From positions 38,172,840-38,236,839 of the forward strand of contig OY997642.1 of the NCBI GenBank assembly GCA_963921795.1: a stretch of DNA of 64,000 nucleotides, read 5' to 3'. Source of the stretch: Nannobrachium achirus (taxonomy: Eukaryota; Chordata; Actinopteri; Myctophiformes; Myctophidae). Both the position numbers and the translations under genes were made by a program. Of this stretch, positions 1 through 64,000 are shown one piece after another. Each line of letters opens with the position of its first letter. Position 1 is the stretch's first letter. Below the pieces are notes generated by a model. It made no database searches. It saw nothing but the letters and a program-made list of their open reading frames with translations, and was not told the origin of the DNA.

Positions 1-2011
1 CACCCCCGAACTGTGGTTGAAATTCAGTGTTGAATGGACCTTTTGTTTGTGATTTATGGCTATTGTTTGCAAAACGGGCCCCTCCCGCTAACTTTGGAAG
101 CACGTTACGAATGAACGGTATAGACTATCGAAATATCCTTTGACTATGTTTATCGCGTGGCTTCATAGATCACGTGTACCGGTTTTTAAGACATTTGAAG
201 AAAATATGTAGGAAAAGGAGCAAAAAGTGTGTTTCGGAGAAAATTCAAGATGGCGGAAAATCTATCCTGGCGCAAATGGGCGTGGCCTATATGGGGAGAT
301 GCGTCTTGGCCCAAGGAATCCGGGGAAAAAATAAGTTTAATTTTCCGACCTACGGTTCAACAGTTACAGGCCAAAACGTACACTGGGCTGTTATAGCGCC
401 ACCATGAGGCCAAATGACGCTATTATTTTTTATTTATTCCTTGTAATCATTATGAACCTCCTCTCTGAGTCTTGAAACTGTAGCCCCTATGGTTTGCGAG
501 AGAAAAATTATTGAATGCGATTCCCATTATAAGTCAATGGGGACAGGTAAGGGTTAATTAATTTCTTAATAAATTCATATCAATTAAACTATAGAACCTT
601 TCTCTTAGCAAGTTGATAGCACACGATTCCCGCGTAAGCCGGTCGATTTGACATATGGCGCAAGTGTGTGGTGCAAAAACTGTGGGAGGAGTAGCGTGCC
701 AAACTTTGGGGAAATACATGTGTGTCTCCATGTCTGGCTTAAGTATGAGTGATAACAATAAGTCTGCCCATGCTATGCATAGGCACACTTAACTAGAATT
801 GACAGAGTCAATTTTGACAAGTGTGCCTGCAGTGCAGCTCCATAAATGCGCGACCTCGTGCGGCGGTTCGGACCGCGAGACCATCCGCCGAGTCGTCCGC
901 GTTTTGTCGTGAGAGGGTCGGTCCCCGTGAAAAACGCGTTCCGGCACGAAACGGTTACTTTTCGCGCGTTTGTGACGCCCCCTAGGGGTCGAAGTGGAAA
1001 TGCTTTTGGGGATTCGTTGAGTATGCCACCCCCGACCTGTGGTTGAAATTCAGTGTTGACTCGACCTATCGTTTGTGATTTATGGCTATCGTTTGCGAAA
1101 CGTGCCCCTCCCGCTAACTTTGGAAGCGCGTTACGAACGAAGGGTATGGACTATCGAAATATCCTTTGACTATGTTTATCGCGTGGCTTCATAGATCACG
1201 TGTACCGGTTTTTAAGACATTTGAAGAAAATATGTAGGAAAAGGAGCAAAAAGTGTGTTTTGGAGAAAATTCAAGATGGCGGAAAATCTATCCCTACGCA
1301 AATGGGCCGGGCCTATATGGGGAGATGCGTCTTGACCCAAGGAATCCAGGGAAAAAATAATTTTAATTTTACGACCTACGGTTCAACAGTTACAGGCCAA
1401 AACGTAAACTGGGCTGTTATAGCGCCACCATGAGGCCAAATGACACTATTATTTTTTATTTAATCCTTGAAATCATTATGAACCTCCTCTCCAAGTCTTA
1501 AAACTGTAAACCCTATGGTTTGCGAGAGAAAAATAATTGAATGTGAGTTTTGTGATTCCCATTATAAGTCAATGGGGAAAATTAATTCACTAATAAATTC
1601 ATATCAATTAAACTATAGAACCTTTCTCTTAGCAAGTTACTAGCACACGATTCCCGAGTAAGCCGGTCGATTTGACATATGGCGCGAGTGTGTGGTGCAA
1701 AAACTGTGGGAGGAGTAGCGTGCCAAACTTTGGGGAAGTGCGCTTGTAAATTCAACACTAGAATTGACAGAGTCAATTTTGACAAGTGTGCCTGCATTGC
1801 AGCTCACCGAATGCGCGACCTCGTGCAGCAGTTCAGACCGTGAGACCATCCGCCGAGTCGTCCGCGTTTCGTTGTGAGAGGGTCGTTCCCCGTGAAAAAC
1901 GCGTTTTGGCACGAAAGGGTTACGTTTCGCGCGCTTGTGACGCCCCCTACGGGTCGAAGTGGAAACGCTTTACGGGATACGTAGAGTATGCCACCCCCGA
2001 CCTTTGGTTGA
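1..2011. repeat. ~1-kb satellite, block 1 (about two units)
   Basis: Tandem units of about 1,026 bp, seen by repetition of landmarks such as the GTGTACCGGTTTTT site (near 172 and 1198) and the GTGACGCCCCCTA site (near 971 and 1937). The window opens inside a unit. Each unit holds the same ordered landmarks: a GC-rich CpG-containing part, a part containing AAGATGGCGGAAAATCT, the phrase TATAGCGCCACCATG, an AT-rich part, and a perfect inverted repeat AATTGAC-AGA-GTCAATT. The first ~840 bp match the sequence starting near 11787, 44687, 51725 and 63115 almost exactly, so this is one member of a recurring higher-order block. No protein-coding gene is supported. Confidence 0.93.
404..475 (+). other. 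Satellite micro-ORF with Kozak-like start (example unit)
   Basis: The conserved satellite phrase GCGCCACCATGAGG places an ATG in near-ideal Kozak context. From 404 it opens a 23-codon frame ending in TGA at 473-475, encoding a short peptide with a hydrophobic centre (begins MRPNDAIIFYL). The same frame is 23 codons long in the unit at 1430-1501, ending in TAA. Other units carry a variant beginning MRMSGVIIF, also 23 codons, or a version that stops after about nine codons. Whether it is ever transcribed or translated is unknown, and a chance frame in a satellite is the simplest reading. Confidence 0.3.
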
Positions 2012-2506
2012 AACACTCAACACATTGCTACAAAAAAGGGAGGTGGCGTTGCGGTCTACTACAGGAGCAGTCTTCAAGCAGACCCTTGTAGGTTGGTTGA
2101 AAATGTCAGCGATGTCGAGTTTGCAGTTGTCAGAGTTGAGGCCCCAGTGAAAGCGCTCATAGCCACTGTCTACAGACCTCCAAAATACAAGGACAGTGAC
2201 TTTTGTCTCAACCTTGAGCATCTCTTAGACTCTTTGGCCCTGATGGACTGCCAACCAATTGTTGTCTGTGGTGATTTCAATGAGGACCTCCTCAAGATGG
2301 GACGCAAACCTGTTAAGGAGCTGTTTGAGTCAAAAGGCTACAGCCAGCTTATCGCTACATCAACAACCCAAGAGCAGACCCTGATTGATCACATCTACAT
2401 ATCACAACCACAGTCTTGCCTTCAGATGGGTGTACTGCAGACGTACTACAGTTATCATGACGCAGTATACTGTGTATTGACTTCAACAGCAGCAATTATG
2501 GAGTAA
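2012..2506 (+). pseudogene. 5'-truncated Helentron endonuclease fragment
   Basis: From 2012 the sequence matches the last ~165 codons of the large Helentron gene (compare 40155-40649) at high identity. It reads in one frame to TAA at 2504-2506 with no internal stop or frameshift. It keeps the endonuclease motifs YRPP, GDFNED, TLIDHIY and SYHD. The rest of the gene is missing: the join at about 2011 is directly to satellite DNA, just after the phrase GGTTGAA. No start codon or promoter is attached, so it is a broken copy and not a gene. An AATAAA at 2776-2781 follows. The intact frame suggests recent truncation or copying from a functional relative. Confidence 0.88.
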
Positions 2507-4060
2507 TGTGCAACAAGGCAGAAGACAAGTGTTGTAGTGGTTGTCTGAATTCCTTCCAGGTGTTGGACACTAACACTATTAGAAAGACAGTTGCACTTGG
2601 GTATGGCATTGGAGTACGGTGGGATGACGGTCACATAGTGATTGGCCCACCAGACTCCCCTCATTTTAGTTTTGGGCCAGCCCATCTCTTTCTTTTGTTA
2701 TTAGGATTTGCTTAGTCTCTGTTTGGGGCACGTTTTGCTGTTTCTCCTACCCTCTTGCCTTGTATTAGTCTGGTTAATAAAGAAACATGAAATGTCTGCA
2801 TTTACAAAACAATCCATTGCATTTCCTGACTGACTTTGTCCTATTATTATGTTATGGCCATTGGTGTTCCAGCCAATGTTCTGTGACCGTAACAACGGCC
2901 AGAGGGGATGACAACAGAAATGTCAATGAATGCTTCACAACACTATTTTCACTGTACCTCTCTCTTATTTGTGAAATGATGTTACATTGTATTCAAATTC
3001 AAAATGACAATGAAAAGACAAGCATGTTTATTGTACTGTACCACTGCATATCTATTCATTATGCTCATTGATTTAATATACATAAGACAAAAAAAACTTA
3101 CACGGTGTGGTCTCCTTTATTGTGTGGCCGTGAATTTCAACATTTTTTTGGACAATGTCTGATTCACATGGGATATAAGTACCAAAAGACATCTATATGC
3201 TCATTGATTTAATATACAGTGAGAGGGAAACAAACTTACACTGTGTGATTTCCTTTATTGTGGGGGAGTGAATTTAATCAATTTTGGAGAAACTGTCTGA
3301 TTCACATGGGATATAAGTACCTAAATTCAAACTACAAGCTCTTAGAACATAGAAATGTAACTGACCTCAACAATTGCATGATGGCCCATTCACTTAGTTA
3401 GTCATAGCACATACCAATACACATTCAAAAGAACTTACACTTAAGGGAGGATAAGTGTTTCTCTTTGCTTAAATAATAACAATGTGAAAATGATGTTTTA
3501 ATCAATCACAATTACATATTTCCTCAAAACATTAAGGCCTAGCCTAGACCCTATTCATATTAACCTGCATACATTTGTGTTACTTTTTGTGTGCATCCTG
3601 CTCCCACTGTGTCTGCATGCATGATGCACCACAAAGCTAACAGCAAAGCCGACGAACACTTTCATGTTATCCACTCATGCAACAGGAAAAAACACTTCAA
3701 ATCAATAGTTAGGCATGGCCCATACCAATAGACATTCAACAGAACTTACACTTAAGGCAGGATAAGTCTTTCTCTTTGGTTAAATAATAACAATGTAAAA
3801 ATGATGTTTTAAGCTTTACAGAGAAAAAAACAATATAATACCTCACAAACACAATCACAATTACATATTTCCTCACAACGTTAAGGCCTAGCCTACACCC
3901 TATTCATATTAACCTGCATACATTTGTGTTACTTTTTAAGTGCATCCTGCTCCCACTGTGTCTGCATGCATGATGCACGACAAAGCTATATAACAGCAAA
4001 CCAACGAACACTTTCATGTTATCCACTCACTCACACCATCGCCTCATGCAAGAGGAAAAA
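2507..4060 (+). mobile_element. 3' tail of truncated Helentron copy with subterminal repeats
   Basis: Non-coding continuation of the endonuclease fragment. From about 2930 it matches the repeated 3' region of the intact element (41359-42005), sharing phrases such as TTCACATGGGATATAAGTA and TTAATATACAGT. Inside it a ~135-bp subunit is repeated (starting near 3060 and 3198). An AT-rich segment is then duplicated with an offset of about 311 bp (starting near 3410 and 3721), ending near TTATCCACTCACTCACACC. The same ending phrase occurs in the module beside the CAGTA arrays (42480, 57495). The exact 3' end of the transposon was not resolved. Confidence 0.6.
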
Positions 4061-4866
4061 ACACATCCTGCGAGTCTGCATGTGGGCTTGTGGATCAGGG
4101 ACCCCCAGATGTAAAAAATGACCACATGTGCTCACACGTCACACGTCACACTTGTCCCCTGCTCATATCTCCCCAACCATTGACCCCATCCATGCCAGAT
4201 TTTACACACACTCCCCTTGCCTAACATACTACAACCTCCAAGGACCCCCGGAGTCCCAGGGACCCCCAGGTCCCTGGGGGACCCCCAGATGTAACACATG
4301 ACCAAATGTGCAAAAATGACCAAATGAACACCCCAACAGGGCTGCTCACGGCCATTTCCCGGGGACCACCCACTCCTGGTGCTCCAGAACGGATGCAAAA
4401 GTGGTGGCGCCCCCAGTGGAGGACCCCCTGCCACTGCAGCGCACATAAAATGCTGTAACTCAACCTAGCAGCGTCCGGGAGAGCAGGGGCCAATTTTGTA
4501 CAGTAAAATGTTACAAAGATGTTATCAGAGGTACAGTAGGACGTTCTGAGGGGATTGTCGTTGTAATAGTGAACAGAACTATTATGGTGTTTTTTCAGTT
4601 AAATCTCAAAGTCCAGAGATTTTGACTAAGTCCCATGTTTTTGTAGTGACTTTAAAACTATATTACTCCACCTTCTAAATAATGTGTTTTTGTTGTGACT
4701 TTAAAGCTATATTACTCCACTTTTGTACAGTAAAATCTTACAAAGATGTTATCAGAGGTAGAGTAAGACATTCTTAATGGATTCCCATTGTAATATTGAA
4801 CAGAACTATTATGGTGTTTTTTGAGTTAAAGCTCAAAGTCCAGAGATTTTGTCTAAGTAATATGTT
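4061..4866. repeat. Interspersed repeat rich in GGGACCCCC, joined to an AT-rich segment
   Basis: No gene. This stretch matches 55250-56195 closely, with an internal deletion here near 4494. It has a C-rich part with several GGACCCCC / GGGGGTCC inverted motifs (4230-4290), a part containing GGTGGCGCCCCCAGTGG, and an AT-rich part in which ACTTTAAAGCTATATTACTC recurs. Both copies run into satellite at the same point, near the phrase ATATGTTTAC, so the two loci share one ancestral insertion end. A diverged relative of the 4130-4200 portion also sits in the last intron of the Helentron gene (32220-32320). Confidence 0.7.
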
Positions 4867-7800
4867 TACATTTCGCATGTTTGTGACGCCCCCTAGGGGT
4901 CGAAGTGGAAATGCTTTTGGGGATCTGTTGAGTATGCCACCCGCAACCTGTGGTTGAAATTTAGTGTCGACTCAACCTTTTGTTTGTGAGTTAGGGCAAT
5001 TTTTTGCCAAACGGGCCCCTCCCGCTAACTTTGGAAGCGCGTTACGAACGAACGGTATGGACTATCAAAATATCCTTTGACTATGTTTATCGCGTGGCTT
5101 CATAGATCATGTGTACCGGTTTTTGAGACATTTGAAGAAAATATGTAGGAAAAGGAGCAAAAAGTGTGTTTTGGAGAAAATTCAAGATGGCGGAAAATCT
5201 ACCCATACGCAAATGGGCGTGGCCTATATCGGGAGATCCGTCTTGACCCAAGGAATCCAGGGAAAAAATAATTTTAATTTTCCGACCTACGGTTCAAGAG
5301 TTACGGGGCAAAACATAAAGTTGGCCGTTATAGCGCCACCATGAGGCCGAGTGATGTAATTATTTTTTGATTAATTCTTACAATCATTATGAACCTCCTC
5401 TCCAAGTCTTGAAACTGTAGCCCCTATGGTTTGCGAGAGAAAAATAATTGAATGCGATTCCCATTATAAGTCAATGGGGAAAATTAATTCACTAATAAAT
5501 TAATATCAATTAAACTATAGTACCTTTCTCTTAGCAAGTTGATAGCACACGATTCCCGCGTAAGCCGGTCGATTTGACATATGGCGCGAGTGTGTGGTGC
5601 AAAAACTGTGGGAGGAGTAGCGTGCCAAACTTTTGGGGAATTGCATGGACAGACTTAAATAAATATGAGCGAGAACAATAAGTGTCCCCATGCTATGCAT
5701 AGGCACACTTAACTAGAATTGACAGAGTCAATTTTGACAAGTGTGCCTGCAGTGCAGCTCGCTAAATGCGCGACCTCGTGCAGCGGTTCGGACCGTGAGA
5801 CCATCCGCCGAGTCGTCTGCGTTTCATTGTGAGAGGGTCGTTCCCCGTGAAAAACGCGTTTTGGCCCGAAAGGGTTACGTTTAGCGCGCTTGTGACGCCC
5901 CCTACGGGTCGAAGTGGAAATGCTTTACGGGATACGTAGAGTATGCCACCCCCGACCTTTAAGTGAAATTCGGTGTTGACCCGACCTTTTGTTTGTTATT
6001 TATGGCTATTGTTTGCGAAACGGGCCCCTCCCGCTAACTTTGGAATCGCGTTACGGACGAACGGTAAGGACTATCGAAATATCCCTTGAATAGGTTCATC
6101 GGGTGGGTTCATAGATCATGTGTACCGCTTTTTGTGACATTTGAAGAAAATATGTGGGAAAAGGAGCAAAAAGTGTGTTTTGGAGAAAATTCAAAATGGC
6201 GGAAAATCTAGCCCTACGCAAATGGGCGGGGCCTATATGGGGAGATGCGTCTTGACCCAAGGAATCCAGGGAAAAAATAATTTTCATTTTCCGATCTACG
6301 GTTCAAGAGTTACGAGGCAAGTGGTCCGTTATAGCGCCACCATGTGGCCGAGTGGAAATGCTTTTGGGGATTCGTTGAGTATGCCACCCCTGACCTTTGG
6401 TTGAAATTCAGTGTTGACTCGACGTTTTGTTTGTGATTTATGGCTATTGTTTGCGAAACGGGCTCCTCCCACTAACTTTAGAAGCGCGTTACGAACGAAC
6501 GATATGGACTATCAAAATATCCCTTGAGTATGTTCATTGTAAGGGTTCATAGATCATGTGTACCGCTTTTTGTGCCATTTGAAGAAAATATGTTGTAAAA
6601 GGAGCAAAAAGTGTGTTTTGGAGAAAATGCAAGATGGCGGAAAATCTATCCTGGCGCAAATGGGCGTGGCCTATATGGGGAGATGCGTCATGACCCAAGG
6701 AATCCAGGGAAAAAAGATTTTTAATTTTCCGACCTATGGTTCAAGAGTTACAGGCCAAAAGGTAAAGTGGGCTGTTATAGCGCCACCATGAGGCCAAAAG
6801 ACACTATTATTTTTTATTTAATCCTTGACATCATTATGAACCTCCTCTCCAAGTCTTGAAACTGTAGCCCCTATGGTTTGCGAGAGAAAAATAATTGAAT
6901 GCGATTCCCATTATAAGTCAATGGGGAAAATTAATTCACTAATAAATTCATATCAATTAAACTATAGTACCTTTCTCTTAGCAAGTTGATAGCACACGAT
7001 TCCCGCGTAAGCCGGTCGATTTGACATATGGCGCGAGTGTGTGGTGCAAAAGCTGTGGGAGGAGTAGCGTGCCAAACTTTGGGGAAAAGTATGGACAGAC
7101 TTAAATATGAGCGATAACAATAAGTCTGCCCATGCTATGCATAGGCACACTTAACTAGAATTGACAGAGTCAATTTTGACAAGTGTGCCTGCAGCGCGCT
7201 AAATGCGCGACCCCGTGCGGCGGTTCGGTCTGTGAGACCGTCCGCCGAGTCGTCCGCGTTTCGTTGTGAGAGTGTCGGTCCCCGTGAAAAACGCGTTCTG
7301 GCACGAAACGGTTACCTTTTGCGCGTTTGTGACGCCCCCTAGGGGTCGAAGTGGAAATGCTTTTGGGGATCTGTTGATTATGCCACCCCCGACCTGTGGT
7401 TGAAATTCAGTGTTGACTCGACCTATTGTTTGTGAGTTAGGGCAATTTTTTGCCAAACGGGCCCCTCCCGCTAACTTTGGAAGCGCGTTACGAACGAACG
7501 GTACGAACTATCGAAATATCCTTTGACTATGTTTATCGCGTGGCTTCATAGATCATGTGTACCGGTTTTTAAGACATTTGAAGAAAATATGTAGGAAAAG
7601 GAGCAAAAAGTGTGTTTTGGAGAAAATTCAAGATGGCGGAAAATCTACCCATACGCAAATGGGCGTGGCCTATATCGGGAGATGCGTCTTGACCCAAGGA
7701 ATCCAGGGAAAAAATAATTTTAATTTTCCGACCTACGGTTCAAGAGTTACGGGGCAAAACGTAAAGTTGGCCGTTATAGCGCCACCATGAGGCCGAGTGG

Positions 7801-10800
7801 TGTAATTATTTTTTGATTAATTCTTACAATCATTATGAACCTCCTCTCCAAGTCTTGAAACTGTAGCCCCTATGGTTTGCGAGAGAAAAATAATTGAATG
7901 CGATTCCCATTATAAGTCAATGGGGAAAATTAATTCACTAATAAATTAATATCAATTAAACTATAGAACCTTTCTCTTAGCAACTTGATAGCACACCATT
8001 CCCGAGTAAGCCGGTCGATTTGACATATGGCGCGAGTGTGTGGTGCAAAAACTGTGGGAGGAGTAGCGTGCCAAACTTTTGGGGAATTGCATGGACAGAC
8101 TTAAATAAATAAATATGAGCGAGAACAATAAGTGTCCCCATGCTATGCATAGGCACACTTAACTAGAATTGACAGAGTCAATTTTGACAAGTGTGCCTGC
8201 AGCGCGCTGAATGCGCGACCTTGTGCGGCGGTTCGGACCGTGAGACCGTCCGCCGAGTCGCCTGCGTTTCGTTGTGAGAGGGTCGGTCCCCGTGAAAAAC
8301 GCGTTTTGGCACGAAACGGTTACGTTTCGCGCGTTTGTGACGCCCCCTAGGGGTCGAAGTGGAAATGCTTTTGGGGATTCGTTGAGTATGCCACCCCCGA
8401 CCTGTGGTTGAAATTCAGTGTTGACTCGACCTATTGTTTGTGATTTATGGCTATCGTTTGCGAAACGGGCCCCTCCCGCTAACTTTGGAAGCGCGTTACG
8501 AACGAACGGTACGGACTATCAAAATATCCTTTGACTATGTTTATCGCGTGGCTGCATAGATCATGTGTACCGGTTTTTAAGACATTTGAAGAAAATATGT
8601 GGGAAAAGGAGCAAAAAGTGTGTTTTGGAGAAAATTCAAGATGGCGGAAAATCTACCCATACGCAAATGGGCGTGGCCTATATGGGGAGATGCGTCTTGA
8701 CCCAAGAAATCCAGGGAAAAAACAATTTTCATTTTCCGATCTACGGTTCAAGAGTTACGGGGCAAAATGTAAAGTGAGCCGTTATAGCGCCACCATGAGG
8801 ATGAGTGGTGTAATTATTTTTCGATTTATTCTTAAAATCATTATGAATCTCCTCTCCGAGGTTTGAAACTGTAGCCCCTATGGTTTGCGAGAGAAAAATA
8901 CTTGAATGTGACTTTTTGCATTGTCCCATTATAAGTCAATGGGGAAAAATTAATTCACTAATAAATTAATATCAATTAAACTATAGAACCTTTCTCTTAG
9001 CAAGTTACTAGCACACGATTCCCGAGTAAGCCGGTCGTTTTGACATATGGCGCGAGTGTGTGGTGCAAAAACTGTGGGAGGAGTAGCGTGCCGAAGTTTA
9101 GAGAGTGCGGTTGTAAAGTCAATACTAGAATTGACAGAGTCAATTTTGACAAGTGTGCCTGCAGCGCGCTAAATGCGCGACCTCGTGCGGCGGTTCGGAC
9201 CGTGAGACCGTCCGCCGAGTCGTCTGCGTTTCGTTGCGAGAGGGTCGGTCCCCGTGAAAAACGCGTTCTGGCACGAAACGGTTACGTTTCGCGCGTTTGT
9301 GACGCCGCCTAGGGGTCGAAGTGGAAATGCTTTTGGGGATCCGTTGAGTATGCCACCCCCGACCTGTGGTTGAAATTCGGTGTTGACTCGACCTATTGTT
9401 TGTGATTTATGGCTATCGTTTGCGAAACGTGCCCCTCCCGCTAAGTTTGGAAGCGCATTACGAACGAACGGTATGGACTATCGAAATATCCTTTGACTAT
9501 GTTTATCGCGTGGCTTCATAGATCATGTGTACCGGTTTTTAAGAGATTTGAAGAAAATATGTAGGAAAAGGAGCAAAAAGTGTGTTTCGGAGAAAATTCA
9601 AGATGGCGGAAAATCTATCCTGGCGCAAATGGGCGTGGCCTATATGGGGAGATGCGTCTTGGCCCAAGGAATCCGGGGAAAAAATAAGTTTAATTTTCCG
9701 ACCTACGGTTCAACAGTTACAGGCCAAAACGTACACTGGGCTGTTATAGCGCCACCATGAGGCCAAATGACGCTATTATTTTTTATTTATTCCTTGTAAT
9801 CATTATGAACCTCCTCTCTGAGTCTTGAAACTGTAGCCCCTATGGTTTGCGAGAGAAAAATTATTGAATGCGATTCCCATTATAAGTCAATGGGGACAGG
9901 TAAGGGTTAATTAATTTCTTAATAAATTCATATCAATTAAACTATAGAACCTTTCTCTTAGCAAGTTGATAGCACACGATTCCCGCGTAAGCCGGTCGAT
10001 TTGACATATGGCGCAAGTGTGTGGTGCAAAAACTGTGGGAGGAGTAGCGTGCCAAACTTTGGGGAAATACATGTGTGTCTCCATGTCTGGCTTAAGTATG
10101 AGTGATAACAATAAGTCTGCCCATGCTATGCATAGGCACACTTAACTAGAATTGACAGAGTCAATTTTGACAAGTGTGCCTGCAGTGCAGCTCCATAAAT
10201 GCGCGACCTCGTGCAGCGGTTTGGACCGCGAGACCGTCCGCCGAGTCGTCCACGTTTCGTTGTGAGAGGGTCGGTCCCCGTGAAAAACGCGTTCCGGCAC
10301 GAAACGGTTACGTTTCGCGTGTTTGTGACGCCCCCTAGGGGTCGAAGTGGAAATGCTTTTGGGGATTCGTTGAGTATGCCACCCCCCACCTGTGGTTGAA
10401 ATTCAGTGTTGACTCGACTTATCGTTTGTGATTTATGGCTATCGTTTGCGAAACGTGCCCCTCCCGCTAACTTTGGAAGCGCGTTACGAACGAACGGTAG
10501 GGACTATCGAAATATCCTTTGACTGTGTTTATCGCGTGGCTTCATAGATCATGTGTACCGGTTTTTAAGACATTTGAAGAAAATATGTAGGAAAAGGAGC
10601 CAAAAGTGTGTTTTGGAGAAAATTCAAGATGGCGGAAAATCTATCCCTACGCAAATGGGCGGGGCCTATATCGGGAGATGCGTCTTGACCCAAGGAATCC
10701 AGGGAAAAAATAATTTTAATTTTCCGATCTACGGTTCAAGAGTTACGGGGCAAAACGTAAAGTGGGCCGTTATAGCGCCACCATGAGGATGAGTGGTGTA

Positions 10801-13316
10801 ATTATTTTTCGATTTTTTTTCTTAAAATCATTATGAATCTCCTCTCCGAGGTTTGAAACTTTAGCCCCTATGGTTTGCGAGAGAAAAATACTTGAATGTG
10901 ACTTTTTGCATTGTCCCATTATAAGTCAATGGGGAAAATTCAGCGTAGTTTTTTGCCAATTACGTCGCCATGGTAACGCGGATCGGAAAGAAAGTTACTA
11001 GCACACCATTCCCGGCCGAGCCGCACGTTTTGATGTATATATTGCGCGGGTGGCGTAAATGGTGCGGCACTAGTAGCGTGCCGAAGTTTAGAGAGTGCGG
11101 TTGTAAAGTCAACACTAGAATTGACATGGTCAATTTTGACAAGTGTGCCTGCAGTGCAGCTCGCTAAACGCGCGACCTCGTGCGGCGGTTCGGACCGCGA
11201 GACCGTCCGCCGAGTCGTTCGCGTTTCGTTGTGAGAGGGTCGGTCCCCGTGAAAAACGCGTTCTGGCACGAAGCGGTTACGTTTCGTGCGGTTGTGACGC
11301 CCCCTAGGGGTCGAAGTGGAAATGCTTTTGGGGAATCGTTGAGTATGCCACCCCCGACCTGTGGTTGAAATTCAGTGTTGACTCGACCTATTGTTTGTGA
11401 TTTATGGCTATTGTTAGCGAACGGGCCCCTCCCGCTAACTTTGGAAGCGTGTTACGAACGAACGGTACGGATTATCGAGATATCCTTTGACTATGTTTAT
11501 CGCATGGCTTTAAAGATCATGTGTACCGGTTTTTAAGACATTTGAAGAAAATTTGTAGCAAAAGGAGTAAAAAGTGTGTTTAGGAGAAAATTCAAGATGG
11601 CGGAAAATCTTCCCATGTGCAAATTGGCGTATCCTATATGGAGAGATGCGTCGTGACCCAAGGAATCCAGGGAAAAAAGAATTGTAATTCTGTGACCTAC
11701 GGTTCAAGAGTTACGAGGCAAGCGGTCCGTTATAGCGCCACCATGTGGCCAAGTGGAAATGCTTTTTGGGATTCGTTGAGTATGCCACCCCCGAACTGTG
11801 GTTGAAATTCAGTGTTGAATGGACCTTTTGTTTGTGATTTATGGCTATTGTTTGCAAAACGGGCCCCTCCCGCTAACTTTGGAAGCACGTTACGAATGAA
11901 CGGTATAGACTATCGAAATATCCTTTGACTATGTTTATCGCGTGGCTTCATAGATCACGTGTACCGGTTTTTAAGACATTTGAAGAAAATATGTAGGAAA
12001 AGGAGCAAAAAGTGTGTTTCGGAGAAAATTCAAGATGGCGGAAAATCTATCCTGGCGCAAATGGGCGTGGCCTATATGGGGAGATGCGTCTTGGCCCAAG
12101 GAATCCGGGGAAAAAATAAGTTTAATTTTCCGACCTACGGTTCAACAGTTACAGGCCAAAACGTACACTGGGCTGTTATAGCGCCACCATGAGGCCAAAT
12201 GACGCTATTATTTTTTATTTATTCCTTGTAATCATTATGAACCTCCTCTCTGAGTCTTGAAACTGTAGCGCCTATGGTTTGCGAGAGAAAAATTATTGAA
12301 TGCGATTCCCATTATAAGTCAATGGGGACAGGTAAGGGTTAATTAATTTCTTAATAAATTCATATCAATTAAACTATAGAACCTTTCTCTTAGCAAGTTG
12401 ATAGCACACGATTCCCGCGTAAGCCGGTCGATTTGACATATGGCGCAAGTGTGTGGGGCAAAAACTGTGGGAGGAGTAGCGTGCCAAACTTTGGGGAAAT
12501 ACATGTGTGTGTCCATGTCTGGCTTAAGTATGAGTGATAACAATAAGTCTGCCCATGCTATGCATAGGCACACTTAACTAGAATTGACAGAGTCAATTTT
12601 GACAAGTGTGCCTGCAGTGCGCGACCTTGTGCAGCGGTTTGGACGGTGAGACAATCCGCCAAGTCGCCCGCGTTTCGTTGTGAGAGGGTCGGTCCCCGTG
12701 AAAAACGCGTTCTGGCACGAAACGGTTACGTTTCGCGTGTTTGTGACGCCCCCTATGGGTCGAAGTGGAAATGCTTTTGGGGAAACGTTGAGTATGCCAC
12801 CCGCGACCCGTGGTTAAAATTCAGTGTTGACTCGACCTTTTGTTTGTGATTTATGGCTCTCGTTTGCGAAACGGGCCCCTCCCGCTAACTTTGGAAGGCC
12901 GTTACGAACGAACGGTATGGACTATCGAAATATCCTTTGACTATGTTTATCGCATGGCTTCATAGATCATGTGTACCGGTTTTTGAGACATTTGAAGAAA
13001 ATATGTAGGAAAAGGAGCAAAAAGTGTGTTTCGGAGAAAATTCAAGATGGCGGAAAATCTATCCTGGCGCAAATGGGCGTGGCCTATATGGGGAGATGCG
13101 TCTTGGCCCAAGGAATCCGGGGAAAAAATAAGTTTAATTTTCCGACCTACGGTTCAACAGTTACAGGCCAAAACGTACACTGGGCTGTTATAGCGCCACC
13201 ATGAGGCCAAATGACGCTATTATTTTTTATTTATTCCTTGTAATCATTATGAACCTCCTCTCCGAGTCTTGAAACTGTAGCCCCTATGGTTTGCGAGAGA
13301 AAAATAATTGAATGTG
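4867..13316. repeat. ~1-kb satellite, block 2 (about nine units)
   Basis: Continuous tandem units with the GTGTACCG landmark near 5109, 6119, 6556, 7555, 8563, 9525, 10551, 11520, 11957 and 12969. Spacing is mostly 960-1,030 bp, but two units are short (6119 to 6556 and 11520 to 11957, about 437 bp). The short forms jump from the TATAGCGCCACCATGTGG phrase directly to GAAATGCTTTT, losing about 560 bp. The region near 11255-12600 is the recurring higher-order block also found at 44150, 51200 and 62570. Confidence 0.93.
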
Positions 13317-14180
13317 CAGCAGCAGCAGTTCCTGGTGTGTCAGGTGACTCACTGACGGAGAATTTCTTGGATAGAGCGACATCTATGGACGGGGACCTAC
13401 AGATAGGTTCCAGAGGCTTCCAGCCTACCGCACTTCCAGGGGGTGAGAGGGGGCAGCGGCCTTCGGCCGCTGCCTGAGCACGCAAGTCCGGCTTGGTGCC
13501 GTCCCGCCACCTCGGCGCCTGACTCTGGCTGGAGCTTTACAAAAAAAACAAACAAAAAAAAAGCCAGCTGCTGAGCTGACCTGCGCAGCGTGCGTGCGTG
13601 CGTGCGTTCGTTCGTTCAGTGCAATGTGAATGCATGTGACTTAGGAAGATAGATAGATAGATACGTAATAAACATGATTTGGTACAAGCTCAACTAAAAG
13701 GAGATCCTAGTAATGTTTTTGGCTTATTTCCACAGGGAAGTCATTCACGAATGAACTAATTATTGATATATGACTGTCATAGGTATACAGTGTCATTGAC
13801 AGTACAGTCACTGGTACAAGCTCAACTAAAAGGTGATCCTAGAAAAGACTAAGTCAGGGGGAAACAATTTAAAAAATAAAACAATAAAAACAGCCGATCT
13901 ACAAGGCTGCATGTGGGCTTGTGGATCAGATGATGAATACATTTTAATACTAACAATACTTTTACTCTTTGGCATTTTTACTTATACTCTTTGGTATTTT
14001 GAGTACATTTACTCAAATATACTTTTACTTCACAATGATTACTTTTGATACTTTAACAATACTTTTACTCTTTGGTATTTTTGAGTACTTTTACTCAAAT
14101 ATGTTTTACTTCATAATGAGTACTTTTATATTCTTAATGAGTACATTTACTTTTAATACTTCATTGATACTTTGTGCCCT
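13317..14180. mobile_element. Composite insertion in satellite (copy 1)
   Basis: The insertion begins right after the satellite phrase TTGAATGTG, exactly as at 54717. Contents in order: CAGCAGCAGCAG; a GC-rich part with a perfect hairpin (13453-13473, 9-bp arms GCAGCGGCC/GGCCGCTGC around TTC); an A-rich tract (13540-13562); GCGT and GATA tetranucleotide runs (13590-13615 and 13648-13662); the phrase GCATGTGGGCTTGTGGATCAG (near 13908); and an AT-rich minisatellite built on variants of ACTTTTACTCTTTGGTATTT (13945-14165). The A-rich tract and internal structure suggest a non-autonomous retroelement, but no family was recognised. Confidence 0.6.
13453..13473. other. Perfect GC-rich hairpin
   Basis: Nine-base arms GCAGCGGCC and GGCCGCTGC surround a TTC loop. 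The same hairpin is present at 54851-54871 in the second copy of the composite insertion. It could be a structural element of the inserted transposon or its RNA; the sequence alone does not show a function. Confidence 0.6.
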
Positions 14181-16316
14181 TGAGAGGGTCGTTCCCCCTG
14201 AAAAACGCGTTCTGGCACGTAACGGTTACGTTTCGCGCGTTTGTGACGCCCCCTATGAGTCAAAGTGGAAATGCTTTTGGGGATCTGTTGAGTATGCCAC
14301 CCGCAACCTGTGGTTGAAATTTAGTGTCGACGCGACCTTTTGTTTGTGAGTTAGGGCAATTTTTTGCCAAACGGGCCCCTCCCGCTAACTTTGGAAGCGC
14401 GTTACGAACGAACGGTATGGACTATCAAAATATCCTTTGACTATGTTTATTGCGTGGCTTCATAGATCATGTGTACCGGTTTTTAAGACATTTGAAGAAA
14501 ATATGTAGGAAAAGGAGCAAAAAGTGTGTTTTGGAGAAAATTCAAGATGGCGGAAAATCTATCCTGGCGCAAATGGGCGTGGCCTATATGGGGAGATGCG
14601 TCTTGACCCAAGGAATCCAGGGAAAAAATAATTTTAATTTTCCGACCTACGGTTCAAGAGTTACGGGGCAAAACGTAAAGTTGGCCGTTATAGCGCCACC
14701 ATGAGGCCGAGTGATGTAATTAATTTTTGATTAATTCTTACAATCACTATGAACCTCCTCTCCAAGTCTTGAAACTGTAGCCCCTATGGTTTGCGAGAGA
14801 AAAATAATTGAATGTGATTCCCATTATAAGTCAATGGGGAAAATTAATTCACTAATAAATTCATATCAATTAAACTATAGTACCTTTCTCTTAGCAAGTT
14901 ACTAGCACACGATTCCCGCGTAAGCCGGTCGATTTGACATATGGCGCGAGTGTGTGGTGCAAAAACTGTGGGAGGAGTAGCGTGCCAAACTTTGGGGAAA
15001 AGTATGGACAGACTTAAGTAAGTAAATATGAGCGATAACAATAAGTCTGCCCATGCTATGCATAGGCACACTTAACTAGAATTGACAGAGTCAATTTTGA
15101 CAAGTGTGCCTGCAGTGCGCGACCTTGTGCAGCGGTTTGGACGGTGAGACAATCCGCCAAGCCCGTGTTTCGTTGTGAGAGGGTCGGTCCCCGTGAAAAA
15201 CGCGTTCTGGCACGAAACGGTTACGTTTCGCGCGTTTGTGACGCCCCCTATGGGTCGAAGTGGAAATGCTTTTGGGGAAACGTTGAGTATGCCACCCGCG
15301 ACCCGTGGTTAAAATTCAGTGTTGACTTGACCTTTTGTTTGTGATTTATGGCTCTCGTTTGCGAAACGGGCCCCTCCCGCTAACTTTGGAAGGCCGTTAC
15401 GAACGAACGGTATGGACTATCGAAATATCCTTTGACTATGTTTATTGCATGCCTTCATAGATCATGTGTACCGGTTTTTAAAACATTTGAAGAAAATATG
15501 TAGGAAAAGGAGCAAAAAGTGTGTTTTGGAGAAAATTCAAGATGGCGGAAAATCTATCCATACGCAAATGGGCGTGGCCTATATGGAGAGATGCGTCTTG
15601 ACCCAAGGAATCCAGGGAAAAAATAATTTTCATTTTCCGATCTACGGTTCAAGAGTTACGGGGCAAAACGTAAAGTGAGCCGTTATAGCGCCACCATGAG
15701 GATGAATGGTGTAATTATTTTTCGATTTATTCTTAAAATCATTATGAATCTGCTCTACGAGGTTTGAAACTGTAGGCCCTATGGTTTGCGATAGAAAAAT
15801 ACTTGAATGTGACTTTTTTCATTGTCCCATTATAAGTCAATGGGGAAAAATTAATTCACTAATAAATTAATATAAATTAAACTATAGAACCTTTCTCTTA
15901 GCAAGTTACTAGCACACGATTCCAGAGTAAGCCGGTCGTTTTGACATATGGCGCGAGTGTGTGGTGCAAAAACTGTGGGAGGAGTAGCGTGCCGAAGTTT
16001 AGAGAGTGCGCTTGTAAAGTCAATACTAGAATTGACAGAGTCAATTTTGACAAGTGTGCCTGCAGTGCAGCTCCTAAATGCGCGACCTCGTGCAGCGGTT
16101 TGGACCGTGAGACCATCCGCCTAGTTGTGTGCGTTTCGTTGTGAGAGGGTCGTTTCCGTGAAAATCGCATTTTGGCACGAAAGGCTTAGGTTGCGCGCGC
16201 TTGTGATGCCCCCTACGGGTCGAAGTGGAAATGCTTTTGGGGATCTGTTGTGTAAGCCACCTGCGACTAGTGGTTAAAATTCAGTGGTGACTTGCCCTTT
16301 TGTTAGTGATTTATGT
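14181..16316. repeat. ~1-kb satellite, block 3 (about two units)
   Basis: Units with GTGTACCG landmarks near 14473 and 15468. The sequence from about 15120 to 16070 is nearly identical to 49135-50080 and 59600-60555, marking a recent higher-order duplication. The block breaks off inside the phrase TTTGTGATTTATGG at about 16316, where a T-rich tract begins. Confidence 0.92.
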
Positions 16317-16403
16317 TTTTTTTTTTTACTGAAGTGTTGTTGTACATGTTGTTGTCTGAGACAGCACGGGGGGGGGGGCAGTTTTCTTATAAGTCTTGAA
16401 AAA

Positions 16404-16405
<2 letters not shown>
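16317..16405. other. Left junction of the central insertion
   Basis: At the satellite break there is a 12-13 base T tract, a short unique part, a G tract of about 11 bases (16370-16379) and then the first GT microsatellite. This is the outermost left point at which non-satellite sequence starts. It could be the true 5' edge of the Helentron insertion or the edge of the 1.9-kb tandem array. No target duplication or recognisable terminus was identified. Confidence 0.5.

Positions 16406-16492
<87 letters not shown>
16406..16492. repeat. (GT)n microsatellite
   Basis: Uninterrupted GT dinucleotide run of about 43 units at the left edge of the 1.9-kb array. Confidence 0.97.
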
Positions 16493-17580
16493 TTTGTGTG
16501 TGTAGGCCAACAGGGGGTGGTAATGTGCGGACTCACTGAATCATCAGGCTACCATGAGATAATGGTACATTTCTCACCTTAAACAATGAAATGCAGACAT
16601 GCATGTACTGCTATGTCTTTGAATGGGAAACCTTATTTATTCATTTTAGCTTTTAGTAATAATGAAATGTTTGTTCATCAAGAAGATTTTGTTTGATACA
16701 TTTTTTGCCATAATCATGCAGCTCTATTACAATGACACAGAATACAAGTTGACTTCCTGGCAATGATGGATCTCCACAATTTTTTAAAAATGAACAAATA
16801 AGGCTTTCTGCCCTTAGCTCTGTGCTCTCTGCAGCAGAGCAGTAGCTTGCTTGCCAGCAGAATAGTTTGCCAAACTAATGTAATGCAAATTGTGAATAGT
16901 GTTTAGCTCAGAGCTGCCTACAATTTTTCAAGTCAGTCTGATACAAAACCACCTCTGTGGGAGAAGGAATGAAGAGAAACCAGAGTTTGGGCAGCAGGAC
17001 TCTATCTATGGTTATGCAAAAGAATATTTCTTTCTTTATTATTCTGTTAGATAGATTTCATATTCTGGTCATGTACAGAAGCTTCACTATAGTTGGTATG
17101 GCGGTTAGCTTTCATGCTATACGTTTCATGTGCTGTAGTCTACAGAAGCTAAGCTCTTGTTATGCTGTTCTATTATTTGTTAGGGAAGAGAGGCATGACA
17201 ATGCACTGTACTACTGAGTACATATACACAGGCAATTATATATTTTCTTTTCGTCAAATGTTGTCAAACCTTTTCAAAAACAGCTACAAGCTCAAATCAA
17301 ATAGAGGTAATTTATCTAAATCTGCAGAATAACTAAAGCTGCATGTCAAACAATTACAGCAGATTAAAAAGTGCAATATTTAACTCTGAGTTGAGGTAGA
17401 GCAGAAGTTATGAAGACTGTTATGCTGTCTAGTGTTATTCTTCTATATATTAAGTGTACACAGGAGTTTATTCTTGATGGTCGAAGTTAACAGTAAATGT
17501 GTTGATTAATTTGCAGTGTGGTGTTCGATGTACAGCAAAATAGGAAAAACTAAATGTTGTTGCTTGCTGTTGCTTTGAGA

Positions 17581-17581
<1 letters not shown>

Positions 17582-17652
<71 letters not shown>
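17582..17652. repeat. (GT)n microsatellite
   Basis: GT run that closes the first unit of the array, followed by a GGCGCGCC site. The matching tracts in later units lie at about 19504-19562, 21419-21478 and 23317-23361. Confidence 0.96.
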
Positions 17653-17653
<1 letters not shown>

Positions 17654-17802
17654 TGGCGCGCCAACCAGTTCAACCAGTTCCTTTCCTCGACTGGTAGGTG
17701 GCTGGCCCATTAGGCTAATCAACACATTTTTAGAGATGTAAATTTGGTCTGCTGGGCCATTAGCCTACTCTATGTACAATAAAGGTCTAGAGGAGGCCTT
17801 TC

Positions 17803-17804
<2 letters not shown>

Positions 17805-17888
<84 letters not shown>
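17805..17888. repeat. (GT)n microsatellite
   Basis: Second GT run of the pair, after GAGGCCTTTCTTT. The matching tracts lie at about 19714-19801, 21630-21706 and 23513-23582. The last one marks the right end of the array. Confidence 0.96.
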
Positions 17889-19499
17889 TTTTTGTGTGTA
17901 GGCCAACAGGGGGTGGTAATGTGCGGACTCACTGAATCATCAGGCTACCATGAGATAATGGTACATTTCTCACTTTAAACAATGAAATGCAGACATGTAT
18001 GTACTGCTATGTCTTTGAATGGGAAACCTTATTTATTTATTTTAGCTTTTAGTAATAATGAAATGTTTGTTCATCAAGAAGATTTTGTTTGATACATTTT
18101 TTGCCATAATCATGCAGCTCTATTACAATGACACAGAATACAACTTGACTTCCTGGCAATGATGGCTCTCCACAATTGTTTAAAAATGAACAAATAAGGC
18201 TGTCTGCTCCTTAGCTCTGTGCTCTCTGCAGCAGAGCAGTAGCTTGCTTGCCAGCAGAATAGTTTGCCAAACTAATGTAATGCAAATTGTGAATAGTGGA
18301 GTATATAATAAGGCTAGCACCATCAAGACTACGTTTCACTTTGTTACCAACAGGGGGTGGTAATGTGCGGACTCACTGAATTATCAGGCTACCATGACAT
18401 ACGGTACATTTTTCACCTTAAACAATGAAATGCAGACAGGCATGTACTGTTACACTTGTTCAAATGATTCCTGGCTTTAGTTTCAAAAGCTTAAAATGGT
18501 ATGTTTGTTCAACTAATCCAATTACATGTGTTACATTTACATGTTTTAATGAGTTGGTAAGTCATTTAATGAAGTTGGTCCAATTTGAAATGAAGAAAGT
18601 TGTCTGAACTTAAATCTGTTTAGATTTTGAATTAACATTTTTGCCTTTGGTGAGTTGGTAACTTATTAAATTAATTTGCTCCAAATAAAAATTTAAGAAA
18701 GTTGTCCGAACTTAAATATGTGTGGATTTCGAGTTGACATTTTTGCCTTCATTCAACAACAGCAATTTATTAAGTTAGTGCAACTTATGGAGCATCCTCA
18801 CTTACTCGTTGTTTTTTTGTTTAGCTCAGAGCTGCTTACAATTTTTCAAGTCAGTTTGATACAAAACCACCTCTGTGGGAGAAGGAATGAAGAGAAACCG
18901 GAGTTTGGGCAGCAGGACTCTATCTATGGTTATGCAAAAGAATATTTCTTTCTTTATTATTCTGTTAGATAAATTTCATATTCTGGTCATGTACAGAAGC
19001 TTCACTATAGTTGGTATAGCGGTTAGCTTTCATGCTATACTGTTTCATGTACTGTAGTCTACAGAAGCTAAGCTCTTGTTATGCTGTTCTATTATTTGTT
19101 CGGGAAGAGAGGCATGGCAATGCACTGTACTACTGAGTACATATACACAGGCAATTATATATTTTCTTTTCTTCAAATGTTGTCAAACCTTTTCAAAAAC
19201 AGCTACAAGCTCAAATCAAATAGAGGTAATTTATCTAAATCTGCAGAATAACTAAAGCTGCATGTCAAACAATTACAGCAGATTAAAAAGTGCAATATTT
19301 AACTCTGAGTTGAGGTAGAGCAGAAGTTATGAAGACTGTTATGCTGTCTAGTGTTATTCTTCTATATATTAAGTGTACACAGGAGTTTATTCTTGATGGT
19401 CGAAGTTAACACTAAATGTGTTGATTAATTTGCAGTGTGGTGTTCGATGTACAGCAAAATATGAAAAACTAAATGTTGTTGCTTGCTGTTGCTTTGAGA

Positions 19500-19568
<69 letters not shown>

Positions 19569-19710
19569 CCAACCAGTTTAACCAGTTCCTTTCCTCGACT
19601 GGTAGGTGGCTGGCCCATTAGGCTAATCAACACATTTTTAGAGATGTAAATTTGGTCTGCTGGGCCATTAGCCTACTCTATGTACAACAAAGGTCTAGAG
19701 GAGGCCTTTC

Positions 19711-19802
<92 letters not shown>

Positions 19803-21413
19803 TTTGTGTGTGTAGGCCAACAGGGGGTGGTAATGTGCAGACTCACTGAATCATCAGGCTACCATGAGATAATGGTACATTTCTCACCTTAAACAATGAA
19901 ATGCAGACATGTATGTACTGCTATGTCTTTGAATGGGAAACCTTATTTATTTATTTTAGCTTTTAGTAATAATGAAATGTTTGTTCATCAAGAAGATTTT
20001 GTTTGATACATTTTTTGCCATAATCATGCAGCTCTATTACAATGACACAGAATACAACTTGACTTCCTGGCAATGATGGCTCTCCACAATTGTTTAAAAA
20101 TGAACAAATAAGGCTGTCTGCTCCTTAGCTCTGTGCTCTCTGCAGCAGAGCAGTAGCTTGCTTGCCAGCAGAATAGTTTGCCAAACTAATGTAATGCAAA
20201 TTGTGAATAGTGGAGTATATAATAAGGCTAGCACCATCAAGACTACGTTTCACTTTGTTACCAACAGGGGGTGGTAATGTGCGGACTCACTGAATTATCA
20301 GGCTACCATGACATACGGTACATTTTTCACCTTAAACAATGAAATGCAGACAGGCATGTACTGCTACACTTGTTCAAATGATTCCTGGCTTTAGTTTCAA
20401 AAGCTTAAAATGGTATGTTTGTTCAACTAATCCAATTACATGTGTTACATTTACATGTTTTAATGAGTTGGTAAGTCATTTAATGAAGTTGGTCCAATTT
20501 GAAATGAAGAAAGTTGTCTGAACTTAAATCTGTTTAGATTTTGAATTAACATTTTTGCCTTTGGTGAGTTGGTAACTTATTAAATTAATTTGCTCCAAAT
20601 AAAAATTTAAGAAAGTTGTCCGAACTTAAATATGTGTGGATTTCGAGTTGACATTTTTGCCTTCATTCAACAACAGCAATTTATTAAGTTAGTGCAACTT
20701 ATGGAGCATCCTCACTTACTCGTTGTTTTTTTGTTTAGCTCAGAGCTGCTTACAATTTTTCAAGTCAGTTTGATACAAAACCACCTCTGTGGGAGAAGGA
20801 ATGAAGAGAAACCGGAGTTTGGGCAGCAGGACTCTATCTATGGTTATGCAAAAGAATATTTCTTTCTTTATTATTCTGTTAGATAAATTTCATATTCTGG
20901 TCATGTACAGAAGCTTCACTATAGTTGGTATAGCGGTTAGCTTTCATGCTATACTGTTTCATGTACTGTAGTCTACAGAAGCTAAGCTCTTGTTATGCTG
21001 TTCTATTATTTGTTCGGGAAGAGAGGCATGGCAATGCACTGTACTACTGAGTACATATACACAGGCAATTATATATTTTCTTTTCTTCAAATGTTGTCAA
21101 ACCTTTTCAAAAACAGCTACAAGCTCAAATCAAATAGAGGTAATTTATCTAAATCTGCAGAATAACTAAAGCTGCATGTCAAACAATTACAGCAGATTAA
21201 AAAGTGCAATATTTAACTCTGAGTTGAGGTAGAGCAGAAGTTATGAAGACTGTTATGCTGTCTAGTGTTATTCTTCTATATATTAAGTGTACACAGGAGT
21301 TTATTCTTGATGGTCGAAGTTAACACTAAATGTGTTGATTAATTTGCAGTGTGGTGTTCGATGTACAGCAAAATATGAAAAACTAAATGTTGTTGCTTGC
21401 TGTTGCTTTGAGA

Positions 21414-21484
<71 letters not shown>

Positions 21485-21626
21485 CCAACCAGTTTAACCA
21501 GTTCCTTTCCTCGACTGGTAGGTGGCTGGCCCATTAGGCTAATCAACACATTTTTAGAGATGTAAATTTGGTCTGCTGGGCCATTAGCCTACTCTATGTA
21601 CAACAAAGGTCTAGAGGAGGCCTTTC

Positions 21627-21708
<82 letters not shown>

Positions 21709-23312
21709 TTTGTGTGTGTAGGCCAACAGGGGGTGGTAATGTGCAGACTCACTGAATCATCAGGCTACCATGAGATAATGGTACATTTCTCACCTTAAAC
21801 AATGAAATGCAGACATGTATGTACTGCTATGTCTTTGAATGGGAAACCTTATTTATTTATTTTAGCTTTTAGTAATAATGAAATGTTTGTTCATCAAGAA
21901 GATTTTGTTTGATACATTTTTTGCCATAATCATGCAGCTCTATTACAATGACACAGAATACAACTTGACTTCCTGGCAATGATGGCTCTCCACAATTTTT
22001 TAAAAATGAACAAATAAGGCTGTCTGCTCCTTAGCTCTGTGCTCTCTGCAGCAGAGCAGTAGCTTGCTTGCCAGCAGAATAGTTTGCCAAACTAATGTAA
22101 TGCAAATTGTGAATAGTGGAGTATATAATAAGGCTAGCACCATCAAGACTACGTTTCACTTTGTTACCAACAGGGGGTGGTAATGTGCGGACTCACTGAA
22201 TTATCAGGCTACCATGACATACGGTACATTTTTCACCTTAAACAATGAAATGCAGACAGGCATGTACTGCTACACTTGTTCAAATGATTCCTGGCTTTAG
22301 TTTCAAAAGCTTAAAATGGTATGTTTGTTCAACTAATCCAATTACATGTGTTACATTTACATGTTTTAATGAGTTGGTAAGTCATTTAATGAAGTTGGTC
22401 CAATTTGAAATGAAGAAAGTTGTCCGAACTTAAATATGTTTAGATTTTGAATTAACATTTTTGCCTTTGGTGAGTTGGTAACTTATTAAATTAATTTGCT
22501 CCAAATAAAAATTTAAGAAAGTTGTCCGAACTTAAATATGTGTGGATTTCGAGTTGACATTTTTGCCTTCATTCAACAACAGCAATTTATTAAGTTAGTG
22601 CAACTTATGGAGCATCCTCACTTACTCGTTGTTTTTTTGTTTAGCTCAGAGCTGCTTACAATTTTTCAAGTCAGTCTGATACAAAACCACCTCTGTGGGA
22701 GAAGGAATGAAGAGAAACCGGAGTTTGGGCAGCAGGACTCTATCTATGGTTATGCAAAAGAATATTTCTTTCTTTATTATTCTGTTAGATAAATTTCATA
22801 TTCTGGTCATGTACAGAAGCTTCACTATAGTTGGTATAGCGGTTAGCTTTCATGCTATACTGTTTCATGTACTGTAGTCTACAGAAGCTAAGCTCTTGTT
22901 ATGCTGTTCTATTATTTGTTAGGGAAGAGAGGCATGGCAATGCACTGTACTACTGAGTACATATACACAGGCAATTATATATTTTCTTTTCTTCAAATGT
23001 TGTCAAACCTTTTCAAAAACAGCTACAAGCTCAAATCAAATAGAGGTAATTTATCTAAATCTGCAGAATAATTAAAGCTGCATGTCAAACAATTACAGCA
23101 GATTAAAAAGTGCAATATTTAACTCTGAGTTGAGGTAGAGCAGAAGTTATGAAGACTGTTATGCTGTTTAGTGTTATTCTTCTATATATTAAGTGTACAC
23201 AGGAGTTTATTCTTGATGGTCGAAGTTAACACTAAATGTGTTGATTAATTTGCAGTGTGGTGTTCGATGTACAGCAAAATAGGAAAAACTAAATGTTGTT
23301 GCTGCTTTGAGA

Positions 23313-23365
<53 letters not shown>

Positions 23366-23509
23366 CGCCAACCAGTTTAACCAGTTCCTTTCCTCGACTG
23401 GTAGGTGGCTGGCCCATTAGGCTAATCAACACATTTTTAGAGATGTAAATTTGGTCTGCTGGGCCATTAGCCTACTCTATGTACAACAAAGGTCTAGAGG
23501 AGGCCTTTC

Positions 23510-23582
<73 letters not shown>

Positions 23583-23587
<5 letters not shown>

Positions 23588-25264
23588 TGATAAAACAATA
23601 GAATGAAGCAAATGAAAACCTTTTATTCTTTTCTGTAATTACAATCTAAAATATGAACCCTTATTGTAAGTCAATTTTATTTCTAGAGCACATTTAAAAA
23701 CCACAAGGGTAGACCAAAGTGCTGCACAACATACAAAATACAATGTCAATGTAGGCCAGTGAAAAGGCTCTATTACACTAAATGGAAATTTAATGTAGGT
23801 CATGTAGGTTTAAATAATGGTTAATTCATTGCATCATATGATTTTGCTTAAAAACAACTATAAATAGTTGGTTCATCTACAGTAATAAATATGCTTAAAA
23901 AGGTTGAGAACTCATGCTGTATTGAGTTAAATGTGACAAGAAACATTTTATATGTGAGGTTAAAAAAGCGGGCTTTGAACAAATCCCTTTAAGTGCACTC
24001 CACTATAAAACGAGCACTGCCCCTTTAAGAGTCTCTTCCTGATACAGAATGAGTGTATGAGCAACAGAACAGTGAGTGAACAGAGAGAAAAAACGTCAGA
24101 CAAAAGACAGTTTTGAGCATTTATTTTCGAGAGTTTAAGTGTTATTTTTGTACAATATGAGTGTTTAAAGGCCTAGCCAAGTTAGCAGGAGTTTGAGCCA
24201 ACATAATCCAGTGCTTCAGTCAGCAAAAACGAACTTTGTGGCTAACAGCTAAGCTAACTTGCTTGAACTGAGACTTTGGACCAAGCAACTGAACTGTTTT
24301 GATGATCCACTGAGTTATCTGAACACAGATCTAAGGAAGAGGAAAAGACAGTGACATTTCATTTGGAAGTTAGATATTGACAATATTGCACTGTTTTGTG
24401 ACTAAAATTGATATTGCACTATTTTTGATAATTGATTGTTTTTGATATTTTGTTTTAGAGTTTTCTGTAAAGGTTGAACTGAAAGGTCATATTAAGGTTA
24501 AAGGGGAGTTTAAAGGTACTTGCCTGCACTTTTTATTTTGAAAGCATACTTAACCTGCTGAAAATAGCTCAAATAAATAGGTCTTACCTGTTTAAATAGG
24601 CTGAAAATATAATAAAGATTGACCGGTCCTAAATAGAAAACTATCTTTAGTTTGAATAAACTGGATTAAATATTTAGTTGGTAAACTAAATAGAAAAACT
24701 GACCTAAGAACCTGCTCTAAAAAAGAAAGGTGTTGAATGGTTTTTGAGAATTTTGTCTACCTACCTCCATCATTGTAAATAGTTTATTGTATGCATACTA
24801 TTTTTGCTTCATTATTTCATTCAGTAAACTTGACATCTTTATTATTCACATTTAAGCTCTTGTCTCTGGTCTATTCTTTTAGTTTCGTCACGAACCTAGA
24901 AATACGGTCATTTTCTACATCACTGCTTCATCTCATTTATAAATGCTTTATAAGGCATGAGTAGTCCTCACTTTAGATGGGCTCACGGAACATACTTAAC
25001 TAACAAGTAGTAAGTACCTTAATAAATCATTAATTGATGATCTCCCAATTCAATTCAGATATTGACATTTGGTCTTTTGTACGATGTAGATGGATGTCCT
25101 GGCTTCATGTCTATTTAAACCTCACAGAGCTTCCATTGTGAATCTACAGGAGTTTATATGCCATAAACCCAGACAGACAGGCCTTATTTTTAGTTTGGGG
25201 TGTTTAATTTTAAAAAATAAAATAAATCCATTTCCATTGTGTAGATCTGACTGGACAGTAGCCT
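23583..25264. other. Non-coding AT-rich region between tandem array and putative promoter
   Basis: No gene and no long frame. A TATAAAA box lies at 24004-24010 within a part that looks promoter-like (the phrase CCCCTTTAAGAGTC follows), and several AATAAA-like sites lie downstream. This could be a solo LTR or an alternative promoter, but no matching termini or target duplication were found. Around 23665-23740 a stretch with GAGCACATTTAAAAACCAC resembles a common fish interspersed-repeat tail; I cannot name the family. Confidence 0.45.
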
Positions 25265-25327
25265 AGAGGATCTTAACCAACCAGTTCAACCAGTTCGACT
25301 GATTAAATGATAGGCAGCTTGACCAGC

Positions 25328-25504
25328 AGGGGGGCGGGGAGGGGAGGGGCAAGGAGGGGTGGGGCTTATGCAAACTTTACCCTATAATTGAGAGACACAC
25401 ACACTCACAGAGACACACTCACCTAGTGCTGCCAGAGCCTATAGCATAACGGATTCCTGCCTGCATCTTCTTCACTCTTTGGCGACTTCAGAGAGAAATC
25501 CAAG
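25328..25504 (+). promoter_or_regulatory. Putative promoter and first non-coding exon of the Helentron gene
   Basis: GC-box-like G-rich sequence at 25330-25365 (GGGGCGGGG core), an octamer-like ATGCAAA at 25368-25374 and a TATAATT at 25383-25389 stand in promoter order. About 115 bp beyond the TATA-like site is a good splice donor (CAAG|GTAAGA, exon end 25504). A transcript starting near 25410-25420 would give a ~90-base untranslated exon spliced to an acceptor near 27115 or 27183, ahead of the ATG at 27190. There is no transcript evidence; the TATAAAA at 24004 is an alternative. Confidence 0.45.
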
Positions 25505-26342
25505 GTAAGACACTGCTGATTCTAAGACTACTTTTTATTAACCAGTCTTTACTAGCCACTGTGGACAGAGCGGCTGTGGGCCCCTGTGACACAGTTAGTT
25601 TTGCCTTTTTTGTTGTGAGTTGGAATTGTTGACATTTTGGTAAAGGATTCCAATAAGATCAACATTTAAAAATGATTGCTTATACTCTAGATGTTTTACA
25701 AATGAGGTTTACTCTAATAGCTACATCATTATTATTTTATTTATTCTTTACATTAGAATAGTTCATTTGTCTAATGTTGTTAAATGAGAAACACAGATGT
25801 AGTCAAAAGAATGACACAAAAGAATGAGACAAACACTGAAACATATATATTGTGAAATGTTTATTTCCAAACTATAATTTAATAGGTTTACTATCAGCAG
25901 CTTGTGGCAGCCTTGCCTATGCCTTTGTGCAATGTATTTGTGGTACAGGAAGACAGTAGCTTTAAGTTCTATTTAATGTCTAAATTATATGTATTGTGTA
26001 AATGTCAATTAAGTTAGAAGTGTAAATTCATAGCATAACACCTTTATATCAATGAGAAGGTGGAAAATTAATTAACAGTATTACCTTCAAATCAGTGGTT
26101 AAAATGGAGGTTTTAGAAGTCTGGCTGGGTTTCACAGAAAGAGTGCTGTATGAACGTCTTTCAACTGTTAGAATGCCACATTCACGCCTTTGTATGACTG
26201 GGAGGCACACATGTTAATGAGCTGCAGGGGGGTTAATGGCTTCTGGGTTAGAATCCATGTGTGGTGTTAAAGAGCCCATGGCAACCTTTAAATCATATGG
26301 GCCTGTTGGATACAATGGAAATACTGCAAAGTATAGAGAAAC

Positions 26343-26379
<37 letters not shown>

Positions 26380-27189
26380 GCGCCCCCTTTGCCAACAAAA
26401 CATGGGACATTGCTTATTTATTTCACTATAACATGCATCTGTACGTTTGTAACTCACTGTCTTTTGTTCATTTAATGTGCAACTCTGTGGAGCATTTTGG
26501 CCATTTCACCACTCACAAAGTTGTACTGCAAACTTTTGGAAATATAAGAGGTTGTTTAAAAACACCTTTTTTTATCTGGGCAATCATATTACACTCTTGA
26601 TAGGTGAGCAGGCTGTGTTTTATCCAGATATTGTCTGGTTGGGTGTAGTTATGTCAGACATAGGAGGTGTCTTTCCAGCATGGGTCATTGGAATAAGCAT
26701 TTAGTTAAATCTTTATTAACAAAGTATTGTGAATAGGTTCAGTGTCAGCAGATTGTGGCAGCTTTGCCTGTGATTTAATGTTCAAATTAAGTGTATTGTG
26801 TAATTCCATTGGAACTTTGCTTAATGTCTTTCTATTCTGTGTGTTATATCCCTAGGGACTCCTGGACACAGTCTGCTTTTACAGAGAGTGCTCCTGCTTC
26901 AACAGACTTGTGCCTGCTGTTAGGTGGTATATGCATCACACATCAAAGAATATATTGTAACATAAAATACACACCTAGACACACACAGACTTTCTATCTC
27001 TCTGTCTAACTCTGTCTCTCTCTGAGTGTCTCTCTTTTTCTGTCTGTGTCACTGTGTCAGTCTTTGTCAGTATCTTCTCTATCTCACTGATCTTATTATA
27101 TATTGCTTTTCCCAGGTTCTTAATTGTATTGTTAGTAAAACTTTTGGTTTGAGTTCTGTCTTTCTAAGTGAACAGGTACTAGCAGAAAG
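25505..27189 (+). other. Putative 5'-UTR intron with internal duplication and (GT)15
   Basis: No coding exon is supported. A GT run lies at 26347-26376. Two diverged copies of one segment share the phrase CAG-CTTGTGGCAGC-TTGCCT and a GTATTGTGTAA tail (about 25880-26000 and 26715-26800). A candidate acceptor CCCAG ends at 27115 after a pyrimidine tract. There is no ATG between 27116 and 27189, so the ATG at 27190 would be the first in the transcript. A possible small untranslated exon starts near 26855 after CCCTAG. Confidence 0.4.
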
Positions 27190-28466
27190 ATGCCGAGACG
27201 AGGCAAGCGGTCTACAGCAGCTGTGCAGAGCCATGCCAGAAGGACTGCAGGTGTAGCTGCTGGAACCGGCTCAGTAGCACTGCCTGGCGAGGTAAATACA
27301 ATGTTACAACTGAATGTTGAAAGTGTTTGTAGCAAGAAAGTACTGATCTTATGTCAGTTCTCTATGTTGTCATTTTGGATCAGAGTATATGTCGACATGT
27401 TTTCTTATTCTTTTTTTGGGTGTTTTGTTTTGTAGATGGGAAACATTGTGCAACCATTAGTCCAGGTAGATGTGAAACAAAGAACTTCTTCACCTTCCTC
27501 CTCACCACCGCGCAAGGTATATTGCAGTGATTTATTTGTGGGTATCACATAATATGTGAAGTTATGCAAATCTTCTGTTGGGAAATGGATTAACTTACAG
27601 GATAACTTTTGCAGTGGAAAAGTTAGTTATGCGAACTTATAATAAATGCTTCCATCAAACAGGTGGCTCGCCTTTGTAAGTCTCCTGGAGAGAGCAGCCA
27701 GACTGCAATGGTGGAACAGGTATGCTATTTCAGAATCTTCATTATTGTGGCAGTCAAAACACCACTTCATACTGTATGTTACACAGTGCATCTTTTTTTC
27801 ATTACACTGAAAAGAGGACAAAGCACTCTGGCTGTGTTCATGTCTTTTCACAGATATCTGATGTTGTGTTTTGAGCGAGATGGTTCTGTTAATAGAGCAC
27901 TTGACTGCTTGAGCAATATGAAGGCACTACACCTGTGTCAAACTTTTATTCAGCAAAACGTGATCCAGCCTTACAATGTCACATGTTCCGTGCATTCCGA
28001 CAACACAGGGATGGTGACAGAACTTTAGTTTAAACACCCAGTACAGAAATTCAATCATGGCTAGACTTTTCTCCCTGCTGCTTGCTTGTTGGGTTAAGTG
28101 GCATTTCAAGTAACAGACTCATCTCCTAGCTTTTGCTGTGTCCTGAACTTTCACCCTTCAGACTTCTGCTAAAATCATTTCAATGACATCTCATTCCCCT
28201 TTCGTCATCTATATTGATTGTTCATTTAGTGAGATTATCTTGGTTCTTTTATTGATGTATTAGGTGCTTATTGTAAATCACTTTGGATTAATATGTCTGT
28301 GAAAATGGCAAAAATGTACTGTCAACACATCTTCCATCTGTTTGTGTGTTTTTAGCTACCACCGGGTGGCACAGGCACACGTCACTCCGTCAGGAAGTGG
28401 GAAAATTCACAGGTGACAGGAAAGCAGTGGAAGTCTGTCTTCCCAGTAGACTTGTCAAAGAAAAAG
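27190..28466 (+). CDS. Helentron gene exons 1-4 (N-terminal basic, low-complexity region)
   Basis: Exons 27190-27291 (34 codons, starts [12 protein letters not shown]-like), 27436-27516 (27 codons, Ser/Pro-rich end), 27663-27719 (19 codons) and 28356-28466 (37 codons, ends in DLSKKK). All join in phase 0 with donors GTAAAT, GTATAT, GTATGC and GTACTT. The encoded residues 1-117 look disordered, with scattered basic residues. No known domain was recognised. The third intron (27720-28355) is the longest in this group and could hide an optional exon. Confidence 0.75.
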
Positions 28467-31400
28467 GTACTTTCATTTATTTGTGTATTAATTGTTGGGG
28501 AGTCAATGTGATTGTGAAGCAAAAAGCATTGATTTGGTTCTGTTTCTTGTCTTCCCTTGAAATAGTTTGCACTCGTCATTGGGGATTCTCATCTACGCTC
28601 GATTGTTGATGGATATGTCAACATGCCAAAGTCTGATGTCAGCTTTGGTTTCATGTCCTACCCTGGAGCAAAAGCAGCAGAGTTGAACCTTGAAGTGAAC
28701 CAGGCTGACGTGCCACATGTGCCGGACATGGTCTGCATTATGGCTACTAGTAACAACATTAGTGGTCACAGTCCGAGTCAGGCAGGACATGACTTCCGCC
28801 AGCTGCTGGAAACAGCCAAGTTGCGCTGGAACCATGTAAGTGGTTTGTTACAATACTTTTTTCTATTGTGCTAATTTTAATGCTTGTCAAAGTTTGAGAA
28901 GGAGTTGTTTTTGACATTCAACACTTGTGTTTTTTATAGGTTTTCGTGCTTGACTTTCCGCCGCGCTTGAATGTGGCCATTGGACACCAGAACGCTCTTC
29001 GCGATGCGTTTAAAAGTGCAGCAAATTTCTGTGGTGAGTAATGGAAATGCATACATAACAGATAATGTGTGGTTAGGTTGATGTAACAATGTGAGTCATT
29101 GTCCGCTTGTACACCGCATAGTTGTGACAAATAGTCCCTAAAAATAGGGATGCAAGGGTTGTAGTTGTCGCGGGCATTTTGAACCATTTGAGGGCAGATT
29201 CATCTTTCAGTGTATTACACTACATGTACAGTAGATACCACCATATTTGTTGTTGTGGGGTATTTTTTGAATAATATTGTTTGTGAATGTGATGTGATGG
29301 TTGCTTATCTGACCTATGATCTGTTTATATTTAGATGTGACCTACACTGGTATCGCAGATCTGTTCCCACTGACACAGTCTGAACTCTGGTGTCGTGACA
29401 ACGTAAGTGTAATCGGTGTTTTAAAAAGCCACATGAAGATTATGCATTATTTTAGATGATATGAACACAACATAACATATGGAGTAATGACATCTTACAA
29501 TGTATATTGGATTGTAAATATTTGTTTTGTCTCTCTTAGATTCATCTTAGTGATTCTGTTGGCCAGGCTGTTTTTGCACTTGCAATTGTCATGGCAGTTG
29601 AAAACGCATTGCAGCGTACAGTGCAGACACCACAGGTTTGTCCACACATCTTACAACTACATAAATACAAGGTAAAATGACATGGTTCCTATTTTCTAGT
29701 CTGTAAAATTTTTTGTCTTTGTATGTGTAGGGGTCTCCGAAGAAGTTGCATTCCAAGCCAGCACTCATCCCACCAACACCTATACGTACAGTGTCTCCAA
29801 GAGTGATTGTCAGTCGAGAAGTGCGTGTTCCACGCTCACCAACTGTGAAGGTAAGTGTTGAATATTGTCACTGCTTTGTGAAAAGGGATACTCTGTTATG
29901 TTATTAAATAGGGATGTTTGATATTATTGGCTGATATTTGTATAAAAACAAATGTCTGAATAGCAGTTGGGCTTTCTGGAAAAAACACATTGCATTTTTA
30001 CTTGAGGTGATTCTTTTTAGTAGTTTAAATCATTTTCAAAATGATAATTACCAAACAAACAGTTTGGGACATACAAGGGTTCCACCCCACAACAACTATA
30101 TATCAGTATTGGTTAATTTGTATTGGACAGGAACAGATGGATGTATGGCTTAATGGTCAAAGGATAATATCACATATTCTTAGTATTCACATTTCACTCA
30201 TCACTCTGCATTTGTCATTTCAGCTGAGTCAACATCCTGTACGTCCTGCTCATTCTGCTTGGGTCTTACAGCAGCAACAGCAGCAGCAACAGGTTAAAAC
30301 CGTCTTGATACTTACTGTTAGGGTCAAGTGTGTGTTCTACTCACTTTGTTTTATTTAGGAGTAGCAAACATTGTTCTCAATCAACTGCGCACATAGCTTT
30401 GACTACTGAACCAAACATGTGCTCTATTCCACAAACATGCAATCCATTGACAGCCTCACATGATGTATGAACTGTACAGATACTCACATGAAGTGTGTGT
30501 GTGTCTATGTTTTTGTATAGCCTAGCAGTGTCAGACGGATGACATGGATACATACATGACTCTACGAGATTATACCCATTGCAGAGTTTGACTATAGGCG
30601 GAGAGCATGAGAAATACAAAAAGAAAATGAAAATTTATATTTATGCCACATTTAATAATTGTAATGTCTTTCTTTCTTGCTTTCATGCTTTCTTTCTTTC
30701 TTCCTTCTTTCAAAAGGATGGCTCACCAGAGAGTTCAATCCCCCGCAATCCTGTGTGGTTTTGCCCTAAAGTCTTGGATGCTATGGAAACCTTCCAACCA
30801 TCCAACTCAAACAGCCCTGTGGAGTGCCGAGGTTTTCCAAAGGCCAGCCAGGTAAATGGAAAGCAAAGTGTATCTGTTGTTTAGGCCTTATTTAATGTAG
30901 ACACATACAAAATATCAAAATTATGCAAGAAACTACACACAGGGTTTCCACTGTCCTGGCTAACAAAGGTTTTGTTTGTTTCTATGTGCAGGCAAGCCCT
31001 CCAAAATCACCTCGGAAGTATCTGCACAGACCACTGTCAACACCGCCTCTCTTCCGAACACTGCCTGTGAGATGTGACGTGCCTTCTGCCAGGGTAAGGA
31101 CATGTGACAGTTATATGTTTCTAGGTATTTGACATGCTGTGAGACATTTACATAGCTTGGTGTGAAGTTATAATGTATGTAGATGTGTTAAAGCTCCATG
31201 CGAGAGTGATAGGAAACAGTCTGTGCAAGCAGGGCAGCCCTTAAATGATCAGATGTACAACCTCACAAGGTCTTGTGTCTTAATTGCATAGTACAACCAC
31301 AGTCTACTACTGTAGTTAAGTTCTACGCAGTCTTATACTGATTGTCATTGAGACTTGAGCAGTACAACCACAGTCTTCTGAGTGAGACTGGGGCTCATTG

Positions 31401-34400
31401 CAATAAAAGAGGTTGAGCATGTTTGGTGGAGCATAGGAACATGTACGTTTGCGCTGTCATGCCTAATAAAGGTTTTGTTTGTTTCAATGTGCAGGCAAGC
31501 CCTCCAAAGTCACCGCGCAAGTGTTTGCGCAAATCACACACAACACAGCGTCTCTCCCCAACACTGCCTGTGAGATGTGACATGCCTTGTGCCACGGTAA
31601 GGGGATGTGAAAGTGATATGTTTCTACTTATTTGACATGCTCTGACACATTTACACAAACAGTATGCGCATGCAGCCAGTCTTGAAATTATCAGATATAC
31701 AACCTCACAAGATGTTGTCTCTAAATTGCAAAGCTATGCATAGTACAACCACAGTCTACTGCTGTAGTTAAGTGCAACCACAGTCTTATACTGGTACTCA
31801 TTGAAAGATTAGCAGTACAAGCACAGTCAAGCTGGGGTCATTGCAATTAAAAAGGTTCAGTATATCTGCTAAAGCGTAGCAACATGTATGTCAAATCTGT
31901 TGCTACCTACACACAGTTTCCACTGTTATGAATTGTCATGATATGAACATTGTTTGTTTTTGTGTATAGGATGAGTGCTGGGACTTACCGCTCTCATCTA
32001 CTGAGTGGCCACCACTGCCTTCTCCAGGACATGCTGTGAGCTGCAGCCTGGACGTACCCCTGTCATCTAGTGTTGTGGTGAGGAGATATGACTTCTAAGT
32101 GTGTTACAAAAGAAATGTTTTTCTGATCCTTATTTGAGTGTTTATTCTTTATTTTTGGGGGGTAAATTCACTCAGTGTGAGAGCAAATCGCTTGTTACTT
32201 CGTCAGTGCATCTGTCTGTGACACGTCACACTTTTGCCCTGTTCATATCTCTCCAATGGTTGCACTGATCCATGCCAGATTGTGCACACATAATCCTTGT
32301 CTGCCAAATCACAACCTCCACCCATTAATTCCCACATGACCCTCTTCTAGCGCCACACTGAGGCCGATTCTTGCAAAACACATTTTTGAACACGACTGCT
32401 ACAGTTTTTGCCCTAAAATCACACTAATCGGTACACAGTATGTCTACACTCATGACATCAGCATGGATCTGTCCCATATAGCGCCATCTTCAGGCTGATT
32501 TTTTACAATGTATTGACAATAGCTTATAACATTACCACTACATAGGATCCACTGGGACATAGGTTCTACTCAAAAGTAACTGTTTTGGACATGTATACAA
32601 ATAACAAAACTATATCACTATTATGGATGTGTTGATTTGAGATTTATCATTGTTTTTGTTTGTTTGTTTTTTTGTCAACAGATGGAGACGGACTGTTTCA
32701 TCCATGAAGTTCATCTTCCCGGTCAACCACCCACTGTTGTAAGAGCATCTTCTTGCCAAGGCGAGATATTGGACAACATATTGGACGACCCAAACGACCC
32801 CAACTCCAAAAGGTCAAACAGTCAGTGCACATGCATGGCACTGACTTTTCTGGCTCAACAACATGAGGGAATGTGTTTTGACACACCCTCCCTTGACAAT
32901 GTGCTTGAAAATGGAGATATTCTCTATAAAGGCGTTATAACACAGCATCAGTACGACAACAGGCTTGTACTACCATACTTAGCCATAGAGGAGTTACCAA
33001 AACAGGTTTTCACTGAAAGCAATGTTTATAGTGCGTTGTGGGATAACTCTGATATTAAGGCTGGTTTTGTAAAAAGTTCTGCTTGTAAAAGTGAAAGGAC
33101 TAGTGAACGTTTGCCGTATCTTGAGGAGAGTCTGCAATGCTTATCAGAGAATGTAACCCATGCTATCCTTATAGTAGCTCCTGAATGCTTTGCATTGTTC
33201 CGTGACACATCAGGCCGCTATGGATTTTTTGACTCTCACTCCAGATGTGCCATGGGTTTGCCACAACCTCAAGGAAAAGCAATACTGCTGATTTTCAATG
33301 ATCTGCGTGGTTTGCTTGGCCATCTGCACAAACTTTTTGAAGAGCGCCCTCTTGATGTGATGTTTGAGCTTTTGCCTGTCTCATTTCGGATTGATGATGG
33401 GACTCCTGGACCATCAACAGCTATGTCCATGTCAGCAGCTAGAGCAGCAACTGACCATGTTCTGTGTGAGACCCCTGGACCATCAACGTACGTGACAAGC
33501 ACAGCGGCAATCAACTGTTGCTCCAGTGACACCCCTGTGCAGTCAACCGAAGTGACTGCTCTGCCAGCAATCGACCGTAGCTCCAGTCAGACCCCTAGAC
33601 TGTCACCCAATGAGACAATCACAGCAGCATTGCCAAAACTGCCACTTTTTGACTTATGTGTAAGGAGTGGAAGAAGGCAAGATAATCAAAGTTGTCAAGC
33701 AGTCAGAGCCAGTATTTGTCAAGGGGACATTGTCGGACAGCACCTGAACAAACAGTGCAGCTGCATGGCGCTCACATTTCTTGCTTACCACAATGACGGA
33801 GTGGATTTCAACACACCTTCACTTGACAAAGTGCTTTACCAGGGAGATGCGCTGTACAAAGACTTAATACGGCAGCTGCAGTTTGACCAACTGTTACAGG
33901 AACAGTGTTATCTATTGTCCATGGAGCAGCTACTCTATGCCAAGCATATTTCCACCAACCAAAATGTTTACAGTGTACAACTGGACATGGCAAAGCTTAA
34001 AGTTGGTCCCCTGGACAACACAAAAGGGAAGAACTTGTCCCTTGCTGACCAACTGCAGAAGAGTCTGTTAGAGGAGGGGGTCAAGCATGCCTTGTTGATG
34101 GTAACCCCTGAATGCTTTGGAGTATTCCGCGACAGTTCAGGCCACTATGGATTCTTTGACTCCCACTCGAGGTCTGCAGACGGTTTGTCTGTTGTTGGAG
34201 GCAAGGCTATTATGTTGACTTTCAATGAACTGAGTGCTCTGCTCTGTCACTTGCACCAAATCTTCAAAGACCGTCCCTCTGGTGTTTCATATGAGCTCAT
34301 GCCTGTTGCATTTGAAGTGGACAATATTGCCAGTACAACACCAGCAGTACCAACACATGCACCAGCTGTTCCTACATATACGCTTTCCAAACTAAATATA

Positions 34401-37400
34401 TCAAGGCGTAGAAAGAACAGGCGAAAAATCATGCAGCAACAGGATGAGTGCATTGAGCAAAATGTACCTCGTGCAAACAAGGGCTTGAGAACCTCTAATC
34501 CTGTCCAATATTATAAAATGAGATATAGAACTCCTGAACTCCGCCTAAAGAAACTTGAAACAATAAGAAGGAGACGTAACAGCGATGCTGTTTACCGAGA
34601 GAGATTGAACGCCTACATGCGTGAAAGGCGTCACAACAACCCAGAACACAGGCAACAGTCTTTGCAGCAAAATGCCAAACGCGAGCATGAAAGGCTGCTG
34701 AACAACCCAGCATACCACCAACAGCGTCTGCGAGAACAGGCAAACAGTGAGCGCAAAAGGCTTACTCACCCAGCATACCACCAACAGCGTTTGCAAGAAA
34801 ACGCAAACAGCAAGCGCAAAAGGCATACTCACCCAGAATACAGGCGCCAACGTCTGGACCAAAACGCAAACAGCGAGCGCAAAAGGCTTTCTGACCCAAA
34901 ATACAGGCGCCAGCGTTTGGACCAAAAGGCAAAAAGCAAGCATGAAAGGCTTACTGACCCAGAATATAGACAACGCCATAGGCAACAAAGGGCCAAGAAC
35001 CAGTGGCATAGGCTTTCTGACCCAGAATCCAGGCGGCGCCATATACAACGATGTACCGAGATCAAAAAACAGAGACTTGATGGGGATGTCATACTTCGTA
35101 TGCGTCACAAGTTGCAGTGTGCCATGAGAATAAAGAGGAAATCCGTACACATTGTCAACCGTCACTTGCAAATTACAATGGAAGCTGCCATGGTAGAAGC
35201 CATATCAGCATTTCGAGAAAGCGTTAAATATGGGCCCACATATGTCTGTACGGTGTGTCATAGAGCCATGTTCTCCAATCAGGTCCTTTGCTGTAACAGA
35301 GACAATTACAAGAAAAACCCTTCCGTGGTAACTGCTTGCTTAACAGGCAAGTATGTGCACACATGCAACAGCGTATGCTCAGACCCATGCAACGTTGCAC
35401 AAGAAAGGAGACACGAGTACATCTGCCACTGCTGTCACAACAACTTGAAAAACGGCAAGATGCCATCCATAGCAGCTGCTAATAAGCTCGAAGTAGCACC
35501 TGTTCCGCCAGAGTTGCAATTGTTAAATATGCTGGAAAGGCAGATGATTGCAAAGTTCTTACCCTTTGCTAAAATAATTTCATTGCCTAGAGGACGGCAA
35601 AAGGCAGTGCATGGTGCTGTAATTTGTGTGCCGTCGCAAGTGGAAACTGTGGTCAATGCCCTTCCAAGGTCCAGCAATGATGACCAGCTGTTGCATGTTA
35701 AACTGAAGCGACACATCAACTTCAAGGGCTATCAATTCTTCTACACGGTAAACATGACAAATGTGTTGGCAGCGCTGAGAGAACTCAAACAAATGCATCC
35801 TGAATACTATGACATTGTCATAAACGACAATGCTTCGTTTGACCGTCTCCAAGATGAGCAGTCAGCTGATGAAGATGCAACAGAGGAAACTCCTGCTGCC
35901 ATCATAGATGAGCCGCAGCAGGAACCCTCACGTGCCATCACACATGACCCTCAAGTGCATGACCAACTTGCACCCAGTCCGTCCACTGCCGTCACAACAG
36001 ATGAGCAACAGCAGGAGGAGCTTAGACCCGGTCTCACCTTTGACACGTGCATGCAGCCTCCGAACATAGCACAGGAGATCTTATCATACGGTGAGGGAAT
36101 ATTCAGCATTGCGCCAGCCCAAGGAAACAAGCCTGTAGGTATTTTCACTGTCCCCAAACTGGAGAGCATGGCCTTTCCTGGGCATTTCCCAGACGGTCGG
36201 AACACATTGGATGAGGTCAGAGAAATAAAATTGTCGCCAAGTAGATACTTCAACGCCAGGCTCTTTTGTGTCGATACCCGCTTTGCCATTGACCAAACTT
36301 ACCTCTTTTATGCGCAGATGGCAGCAGAAACACGCATGGCTACTAATAGCATGTCCATCCAGGTACGAAAGGGGAAAAAATATACCAGAGATGGGCGGGT
36401 TCTGTCAAACAAAATGCTTCAGGACAAGGAAGAGGTAGAAAGACTTGTACGCAACAAGGATGCAACACGATTCATGCAGCCCCTTAGAGGAACTCCATCG
36501 TTCTGGGAGAAAGCGCTTAGAGACCTTCTTGCTATGTCTAGACAGATCGGCAGGCCCAATTGGTTCGTCACGCTAAGTGCCGCGGAGATGAGGTGGCCAG
36601 AACTCATCAATATCATAAAAGCGCAACAAGGTGAACAAGGGGACTATTCACAGCTCGACTGGGTTGCGAAGTGTGAAATCATCCGGACCAATCCTGTCAC
36701 ACTCATGCGCATCTTTTCACACAGATTTGACAAGGCCATCGATTTTCTCCAGTCACCTGCTAGGCCAATCGGTGAGGTTGTGGACTACTTCTATAGGGTG
36801 GAATTTCAGGCTAGGGGAAGTCCCCACGTTCACATGATGGTGTGGATCAAAGATGCACCCACGTGCGATGACCCACGAGTCATCAAGTTCATAGACACCT
36901 ACGTTAGTTGCAAGATGCCTGACCAGTACGCAGACCCTGAGCTCCACAAAATTGTGTCTGAAGTTCAAATGCACAGCCGAAGCCACTCCAGATCATGCAA
37001 GAAAGGAAACGTCACTTGTCGATTTGGGTTCCCCAAATTACCAATGGACAACACAATCATCACTGAACCACCACTTCCACCTTTGGATGACATCAAAGGC
37101 AACAATGATGACGAGGCTGAAAAAGATGAAAGCATTGGTGGGCAGAGTGCCCAACCACTATCATCATTGCATGACAGCAAAGGTGACGACAAGGGCAAAA
37201 AAGATGAAAACGTTGGTGGTGAGAAATGTAAAGGGCAAAGGCAAAAGGGCAGGAGGCGAGAAACTAAAGAACAAATGCAAGCCAAAGAAAAGCTGGCACC
37301 CCTGAGGGACATGCTCAATGACCCTAAAGCCTCATTCAAAGATTTGCCTGACCTTTTGGGCAAATGCAACCTGACTGCAGAGCAATATCGGGACAACGTG

Positions 37401-40400
37401 GACAACCTTACAACTGCACCCACCATTCACCTGCAACGACATCCAGATGAATGCTGGATAAATCCGTACAATCCCCCTCTGCTGCGAGTGTGGAATGCCA
37501 ACATGGACATCCAATACATATTGGATGATTTCAGTTGTGCACACTACATGATGGGCTATGTTGCAAAGCCGGAACATGAAATGTCCCAACTCCTTACCGA
37601 AGTGGTTAAAGAAGTTCGCAAGTCTAACCCGAACGTTGACAAAATGGATGAAATGAAACATATCATGCACACATACGTCCAGCACAGAGAGGTCAGTGCA
37701 CAGGAATCTGTGGCCCGAGTATGCAGTCTCCCACTTAAAAAGTGCAGCCGTCAAGTCATTTTCTTACAGACAGACGAGGATGGTCTGCGAATGAGTCAGC
37801 CCATGAGCAAACTGAATGAAATGGACCCAGACACACAAGACGTGTGGATGTCAGGGATTCCTGACAAGTACCTGAACAGGCCTCAGGAGCCAGAATTTGA
37901 AGACTTATGTATGGCCACGTTTGCCTCAGAATACAGGGTGGTGTACAAACAACCGGGTGAAAACACAAAAGCACTGCTGAATGACATGGGCTTTGTTCAG
38001 AAACGAACTAAGCTCGATAGGGTCGCCATCATACGTTACCCACCTTTCTCTGAGCAGAAAAACCCAGAAAAGTTTTACAGACGGTTGTTGAAACTGTACT
38101 TGCCACACAGAGAAGATGCCCAACTGAAAAGCAAGAGCTGTCCCACTTATGAGCAGTTCTACAAAAACGCTCACGTGCTTCTTGGTGAAAAAAAGAGCAC
38201 ACAGTGGTCTGTGAAAAACATTGTCGATAAAAACAAAGCCAAATATGAAAACCGGGGCAAAAAAATTGATCAAGCTGTGGAAATTTTGCAAGCAGACCAA
38301 CCAATCCTTGATGCGTGGAAAAATTATGATGCAGATGCAGAAGATGTTTGCTTGAGGCAGCAAAAAGCCAGCGATCTACAAGAGCAAGACGCCATACCAG
38401 ATTACCAAGTGCAGCCCAACAGCAGTAGGGCCATGCCAGGGATAGATGCTCCTGAATTGAATCCAGACTATGTCAGGAGCATGTATCAAAGCCTCAACGA
38501 AATGCAAGCATCCATTTTCTACACCGTCCGTCAATGGTGTTGGAGGCGCGTCTGGCAGCAGGATCCTGATCCCTTCTTCTATTTCATCTCTGGAGGTGCT
38601 GGCTGTGGCAAGTCTCATGTCATCAAGTGCATATATTATGAGGCTACCAAGATTTTGCGCCAACTTCCCTACTTTCTCAATGAAGCAGACATGACCCAGC
38701 CAGCAGTTCTGCTGGCAGCCTTTACTGGCACGGCAGCTTTCAATATCTCTGGGAGAACCCTGCACTCGTTGCTGAAGCTACCAAGAGGTATGCACGGCCC
38801 GTATAAATCGCTTGGAAATGCACTGGATGGGATGAGGGGAGCACTGTGGACTGCAGAGATCTTGATCATTGATGAGATATCCATGGTCTCTAACGATGTC
38901 TTTAACTACGTCGACTTAAGACTCCAGCAAATAAAAGGCAACAGGAAACCCTTTGGTGGAATGTCTGTCCTTGCAGTGGGAGACTTCTACCAGCTGCCAC
39001 CAGTTGGTTCTAACAAAACGCTCTGCAATGCTGACGAGGCTGTGCGTGGTCTCTGGGCACATTTTGTGCTGGTCGAACTTACAGAAATCATGCGTCAAAG
39101 AGACGATCGCATTTTCGCCGAACTCTTGAACAGGCTAAGAGTAAAGGGGAAGGCTGACCGTCTCAGTGCTGAAGACAGGGCTCTGCTCGCACAAGCTTGC
39201 ACAGAAAGAGATGACGGCCCATATGATGTCCTTCATATATTTGCTAGAAATACAGAGGTCAAAACCCACAACAAAAAGGCTATAAAAACTCTTGGCACAC
39301 CCATTTTCAGCGTTATGGCCCAAGATTTCTACAGGGACAGATGCTCAGGTCAGATGAATCCGCTGGCCAAGCCCAACGAGAACGGGACTGAAAGCGACTT
39401 GCAACAAACAATTGAAGTTGCTGAAGGAGCGCGGGTCATGGTCATTAGAAATCTGGATGTTGAAGACGGTATCGTGAACGGGACTTTTGGAACAATAGCC
39501 AACATTGTTGCAACCACTGCAAACGGATGCACGGTTGTGGGCTTACTTGGCCTCAGATTGGATAGTCCCACAGCAGGTCAGAACTTCCGCAGGAAGATTC
39601 AAGGGCCAACAGATGACCTGGTGTACATTGAAAGGGTTGAGGAGAACCTGGCCAACAAATCACTGGTGCGACGGCAGTTCCCCCTGAAACTGGCATTCGG
39701 GTGTACCACCCACAAAGTTCAAGGCATGACCGTCAGTTCTGCAGTGGTGTCTATGGAGAAGATGCAGAACTCTGGAATAGCTTATGTAGCCCTGAGCCGA
39801 ACAACCTCCCTTCAAGGGCTCAAAATCAGACACTTTGATGAAGGGAAGATTTACGCCAACCCAAACATAAACATGGCAATGCAGAGCATGAATCGTGCTT
39901 CCTTCCAAGTGCCGAGACCACTGATGCATTTTGTGCAAGAGTACTCTGGAGGTCCCACTTTAACCATTGTCCATCACAACACGCAAGGACTGATGTCACA
40001 CATTAAGGACGTGAGGGCTCACCACGAATTAAGACATGCTGATGTATTGTTGATGACAGAAACTCATTTGTCTGGAACCTCCGTTCTCACAGAAGTTGAG
40101 CTGGATGGATACCACTTGGTTACACGTAACAGACATATGTCTTATACCAGCGCCAACACTCAACACATTGCTACAAAAAAGGGAGGTGGAGTTGCAGTGT
40201 ACTACAGGAGCAGTCTTCAAGCAAACCCTGGGAGGTTCATTGACAATATCAGCGATCTTGAGTTTGCAGTCGTCAGAGTTGAGGCCCCAGTCAAAGCGCT
40301 TATAGCCACTGTGTACAGACCGCCAAGATACAATGACAGCGACTTTTGTCTCAACCTTGGACGCCTCTTAGATTCTTTGGCCTTGATGGATTGCCAACCA

Positions 40401-40649
40401 ATTGTCGTCTGTGGGGATTTCAACGAGGACCTCTTGAAGATGGGACGAAAACGTGTTAAGGAGCTGTTTGAGTCCAAAGGCTACAGCCAGCTTATTGCCA
40501 CTGCAACAACTCAAGAGCAAACCCTGATTGATCACATCTACATATCACAACCACAGTCTTGCATTCAGAAGGGTGTACTGCACACCTACTACAGTTACCA
40601 TGATGCAGTATACTGTGTATTGACTTCAGCAGTACCAATTATGGAGTGA
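27190..40649 (+). CDS. Helentron transposase: 15-exon SGNH / 2x protease / Rep / PIF1 helicase / endonuclease protein
   Basis: Exons: 27190-27291, 27436-27516, 27663-27719, 28356-28466, 28566-28835, 28940-29033, 29335-29402, 29540-29635, 29731-29850, 30224-30292, 30717-30851, 30992-31093, 31495-31596, 31970-32077, 32682-40649. All 14 introns are GT-AG. All are phase 0 except the phase-1 intron after exon 6. The joined frame is 9,483 nt, 3160 residues, with no stop. Domains by residue: basic N-terminus 1-117; SGNH hydrolase ~118-293; Pro/Ser/Gln linker 294-505; protease-like domains ~506-740 and ~825-1060; basic 21-mer repeats 1158-1304; DUF6570-like ~1355-1555; Rep ~1693-2135; helicase ~2430-2902; endonuclease ~2930-3160. 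ATG 27190 has A at -3. It would act in the nucleus, nicking and unwinding DNA for transposition. Splicing is inferred from sequence only; the last exon is certain. Confidence 0.88.
28566..29635 (+). CDS. Helentron gene exons 5-8: SGNH (GDSL-like) hydrolase domain
   Basis: Exons 28566-28835, 28940-29033, 29335-29402 and 29540-29635 encode residues 118-293. Block I is VIGDSH with the nucleophile Ser125. A Gly in YPGAK (Gly151) fits block II. Asn180/Asn181 in ATSNNI fits the oxyanion Asn of block III. Block V is RDNIHLS with Asp260 and His263 spaced D-x-x-H. The intron between exons 7 and 8 falls between Asn261 and Ile262, so the catalytic Asp and His are in different exons. The match of four blocks in order is strong evidence for the family. 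SGNH enzymes are esterases or lipases; the substrate here is unknown. SGNH domains are known in ORF1 proteins of CR1-type LINEs. Confidence 0.85.
29731..30851 (+). CDS. Helentron gene exons 9-11: linker with poly-Gln
   Basis: Exons 29731-29850 (40 codons, Pro/Arg/Ser-rich), 30224-30292 (23 codons, ending in eight Gln) and 30717-30851 (45 codons, contains [14 protein letters not shown]). All are phase 0. The acceptor before exon 11 follows a TTTC-rich pyrimidine tract at about 30668-30710 and reads CAAAAG. The encoded region (residues 294-401) looks like a flexible linker, except for the more ordered-looking exon 11. No domain was recognised. Confidence 0.72.
30992..32077 (+). CDS. Helentron gene exons 12-14: tandemly multiplied exon
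   Basis: Exons 30992-31093 and 31495-31596 are both 34 codons, both start ASPPKSPRK and both contain TLPVRCD, so they are a tandem exon duplication with a 503-bp offset. The introns after them also match (phrases such as GTACAACCACAGTCT recur). Exon 14, 31970-32077 (36 codons), has a weaker but similar pattern (PPLP..., S-LDVPLSS) and a related upstream intron, so it may be an older third copy. All are phase 0, so copy number can change without breaking the frame. Function is unknown; probably linker. Confidence 0.75.
32078..32681 (+). other. Last intron of the Helentron gene, with an old interspersed repeat
   Basis: Donor GTG|GTGAGG and acceptor GTCAACAG|ATGGAG. Between about 32215 and 32500 the intron carries a diverged relative of the repeats at 4130-4200 and 55310-55790, sharing phrases such as CGTCACACTT, TCCATGCCAGATT and TAGCGCCA. 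The end of the intron is a TTTG/T-rich pyrimidine tract that, read as codons, imitates a signal peptide. Confidence 0.75.
32682..33390 (+). other. Protease-like domain 1 (herpesvirus tegument DUB-like, peptidase C76 type)
   Basis: Residues ~506-740 of the full protein. [12 protein letters not shown] motif (Cys554 and Cys556) lies near the start, then a [13 protein letters not shown] segment, then YGFFDSHSR with Asp689 and His691 in D-x-H order. An N-terminal Cys with a later D-x-H pair is the layout of the herpesvirus large-tegument-protein deubiquitinases. It differs from the OTU layout, in which Asp and Cys are close together in DGxC. Deubiquitinase activity is inference; which of the two cysteines is the nucleophile is not certain. 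Confidence 0.7.
32682..40649 (+). CDS. Helentron gene exon 15 (main exon, 2655 codons)
   Basis: The frame is open from 32637, but 32637-32681 is the 3' end of an intron: the sequence TTTTTTTGTCAACAG precedes ATGGAGACG at 32682, and the frame matches the upstream exons. This exon holds both protease-like domains, the basic repeats, the DUF6570-like region, Rep, helicase and endonuclease, with stop TGA at 40647-40649. If upstream exons were skipped, the ATG at 32682 could start a 2655-residue protein on its own. A candidate polyadenylation signal AATAAA lies at 41269-41274. Confidence 0.95.
33391..33635 (+). other. Thr/Pro/Ser linker with degenerate repeats
   Basis: Between the protease-like domains the protein repeats a TPGPST-like unit about four times (TPGPST, TPGPST, TPVQST, TPRLSP) with a spacing of about 20 residues. 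It is probably a flexible spacer. Confidence 0.6.
33636..34330 (+). other. Protease-like domain 2 (duplicate of domain 1)
   Basis: Residues ~825-1060. It has the same order of motifs as domain 1: [11 protein letters not shown] (Cys864 and Cys866), [13 protein letters not shown], and YGFFDSHSR with Asp998 and His1000. All catalytic candidates are kept in both copies, so neither looks like a dead pseudo-enzyme. The two clearly arose by internal duplication and have diverged outside the motifs. Confidence 0.7.
34638..35079 (+). repeat. Seven 63-bp coding repeats (basic 21-residue units)
   Basis: Residues 1158-1304. Units follow a pattern like NPxYRxQRLxQNANSxRKRL, repeated seven times with a 21-residue (63-bp) period and no frame change. 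The region is very rich in Arg, Lys and Gln and likely helical, and could bind DNA or RNA. It sits between the proteases and the DUF6570-like zinc region. Confidence 0.85.
35226..35830 (+). other. DUF6570-like zinc-binding region
   Basis: Residues ~1355-1555. Starts with CTVCHRAM (first Cys about residue 1361) and continues with several Cys/His pairs including ICHCCHNNL, then [12 protein letters not shown], a [15 protein letters not shown] stretch and a [10 protein letters not shown] segment. This matches my memory of DUF6570, which typically precedes Helitron_like_N in transposases of this group. It is likely a DNA-binding or nickase-accessory module. Confidence 0.65.
36045..37610 (+). other. 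Helitron Rep (HUH nuclease) domain
   Basis: Residues ~1626-2148. The Helitron_like_N core begins at about residue 1693 (YFNARLF). The HUH motif is PHVHMMVW with His1887 and His1889. The two-tyrosine motif is HYMMGYVAK with Tyr2127 and Tyr2131, four residues apart as in Helitron Y2 enzymes. HUH enzymes cut one DNA strand and form a 5'-phosphotyrosine link. An acidic/lysine-rich insert separates HUH from the tyrosines (see 37081-37270). All expected catalytic residues are present. Confidence 0.9.
37081..37270 (+). other. Charged repeat insert between HUH and Tyr motifs
   Basis: Residues ~1972-2035. Two copies of a pattern like [18 protein letters not shown] are followed by a very basic run ([14 protein letters not shown]). 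It appears to be a low-complexity insertion inside the Rep domain. Confidence 0.6.
38455..39880 (+). other. PIF1-type superfamily 1 helicase domain
   Basis: Residues ~2430-2902. Walker A is GGAGCGKS (2476-2483). Then [18 protein letters not shown]; Walker B IIDEISMV with Asp2569 and Glu2570; [10 protein letters not shown]; the ELTEIMRQ motif; [21 protein letters not shown]; and [14 protein letters not shown]. This is the full set for a PIF1/RecD-like 5'-3' DNA helicase, the standard partner of Rep in Helitrons. No missing motif. Confidence 0.95.
39950..40649 (+). other. C-terminal EEP (AP-like) endonuclease domain
   Basis: Residues ~2930-3160. Motifs in order: HHNTQGL, TETHL (Glu2965), [24 protein letters not shown] (Asp3084, Asn3086), TLIDHIY and SYHDAV (His3145). 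This is the exonuclease-endonuclease-phosphatase fold as in CR1-like LINE endonucleases, and its presence defines the Helentron type. The domain ends 15-16 residues after the last motif, so it is not truncated. Confidence 0.92.
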
Positions 40650-41358
40650 TGTGGTTGATGGGATTGCTTTCAGGTGATGCTGACACTATAAAAAAGAGAG
40701 TGTTGGGTGTGGCATCAGGGTACACAAAAAAAGAGAGTTAAACTTGGGTGTGGCATCGGGGTACACATTGTGGCCATTACAGAATGTCTGCTTTGGCTCT
40801 CATCAACATGCCTGGCACTTTGGCAGACTGGTTATCTAACATGAGTGGGTTATCAGGGTCTCAGAAAAAAGTTGACCATCTGCAACTTTATAATGTAAGG
40901 CAGATCGTTGCACATCAGGCGAATGATTACATGCTGTAATATCAATCTCTTACAGAGCTATGTGCTGCCAAAAGGCACACACTCGATCTGCATTGCCTGC
41001 TGTATCAAATAGTACTTAAAGACTAAAAGTAATAGTACAAGGTATTAGTAGATATATATAACTGAACTAAACAATTGCATGAAGGCCAAGGGTGACATTA
41101 CATTTCAATATCGATTATAATTCAAACACCAACTTCAATGTCACAGTGTCAAGGTTAATCTGTTTTGGAACCTATGGCTTGTACAAGTGCCGAGACTCTG
41201 ACCCACTACAGGGACAGAGAGGATGAGGGGAGAAATGTCGAGGTGTACAGACACTTTTCTTAAAGGAAAATAAAACATTCTATGTCCTTGATTATGAGTC
41301 CACGAGACGCATTCAAGACACCATCTCATGTTCATTGTTATGTTTAACTATCCAATGA
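40650..41358 (+). other. 3' untranslated region of the Helentron gene
   Basis: No gene. A short direct repeat (GTTGGGTGTGGCATCAGGGTACAC near 40709, and TTGGGTGTGGCATCGGGGTACAC near 40744) lies just after the stop. AATAAA at 41269-41274 is the best polyadenylation candidate. The truncated copy at 2507-2780 shows matching but diverged sequence (phrase TTGGGTATGGCATTGGAGTAC) and its own AATAAA at 2776. Confidence 0.6.
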
Positions 41359-42005
41359 ATGCTTGCCAAGTCTATTTTCACTGTAGCTATTGAAGCTTAT
41401 TTGTAAAATGATGTTACATTCTATTCAGATTCAGATTGAGAAAGAAAGAAAAACATGTTTCTTGTACTGTACCACTAGACATCTATTTTGTTTGCTCATT
41501 GACTTAATATACAGTAACAGAAAAACAAACTTACACTGTGTGGTGTCCTTTATTGTGTGTAACTGCTTTAATCATTCTGGGGGAAACTGTCTGATTCACA
41601 TGGGATATAAGTACCAAAAGTAATCTCTATGCTCAATAATTTAATATACAGTTTAAAAAAAAACATGCTTGACAGGTCTATTTTCACTGTACCTATTGAC
41701 GTTTATTTGTCGAATGATGTTACATTCTATTCAGATTCAGATTGAGAAAGAAAGAAAAACATGTTTCTTGTACTGGACCACTGAACATCTATTCTGTTTG
41801 CTCATTGACTTAATATACAGTAAGAAAAAACCAACTTACACTGTGTGGAATCCTTTATTGTGTGTGACTGCTTTAATCATTCTTGGGGAAACTGTCTGAT
41901 TCACATGGGATATAAGTAGCAGAAGTAATCTCTATGCTCATTCATTTAATATACAGTAAGAAAAAAACGAACATGCTTGACAAGTCTATTTTCACTGTAC
42001 TTATC
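41359..42005. repeat. Helentron 3' subterminal tandem repeats (~306 bp)
   Basis: Two full units start at 41359 and 41665 and a partial third at 41973, each beginning ATGCTTG-CA-GTCTATTTTCACTGTA. Spacing is 306 and 308 bp. Each contains ATTCAGATTCAGATTGAGAA, TTAATATACAGT and TTCACATGGGATATAAGTA. The same phrases occur after the truncated copy (2930-3330), so these repeats belong to the transposon. Subterminal tandem repeats are known in Helitron2/Helentron elements. Confidence 0.88.
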
Positions 42006-42051
42006 TACATGTATGTACATCCCAAAGAAACCATTACAGCCACGTAACGTT

Positions 42052-44084
42052 AGTCCTGTACAGTACACTACAGCACAGTAAGGTACAGCACAGACAGTAC
42101 AGAAGATACAGTACACTATATAACAGTAAGGTACAGTACACTACAGCAGAGTAAGGTACACTACAGTACAGTACAGTACAGAAGATACAGTACAATACAG
42201 TACGGTACGGTACTGTACAATACAGTACAGTAAAGTACAGCACAGTCAAATACAGTAATGTACAGTACAGTGCAGTAACATACAGCACAGTAAGCTACAG
42301 TAAGGTATAGCACAGTACAATAAGGTACAGTACAGTACAGTAAGGCACAGTACAGCACACTAAGGTACAGTACAGTACAGTACACTACAGTAAGGAAGCG
42401 GGCGTGGACTATAGACCTGAGCAGCCTGAAACGCTGCAAACTTCTAGTATATCTGAACCGCTAACAAACACATTAATGTTATCCACTCACTCACACCATC
42501 ACTCACACCATCACTCACACCATCGCCTCACACAACTGTCTGCTTATGGGCCAGGGCCTAGACTTGCTCTTTCTGGATACATAGACAAATACATAATATA
42601 AAGATTGGAAACTTTGAATAATAATAATAATAATACGGGTAAAAATAATAATATCTGGAATTTACATAACACTTTTACAGTTCAGTACAGTAAGGCACAG
42701 AACAGTACCATAAAGTACAGTACACTACCATCCAGTTCATTACTATATCAGAACCGCCAACAAACACATTAATATTATCCACTCACTCACACCATCACCT
42801 CACACAACAAATAAAAAAGCATGGTTGACTAATTAGGCTAGACACTGTACCAATTGAAACTTGAAAGGCATAGGCTACAGATTATATAACTGCACGGACC
42901 ATCAGAAAAAGTCACTGACGTGGGCGGAACTGCTGCTGTTGAGTTGAATATAGTCCAAATGTTTTATACTTCCATCACAGACGGTTCCACAACTGACAAA
43001 CAACTGTCTGCTTAGGGGCCAGGGCCTAGACTTGCTATTTCTGGATACATAGACAGATACATAATATAAAGATTGGAATCTTGGAATAATAATAATAATA
43101 AGGGTAAAAATAATAATATCTGGAATTTACATAACACTTTTACAGTTCACTACAGTAAGGCACAGAACAGTACCATAAAGTACAGTACACTACCATCCAG
43201 TTCATTACAGAAGATACAGTACACTACAGTACAGTAAGGTACAGCACAATACAGTACAATAAGGTACAGTACACTACAGCACAGTAAGGTACAGCACAGA
43301 ACAGTACAGAAGATACAGTACACTACAGCACAGTAAGGTACAGTACAGTACAGTACAGTACAGTACAGTACAGTACAGTACAGTACAGTACAGAAGATAC
43401 AGTACAATACAGTATGGTACGGTACAGTACAATACAGTGCGAAACGGTACAGTACAATACAGTGCAGTAAAGTACAGCACAGTAAGGTAAAGTACAGTAC
43501 AATGCAGTAAGGTACAGCACAGTAAGGTATAGTACAGTACAATAACATACAGTACAGTACAGTACAGTAAGGTACAGTACAGCACACTAAGGTACAGTAC
43601 AGTATTACAGTTCACTACAGTAAGGCACAGAACAGTACCATAAAGTACAGTACACTACCATCCAGTTCATTACAGAAGATACAGTACACTACGGTACAGT
43701 AAGGTACAGCACAATACAGTACAATAAGGTACAGTAAACCACGGCACAGTAAGGTACAGCACAAAACCGTACAGAAGATACAGTACACTACAATACAGTA
43801 AGGTACTGTACACTACAGCACAGTAAGGTACGGTACAGTACAGTACAGTACAGTACAGTACAGAAGATACAGTACAATACAGTAAGATACGGTACAGTGC
43901 AATACAGTGCAGGTACGGTACAGTACAATACAGTGCAGTAAAGTACAGCACAGTAAGGTAAAGTACAGCACAGTGCAGTAAGGTACAGCACAGTAAGGTA
44001 TAGCACAGTACAATAACATACAGTACAGTACAGTAAAGTACAATACAGCACACTAAGGTACAGTACACTACAGTAAGGAAGCAA
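42052..44084. repeat. CAGTA-type pentanucleotide arrays and associated module (right of Helentron)
   Basis: Degenerate arrays of GTACAGTACA with variants (GCACAG, AAGGTACAG) lie at about 42052-42396, 43150-43612 and 43613-44084. They alternate with a non-repetitive module of about 430-470 bp (42397-42720, 42740-43150) that contains TTATCCACTCACTCACACC, GGGCCAGGGCCTAGACTTGC and an (AAT)n run. Arrays read on the minus strand give Cys-Thr-Val-Leu-Tyr frames, which are not genes. Satellite resumes after the phrase CAGTAAGGAAGCAAG at about 44085. Confidence 0.88.
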
Positions 44085-46201
44085 GCGGTTCAAACTGTGA
44101 GACCATCCTCCGAGTCGTCTGCGTTTCGTCGTGAGAGGGTCGGTCCCCGTGAAAAACGCGTTCTGGCACGAAGCGGTTACGTTTCGTGCGGTTGTGACGC
44201 CCCCTAGGGGTCGAAGTGGAAATGCTTTTGGGGAATCGTTGAGTATGCCACCCCCGACCTGTGGTTGAAATTCAGTGTTGACTCGACCTATTGTTTGTGA
44301 TTTATGGCTATTGTTAGCGAACGGGCCCCTCCCGCTAACTTTGGAAGCGTGTTACGAACGAACGGTACGGATTATCGAGATATCCTTTGACTATGTTTAT
44401 CGCATGGCTTTAAAGATCATGTGTACCGGTTTTTAAGACATTTGAAGAAAATTTGTAGCAAAAGGAGTAAAAAGTGTGTTTAGGAGAAAATTCAAGATGG
44501 CGGAAAATCTTCCCATGTGCAAATTGGCGTATCCTATATGGAGAGATGCGTCGTGACCCAAGGAATCCAGGGAAAAAAGAATTGTAATTCTGTGACCTAC
44601 GGTTCAAGAGTTACGAGGCAAGCGGTCCGTTATAGCGCCACCATGTGGCCAAGTGGAAATGCTTTTTGGGATTCGTTGAGTATGCCACCCCCGAACTGTG
44701 GTTGAAATTCAGTGTTGAATGGACCTTTTGTTTGTGATTTATGGCTATTGTTTGCAAAACGGGCCCCTACCGCTAACTTTGGAAGCACGTTACGAATGAA
44801 CGGTATAGACTATCGAAATATCCTTTGACTATGTTTATCGCGTGGCTTCATAGATCACGTGTACCGGTTTTTAAGACATTTGAAGAAAATATGTAGGAAA
44901 AGGAGCAAAAAGTGTGTTTCGGAGAAAATTCAAGATGGCAGAAAATCTATCCTGGCGCAAATGGGCGTGGCCTATATGGGGAGATGCGTCTTGGCCCAAG
45001 GAATCCGGGGAAAAAATAAGTTTAATTTTCCGACCTACGGTTCAACAGTTACAGGCCAAAACGTACACTGGGCTGTTATAGCGCCACCATGAGGCCAAAT
45101 GACGCTATTATTTTTTATTTATTCCTTGTAATCATTATGAACCTCCTCTCTGAGTCTTGAAACTGTAGCCCCTATGGTTTGCGAGAGAAAAATTATTGAA
45201 TGCGATTCCCATTATAAGTCAATGGGGACAGGTAAGGGTTAATTAATTTCTTAATAAATTCATATCAATTAAACTATAGAACCTTTCTCTTAGCAAGTTA
45301 CTAGCACACCATTCCCGCGTAAGCCGGTCGATTTGACATATGGCGCAAGTGTGTGGTGCAAAAACTGTGGGAGGAGTAGCGTGCCAAACTTTGGGGAAAT
45401 ACATGTGTGTGTCCATGTCTGGCTTAAGTATGAGTGATAACAATAAGTCTGCCCATGCTATGCATAGGCACACTTAACTAGAATTGACAGAGTCAATTTT
45501 GACAAGTGTGCCTGCAGCGCGCTAAACGCGCGACCTCGTGTAGCGGTTTGGACCGTGAGACCGTCCGCCGAGTTGTCTGCGTTGCGTTGTGAGAGGGTCG
45601 GTCCCCGTGAAAAACGCGTTCTGGCACGAAACGGTTACGTTTCGCGCGTTTGTGACGCCCCCTAGGGGTCGAAGTGGAAATGCTTTTGGGGATTTGTTGA
45701 GTATGCCACCCGCAACCTGTGGTTAAAAATCTGTGTTGACTTGACCTTTTGTTTGTGATTTATGGCTATCGTTTGCGAAACGGGCCCCTCCCGCTAACTT
45801 TGGAAGCGCGTTACGAACGAACGGTATGGACTATCGAAATATCCTTTGACTATGTTTATCGCATGGCTTCATAGATCATGTGTACCGGTTTTTAAGACAT
45901 TTGAAGAAAATATGTAGGAAAAGGAGCAAAAAGTGTGTTTTGGAGAAAATTCAAGATGGCGGAAAATCTATCCCTACGCAAATGGGCGTGGCCTATATGG
46001 GGAGATGCGTCTTGACCCAAGGAATCCAGGGAAAAAATAATTTTCATTTTCCGATCTACGGTTCAAGAGTTACGGGGCAAAAGGTAAAGTGAGCCGTTAT
46101 AGCGCCACCATGAGGATGAGTGATGTAATTATTTTTCAATTTATTCTTAAAATCATTATGAATCTCCTCTCCGAGGTTTGAAACTGTAGCCCCTATGGTT
46201 G
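44085..46201. repeat. ~1-kb satellite, block 4
   Basis: Units with GTGTACCG landmarks near 44423, 44857 and 45878; the first is the short 434-bp form. The stretch from 43968 (inside the CAGTA array) to about 45500 is nearly identical to 62391-63920, with only scattered differences seen (for example 44360 versus 62798). The block stops at 46201 where the foldback element is inserted. Confidence 0.92.
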
Positions 46202-48846
46202 ACTTGCCCAATAGTTAGAGAAGGGAGGGGCGGGCGCGGATTTGCGGTCTCAGTACTTCCGGTTCATCCACAGACTGCGTCGTGTTGTTAATTTTCTCCG
46301 TTAGATAAAAATGCTTTCTTTTCACCTTTTTCTACTTTTATCACTTCTCAAAATACGTTTTATTTGGATGCTTCATCTTTTTACCGTTCATTTTTTTTGT
46401 TAGTGTTGTCATCGTTTTTTATTTATAAAGGGAAACAAGATATGTATGCTACAGTCTTCACACAGCAGAGCAGACAGAGAGAGGTAAGATAAACGCTATT
46501 ATTATCATAAAATACAGCAATCTATCTAATAAAACGTTTGTTAATTGTGCTTAGCAGTAGTGTCTTTTAGTGTTTGGGCCGGGGTCTTTATTTGATGTAA
46601 AGAAGAAAGTTTAATATTAACGCTAGCCTCATTAGCATCTTAGCTCCGTCTATAATAGGCTACGGTTCTCTAAGTGGGGTCCGGGGACCCCCAGGGAGTT
46701 CCAGGGGGTCCCCAGCTAAATTATAGTTAGGAACCAAATGGACCCTTAGGGGTATGTAACTGTACAAATCATTTGGTTATGCCAACATGATTTCCATATG
46801 GGTCCTTGAAATTCATTTGTGTCATGTTTGTTCCCCCCTATAGACTTGTTTATAGAACTTTAATTTTTTAACTAAAATATGAACAACCTCCTGTTTCCAG
46901 ACAACCATAGGCTGCTAATTGAGCCAGATGTCTCTTTCAAAGACCCATTAAGTCATATTTCACAACAAAGTATAAAGTTAAAAATAACTAAATTGTTCAG
47001 TGGAAAAAAATAACACTTTCTTTCTTACCCTTTCAGGTCATCACGGTCTGCAATAAATGTCCATCAATAAGAAGAATTGTAATTCATTATGCTGCTATAT
47101 ATTTGTTTTCAGCTTTAATGTATTCCCATAGAAGTATATATAATATTCTGTACTACTAACCATGTGCATCTTTTTCGATTAAAACACATGAATGACATGT
47201 TTACGTCTTGTGAATTATATCAGCTTTATTCAAATGCATTCAGACAATACAAGCAATATCATTTCACAGGCAATTAGCCTTTTATTTAGGAAAACAATAG
47301 AATGTAGTCTTGTATCAGCTTTATTCAAATGTATTCAGACAATACAAGCAATATCATTTCACATGCAATTGGCCTTTTATTTAGGAAAACAATAGAATGT
47401 GGAGTATTGTATTTTGATTGCATATTGTAAATTAAATTGAATAAGGGTCTGAATAATGTAGGTGTAGCTATAGTATAGGCAAAGACAAATGTGTGTTGTG
47501 AATAGAATCAATAGTTGCCTTCCCAATGACTTAAAGTGGGGTGTGAGTTTTCCTGAACCAAACAGTCGTCAACCTCCCTCACCTCGAAGGACCAGAGAAC
47601 GTTTGATGTTCCTTCTTGGAGCTCTTTCAAGAGGGTGAACTCTCAAATCTGATTGTTGCTACATCTTGCCAGGGAACCCTGATCGGCTGATGTGGTCCAT
47701 GTCATCGCAGTTCCTGAAAGAAAAAGAAATGTACCCAAGACTATGTATATTATTAAATGTATTTTTATGTATGATAAGAACAGATATTTACTGTTACTAT
47801 AGCTATCATTTTACAATGTTAATGAAACTGGACTTGGTCAAAAGTAAAGTTGTTTATAACATGTACTGTAGACTATTTTTACATAGTAAAATCTTCAATT
47901 TTAATTTAATTAGAGAATACATTTAACCAAATGGACCTGTAAAGGTCTACACTCAGATTGAAATTAACATTGAGGATTTTTACTCTACTTGTACAGAGAT
48001 TGTTGGTCCCCATATACTCGTTTGATAATCACCAAATAAATAAGAGGTAATAAGAATTGACTTGTATTATCCCACATTCCCACTGACCCCCATTTAGGCC
48101 AGTGACCCCATAAGAGAACATTTTTACGGCTCTAGCAGTGATTCCCAACCATTTTAATTTCAAGGACCCCCAGTTTGACATCCATTAGGCTACTGACCCC
48201 CATTTAATAGCATTTCTATCCCTGAGACCCCAGCTTATATTGTAAAATCATATGTTAGCATAACTCAGAGTGTACAAATGGAACCAAATGATTTGTACAG
48301 TTACATACCCCTAAGGGTCCATTTGGTTCCTAACTATAATTTAGCTGGGGACCCCCTGGAACTCCCTGGGGGTCCCCGTAGCCTATTATAGACGGAGCTA
48401 AGATGCTAATGAGGCTAGCGTTAATATTAAACTTTCTTCTTTACATCAAATAAAGACCCCGGCCCAAACACTAAAAGACACTACTGCTAAGCACAATTAA
48501 CAAACGTTTTATTAGATAGATTGCTGTATTTTATGATAATAATAGCGTTTATCTTACCTCTCTCTGTCTGCTCTGCTGTGTGAAGACTGTAGCATACATA
48601 TCTTGTTTCCCTTTATAAATAAAAACCGATGACAACACTTACAAAAAAAATGAACGGTAAAAAGATGAAGCATCCAAATAAAACGTATTTTGAGAAGTGA
48701 TAAAAGTAGAAAAAGGTGAAAAGAAAGCATTTTTATCTAACGGAGAAAATTAACAACACGACGCAGTCTGTGGATGAACCGGAAGTACTGAGACCGCACA
48801 TCCGCGCCCGCCCCCCCCCCCCCCCCCCTCTAACTATTGGGCAAGT
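46202..48846. mobile_element. Foldback DNA transposon with ~570-bp terminal inverted repeats
   Basis: The left end ACTTGCCCAATAGTTAGAG (46202) is the reverse complement of the right end (48828-48846). Inverted similarity continues inward to about 46778 on the left and 48282 on the right. Differences include a 19-bp indel near 46670 and a poly-C expansion on the right (48809-48828). The flanking satellite shows a 6-bp direct repeat ATGGTT (46195-46200 and 48852-48857), possibly the target duplication if the outer few bases belong to the element. The core (46779-48281) has no convincing gene, so it is non-autonomous. Superfamily not assigned. Confidence 0.88.
47215..47400. repeat. ~88-bp direct duplication inside the foldback element
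   Basis: Two adjacent copies of a segment with ATCAGCTTTATTCAAATG, CAGACAATACAAGCAATATC and TTTTATTTAGGAAAACAATA, differing at a few positions. Most of it lies within the core of the transposon at 46202-48846. Confidence 0.85.
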
Positions 48847-51800
48847 GAAGAATGGTTTGCGAGAGAAAAATACTTGAATGTGACTTTTTGCATTGTCCCA
48901 TTATAAGTCAATGGGGAAAAATTAATTCACTAATAAATTAATATCAATTAAACTATAGAACCTTTCTCTTAGCAAGTTACTAGCACACCATTCCCGAGTA
49001 AGCCGGTCGGTTTGACATATGGCGCGAGTGTGTGGTGCAAAAACTGTGGAAGGAGTAGCGTGCCGAAGTTTAGAGAGTGTGCTTGTAAAGTCAATACTAG
49101 AATTGACAGAGTCAATTTTGACAAGTGTGCCTGCAGTGCGCGACCTTGTGCAGCGGTTTGGACGGTGAGACAATCCGCCAAGCCCGTGTTTCGTTGTGAG
49201 AGGGTCGGTCCCCGTGAAAAACGCGTTCTGGCACGAAACGGTTACGTTTCGCGCGTTTGTGACGCCCCCTATGGGTCGAAGTGGAAATGCTTTTGGGGAA
49301 ACGTTGAGTATGCCACCCGCGACCCGTGGTTAAAATTCAGTGTTGACTTGACCTTTTGTTTGTGATTTATGGCTCTCGTTTGCGAAACGGGCCCCTCCCG
49401 CTAACTTTGGAAGGCCGTTACGAACGAACGGTATGGACTATCGAAATATCCTTTGACTATGTTTATTGCATGCCTTCATAGATCATGTGTACCGGTTTTT
49501 AAAACATTTGAAGAAAATATGTAGGAAAAGGAGCAAAAAGTGTGTTTTGGAGAAAATTCAAGATGGCGGAAAATCTATCCATACGCAAATGGGCGTGGCC
49601 TATATGGAGAGATGCGTCTTGACCCAAGGAATCCAGGGAAAAAATAATTTTCATTTTCCGATCTACGGTTCAAGAGTTACGGGGCAAAACGTAAAGTGAG
49701 CCGTTATAGCGCCACCATGAGGATGAATGGTGTAATTATTTTTCGATTTATTCTTAAAATCATTATGAATCTGCTCTACGAGGTTTGAAACTGTAGGCCC
49801 TATGGTTTGCGATAGAAAAATACTTGAATGTGACTTTTTTCATTGTCCCATTATAAGTCAATGGGGAAAAATTAATTCACTAATAAATTAATATAAATTA
49901 AACTATAGAACCTTTCTCTTAGCAAGTTACTAGCACACGATTCCCGAGTAAGCCGGTCGTTTTGACATATGGCGCGAGTGTGTGGTGCAAAAACTGTGGG
50001 AGGAGTAGCGTGCCGAAGTTTAGAGAGTGCGCTTGTAAAGTCAATACTAGAATTGACAGAGTCAATTTTGACAAGTGTGCCTGCAATGCACGACCTTGTG
50101 TAGCGGTTTGGACGGTGAGACCATCCGCCAAGTTGTCTGTGTTTCGTTGTGAGAGGGTCGGTCCCCGTGAAAAAACGCGTTCCGGCACGAAACGGTTAAG
50201 TTTCGCGCGTTTGTGACGCCCCCTAGGGGTCGAAGTGGAAATGCTTTTGGGGATCCGTTGAGTATGCCACCCCCGACCTGTGGTTGAAATTCAGTGTCGA
50301 CTCGACCTATTGTTTGTGATTTATGGCTATTGTTTGCGAAACGTGCCCCTCCCGCTAACTTTGGAAGCGCGTTACGAACGAACGGTACGGACTATCGACA
50401 TATCCTTTGATTATGTTTATCGCGTGGCTTCATAGATCATGTGTACCGGTTTTTAAGACATTTGAAGAAAATATGTAGGAAAAGGAGCAAAAAGTGTGTT
50501 TTGGAGAAAATTCAAGATGGCGGAAAATCTATCCATACGCAAATGGGCGTGGCCTATATGCGGAGATGCGTCTTGACCCAAGGAATCCAGGGAAAAAATA
50601 ATTTTCATTTTCTGATCTACGGTTCAAGAGTTACAGGGCAAAACGTAAAGTGAGCCGTTATAGCGCCACCATGAGGCCAAATGACGCTATTATTTTTTAT
50701 TTATTCCTTGTAATCATTATGAACCTCCTCTCTGAGTCTTGAAACTGTAGCCCCTATGGTTTGCGAGAGAAAAATTATTGAATGCGATTCCCATTATAAG
50801 TCAATGGGGACAGGTAAGGGTTAATTAATTTCTTAATAAATTCATATCAATTAAACTATAGAACCTTTCTCTTAGCAAGTTGATAGCACACGATTCCCGC
50901 GTAAGCCGGTCGATTTGACATATGGCGCAAGTGTGTGGTGCAAAAACTGTGGGAGGAGTAGCGTGCCAAACTTTGGGGAAATACATGTGTGTGTCCATGT
51001 CTGGCTTAAGTATGAGTGATAACAATAAGTCTGCCCATGCTATGCATAGGCACACTTAACTAGAATTGACAGAGTCAATTTTGACAAGTGTGCCTGCAGC
51101 GCGCTAAATGCGCGACCTCGTGCGGCGGTTCGGACCGTGAGACCGTCCGCCGAGTCGTCCGCGTTTCGTTGTGAGAGGGTCGGTCCCCGTGAAAAACGCG
51201 TTTCGGCACGAAACGGTTACGTTTCGCGCGTTTGTGACGCCCCCTAGGGGTCGAAGTGGAAATGCTTTTGGGGATCCGTTGAGTATGCCACCCCCGACCT
51301 GTGGTTGAAATTCAGTGTTGACTCGACCTATTGTTTGTGATTTATGGCTATTGTTAGCGAACGGGCCCCTCCCGCTAACTTTGGAAGCGTGTTACGAACG
51401 AACGGTACGGATTATCGAGATATCCTTTGACTATGTTTATCGCATGGCTTTAAAGATCATGTGTACCGGTTTTTAAGACATTTGAAGAAAATTTGTAGCA
51501 AAAGGAGTAAAAAGTGTGTTTAGGAGAAAATTCAAGATGGCGGAAAATCTTCCCATGTGCAAATTGGCGTATCCTATATGGAGAGATGCGTCGTGACCCA
51601 AGGAATCCAGGGAAAAAAGAATTGTAATTCTGTGACCTACGGTTCAAGAGTTACGAGGCAAGCGGTCCGTTATAGCGCCACCATGTGGCCAAGTGGAAAT
51701 GCTTTTTGGGATTCGTTGAGTATGCCACCCCCGAACTGTGGTTGAAATTCAGTGTTGAATGGACCTTTTGTTTGTGATTTATGGCTATTGTTTGCAAAAC

Positions 51801-54716
51801 GGGCCCCTCCCGCTAACTTTGGAAGCACGTTACGAATGAACGGTATAGACTATCGAAATATCCTTTGACTATGTTTATCGCGTGGCTTCATAGATCACGT
51901 GTACCGGTTTTTAAGACATTTGAAGAAAATATGTAGGAAAAGGAGCAAAAAGTGTGTTTCGGAGAAAATTCAAGATGGCGGAAAATCTATCCTGGCGCAA
52001 ATGGGCGTGGCCTATATGGGGAGATGCGTCTTGGCCCAAGGAATCCGGGGAAAAAATAAGTTTAATTTTCCGACCTACAGTTCAACAGTTACAGGCCAAA
52101 ACGTACACTGGGCTGTTATAGCGCCACCATGAGGCCAAATGACGCTATTATTTTTTATTTATTCCTTGTAATCATTATGAACCTCCTGTCTGAGTCTTGA
52201 AACTGTAGCCCCTATGGTTTGCGAGAGAAAAATTATTGAATGCGATTCCCATTATAAGTCAATGGGGACAGGTAAGGGTTAATTAATTTCTTAATAAATT
52301 CATATCAATTAAACTATAGAACCTTTCTCTTAGCAAGTTGATAGCACACGATTCCCGCGTAAGCCGGTCGATTTGACATATGGCGCAAGTGTGTGGTGCA
52401 AAAACTGTGGGAGGAGTAGCGTGCCAAACTTTGGGGAAATACATGTGTGTGTCCATGTCTGGCTTAAGTATGAGTGATAACAATAAGTCTGCCCATGCTA
52501 TGCATAGGCACACTTAACTAGAATTGACAGAGTCAATTTTGACAAGTGTGCCTGCAGCGCGCTAAATGCGCGACCTCGTGCGGCGGTTCGGACCGTGAGA
52601 CCGTCCGCCGAGTCGTCCGCGTTTCGTCGTGAGAGGGTCGGTCCCCGTGAAAAACGCGTTCTGGCACGAAACGGTTACGTTTCGCGCGTTTGTGACGCCC
52701 CCTAGGGGTCGAAGTGGAAATGCTTTTGGGGAATCGTTGAGTATGCCGCCCGCGACCTGTGGTTGAAATTCAGTGTTGACTCGACCTATTGTTTGTGATT
52801 TATGGCTATCGTTTGCGAAACGGGCCCCTCCCGCTAACTTTGGAAGCGCGTTACGAACGAACGGTACGGACTATCGAAATATCCTTTGACTATGTTTATC
52901 GCGTGGCTTCATAGATCATGTGTACCGGTTTTTAAGACATTTGAAGAAAATATGTAGGAAAAGGAGCAAAAAGTGTGTTTTGGAGAAAATTTGAAATGGT
53001 GAAAAATCTTCCCATGTGCAAATTGGCGTGTCCTATATGAAGAGATGCGTCGTGACCCAAGGAATCCAGGGAAAAAAGAATTTTAATTCTCCGACCTATG
53101 GTTCAAGAGTTACGAGGCAAGTGGTCCGTTATAGCGCCACCATGTGGCCAATTGGAAATGCTTTTGGGGATCGTTGAGTATGCCACCCCCGACCTGTGGT
53201 TGAAATTCAGTGTTGACTGGACCTTTTGTTTGTGATTTATGGCTATTGTTTGCAAAACGGGCCCCTTTCGCTAACTTTGGAAGCACGTTACGAACAAACG
53301 TAATGGACTATCGCAATATCCCTTGAGTATGTTCATTGCATGGGTTCATAGATCATGTGTACCGTTTTTTGTGCAATTTGAAGAAAATATGTCGGAAAAG
53401 GAACAAAAAGTGTGTTTTGGAGAAAATTCAAGATGGCGGAAAATCTATCCTGGCGCAAATGGGCGTGGCCTATATCGGGAGATGCGTCTTGACCCAAGGA
53501 ATCCAGGGAAAAAATAATTTTAATTTTCCGACCTACGGTTCAACAGTTACAGGCCAAAACGTAAAGTGGGCTGTTATAGCGCCACCATGAGGCCGAGTGA
53601 TGTAATTATTTTTTGATTAATTCTTACAATCATTATGAACCTCCTCTCCAAGTCTTGAAACTGTAGCCCCTATGGTTTGCGAGAGAAAAATAATTGAATG
53701 TGAATTTTTGCTTTCTCCCATTATAAGTCAATGGGGACAATTTAATTCACTAATAAATTAATATAAATTAAACTATAGAACCTTTCTCTTAGCAAGTTAC
53801 TAGCACACCATTCCCGAGTAAGCCGGTCGATTTGACATATGGCGCGAGTGTGTGGTGCAAAAACTGTGGGAGGAGTAGCGTGCCAAACTTTGGGGAAAAG
53901 CATGGACATACATACATAAATATGAGCGATTGCAATAAGTTGCCAATGCTATGCATAGGCACACTTAACTAGAATTGACAGAGTCAATTTTGACAAGTGT
54001 GCCTGCAGCGCGCTAAATGCGCGACCCCGTGCGGCGGTTCGGACCGTGAGACTGTCCGCCGAGTCGTCCGCGTTTCGTTGTGAGAGGGTCGGTCCCCGTG
54101 AAAAATGCGTTCTGGCACGAAACGGTTACCTTTTGCGCGTTTGTGACGCCCCCTAGGGGTCAAAGTGGAAATGCTTTTGGGGATCCGTTGAGTATGCCAC
54201 CCCCGACCTGTGGTTGAAATTCAGTGTCGACTCGACCTATTGTTTGTGAGTTAGGGCAATTTTTTGCCAAACGGGCCCCTCCCGCTAACTTTGGAAGCGC
54301 GTTACGAACGAACGGTACGAACTATCGAAATATCCTTTGACTATGTTTATCGCGTGGCTTCATAGATCATGTGTACCGGTTTTTAAGACATTTGAAGAAA
54401 ATATGTAGGAAAAGGAGCAAAAAGTGTGTTTTGGAGAAAATTCAAGATGGCGGAAAATCTATCCCTACGCAAATGGGCGGGGCCTAAATCGAGAGATGCG
54501 TCTTGACCCAAGGAATCCAGGGAAAAAAGAATTTTAATTTTCCGACCTACGGTTCAACAGTTACAGGCCAAAACGTAAACTGGGCTGTTATAGCGCCACC
54601 ATGAGGCCAAATGACACTATTATTTTTTATTTAATCCTTGAAATCATTATGAACCTCCTCTCCGAGTCTTGAAACTGTAGCCCCTATGGTTTGCGAGAGA
54701 AAAATAATTGAATGTG
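48847..54716. repeat. ~1-kb satellite, block 5 (about six units)
   Basis: GTGTACCG landmarks near 49489, 50439, 51460, 51897, 52918, 53359 and 54375, mixing full units with short ones of about 437 bp. Recent duplicates of other blocks: 49135-50080 matches 15120-16070; 51200-52560 matches 11230-12600. The last unit is interrupted at 54716 by the composite insertion. Confidence 0.92.
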
Positions 54717-56195
54717 CAGCAGCAGCAGTTCCTGGTGTGTCAGGTGACTGGGGGGGAGAATTTCTTGGATAGAGCGACATCTATGGACGGGGACCTACAG
54801 ATAGGTTCTAGAGGCTTCCAGCCTGCCGCACTTCCAGGGGGTGGGAGGGGGCAGCGGCCTTCGGCCGCTGCCTGAGCACGCAAGTCCGGCTTGGTGCCGT
54901 CCCCTCACCTCGGCGCCTGACTCTGGCTGGAGCTTTACAAAAAAAAAAAAAAAAAAAAGTTGAGCTGACCTGCGCAGCCTGCGTGCGTGCGTGCGTGCGT
55001 GCGTGCGTTCAGTGCAATGTGAATGCATCTGACTTGGGAAGATAGATAGATACGTAATACACATGATATTTCCACAGGGAAGTCATTCACAAATGAACTA
55101 ATTATTGATATAGGACTGTCATAGGTATACAGTGTCATTGACAGTACAGTCACTGGTACAAGCTCAACTAAAAGGTGATCCTAGAAAAGACTAAGTCAGG
55201 GGGAAACAATTTAAAAAATAAAACAATAAAAACAGCCGATCTACAAGGCTGCATGTGGGCTTGTGGATCAGGGACCCCCAGATGTAAAAAATGAGCACAT
55301 GTGCTCACACGTCACACTTGTCCCCTGCTCATATCTCCCCAACCGTTGCCCCCATCCATGCCAGATTTTACACACACTCCACTTGCCTAACATACTACAA
55401 CCTCCAAGGACCCCCGGAGCCCCAGGGACCCCCAGGTCCCTGGGGGACCCCCAGATGTAACACATGACCAAATGTGCAAAAATGACCAAATGAACACCCC
55501 AACGGGGCTGCTCACGGCCATTTCCTTGGGACCACCCACTCCTGGTGCTCCAGAACGGATGCAAAAGTGGTGGCGCCCCCAGTGGAGGACCCCCTGCCAC
55601 TGCAGCACACATAAAATGCCGTAACTCGGCCTAGCAGCGTCCGGGAGAGCCGGGGCCGGTACCTATTCGTCCGCCACGGCAACGCGGACACCCCACCCCT
55701 CATTTCTCACATGCCCCTATTCTAGCGCCACCTTCAGGCCGCTTTTTATAACACCTTTTCCGACACTGCTACTTCTCTAAGTAATGTGTTTTTGTAGTGA
55801 CTTTAAAGCTATATTACTCCACTTTTGTACAGTAAAAAGTTACCAAAATGTTATCAGAGGTACAGTAGGACGTTCTTAGGGGATTGCCGTTGTAATAGTG
55901 AACAGAACTATTATGGTGTTTTTTCAGTTAAATCTCAAAGTCCAGAGATTTTGACTAAGTCACATGTTTTTGTAGTGACTTTAAAGCTATATTACTCCAC
56001 CTTCTAAATAATGTGTTTTTGTAGTGACTTTAAAGCTATATTACTCCACTTTTGTACAGTAAAATCTTACAAAGATGTTATCAGAGGTAGAGTAAGACAT
56101 TCTTAATGGATTCCCATTGTAATATTGAACAGAACTATTATGGTGTTTTTTGAGTTAAAGCTCAAAGTCCAGAGATTTTGTCTAAGTAATATGTT
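54717..56195. mobile_element. Composite insertion in satellite (copy 2)
   Basis: Starts at the same satellite position as the insertion at 13317 and repeats its contents to about 55270: CAGCAGCAGCAG, a hairpin at 54851-54871, an A tract at 54939-54957, GCGT and GATA runs. It then continues with the GGGACCCCC-type repeat and AT-rich segment found at 4061-4866, ending at the same satellite position as there. It thus links the insertions at 13317 and 4061 into one ancestral composite. No gene. Confidence 0.75.
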
Positions 56196-57187
56196 TACGT
56201 TTCGCGCGTTTGTGACGCCCCCTAGGGGTCGAAGTGGAAATGCTTTTGGGGAAACGTTGAGTATGCCACCCGCGACCCGTGGTTAAAATTCAGTGTTGAC
56301 TCGACCTTTTGTTTGTGATTTATGGCTCTCGTTTGCGAAACGGGCCCCTCCCGCTAACTTTGGAAGGCCGTTACGAACGAATGGTAAGGACTATCGAACT
56401 ATCCTTTGACTATGTTTATCGCATGGCTTCATAGATCACGTGTACCGGTTTTTAAGACATTTGAAGAAAATATGTAGGAAAAGGAGCAAAAAGTGTGTTT
56501 TGGAGAAAATTCAAGATGGCGGAAAATCTATCCTGGCGCAAATGGGCGTGGCCTATATGGGGAGATGCGTCTTGACCCAAGGAATCCAGGGAAAAAATAA
56601 TTTTAATTTTCCGACCTACGGTTCAAGAGTTACGGGGCAAAACGTAAAGTTGGCCGTTATAGCGCCACCATGAGGCCGAGTGATGTAATTAATTTTTGAT
56701 TAATTCTTACAATCACTATGAACCTCCTCTCCAAGTCTTGAAACTGTAGCCCCTATGGTTTGCGAGAGAAAAATAATTGAATGTGATTCCCATTATAAGT
56801 CAATGGGGAAAATTAATTCACTAATAAATTAATATCAATTAAACTATAGAACCTTTCTCTTAGCAACTTACTAGCACACCATTCCCGAGTAAGCCGGTCG
56901 ATTTGACATATGGCGCGAGTGTGTGGTGCAAAAACTGTGGGAGGAGTAGCGTGCCAAACTTTGGGGAAAAGTATGGACAGACTTAAGTAAGTAAATATGA
57001 GCGATAACAATAAGTCTGCCCATGCTATGCATAGGCACACTTAACTAGAATTGACAGAGTCAATTTTGACAAGTGTGCCTGCAGCGCGCTAAATGCGCGA
57101 CCCTGTGCGGCGGTTCGGACCGTGAGACCGTCCGCCGAGTCGTCCGCGTTTCGTTGTGAGAGGGTCGGTCCCCGTGAAAAACGCGTT
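56196..57187. repeat. ~1-kb satellite, block 6
   Basis: One unit with the GTGTACCG landmark near 56438, running to the phrase AAACGCGTT at 57179-57187, where the CAGTA-module element is inserted. Confidence 0.92.
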
Positions 57188-58690
57188 ATTGCGTTCTGTA
57201 CGGTACGGTACAGTACAATACAGTGCAGTAAAGTACAGCACAGTAAGGTACAGTAAAGTACAGTACAGTGCAGTAAGGTACAGCACAGTAAGCTACAGTA
57301 AGGTATAGCACAGTACAATAAGGTACAGTACAGTAAGGCACAATACAGCACACTAAGGTACAGTACAGTACAGTATACTACAGTAAGGAAGCGGGCGTGG
57401 ACTCTAGACCTGAGCAACCCGAAGGGCCACAAACTTCTAGTATATCAGAACCGCAAACTTCTAGTATATCAGAACCGCCAACAAACACATTAATGTTATC
57501 CACTCACTCACACCATCGCCTCACACAACAGGTAAAAAAGCATGGTCCATTAATTAGGCTAGACACTGTACCAATTGAAACTTGAAAGGCATAGCCTACA
57601 GATTACATAACTGCACGGACCATCAGAAAAAGTCACTGACGTGGGCAAAACTGCTGCTGTTGAGCCGAATATAGTTCAAATGTTTTATACTTCCACCACG
57701 GACGGTTCCACAACTGACAAACAACTGTCTGCTTATGGGCCAGGGCCTAGACTTGCTCTTTCTGGATACATAGACGGATACATAATATAAAGATTGGAAT
57801 CTTGGGGTAATAATAATAATAAGGGTAAAAACAATAATATCAGGAATTTACATAACACTTTTACAGTTCACTACAGTAAGGCACAGAACAGTACCATAAA
57901 GTACAGTACACTACCATCCAGTTCATTACTATATCAGAACCGCCAACCAACACTTTAATATTATCCACTCACTCACACCATCGCCTCACACAACAGGTAA
58001 AAAAGCATGGTCCATTAATTAGGCTAGACACTGTACCAATTGAAACTTGAAAGGCATAGGCTACAGATTACATAACTGCACGGACCATCAGAAAAAGTCA
58101 CTGACGTGGGCAGAACTGCTGCTGTTGAGCCGACTATAGTCCAAATGTTTTATACTTCCACCACGGACAATTCCACAACTGACAAACAACTGTCTGCTTA
58201 GGGGCCAGGGCCTAGACTTGCTATTTCTGTATACATAGACGGATACATAATATAAAGATTGGAATCTTGGGGTATACATAGACAGATACATAATAATATC
58301 TGGAATTTCCATAACACTTTTACAGTTCACTACAGTAAGGCACAGAACGGTACCATAAAAGTACAGTACACTACCATACAGTACAGTACAGAAGACACAG
58401 TACACTACAATACAGTAAGGTACAGCACACTACAGTACGGTAAGGTACAGTAGCCTACAGCACAGTAAGCTACAGCACAGACAGTACAGAAGATACAGTA
58501 CACTACAATACAGTAAGGTACAGTACACTACAGCAGAGTAAGGTACAGTACAGTACAGTACAGTACAGTACAGTACAGTACAGTACAGTACAGTACAGTA
58601 CAGAAGACAGAGTACAATACAGTACGGTACGGTACAGTACAATACAGTGCAGTAAAGTACAGCACAGCTCAATCGCAATGCCTGTGTCTG
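57188..58690. mobile_element. CAGTA-array / module element with 9-bp flanking duplication
   Basis: The insertion is flanked by AAACGCGTT at 57179-57187 and again at 58691-58699; uninterrupted satellite has this word once. Inside: a CAGTA array (57198-57388), two copies of the ~430-470-bp module (57389-57900 and 57925-58340), then a second CAGTA array (58341-58672). The ends carry ATTGCG (57188-57193) and, slightly inset, CGCAAT (58674-58679), which are reverse complements. No coding gene. It is probably a non-autonomous transposon that carries or expanded a pentanucleotide satellite. The same module lies to the right of the Helentron. Confidence 0.7.
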
Positions 58691-60602
58691 AAACGCGTTC
58701 TGCCACGAAACGGTTACGTTTGGCGCGTTTGTGACGCCCCCTAGGGGTCGAAGTGGAAATGCTTTTGGGGATTCGTTGAGTATGCCACCCCCGACCTGTG
58801 GTTGAAATTCGGTGGTGACTCGACTTATTGTTTGTAATTTATGGCTATCGTTTGTGAAACGGGCCCCTCCCGCTAACTTTGGAAGCGCGTTACGAACAAA
58901 CGGTATGGACTATCGAAATATCCTTTGACTATGTTTATCGCGTGGCTTCATAGATCATGTGTACCGGTTTTTAAGACATTTGAAGAAAATATGTAGGAAA
59001 AGGAGCAAAAAGTGTGTTTTGGACAAAATTCAAGATGGCGGAAAATCTATCCATACGCAAATGGGCGTGGCCTATATGGGGAGATGCGTCATGACCCAAG
59101 GAATCCAGGGAAAAAATAATTTTCATTTTCCGACCTACGGTTCAAGAGTTACGGGGCAAAACGTAAAGTTGGCCGTTATAGCGCCACCATGAGGCCGAGT
59201 GATGTCATTATTTTTTGATTAATTCTTACAATCATTATGAACCTCCTCTCCAAGTCTTGAAACTGTAGCCCCTATGGTTTGCGAGAGAAAAATAATTGAA
59301 TGCGATTCCCATTATAAGTCAATGGGGAAAATTAATTCACTAATAAATTAATATAAATTAAACTATAGAACCTTTCTCTTAGCAAGTTGATAGCACACCA
59401 TTCCCGAGTAAGCCGGTCGATTTGACATATGGCGCGAGTGTGTGGTGCGAAAACTGTGGGAGGAGTAGCGTGCCAAACTTTGGGGAAAAGTATGGACAGA
59501 CTTAAGTAAGTAAATATGAGCGATAACAATAAGTCTGCCCATGCTATGCATAGGCACACTTAACTAGAATTGACAGAGTCAATTTTGACAAGTGTGCCTG
59601 CAGTGCGCGACCTTGTGCAGCGGTTTGGACGGTGAGACAATCCGCCAAGCCCGTGTTTCGTTGTGAGAGGGTCGGTCCCCGTGAAAAACGCGTTCTGGCA
59701 CGAAACGGTTACGTTTCGCGCGTTTGTGACGGCCCCTATGGGTCGAAGTGGAAATGCTTTTGGGAAAACGTTGAGTATGCCACCCGCGACCCGTGGTTAA
59801 AATTCAGTGTTGACTTGACCTTTTGTTTGTGATTTATGGCTCTGGTTTGCGAAACGGGCCCCTCCCGCTAACTTTGGAAGGCCGTTACGAACGAACGGTA
59901 TGGACTATCGAAATATCCTTTGACTATGTTTATTGCATGCCTTCATAGATCATGTGTACCGGTTTTTAAAACATTTGAAGAAAATATGTAGGAAAAGGAG
60001 CAAAAAGTGTGTTTTGGAGAAAATTCAAGATGGCGGAAAATCTATCCATACGCAAATGGGCGTGGCCTATATGGAGAGATGCGTCTTGACCCAAGGAATC
60101 CAGGGAAAAAATAATTTTCATTTTCCGATCTACGGTTCAAGAGTTACGGGGCAAAACGTAAAGTGAGCCGTTATAGCGCCACCATGAGGATGAATGGTGT
60201 AATTATTTTTCGATTTATTCTTAAAATCATTATGAATCTGCTCTACGAGGTTTGAAACTGTAGGCCCTATGGTTTGCGATAGAAAAATACTTGAATGTGA
60301 CTTTTTTCATTGTCCCATTATAAGTCAATGGGGAAAAATTAATTCACTAATAAATTAATATAAATTAAACTATAAAACCTTTCTCTTAGCAAGTTACTAG
60401 CACACGATTCCCGAGTAAGCCGGTCGTTTTGACATATGGCGCGAGTGTGTGGTGCAAAAACTGTGGGAGGAGTAGCGTGCCGAAGTTTAGAGAGTGCGCT
60501 TGTAAAGTCAATACTAGAATTGACAGAGTCAATTTTGACAAGTGTGCCTGCAGTGCGCGACCTTGTGCAGCGGTTTGGACGGTGAGACAATCCGCCAAGT
60601 CA
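58691..60602. repeat. ~1-kb satellite, block 7
   Basis: Units with GTGTACCG landmarks near 58957 and 59956. The part from 59600 to 60555 is nearly identical to 15120-16070 and 49135-50080. The block ends at the phrase CCGCCAAGTC, joined to a CAGTA array. Confidence 0.92.
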
Positions 60603-60969
60603 AGGTACAGTACACTACGGCACAGTAAGGTACAGCACAGAACAGTACAGAAGATACAGTACACTACAATACAGTAAGGTACTGTACACTACAGCACAGT
60701 AAGGTACGGTACAGTACAGTACAGTACAGTACAGAAGATACAGTACAATACAGTAAGGTACGGTACAGTGCAATACAGTGCAGGTACGGTACAGTACAAT
60801 ACAGTGCAGTAAAGTACAGCACAGTAAGGTTAAGTACAGTACAGTGCAGTAAGGTACAGCACAGTAAGGTATAGCACAGTACAATAACATACAGTACAGT
60901 ACAGTACAGTAAAGTACAGTACAGCACACTAAGGTACAGTACAGTACAGTACACTACAGTAAGGAAGCA
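60603..60969. repeat. CAGTA-type array
   Basis: Degenerate GTACAGTACA array ending in CAGTAAGGAAGCAAGC, as at 44084 and 62511. It lacks the module found in the larger copies. The satellite words on the two sides overlap (left GCAGCGGTTTGGAC, right GCAGTTCAAACTG, both continuing into the GTGAGAC-ATCC part), consistent with unequal recombination. Confidence 0.85.
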
Positions 60970-62390
60970 AGCAGTTCAAACTGTGAGACCATCCTCCGAG
61001 TCGTCTGTGTTTCGTTGTGAGAGGGTCGGTCCCCGTGAAAAACGCGTTCTGGCACGAAGCGGTTACGTTTCTCGCGTTTGTGACGCCCCCTAGGGGTCGA
61101 AGTGGAAATGCTTTTGGGCATTCGTTGAGTATGCCACCCCCAACCTGTGGTTGAAATTCAGTGTTGACTCGACCTATTGTTTGTGATTTATGGCTTTTGT
61201 TTGCGAAACGGGCCCCTCCCGCTAACTTTGGAAGCGCGTTACGAACGAAGGGTATTGACTATCAAAATATCCTTTGACTATGTTTATCGCGTGGCTTCAT
61301 AGATCACGTGTACCGGTTTTTAAGACATTTGAAGAAAATATGTAGGAAAAGGAGCAAAAAGTGTGTTTCGGAGAAAATTCAAGATGGCGGAAAATCTATC
61401 CTGGCGCAAATGGGCGTGGCCTATATGGGGAGATGCGTCTTGGCCCAAGGAATCCGGGGAAAAAATAAGTTTAAGTTTCCGACCTACGGTTCAACAGTTA
61501 CAGGCCAAAACGTACACTGGGCTGTTATAGCGCCACCATGAGGTCAAATGACGCTATTATTTTTTATTTATTCCTTGTAATCATTATGAACCTCCTCTCC
61601 GAGTCTTGAAACTGTAGCCCCTATGGTTTGCGAGAGAAAAACAATTGAATGCGATTCCCATTATAACTCAATGGGGAAAATTAATTCACTAATAAATTAA
61701 TATCAATTAAACTATAGAACCTTTCTCTTAGCAACTTGATAGCACACCATTCCCGAGTAAGCCGGTCGATTTGACATATGGCGCGAGTGTGTGGTGGAAA
61801 AACTGTGGGAAGAGTAGCGTGCCAAACTTTGGGGAAAAGTATGGACAGACTTAAATATGAGCGATAACAATAAGTCTGCCCATGCTATGCATAGGCACAC
61901 TTAACTAGAATTGACAGAGTCAATTTTGACAAGTGTGCCTGCAGCTCGCTAAATGCGCGACCTTGTGCAGCGGTTCGGACCGTGAGACCGTCCGCCGAGT
62001 CGTCTGCGTTTGGTTGTGAGAGGGTCGCTCCCCGTGAAAAACGCGTTCTGGCACAAAACGGTTACGTTTCGCGCGTTTGTGACGCCCCCTAGGGGTCGAA
62101 GTGGAAATGCTTTTGGGGATTCGTTGAGTATGCCACCCCCGACCTGTGGTTAAAATTCAGTGTTGACTCGACCTTTTGTTTGTGATTTATGGCTGTTTTT
62201 TGCCAAATGGGCCCCTCCCGCTAAATTTGGTAGCCCGTTACGAACGAACGATATGGACAATCGAAATATCACTTGACTATGTTCATCGCATGGGGTCATA
62301 GAGCGTGTGTACCGCTTTTTGTGTGATTTGAAGAAAATATGTAGGAAAAGGAGCAAAAAGTGTGTTTTGGAGAAAATTCGAAATGGTGAG
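60970..62390. repeat. ~1-kb satellite, block 8
   Basis: Units with GTGTACCG landmarks near 61306 and 62308. It breaks off in mid-unit after GAAATGGTGAG at 62390 into a CAGTA array. Confidence 0.92.
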
Positions 62391-62511
62391 CATACAGCAC
62401 AGTGCAGTAAGGTACAGCACAGTAAGGTATAGCACAGTACAATAACATACAGTACAGTACAGTAAAGTACAATACAGCACACTAAGGTACAGTACACTAC
62501 AGTAAGGAAGC
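62391..62511. repeat. CAGTA-type array (short)
   Basis: Matches 43968-44084 base for base as far as I can read, and is followed by the same satellite sequence, so it is the left end of a segmental duplication of the Helentron's right flank. Confidence 0.88.
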
Positions 62512-64000
62512 AAGCGGTTCAAACTGTGAGACCATCCTCCGAGTCGTCTGCGTTTCGTCGTGAGAGGGTCGGTCCCCGTGAAAAACGCGTTCTGGCACGA
62601 AGCGGTTACGTTTCGTGCGGTTGTGACGCCCCCTAGGGGTCGAAGTGGAAATGCTTTTGGGGAATCGTTGAGTATGCCACCCCCGACCTGTGGTTGAAAT
62701 TCAGTGTTGACTCGACCTATTGTTTGTGATTTATGGCTATTGTTAGCGAACGGGCCCCTCCCGCTAACTTTGGAAGCGTGTTACGAACGAACGGTACAGA
62801 TTATCGAGATATCCTTTGACTATGTTTATCGCATGGCTTTAAAGATCATGTGTACCGGTTTTTAAGACATTTGAAGAAAATTTGTAGCAAAAGGAGTAAA
62901 AAGTGTGTTTAGGAGAAAATTCAAGATGGCGGAAAATCTTCCCATGTGCAAATTGGCGTATCCTATATGGAGAGATGCGTCGTGACCCAAGGAATCCAGG
63001 GAAAAAAGAATTGTAATTCTGTGACCTACGGTTCAAGAGTTACGAGGCAAGCGGTCCGTTATAGCGCCACCATGTGGCCAAGTGGAAATGCTTTTTGGGA
63101 TTCGTTGAGTATGCCACCCCCGAACTGTGGTTGAAATTCAGTGTTGAATGGACCTTTTGTTTGTGATTTATGGCTATTGTTTGCAAAACGGGCCCCTCCC
63201 GCTAACTTTGGAAGCACGTTACGAATGAACGGTATAGACTATCGAAATATCCTTTGACTATGTTTATCGCGTGGCTTCATAGATCACGTGTACCGGTTTT
63301 TAAGACATTTGAAGAAAATATGTAGGAAAAGGAGCAAAAAGTGTGTTTCGGAGAAAATTCAAGATGGCGGAAAATCTATCCTGGCGCAAATGGGCGTGGC
63401 CTATATGGGGAGATGCGTCTTGGCCCAAGGAATCCGGGGAAAAAATAAGTTTAATTTTCCGACCTACGGTTCAACAGTTACAGGCCAAAACGTACACTGG
63501 GCTGTTATAGCGCCACCATGAGGCCAAATGACGCTATTATTTTTTATTTATTCCTTGTAATCATTATGAACCTCCTCTCTGAGTCTTGAAACTGTAGCCC
63601 CTATGGTTTGCGAGAGAAAAATTATTGAATGCGATTCCCATTATAAGTCAATGGGGACAGGTAAGGGTTAATTAATTTCTTAATAAATTCATATCAATTA
63701 AACTATAGAACCTTTCTCTTAGCAAGTTGATAGCACACGATTCCCGCGTAAGCCGGTCGATTTGACATATGGCGCAAGTGTGTGGTGCAAAAACTGTGGG
63801 AGGAGTAGCGTGCCAAACTTTGGGGAAATACATGTGTGTGTCCATGTCTGGCTTAAGTATGAGTGATAACAATAAGTCTGCCCATGCTATGCATAGGCAC
63901 ACTTAACTAGAATTGACAGAGTCAATTTTGACAAGTGTGCCTGCAGTGCGCGACCTTGTGCAGCGGTTTGGACGGTGAGACAATCCGCCAAGCCCGTGTT
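62512..64000. repeat. ~1-kb satellite, block 9 (to window end)
   Basis: Near-copy of 44085-45500, with GTGTACCG landmarks near 62852 and 63286 (short unit, then full unit). The last ~60 bp begin the same variant as at 15120, 49140 and 59610 (phrase CGCCAAGCCCGTGTT). Confidence 0.92.

Follow-up and report, generated by a model that had tools for sequence, protein, structure and literature searches.

A predicted 15-exon Helentron transposase gene with an SGNH hydrolase part encoded by short 5' exons in Nannobrachium achirus

We analyzed a window of 64,000 nucleotides from Nannobrachium achirus (the whole stretch of DNA under study; GCA_963921795.1, contig OY997642.1, positions 38,172,840 to 38,236,839), which contains a predicted transposase gene composed of one long exon and 14 short upstream exons. 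This structure had been proposed in an earlier note from the sequence alone, and recomputing it gave the same result: the 15 exons join into 9,483 nt, corresponding to 3,160 codons followed by TGA at 40647-40649, with 0 internal stops in our frame check of the window and GT-AG borders at 14/14 introns. Intron phase is 0 in 13 of the 14, with phase 1 at exon 6/7 only. All introns lie upstream of the core, the 2,655 codons of exon 15.

27190..27291, + strand, exon 1: start codon; ten-residue motif (letters not shown) common to SGNH-less Helentrons
27436..27516, + strand, exon 2: phase 0
27663..27719, + strand, exon 3: phase 0
28356..28466, + strand, exon 4: phase 0
28566..28835, + strand, exon 5: start of the SGNH hydrolase part; GDSH, catalytic-type Ser
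28940..29033, + strand, exon 6: SGNH
29335..29402, + strand, exon 7: SGNH; entered in phase 1
29540..29635, + strand, exon 8: end of SGNH; D-x-x-H motif across exons 7/8
29731..29850, + strand, exon 9: linker, Pro/Ser-rich
30224..30292, + strand, exon 10: linker with Gln run
30717..30851, + strand, exon 11: linker, IPRNPVWF
30992..31093, + strand, exon 12: ASPPKSPRK type; tandem copy of exon 13, in a duplicated unit of ~503 bp that includes an intron
31495..31596, + strand, exon 13: ASPPKSPRK type
31970..32077, + strand, exon 14: junction to exon 15 in phase 0
32682..40649, + strand, exon 15: 7,968 nt; core without introns, stop TGA

The ATG of exon 2 was rejected as the gene start, as a diverged genomic copy of the element (C11) has ACG there. 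Because a splice acceptor lies 14 nt upstream of the exon 1 ATG in both the window and C11, the transcript probably carries at least one further, non-coding 5' exon.

The domains of the core were as follows.

32787..33401, + strand, VTD1, viral-tegument-like deubiquitinase domain: PDB 8ADD, E 7.7e-29; Herpes_teg_N, E 8.4e-5, under its gathering score
33723..34376, + strand, VTD2: contains the 5' cassette breakpoint at ~34,016-34,131
34705..34966, + strand, 63-bp tandem repeat within the reading frame
35451..35831, + strand, DUF6570
36246..36842, + strand, Helitron_like_N / HUH Rep domain: E 4e-32; HVH motif
38493..39110, + strand, PIF1-family helicase: E 2.2e-23
39975..40550, + strand, C-terminal exo/endonuclease/phosphatase-type endonuclease (EEP): Exo_endo_phos, E 5.3e-14, over its cut-off

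Helentrons are rolling-circle transposons with a C-terminal endonuclease, and the features of this group are present: an HUH Rep and a PIF1-type helicase in one chain, and an EEP/AP-type endonuclease at the C-terminus. The earlier note had placed a hydrolase, two protease-like domains, Rep, helicase and endonuclease in one frame; this set stands, with the protease-like pair refined by the match to PDB 8ADD. By sequence and fold, both are predicted viral-tegument-type deubiquitinases (VTD), and both retain QC.CMALTFL and FFDSHSR (Cys and Asp-x-His motif). A high-confidence predicted model of the VTD of a relative, P0003, matched 8ADD in Foldseek (1.1e-16), and deubiquitinase activity has been demonstrated for domains of zebrafish DrT1 (PMC9741609).

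In the SGNH part, the motif residues of the window protein are GDSH (S125), TSNN (180/181) and D260xxH263, and the residues of the Texim blocks (Ser, Gly, Asn and Asp-x-x-His) are all present. The acting Gly and Asn are presumably those typical of the family. Scores stayed below the curated Pfam cut-offs: PF19040 reached 17.4 bits in the window (cut-off 27), and among four relatives the highest score was 30.2 for PF13472 (cut-off 32.9). Searching PDB sequences with the SGNH part gave a single match, with an E value of 0.43. The structural evidence comes from P0003, not from the window protein itself: the SGNH fold of P0003 gave a high-confidence model that matched SGNH-type hydrolases in Foldseek from 7.3e-6, among them 4h08, TesA and PAF acetylhydrolase. 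A Pfam search with part of an alternative exon 1 in copy C16 returned no match.

The left edge of the mobile unit is probably marked by a T run where the flanking satellite ends.

16316..16327, + strand, run of 12 T, probable left edge of the mobile unit, at the end of a ~1-kb satellite

The right flank re-enters the satellite unit at a different place, and there is consequently no clean empty site. Comparing the reversed left end with 40.65-44.15 kb gave a longest exact match of 12 nt, which is A-rich, and the seven inverted-repeat pairs at 41.9-44.2 kb all fall within a GTACA microsatellite; these two comparisons gave no clear terminal inverted repeats and did not place the right end.

Elsewhere in the genome, at least 35 places are 86-100% identical to the Rep segment (40 of 78 candidates scored) and the core frame is open in seven of eight copies examined; the family is a multi-copy Helentron with intact copies. 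In the 86-100% group, five copies, C11 included, were covered far enough upstream for comparison, and all 14 short exons were present in each. Four close copies (C1, C5b, C2 and C10) carry exons 1-14 in order, with identical lengths and splice dinucleotides and 0 stops. The diverged copy C11 also has exons 1-14 in order, at 47-91% amino-acid identity (exon 14 via 19 of 36 residues only), and keeps their splice sites and phases plus the exon 15 acceptor. Short exons and plentiful GT and AG yield many spurious chains, so a chain assembled by eye might be due to chance; we give this explanation practically no weight and rejected it, as exons and splice sites recur in all five copies and the C11 comparison, exon by exon, retains splice sites and a codon-position pattern. 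The view in the earlier note that the match of exon ends to splice sites is not accidental was therefore upheld. Its emphasis on a transposon that keeps 14 introns needs qualification: the introns are indeed preserved in copies, but none interrupts the transposase core.

Differences between the window and C11 in exons of equal length fell at codon positions 1, 2 and 3 in 55, 42 and 113 of 297 sites each (p = 2.5e-12). It is this pattern that speaks for coding; raw identity is no evidence, since comparable introns (0.77) are about as identical as exons (0.78), with introns aligning above shuffled sequence (0.74-0.85 vs 0.62-0.68). The dN/dS between the window and C11 was 0.28 for exons 1-13 (bootstrap 0.21-0.36) and 0.27 for exon 15, a codon-level signal that exons 1-13 and the long exon are under like purifying selection.

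Three copies, C7, C9 and C1b, lack SGNH, and all three begin with the exon 1 motif in the same open frame as the VTD. The motif was the best of 1,171, 452 and 394 scored ATGs in C7, C9 and C1b, with scores of 26.0, 26.0 and 25.9 (next best 4.7, 4.7 and 2.4). Our reading is that exon 1 would carry the Helentron N-terminus and that exons 2-14 would form a cassette of SGNH and linker between this N-terminus and VTD1. In C7 the open frame is intact over 2,507 codons (2,498 counted from the ATG), which could suggest that the 5' exons, formerly part of the gene, are bypassed in the present element, active elements using exon 15 only. We regard this as very improbable, given that the five checked copies of the 86-100% group retain intact exons 1-14 and that the comparison between subfamilies shows purifying selection on exons 1-13.

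A weightier alternative is that the locus holds two genes: a captured multi-exon SGNH gene (texim) with its own 3' end, and a single-exon Helentron ORF starting from the ATG at 32682, with the in-frame junction being incidental. In the available text of Tomaszkiewicz et al. 2014 (PMC4021074), texim is an SGNH hydrolase gene described as "captured"; platyfish texim cDNAs obtained by RACE have their own stop (15 exons in teximYa/b), and the Helitron lies either inside the final intron or 3 kb downstream. What the earlier note named as evidence against a single gene, a separate 3' end for the upstream exons, is thus partly on record in platyfish, and the fusion may be accompanied by a short separate product. 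Exon 15 opens with an ATG in both the window and C11 and could for this reason start a separate protein, and reading through past exon 14 in the window gives six codons and then a stop in intron 14. This stop is not conserved in C11, and we rejected it as setting the 3' end. Further points against two genes are the phase 0 of the exon 14/15 junction in both subfamilies (window and C11), the resemblance of exon 1 to the N-terminus of SGNH-less Helentrons, and the like dN/dS, though the latter alone is compatible with two genes.

Protein databases bear on the same question. Searching with the SGNH part of P0007 (Xiphophorus hellerii LOC116736996), and admitting only proteins 0.55-1.75 times the query length, we found 29 proteins from 17 named fish species; in 28 of them SGNH and Rep belong to a single chain. 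These fused proteins are predictions of unstated function, and it is at the level of predicted proteins that the fusion is seen in other fish. Most have VTD, DUF6570, PIF1 and EEP like the window; unlike the window, each has at most one VTD match, and OTU is also listed in 18 of the 28. A search at shorter lengths favors two genes: it yielded five proteins with SGNH and no Rep, of which two carry a VTD. A full-length search yielded four proteins, three without SGNH. Among the genomic matches listed, 31 of the 35 close Rep places are preceded, within 40 kb and on the same strand, by an SGNH match, which favors one gene; against it, 41 of the 72 SGNH places listed, including all 26 of the 78% class, are not followed by a close Rep.

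Taken with the 28 fused models, we consider two genes unlikely. One gene with 15 coding exons, the claim of the earlier note, is well supported by comparison (like selection, an in-frame junction in two subfamilies, a shared N-terminus and fused models), with the platyfish cDNAs as the record to the contrary. The locus is thus probably a Helentron whose transposase gene joins an intron-free core to 14 short spliced 5' exons and is predicted to give at least one protein of 3,160 residues. The SGNH part, which was published as a host gene that had been captured, appears to be integral to the transposon.

The SGNH part and the core do not share a simple history. A near-identical 5' cassette sits on diverged cores, with the breakpoint inside VTD2. 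Within its own core clade, the window SGNH shares 39-46% identity with the other four species, and with the second clade 41-48%; the corresponding Rep values are 61-65% and 37-41%. SGNH and Rep distances nevertheless correlate weakly (Mantel r 0.32, 10/2000 permutations as high), and core-clade labels were clustered on the SGNH tree (3 changes, 5-6/500 shuffles as low), in which 9/16 inner branches are unresolved. The reverse test of SGNH labels on the core tree (500/500 shuffles as low) is uninformative because only two rows lack SGNH; the 17 SGNH-bearing fused models in this tree are 35.5-58.6% identical to the window core. Given these mixed results, simple co-inheritance was rejected as the whole story, and the weak agreement of SGNH and core counts against the single-gene reading.

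Splicing would join exons 1-15 into a fusion that may then be translated. Exons 2-14 can be removed without a change of frame, so a transposase lacking SGNH could arise by exon skipping, and a stand-alone SGNH (Texim) protein from transcripts that end near exon 14. The SGNH domain may be an active esterase serving as a cis-acting accessory module, and the VTDs may protect transposition proteins against ubiquitin-dependent loss. Tentatively, the 5' half of fish Helentrons might be an exchangeable, intron-rich module, in which splicing of mostly symmetric phase-0 exons yields these three products and introns are joints for swapping 5' cassettes among diverged cores; Texim would then be transposon-born rather than a captured fertility gene.

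The novelty claimed in the earlier note was overstated: the SGNH-Helitron association was published in 2014 and a two-VTD Helentron in 2022, and public databases contain fused models. Already known are the SGNH part (texim, PMC4021074) and the viral-tegument-like deubiquitinases (PMC9741609); new are the fused reading with selection evidence, the mostly phase-0 exons and the near-identical 5' cassette on diverged cores. Texim has been discussed as Y-linked, testis-expressed, Helitron-captured genes in platyfish and guppy, and should the SGNH exons form the start of a transposase gene, the number of texim copies and their expression in testis may stem from transposon biology. The element would be a rolling-circle DNA transposon that retains a long intron-rich stretch through many copies, where exon skipping or swapping alters the protein with the frame intact, and that combines replication machinery with two deubiquitinases and an esterase-like enzyme in a single predicted chain.

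As in texim/teximY, a multi-exon SGNH gene with blocks S, G, N and H lies directly 5' of a Helitron coding region; unlike the captured, separate gene described there, the SGNH exons of the window are in frame with the RepHel exon and share the transposase N-terminus. In the available portion of that report (PMC4021074), texim was not found in zebrafish, and a role of Texim in Helitron transposition was already raised as one option. Zebrafish DrT1 likewise has two VTDs before RepHel and a C-terminal endonuclease; the main text of the paper on the VTD-bearing DrT1/DrT2 Helentrons (PMC9741609; PDB 8ADD), as far as available, does not use the words SGNH, intron or exon. A mite Helentron (PMC4067079) has Rep, helicase and endonuclease like the window, with corrected ORFs stated to be intron-free. 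The wheat Helitron Feng8 (PMC13286980), for which SGNH, VTD and EEP go unmentioned in the available text, resembles the window in having a transposase gene with introns, though of seven exons and encoding 1,676 residues.

We joined the 15 exons listed in the earlier note, which gave 9,483 nt (3,160 codons and a stop), and all 14 introns proved to be GT-AG as it had claimed. The gene comprises the following features:

27190..32077, + strand, exons 1-14, short upstream exons, with the hydrolase part in exons 5-8
32682..40649, + strand, exon 15, long core exon with the stop

Thirteen of the 14 introns are in phase 0 (p = 4e-4 for at least 13, with the usual phase-0 share of ~47% as expectation). 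The first 505 residues come from 14 exons and 2,655 from exon 15; thus, no intron lies beyond the first 16% of the coding sequence, and none interrupts the RepHel core. Exons 12 and 13 are a tandem duplicate, intron included. An in-frame stop lies 21 nt upstream of the ATG. A 5' non-coding exon is likely, because an acceptor (CAG/GTAC) lies 14 nt before the ATG (window 27160-27190) and is also present in C11, a diverged copy in the same genome; a candidate end of this exon lies at 25504 in the window. The introns had been called unusual, which holds for their number: the available texts describe seven exons in the wheat Feng8 Helitron (PMC13286980) and state that mite Helentron ORFs are intron-less (PMC4067079). 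Feng8 means, however, that introns in Helitrons were already known.

Of the domains that the earlier note placed on one predicted polypeptide, hydrolase, Rep, helicase and endonuclease stood; the two protease-like domains are, judged by homology, viral-tegument-type deubiquitinases (VTDs). Exon 15 matched DUF6570, Helitron_like_N, PIF1 and Exo_endo_phos in Pfam, VTD1 matched the crystal structure of zebrafish DrT1-VTD2 (8ADD, E 7.7e-29), and VTD2 is a homologue of VTD1. Helentrons with such VTDs, one with two, and deubiquitinase activity of zebrafish VTD domains are reported in the available text of PMC9741609. By its block motifs, the upstream hydrolase is predicted to be SGNH-like (residue roles assigned after the available text of PMC4021074 and from general knowledge), with SGNH Pfam scores under the curated cut-off in it and the relatives scored. 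The predicted model of a database relative, P0003, is confident at ~residues 120-270 and 550-760; its structural matches to SGNH-type hydrolases start at E 7.3e-6 and include PAF acetylhydrolase (4.0e-4).

We searched the 1.66-Gb genome of the species with a 2-kb Rep segment. The 40 best of 78 candidates were scored, 35 at 86-100% identity and 5 at 64-66%, and upstream sequence was compared in 12 chunks of 10 kb, extended for C11, C7, C10 and C2. The exon structure recurs in other copies, as the earlier note had proposed checking: all 14 upstream exons were found, in order, in C1, C5b, C2, C10 and C11. No exon deviated in length or splice dinucleotide in the first four, which are close copies; C11 preserved splice sites and phases, with several introns of other length. 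For the rest of its subfamily (C14, C20a, C508 and C20b), the 10 kb of upstream sequence falls short of exons 1-11. In the 64% group (20 kb upstream of C7, 10 kb each of C9 and C1b), no upstream exons were found apart from sequence resembling the beginning of exon 1. Between the window and C11, exons 1-13 had a dN/dS of 0.28 (SGNH exons 5-8 taken alone, 0.18) and exon 15 one of 0.27; this comparison excludes exon 14, whose C11 counterpart is of a repeated ASPP type and present twice. In C11, GGCAGCAAGGTAAGT-like units are repeated in tandem between METECF and VTD1, where exon 15 starts; they resemble donor sites, stay open in frame, and possibly represent small exons or introns that are newly arising.

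Three results from sequence comparison favour upstream exons and core being one gene. First, the three SGNH-less copies examined open with the exon 1 motif (MPQRKKRSIAAKNRW in C7 and C9, MPRKSKRSQARKQYW in C1b; 15 residues in the window), in frame with their own VTD. In C7, a single open frame (2,507 codons, 2,498 from ATG) continues to the core end. When ATGs were scored with a matrix built on six SGNH-type N-termini, hand-chosen for likeness rather than taken from all proteins, the C7, C9 and C1b starts ranked first by a wide margin among 1,171, 452 and 394. Second, residues 1-470 of P0007, a fused Xiphophorus hellerii model (LOC116736996), found 29 proteins, itself included, of which 28 match SGNH and Rep in one chain. 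The 28 come from 17 named fish species; some species contribute several isoforms or loci, and "isoform" is part of the name in at least 14. Because only proteins of 0.55-1.75x query length could be found, the search gives no estimate of stand-alone SGNH frequency. A shorter-length search returned five proteins, none with Rep and two (P0003, P0005) with SGNH and VTD, and one with the window's full length returned four, SGNH being in P0007 only. The sole exception of the 29, P0029 (Echeneis naucrates), has MPRKGKRSEA at the N-terminus and its SGNH part joined to a ZMYM4-like (ZMYM-type) protein, which may reflect a faulty model or a host fusion.

Third, the exon 14/15 junction is in phase 0 in both subfamilies (window and C11), and C11 lacks the intron-14 stop at which a separate upstream gene would terminate. 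This bears on the alternative of two genes, an upstream SGNH gene with its own 3' end, which the earlier note had named as refuting, and a separate core ORF. Exon 15 does begin with an ATG, and the available text of PMC4021074 describes platyfish teximY RACE and RT-PCR products of 15 exons with their own stop, testis expression, and a Helitron that lies either 3 kb downstream or within the last intron; one of two options its authors give is that Texim takes part in Helitron transposition. The captured-gene view is taken up again for guppy in the available text of PMC7643365. The exon 1 likeness of the SGNH-less copies and the 28 fused models speak against two genes. Both views could hold if a short Texim product is made in addition to the fusion protein. 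Among the papers listed from the available literature (subscription papers and repeat databases being outside its scope), we found no description of SGNH as part of a Helentron protein.

Across the genome, 72 SGNH places were among the matches listed (150 best of 265 candidates scored). Of these, 31 had a Rep place (40 scored of 78) in the same orientation at most 40 kb downstream, with a chance of ~0.0005 per place, and 41 had no listed one. By class, among the matches listed, the counts were 12/21 (96%), 18/18 (69%), 0/26 (78%) and 1/7 for others; conversely, SGNH lay upstream of 31/35 close Rep places and 0/5 distant ones. The third class (78%), its 26 listed places being without a close listed Rep core and most having equal score, was perhaps recently amplified. 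At one of the 41 places, C16:60321618, exons 2-9 are kept at 85-100% protein identity, exon 1 differs (MPRKKGIQQ..., ending in phase 0), and likeness to the window starts ~3 nt past the exon 1 end, at the start of intron 1; this change (C16:60316118-60323408) looks like exon shuffling through the intron.

The fused protein is most likely the transposase, in which, from the roles known for these families, Rep would nick and join DNA, PIF1 unwind it and the EEP domain cut target or donor. VTDs would strip ubiquitin from transposition proteins, as suggested in the available text of PMC9741609, and SGNH would most likely act in cis as an accessory esterase, much like the CR1-type esterase to which that of PMC4021074 refers. 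Removing exons 2-14 as a block keeps the frame, so their skipping could yield an SGNH-free form.

C2 and C10 match the window at 99.1-100% identity in 0.6-1 kb segments over 26.5-34.0 kb, introns included; at 34.0-34.6 kb the identity is down to 92.6% (C2) and 88.0% (C10). Across the core C2 keeps 90.8-93.9%, and C10, its core compared to 34.6 kb, has 92% in the Rep segment. C5b shows 98.5-99.8% to 34.0 kb, 88-92% at 34.0-36.4 kb and 95-99% thereafter. The runs of changes start at 34,016 or 34,131, within VTD2; in C1 identity does not break in this way. In the core tree, SGNH-bearing members form two deep clades, the window's clade also including SGNH-less C7 and P0009 (a database relative), and the SGNH tree agrees with it only in part. 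Our reading is that 5' cassettes have been swapped from one core to another. If the SGNH part evolved faster, this could account for the tree disagreement but does not explain the sharp identity break between copies.

The left edge of the element probably lies near 16.32 kb, where a ~1 kb satellite ends and a run of 12 T begins, and 96-99% likeness to C10 and C2 extends onward from it. Three to four tandem units of ~1.9 kb with internal GT runs (window 16400-24000) lie upstream of the gene, within the probable mobile unit, and the right edge is somewhere in 40.9-44.1 kb. The satellite contains an internal 438-bp duplication; it lies on both sides of the element (window 1-16315 and 44084-64000) and likewise borders C10 and C2 on the left. 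A non-satellite insert at 2013-4866, with stretches 80-85% alike to 306-bp repeats at 41359-42004, may be left over from the 3' part of another copy.
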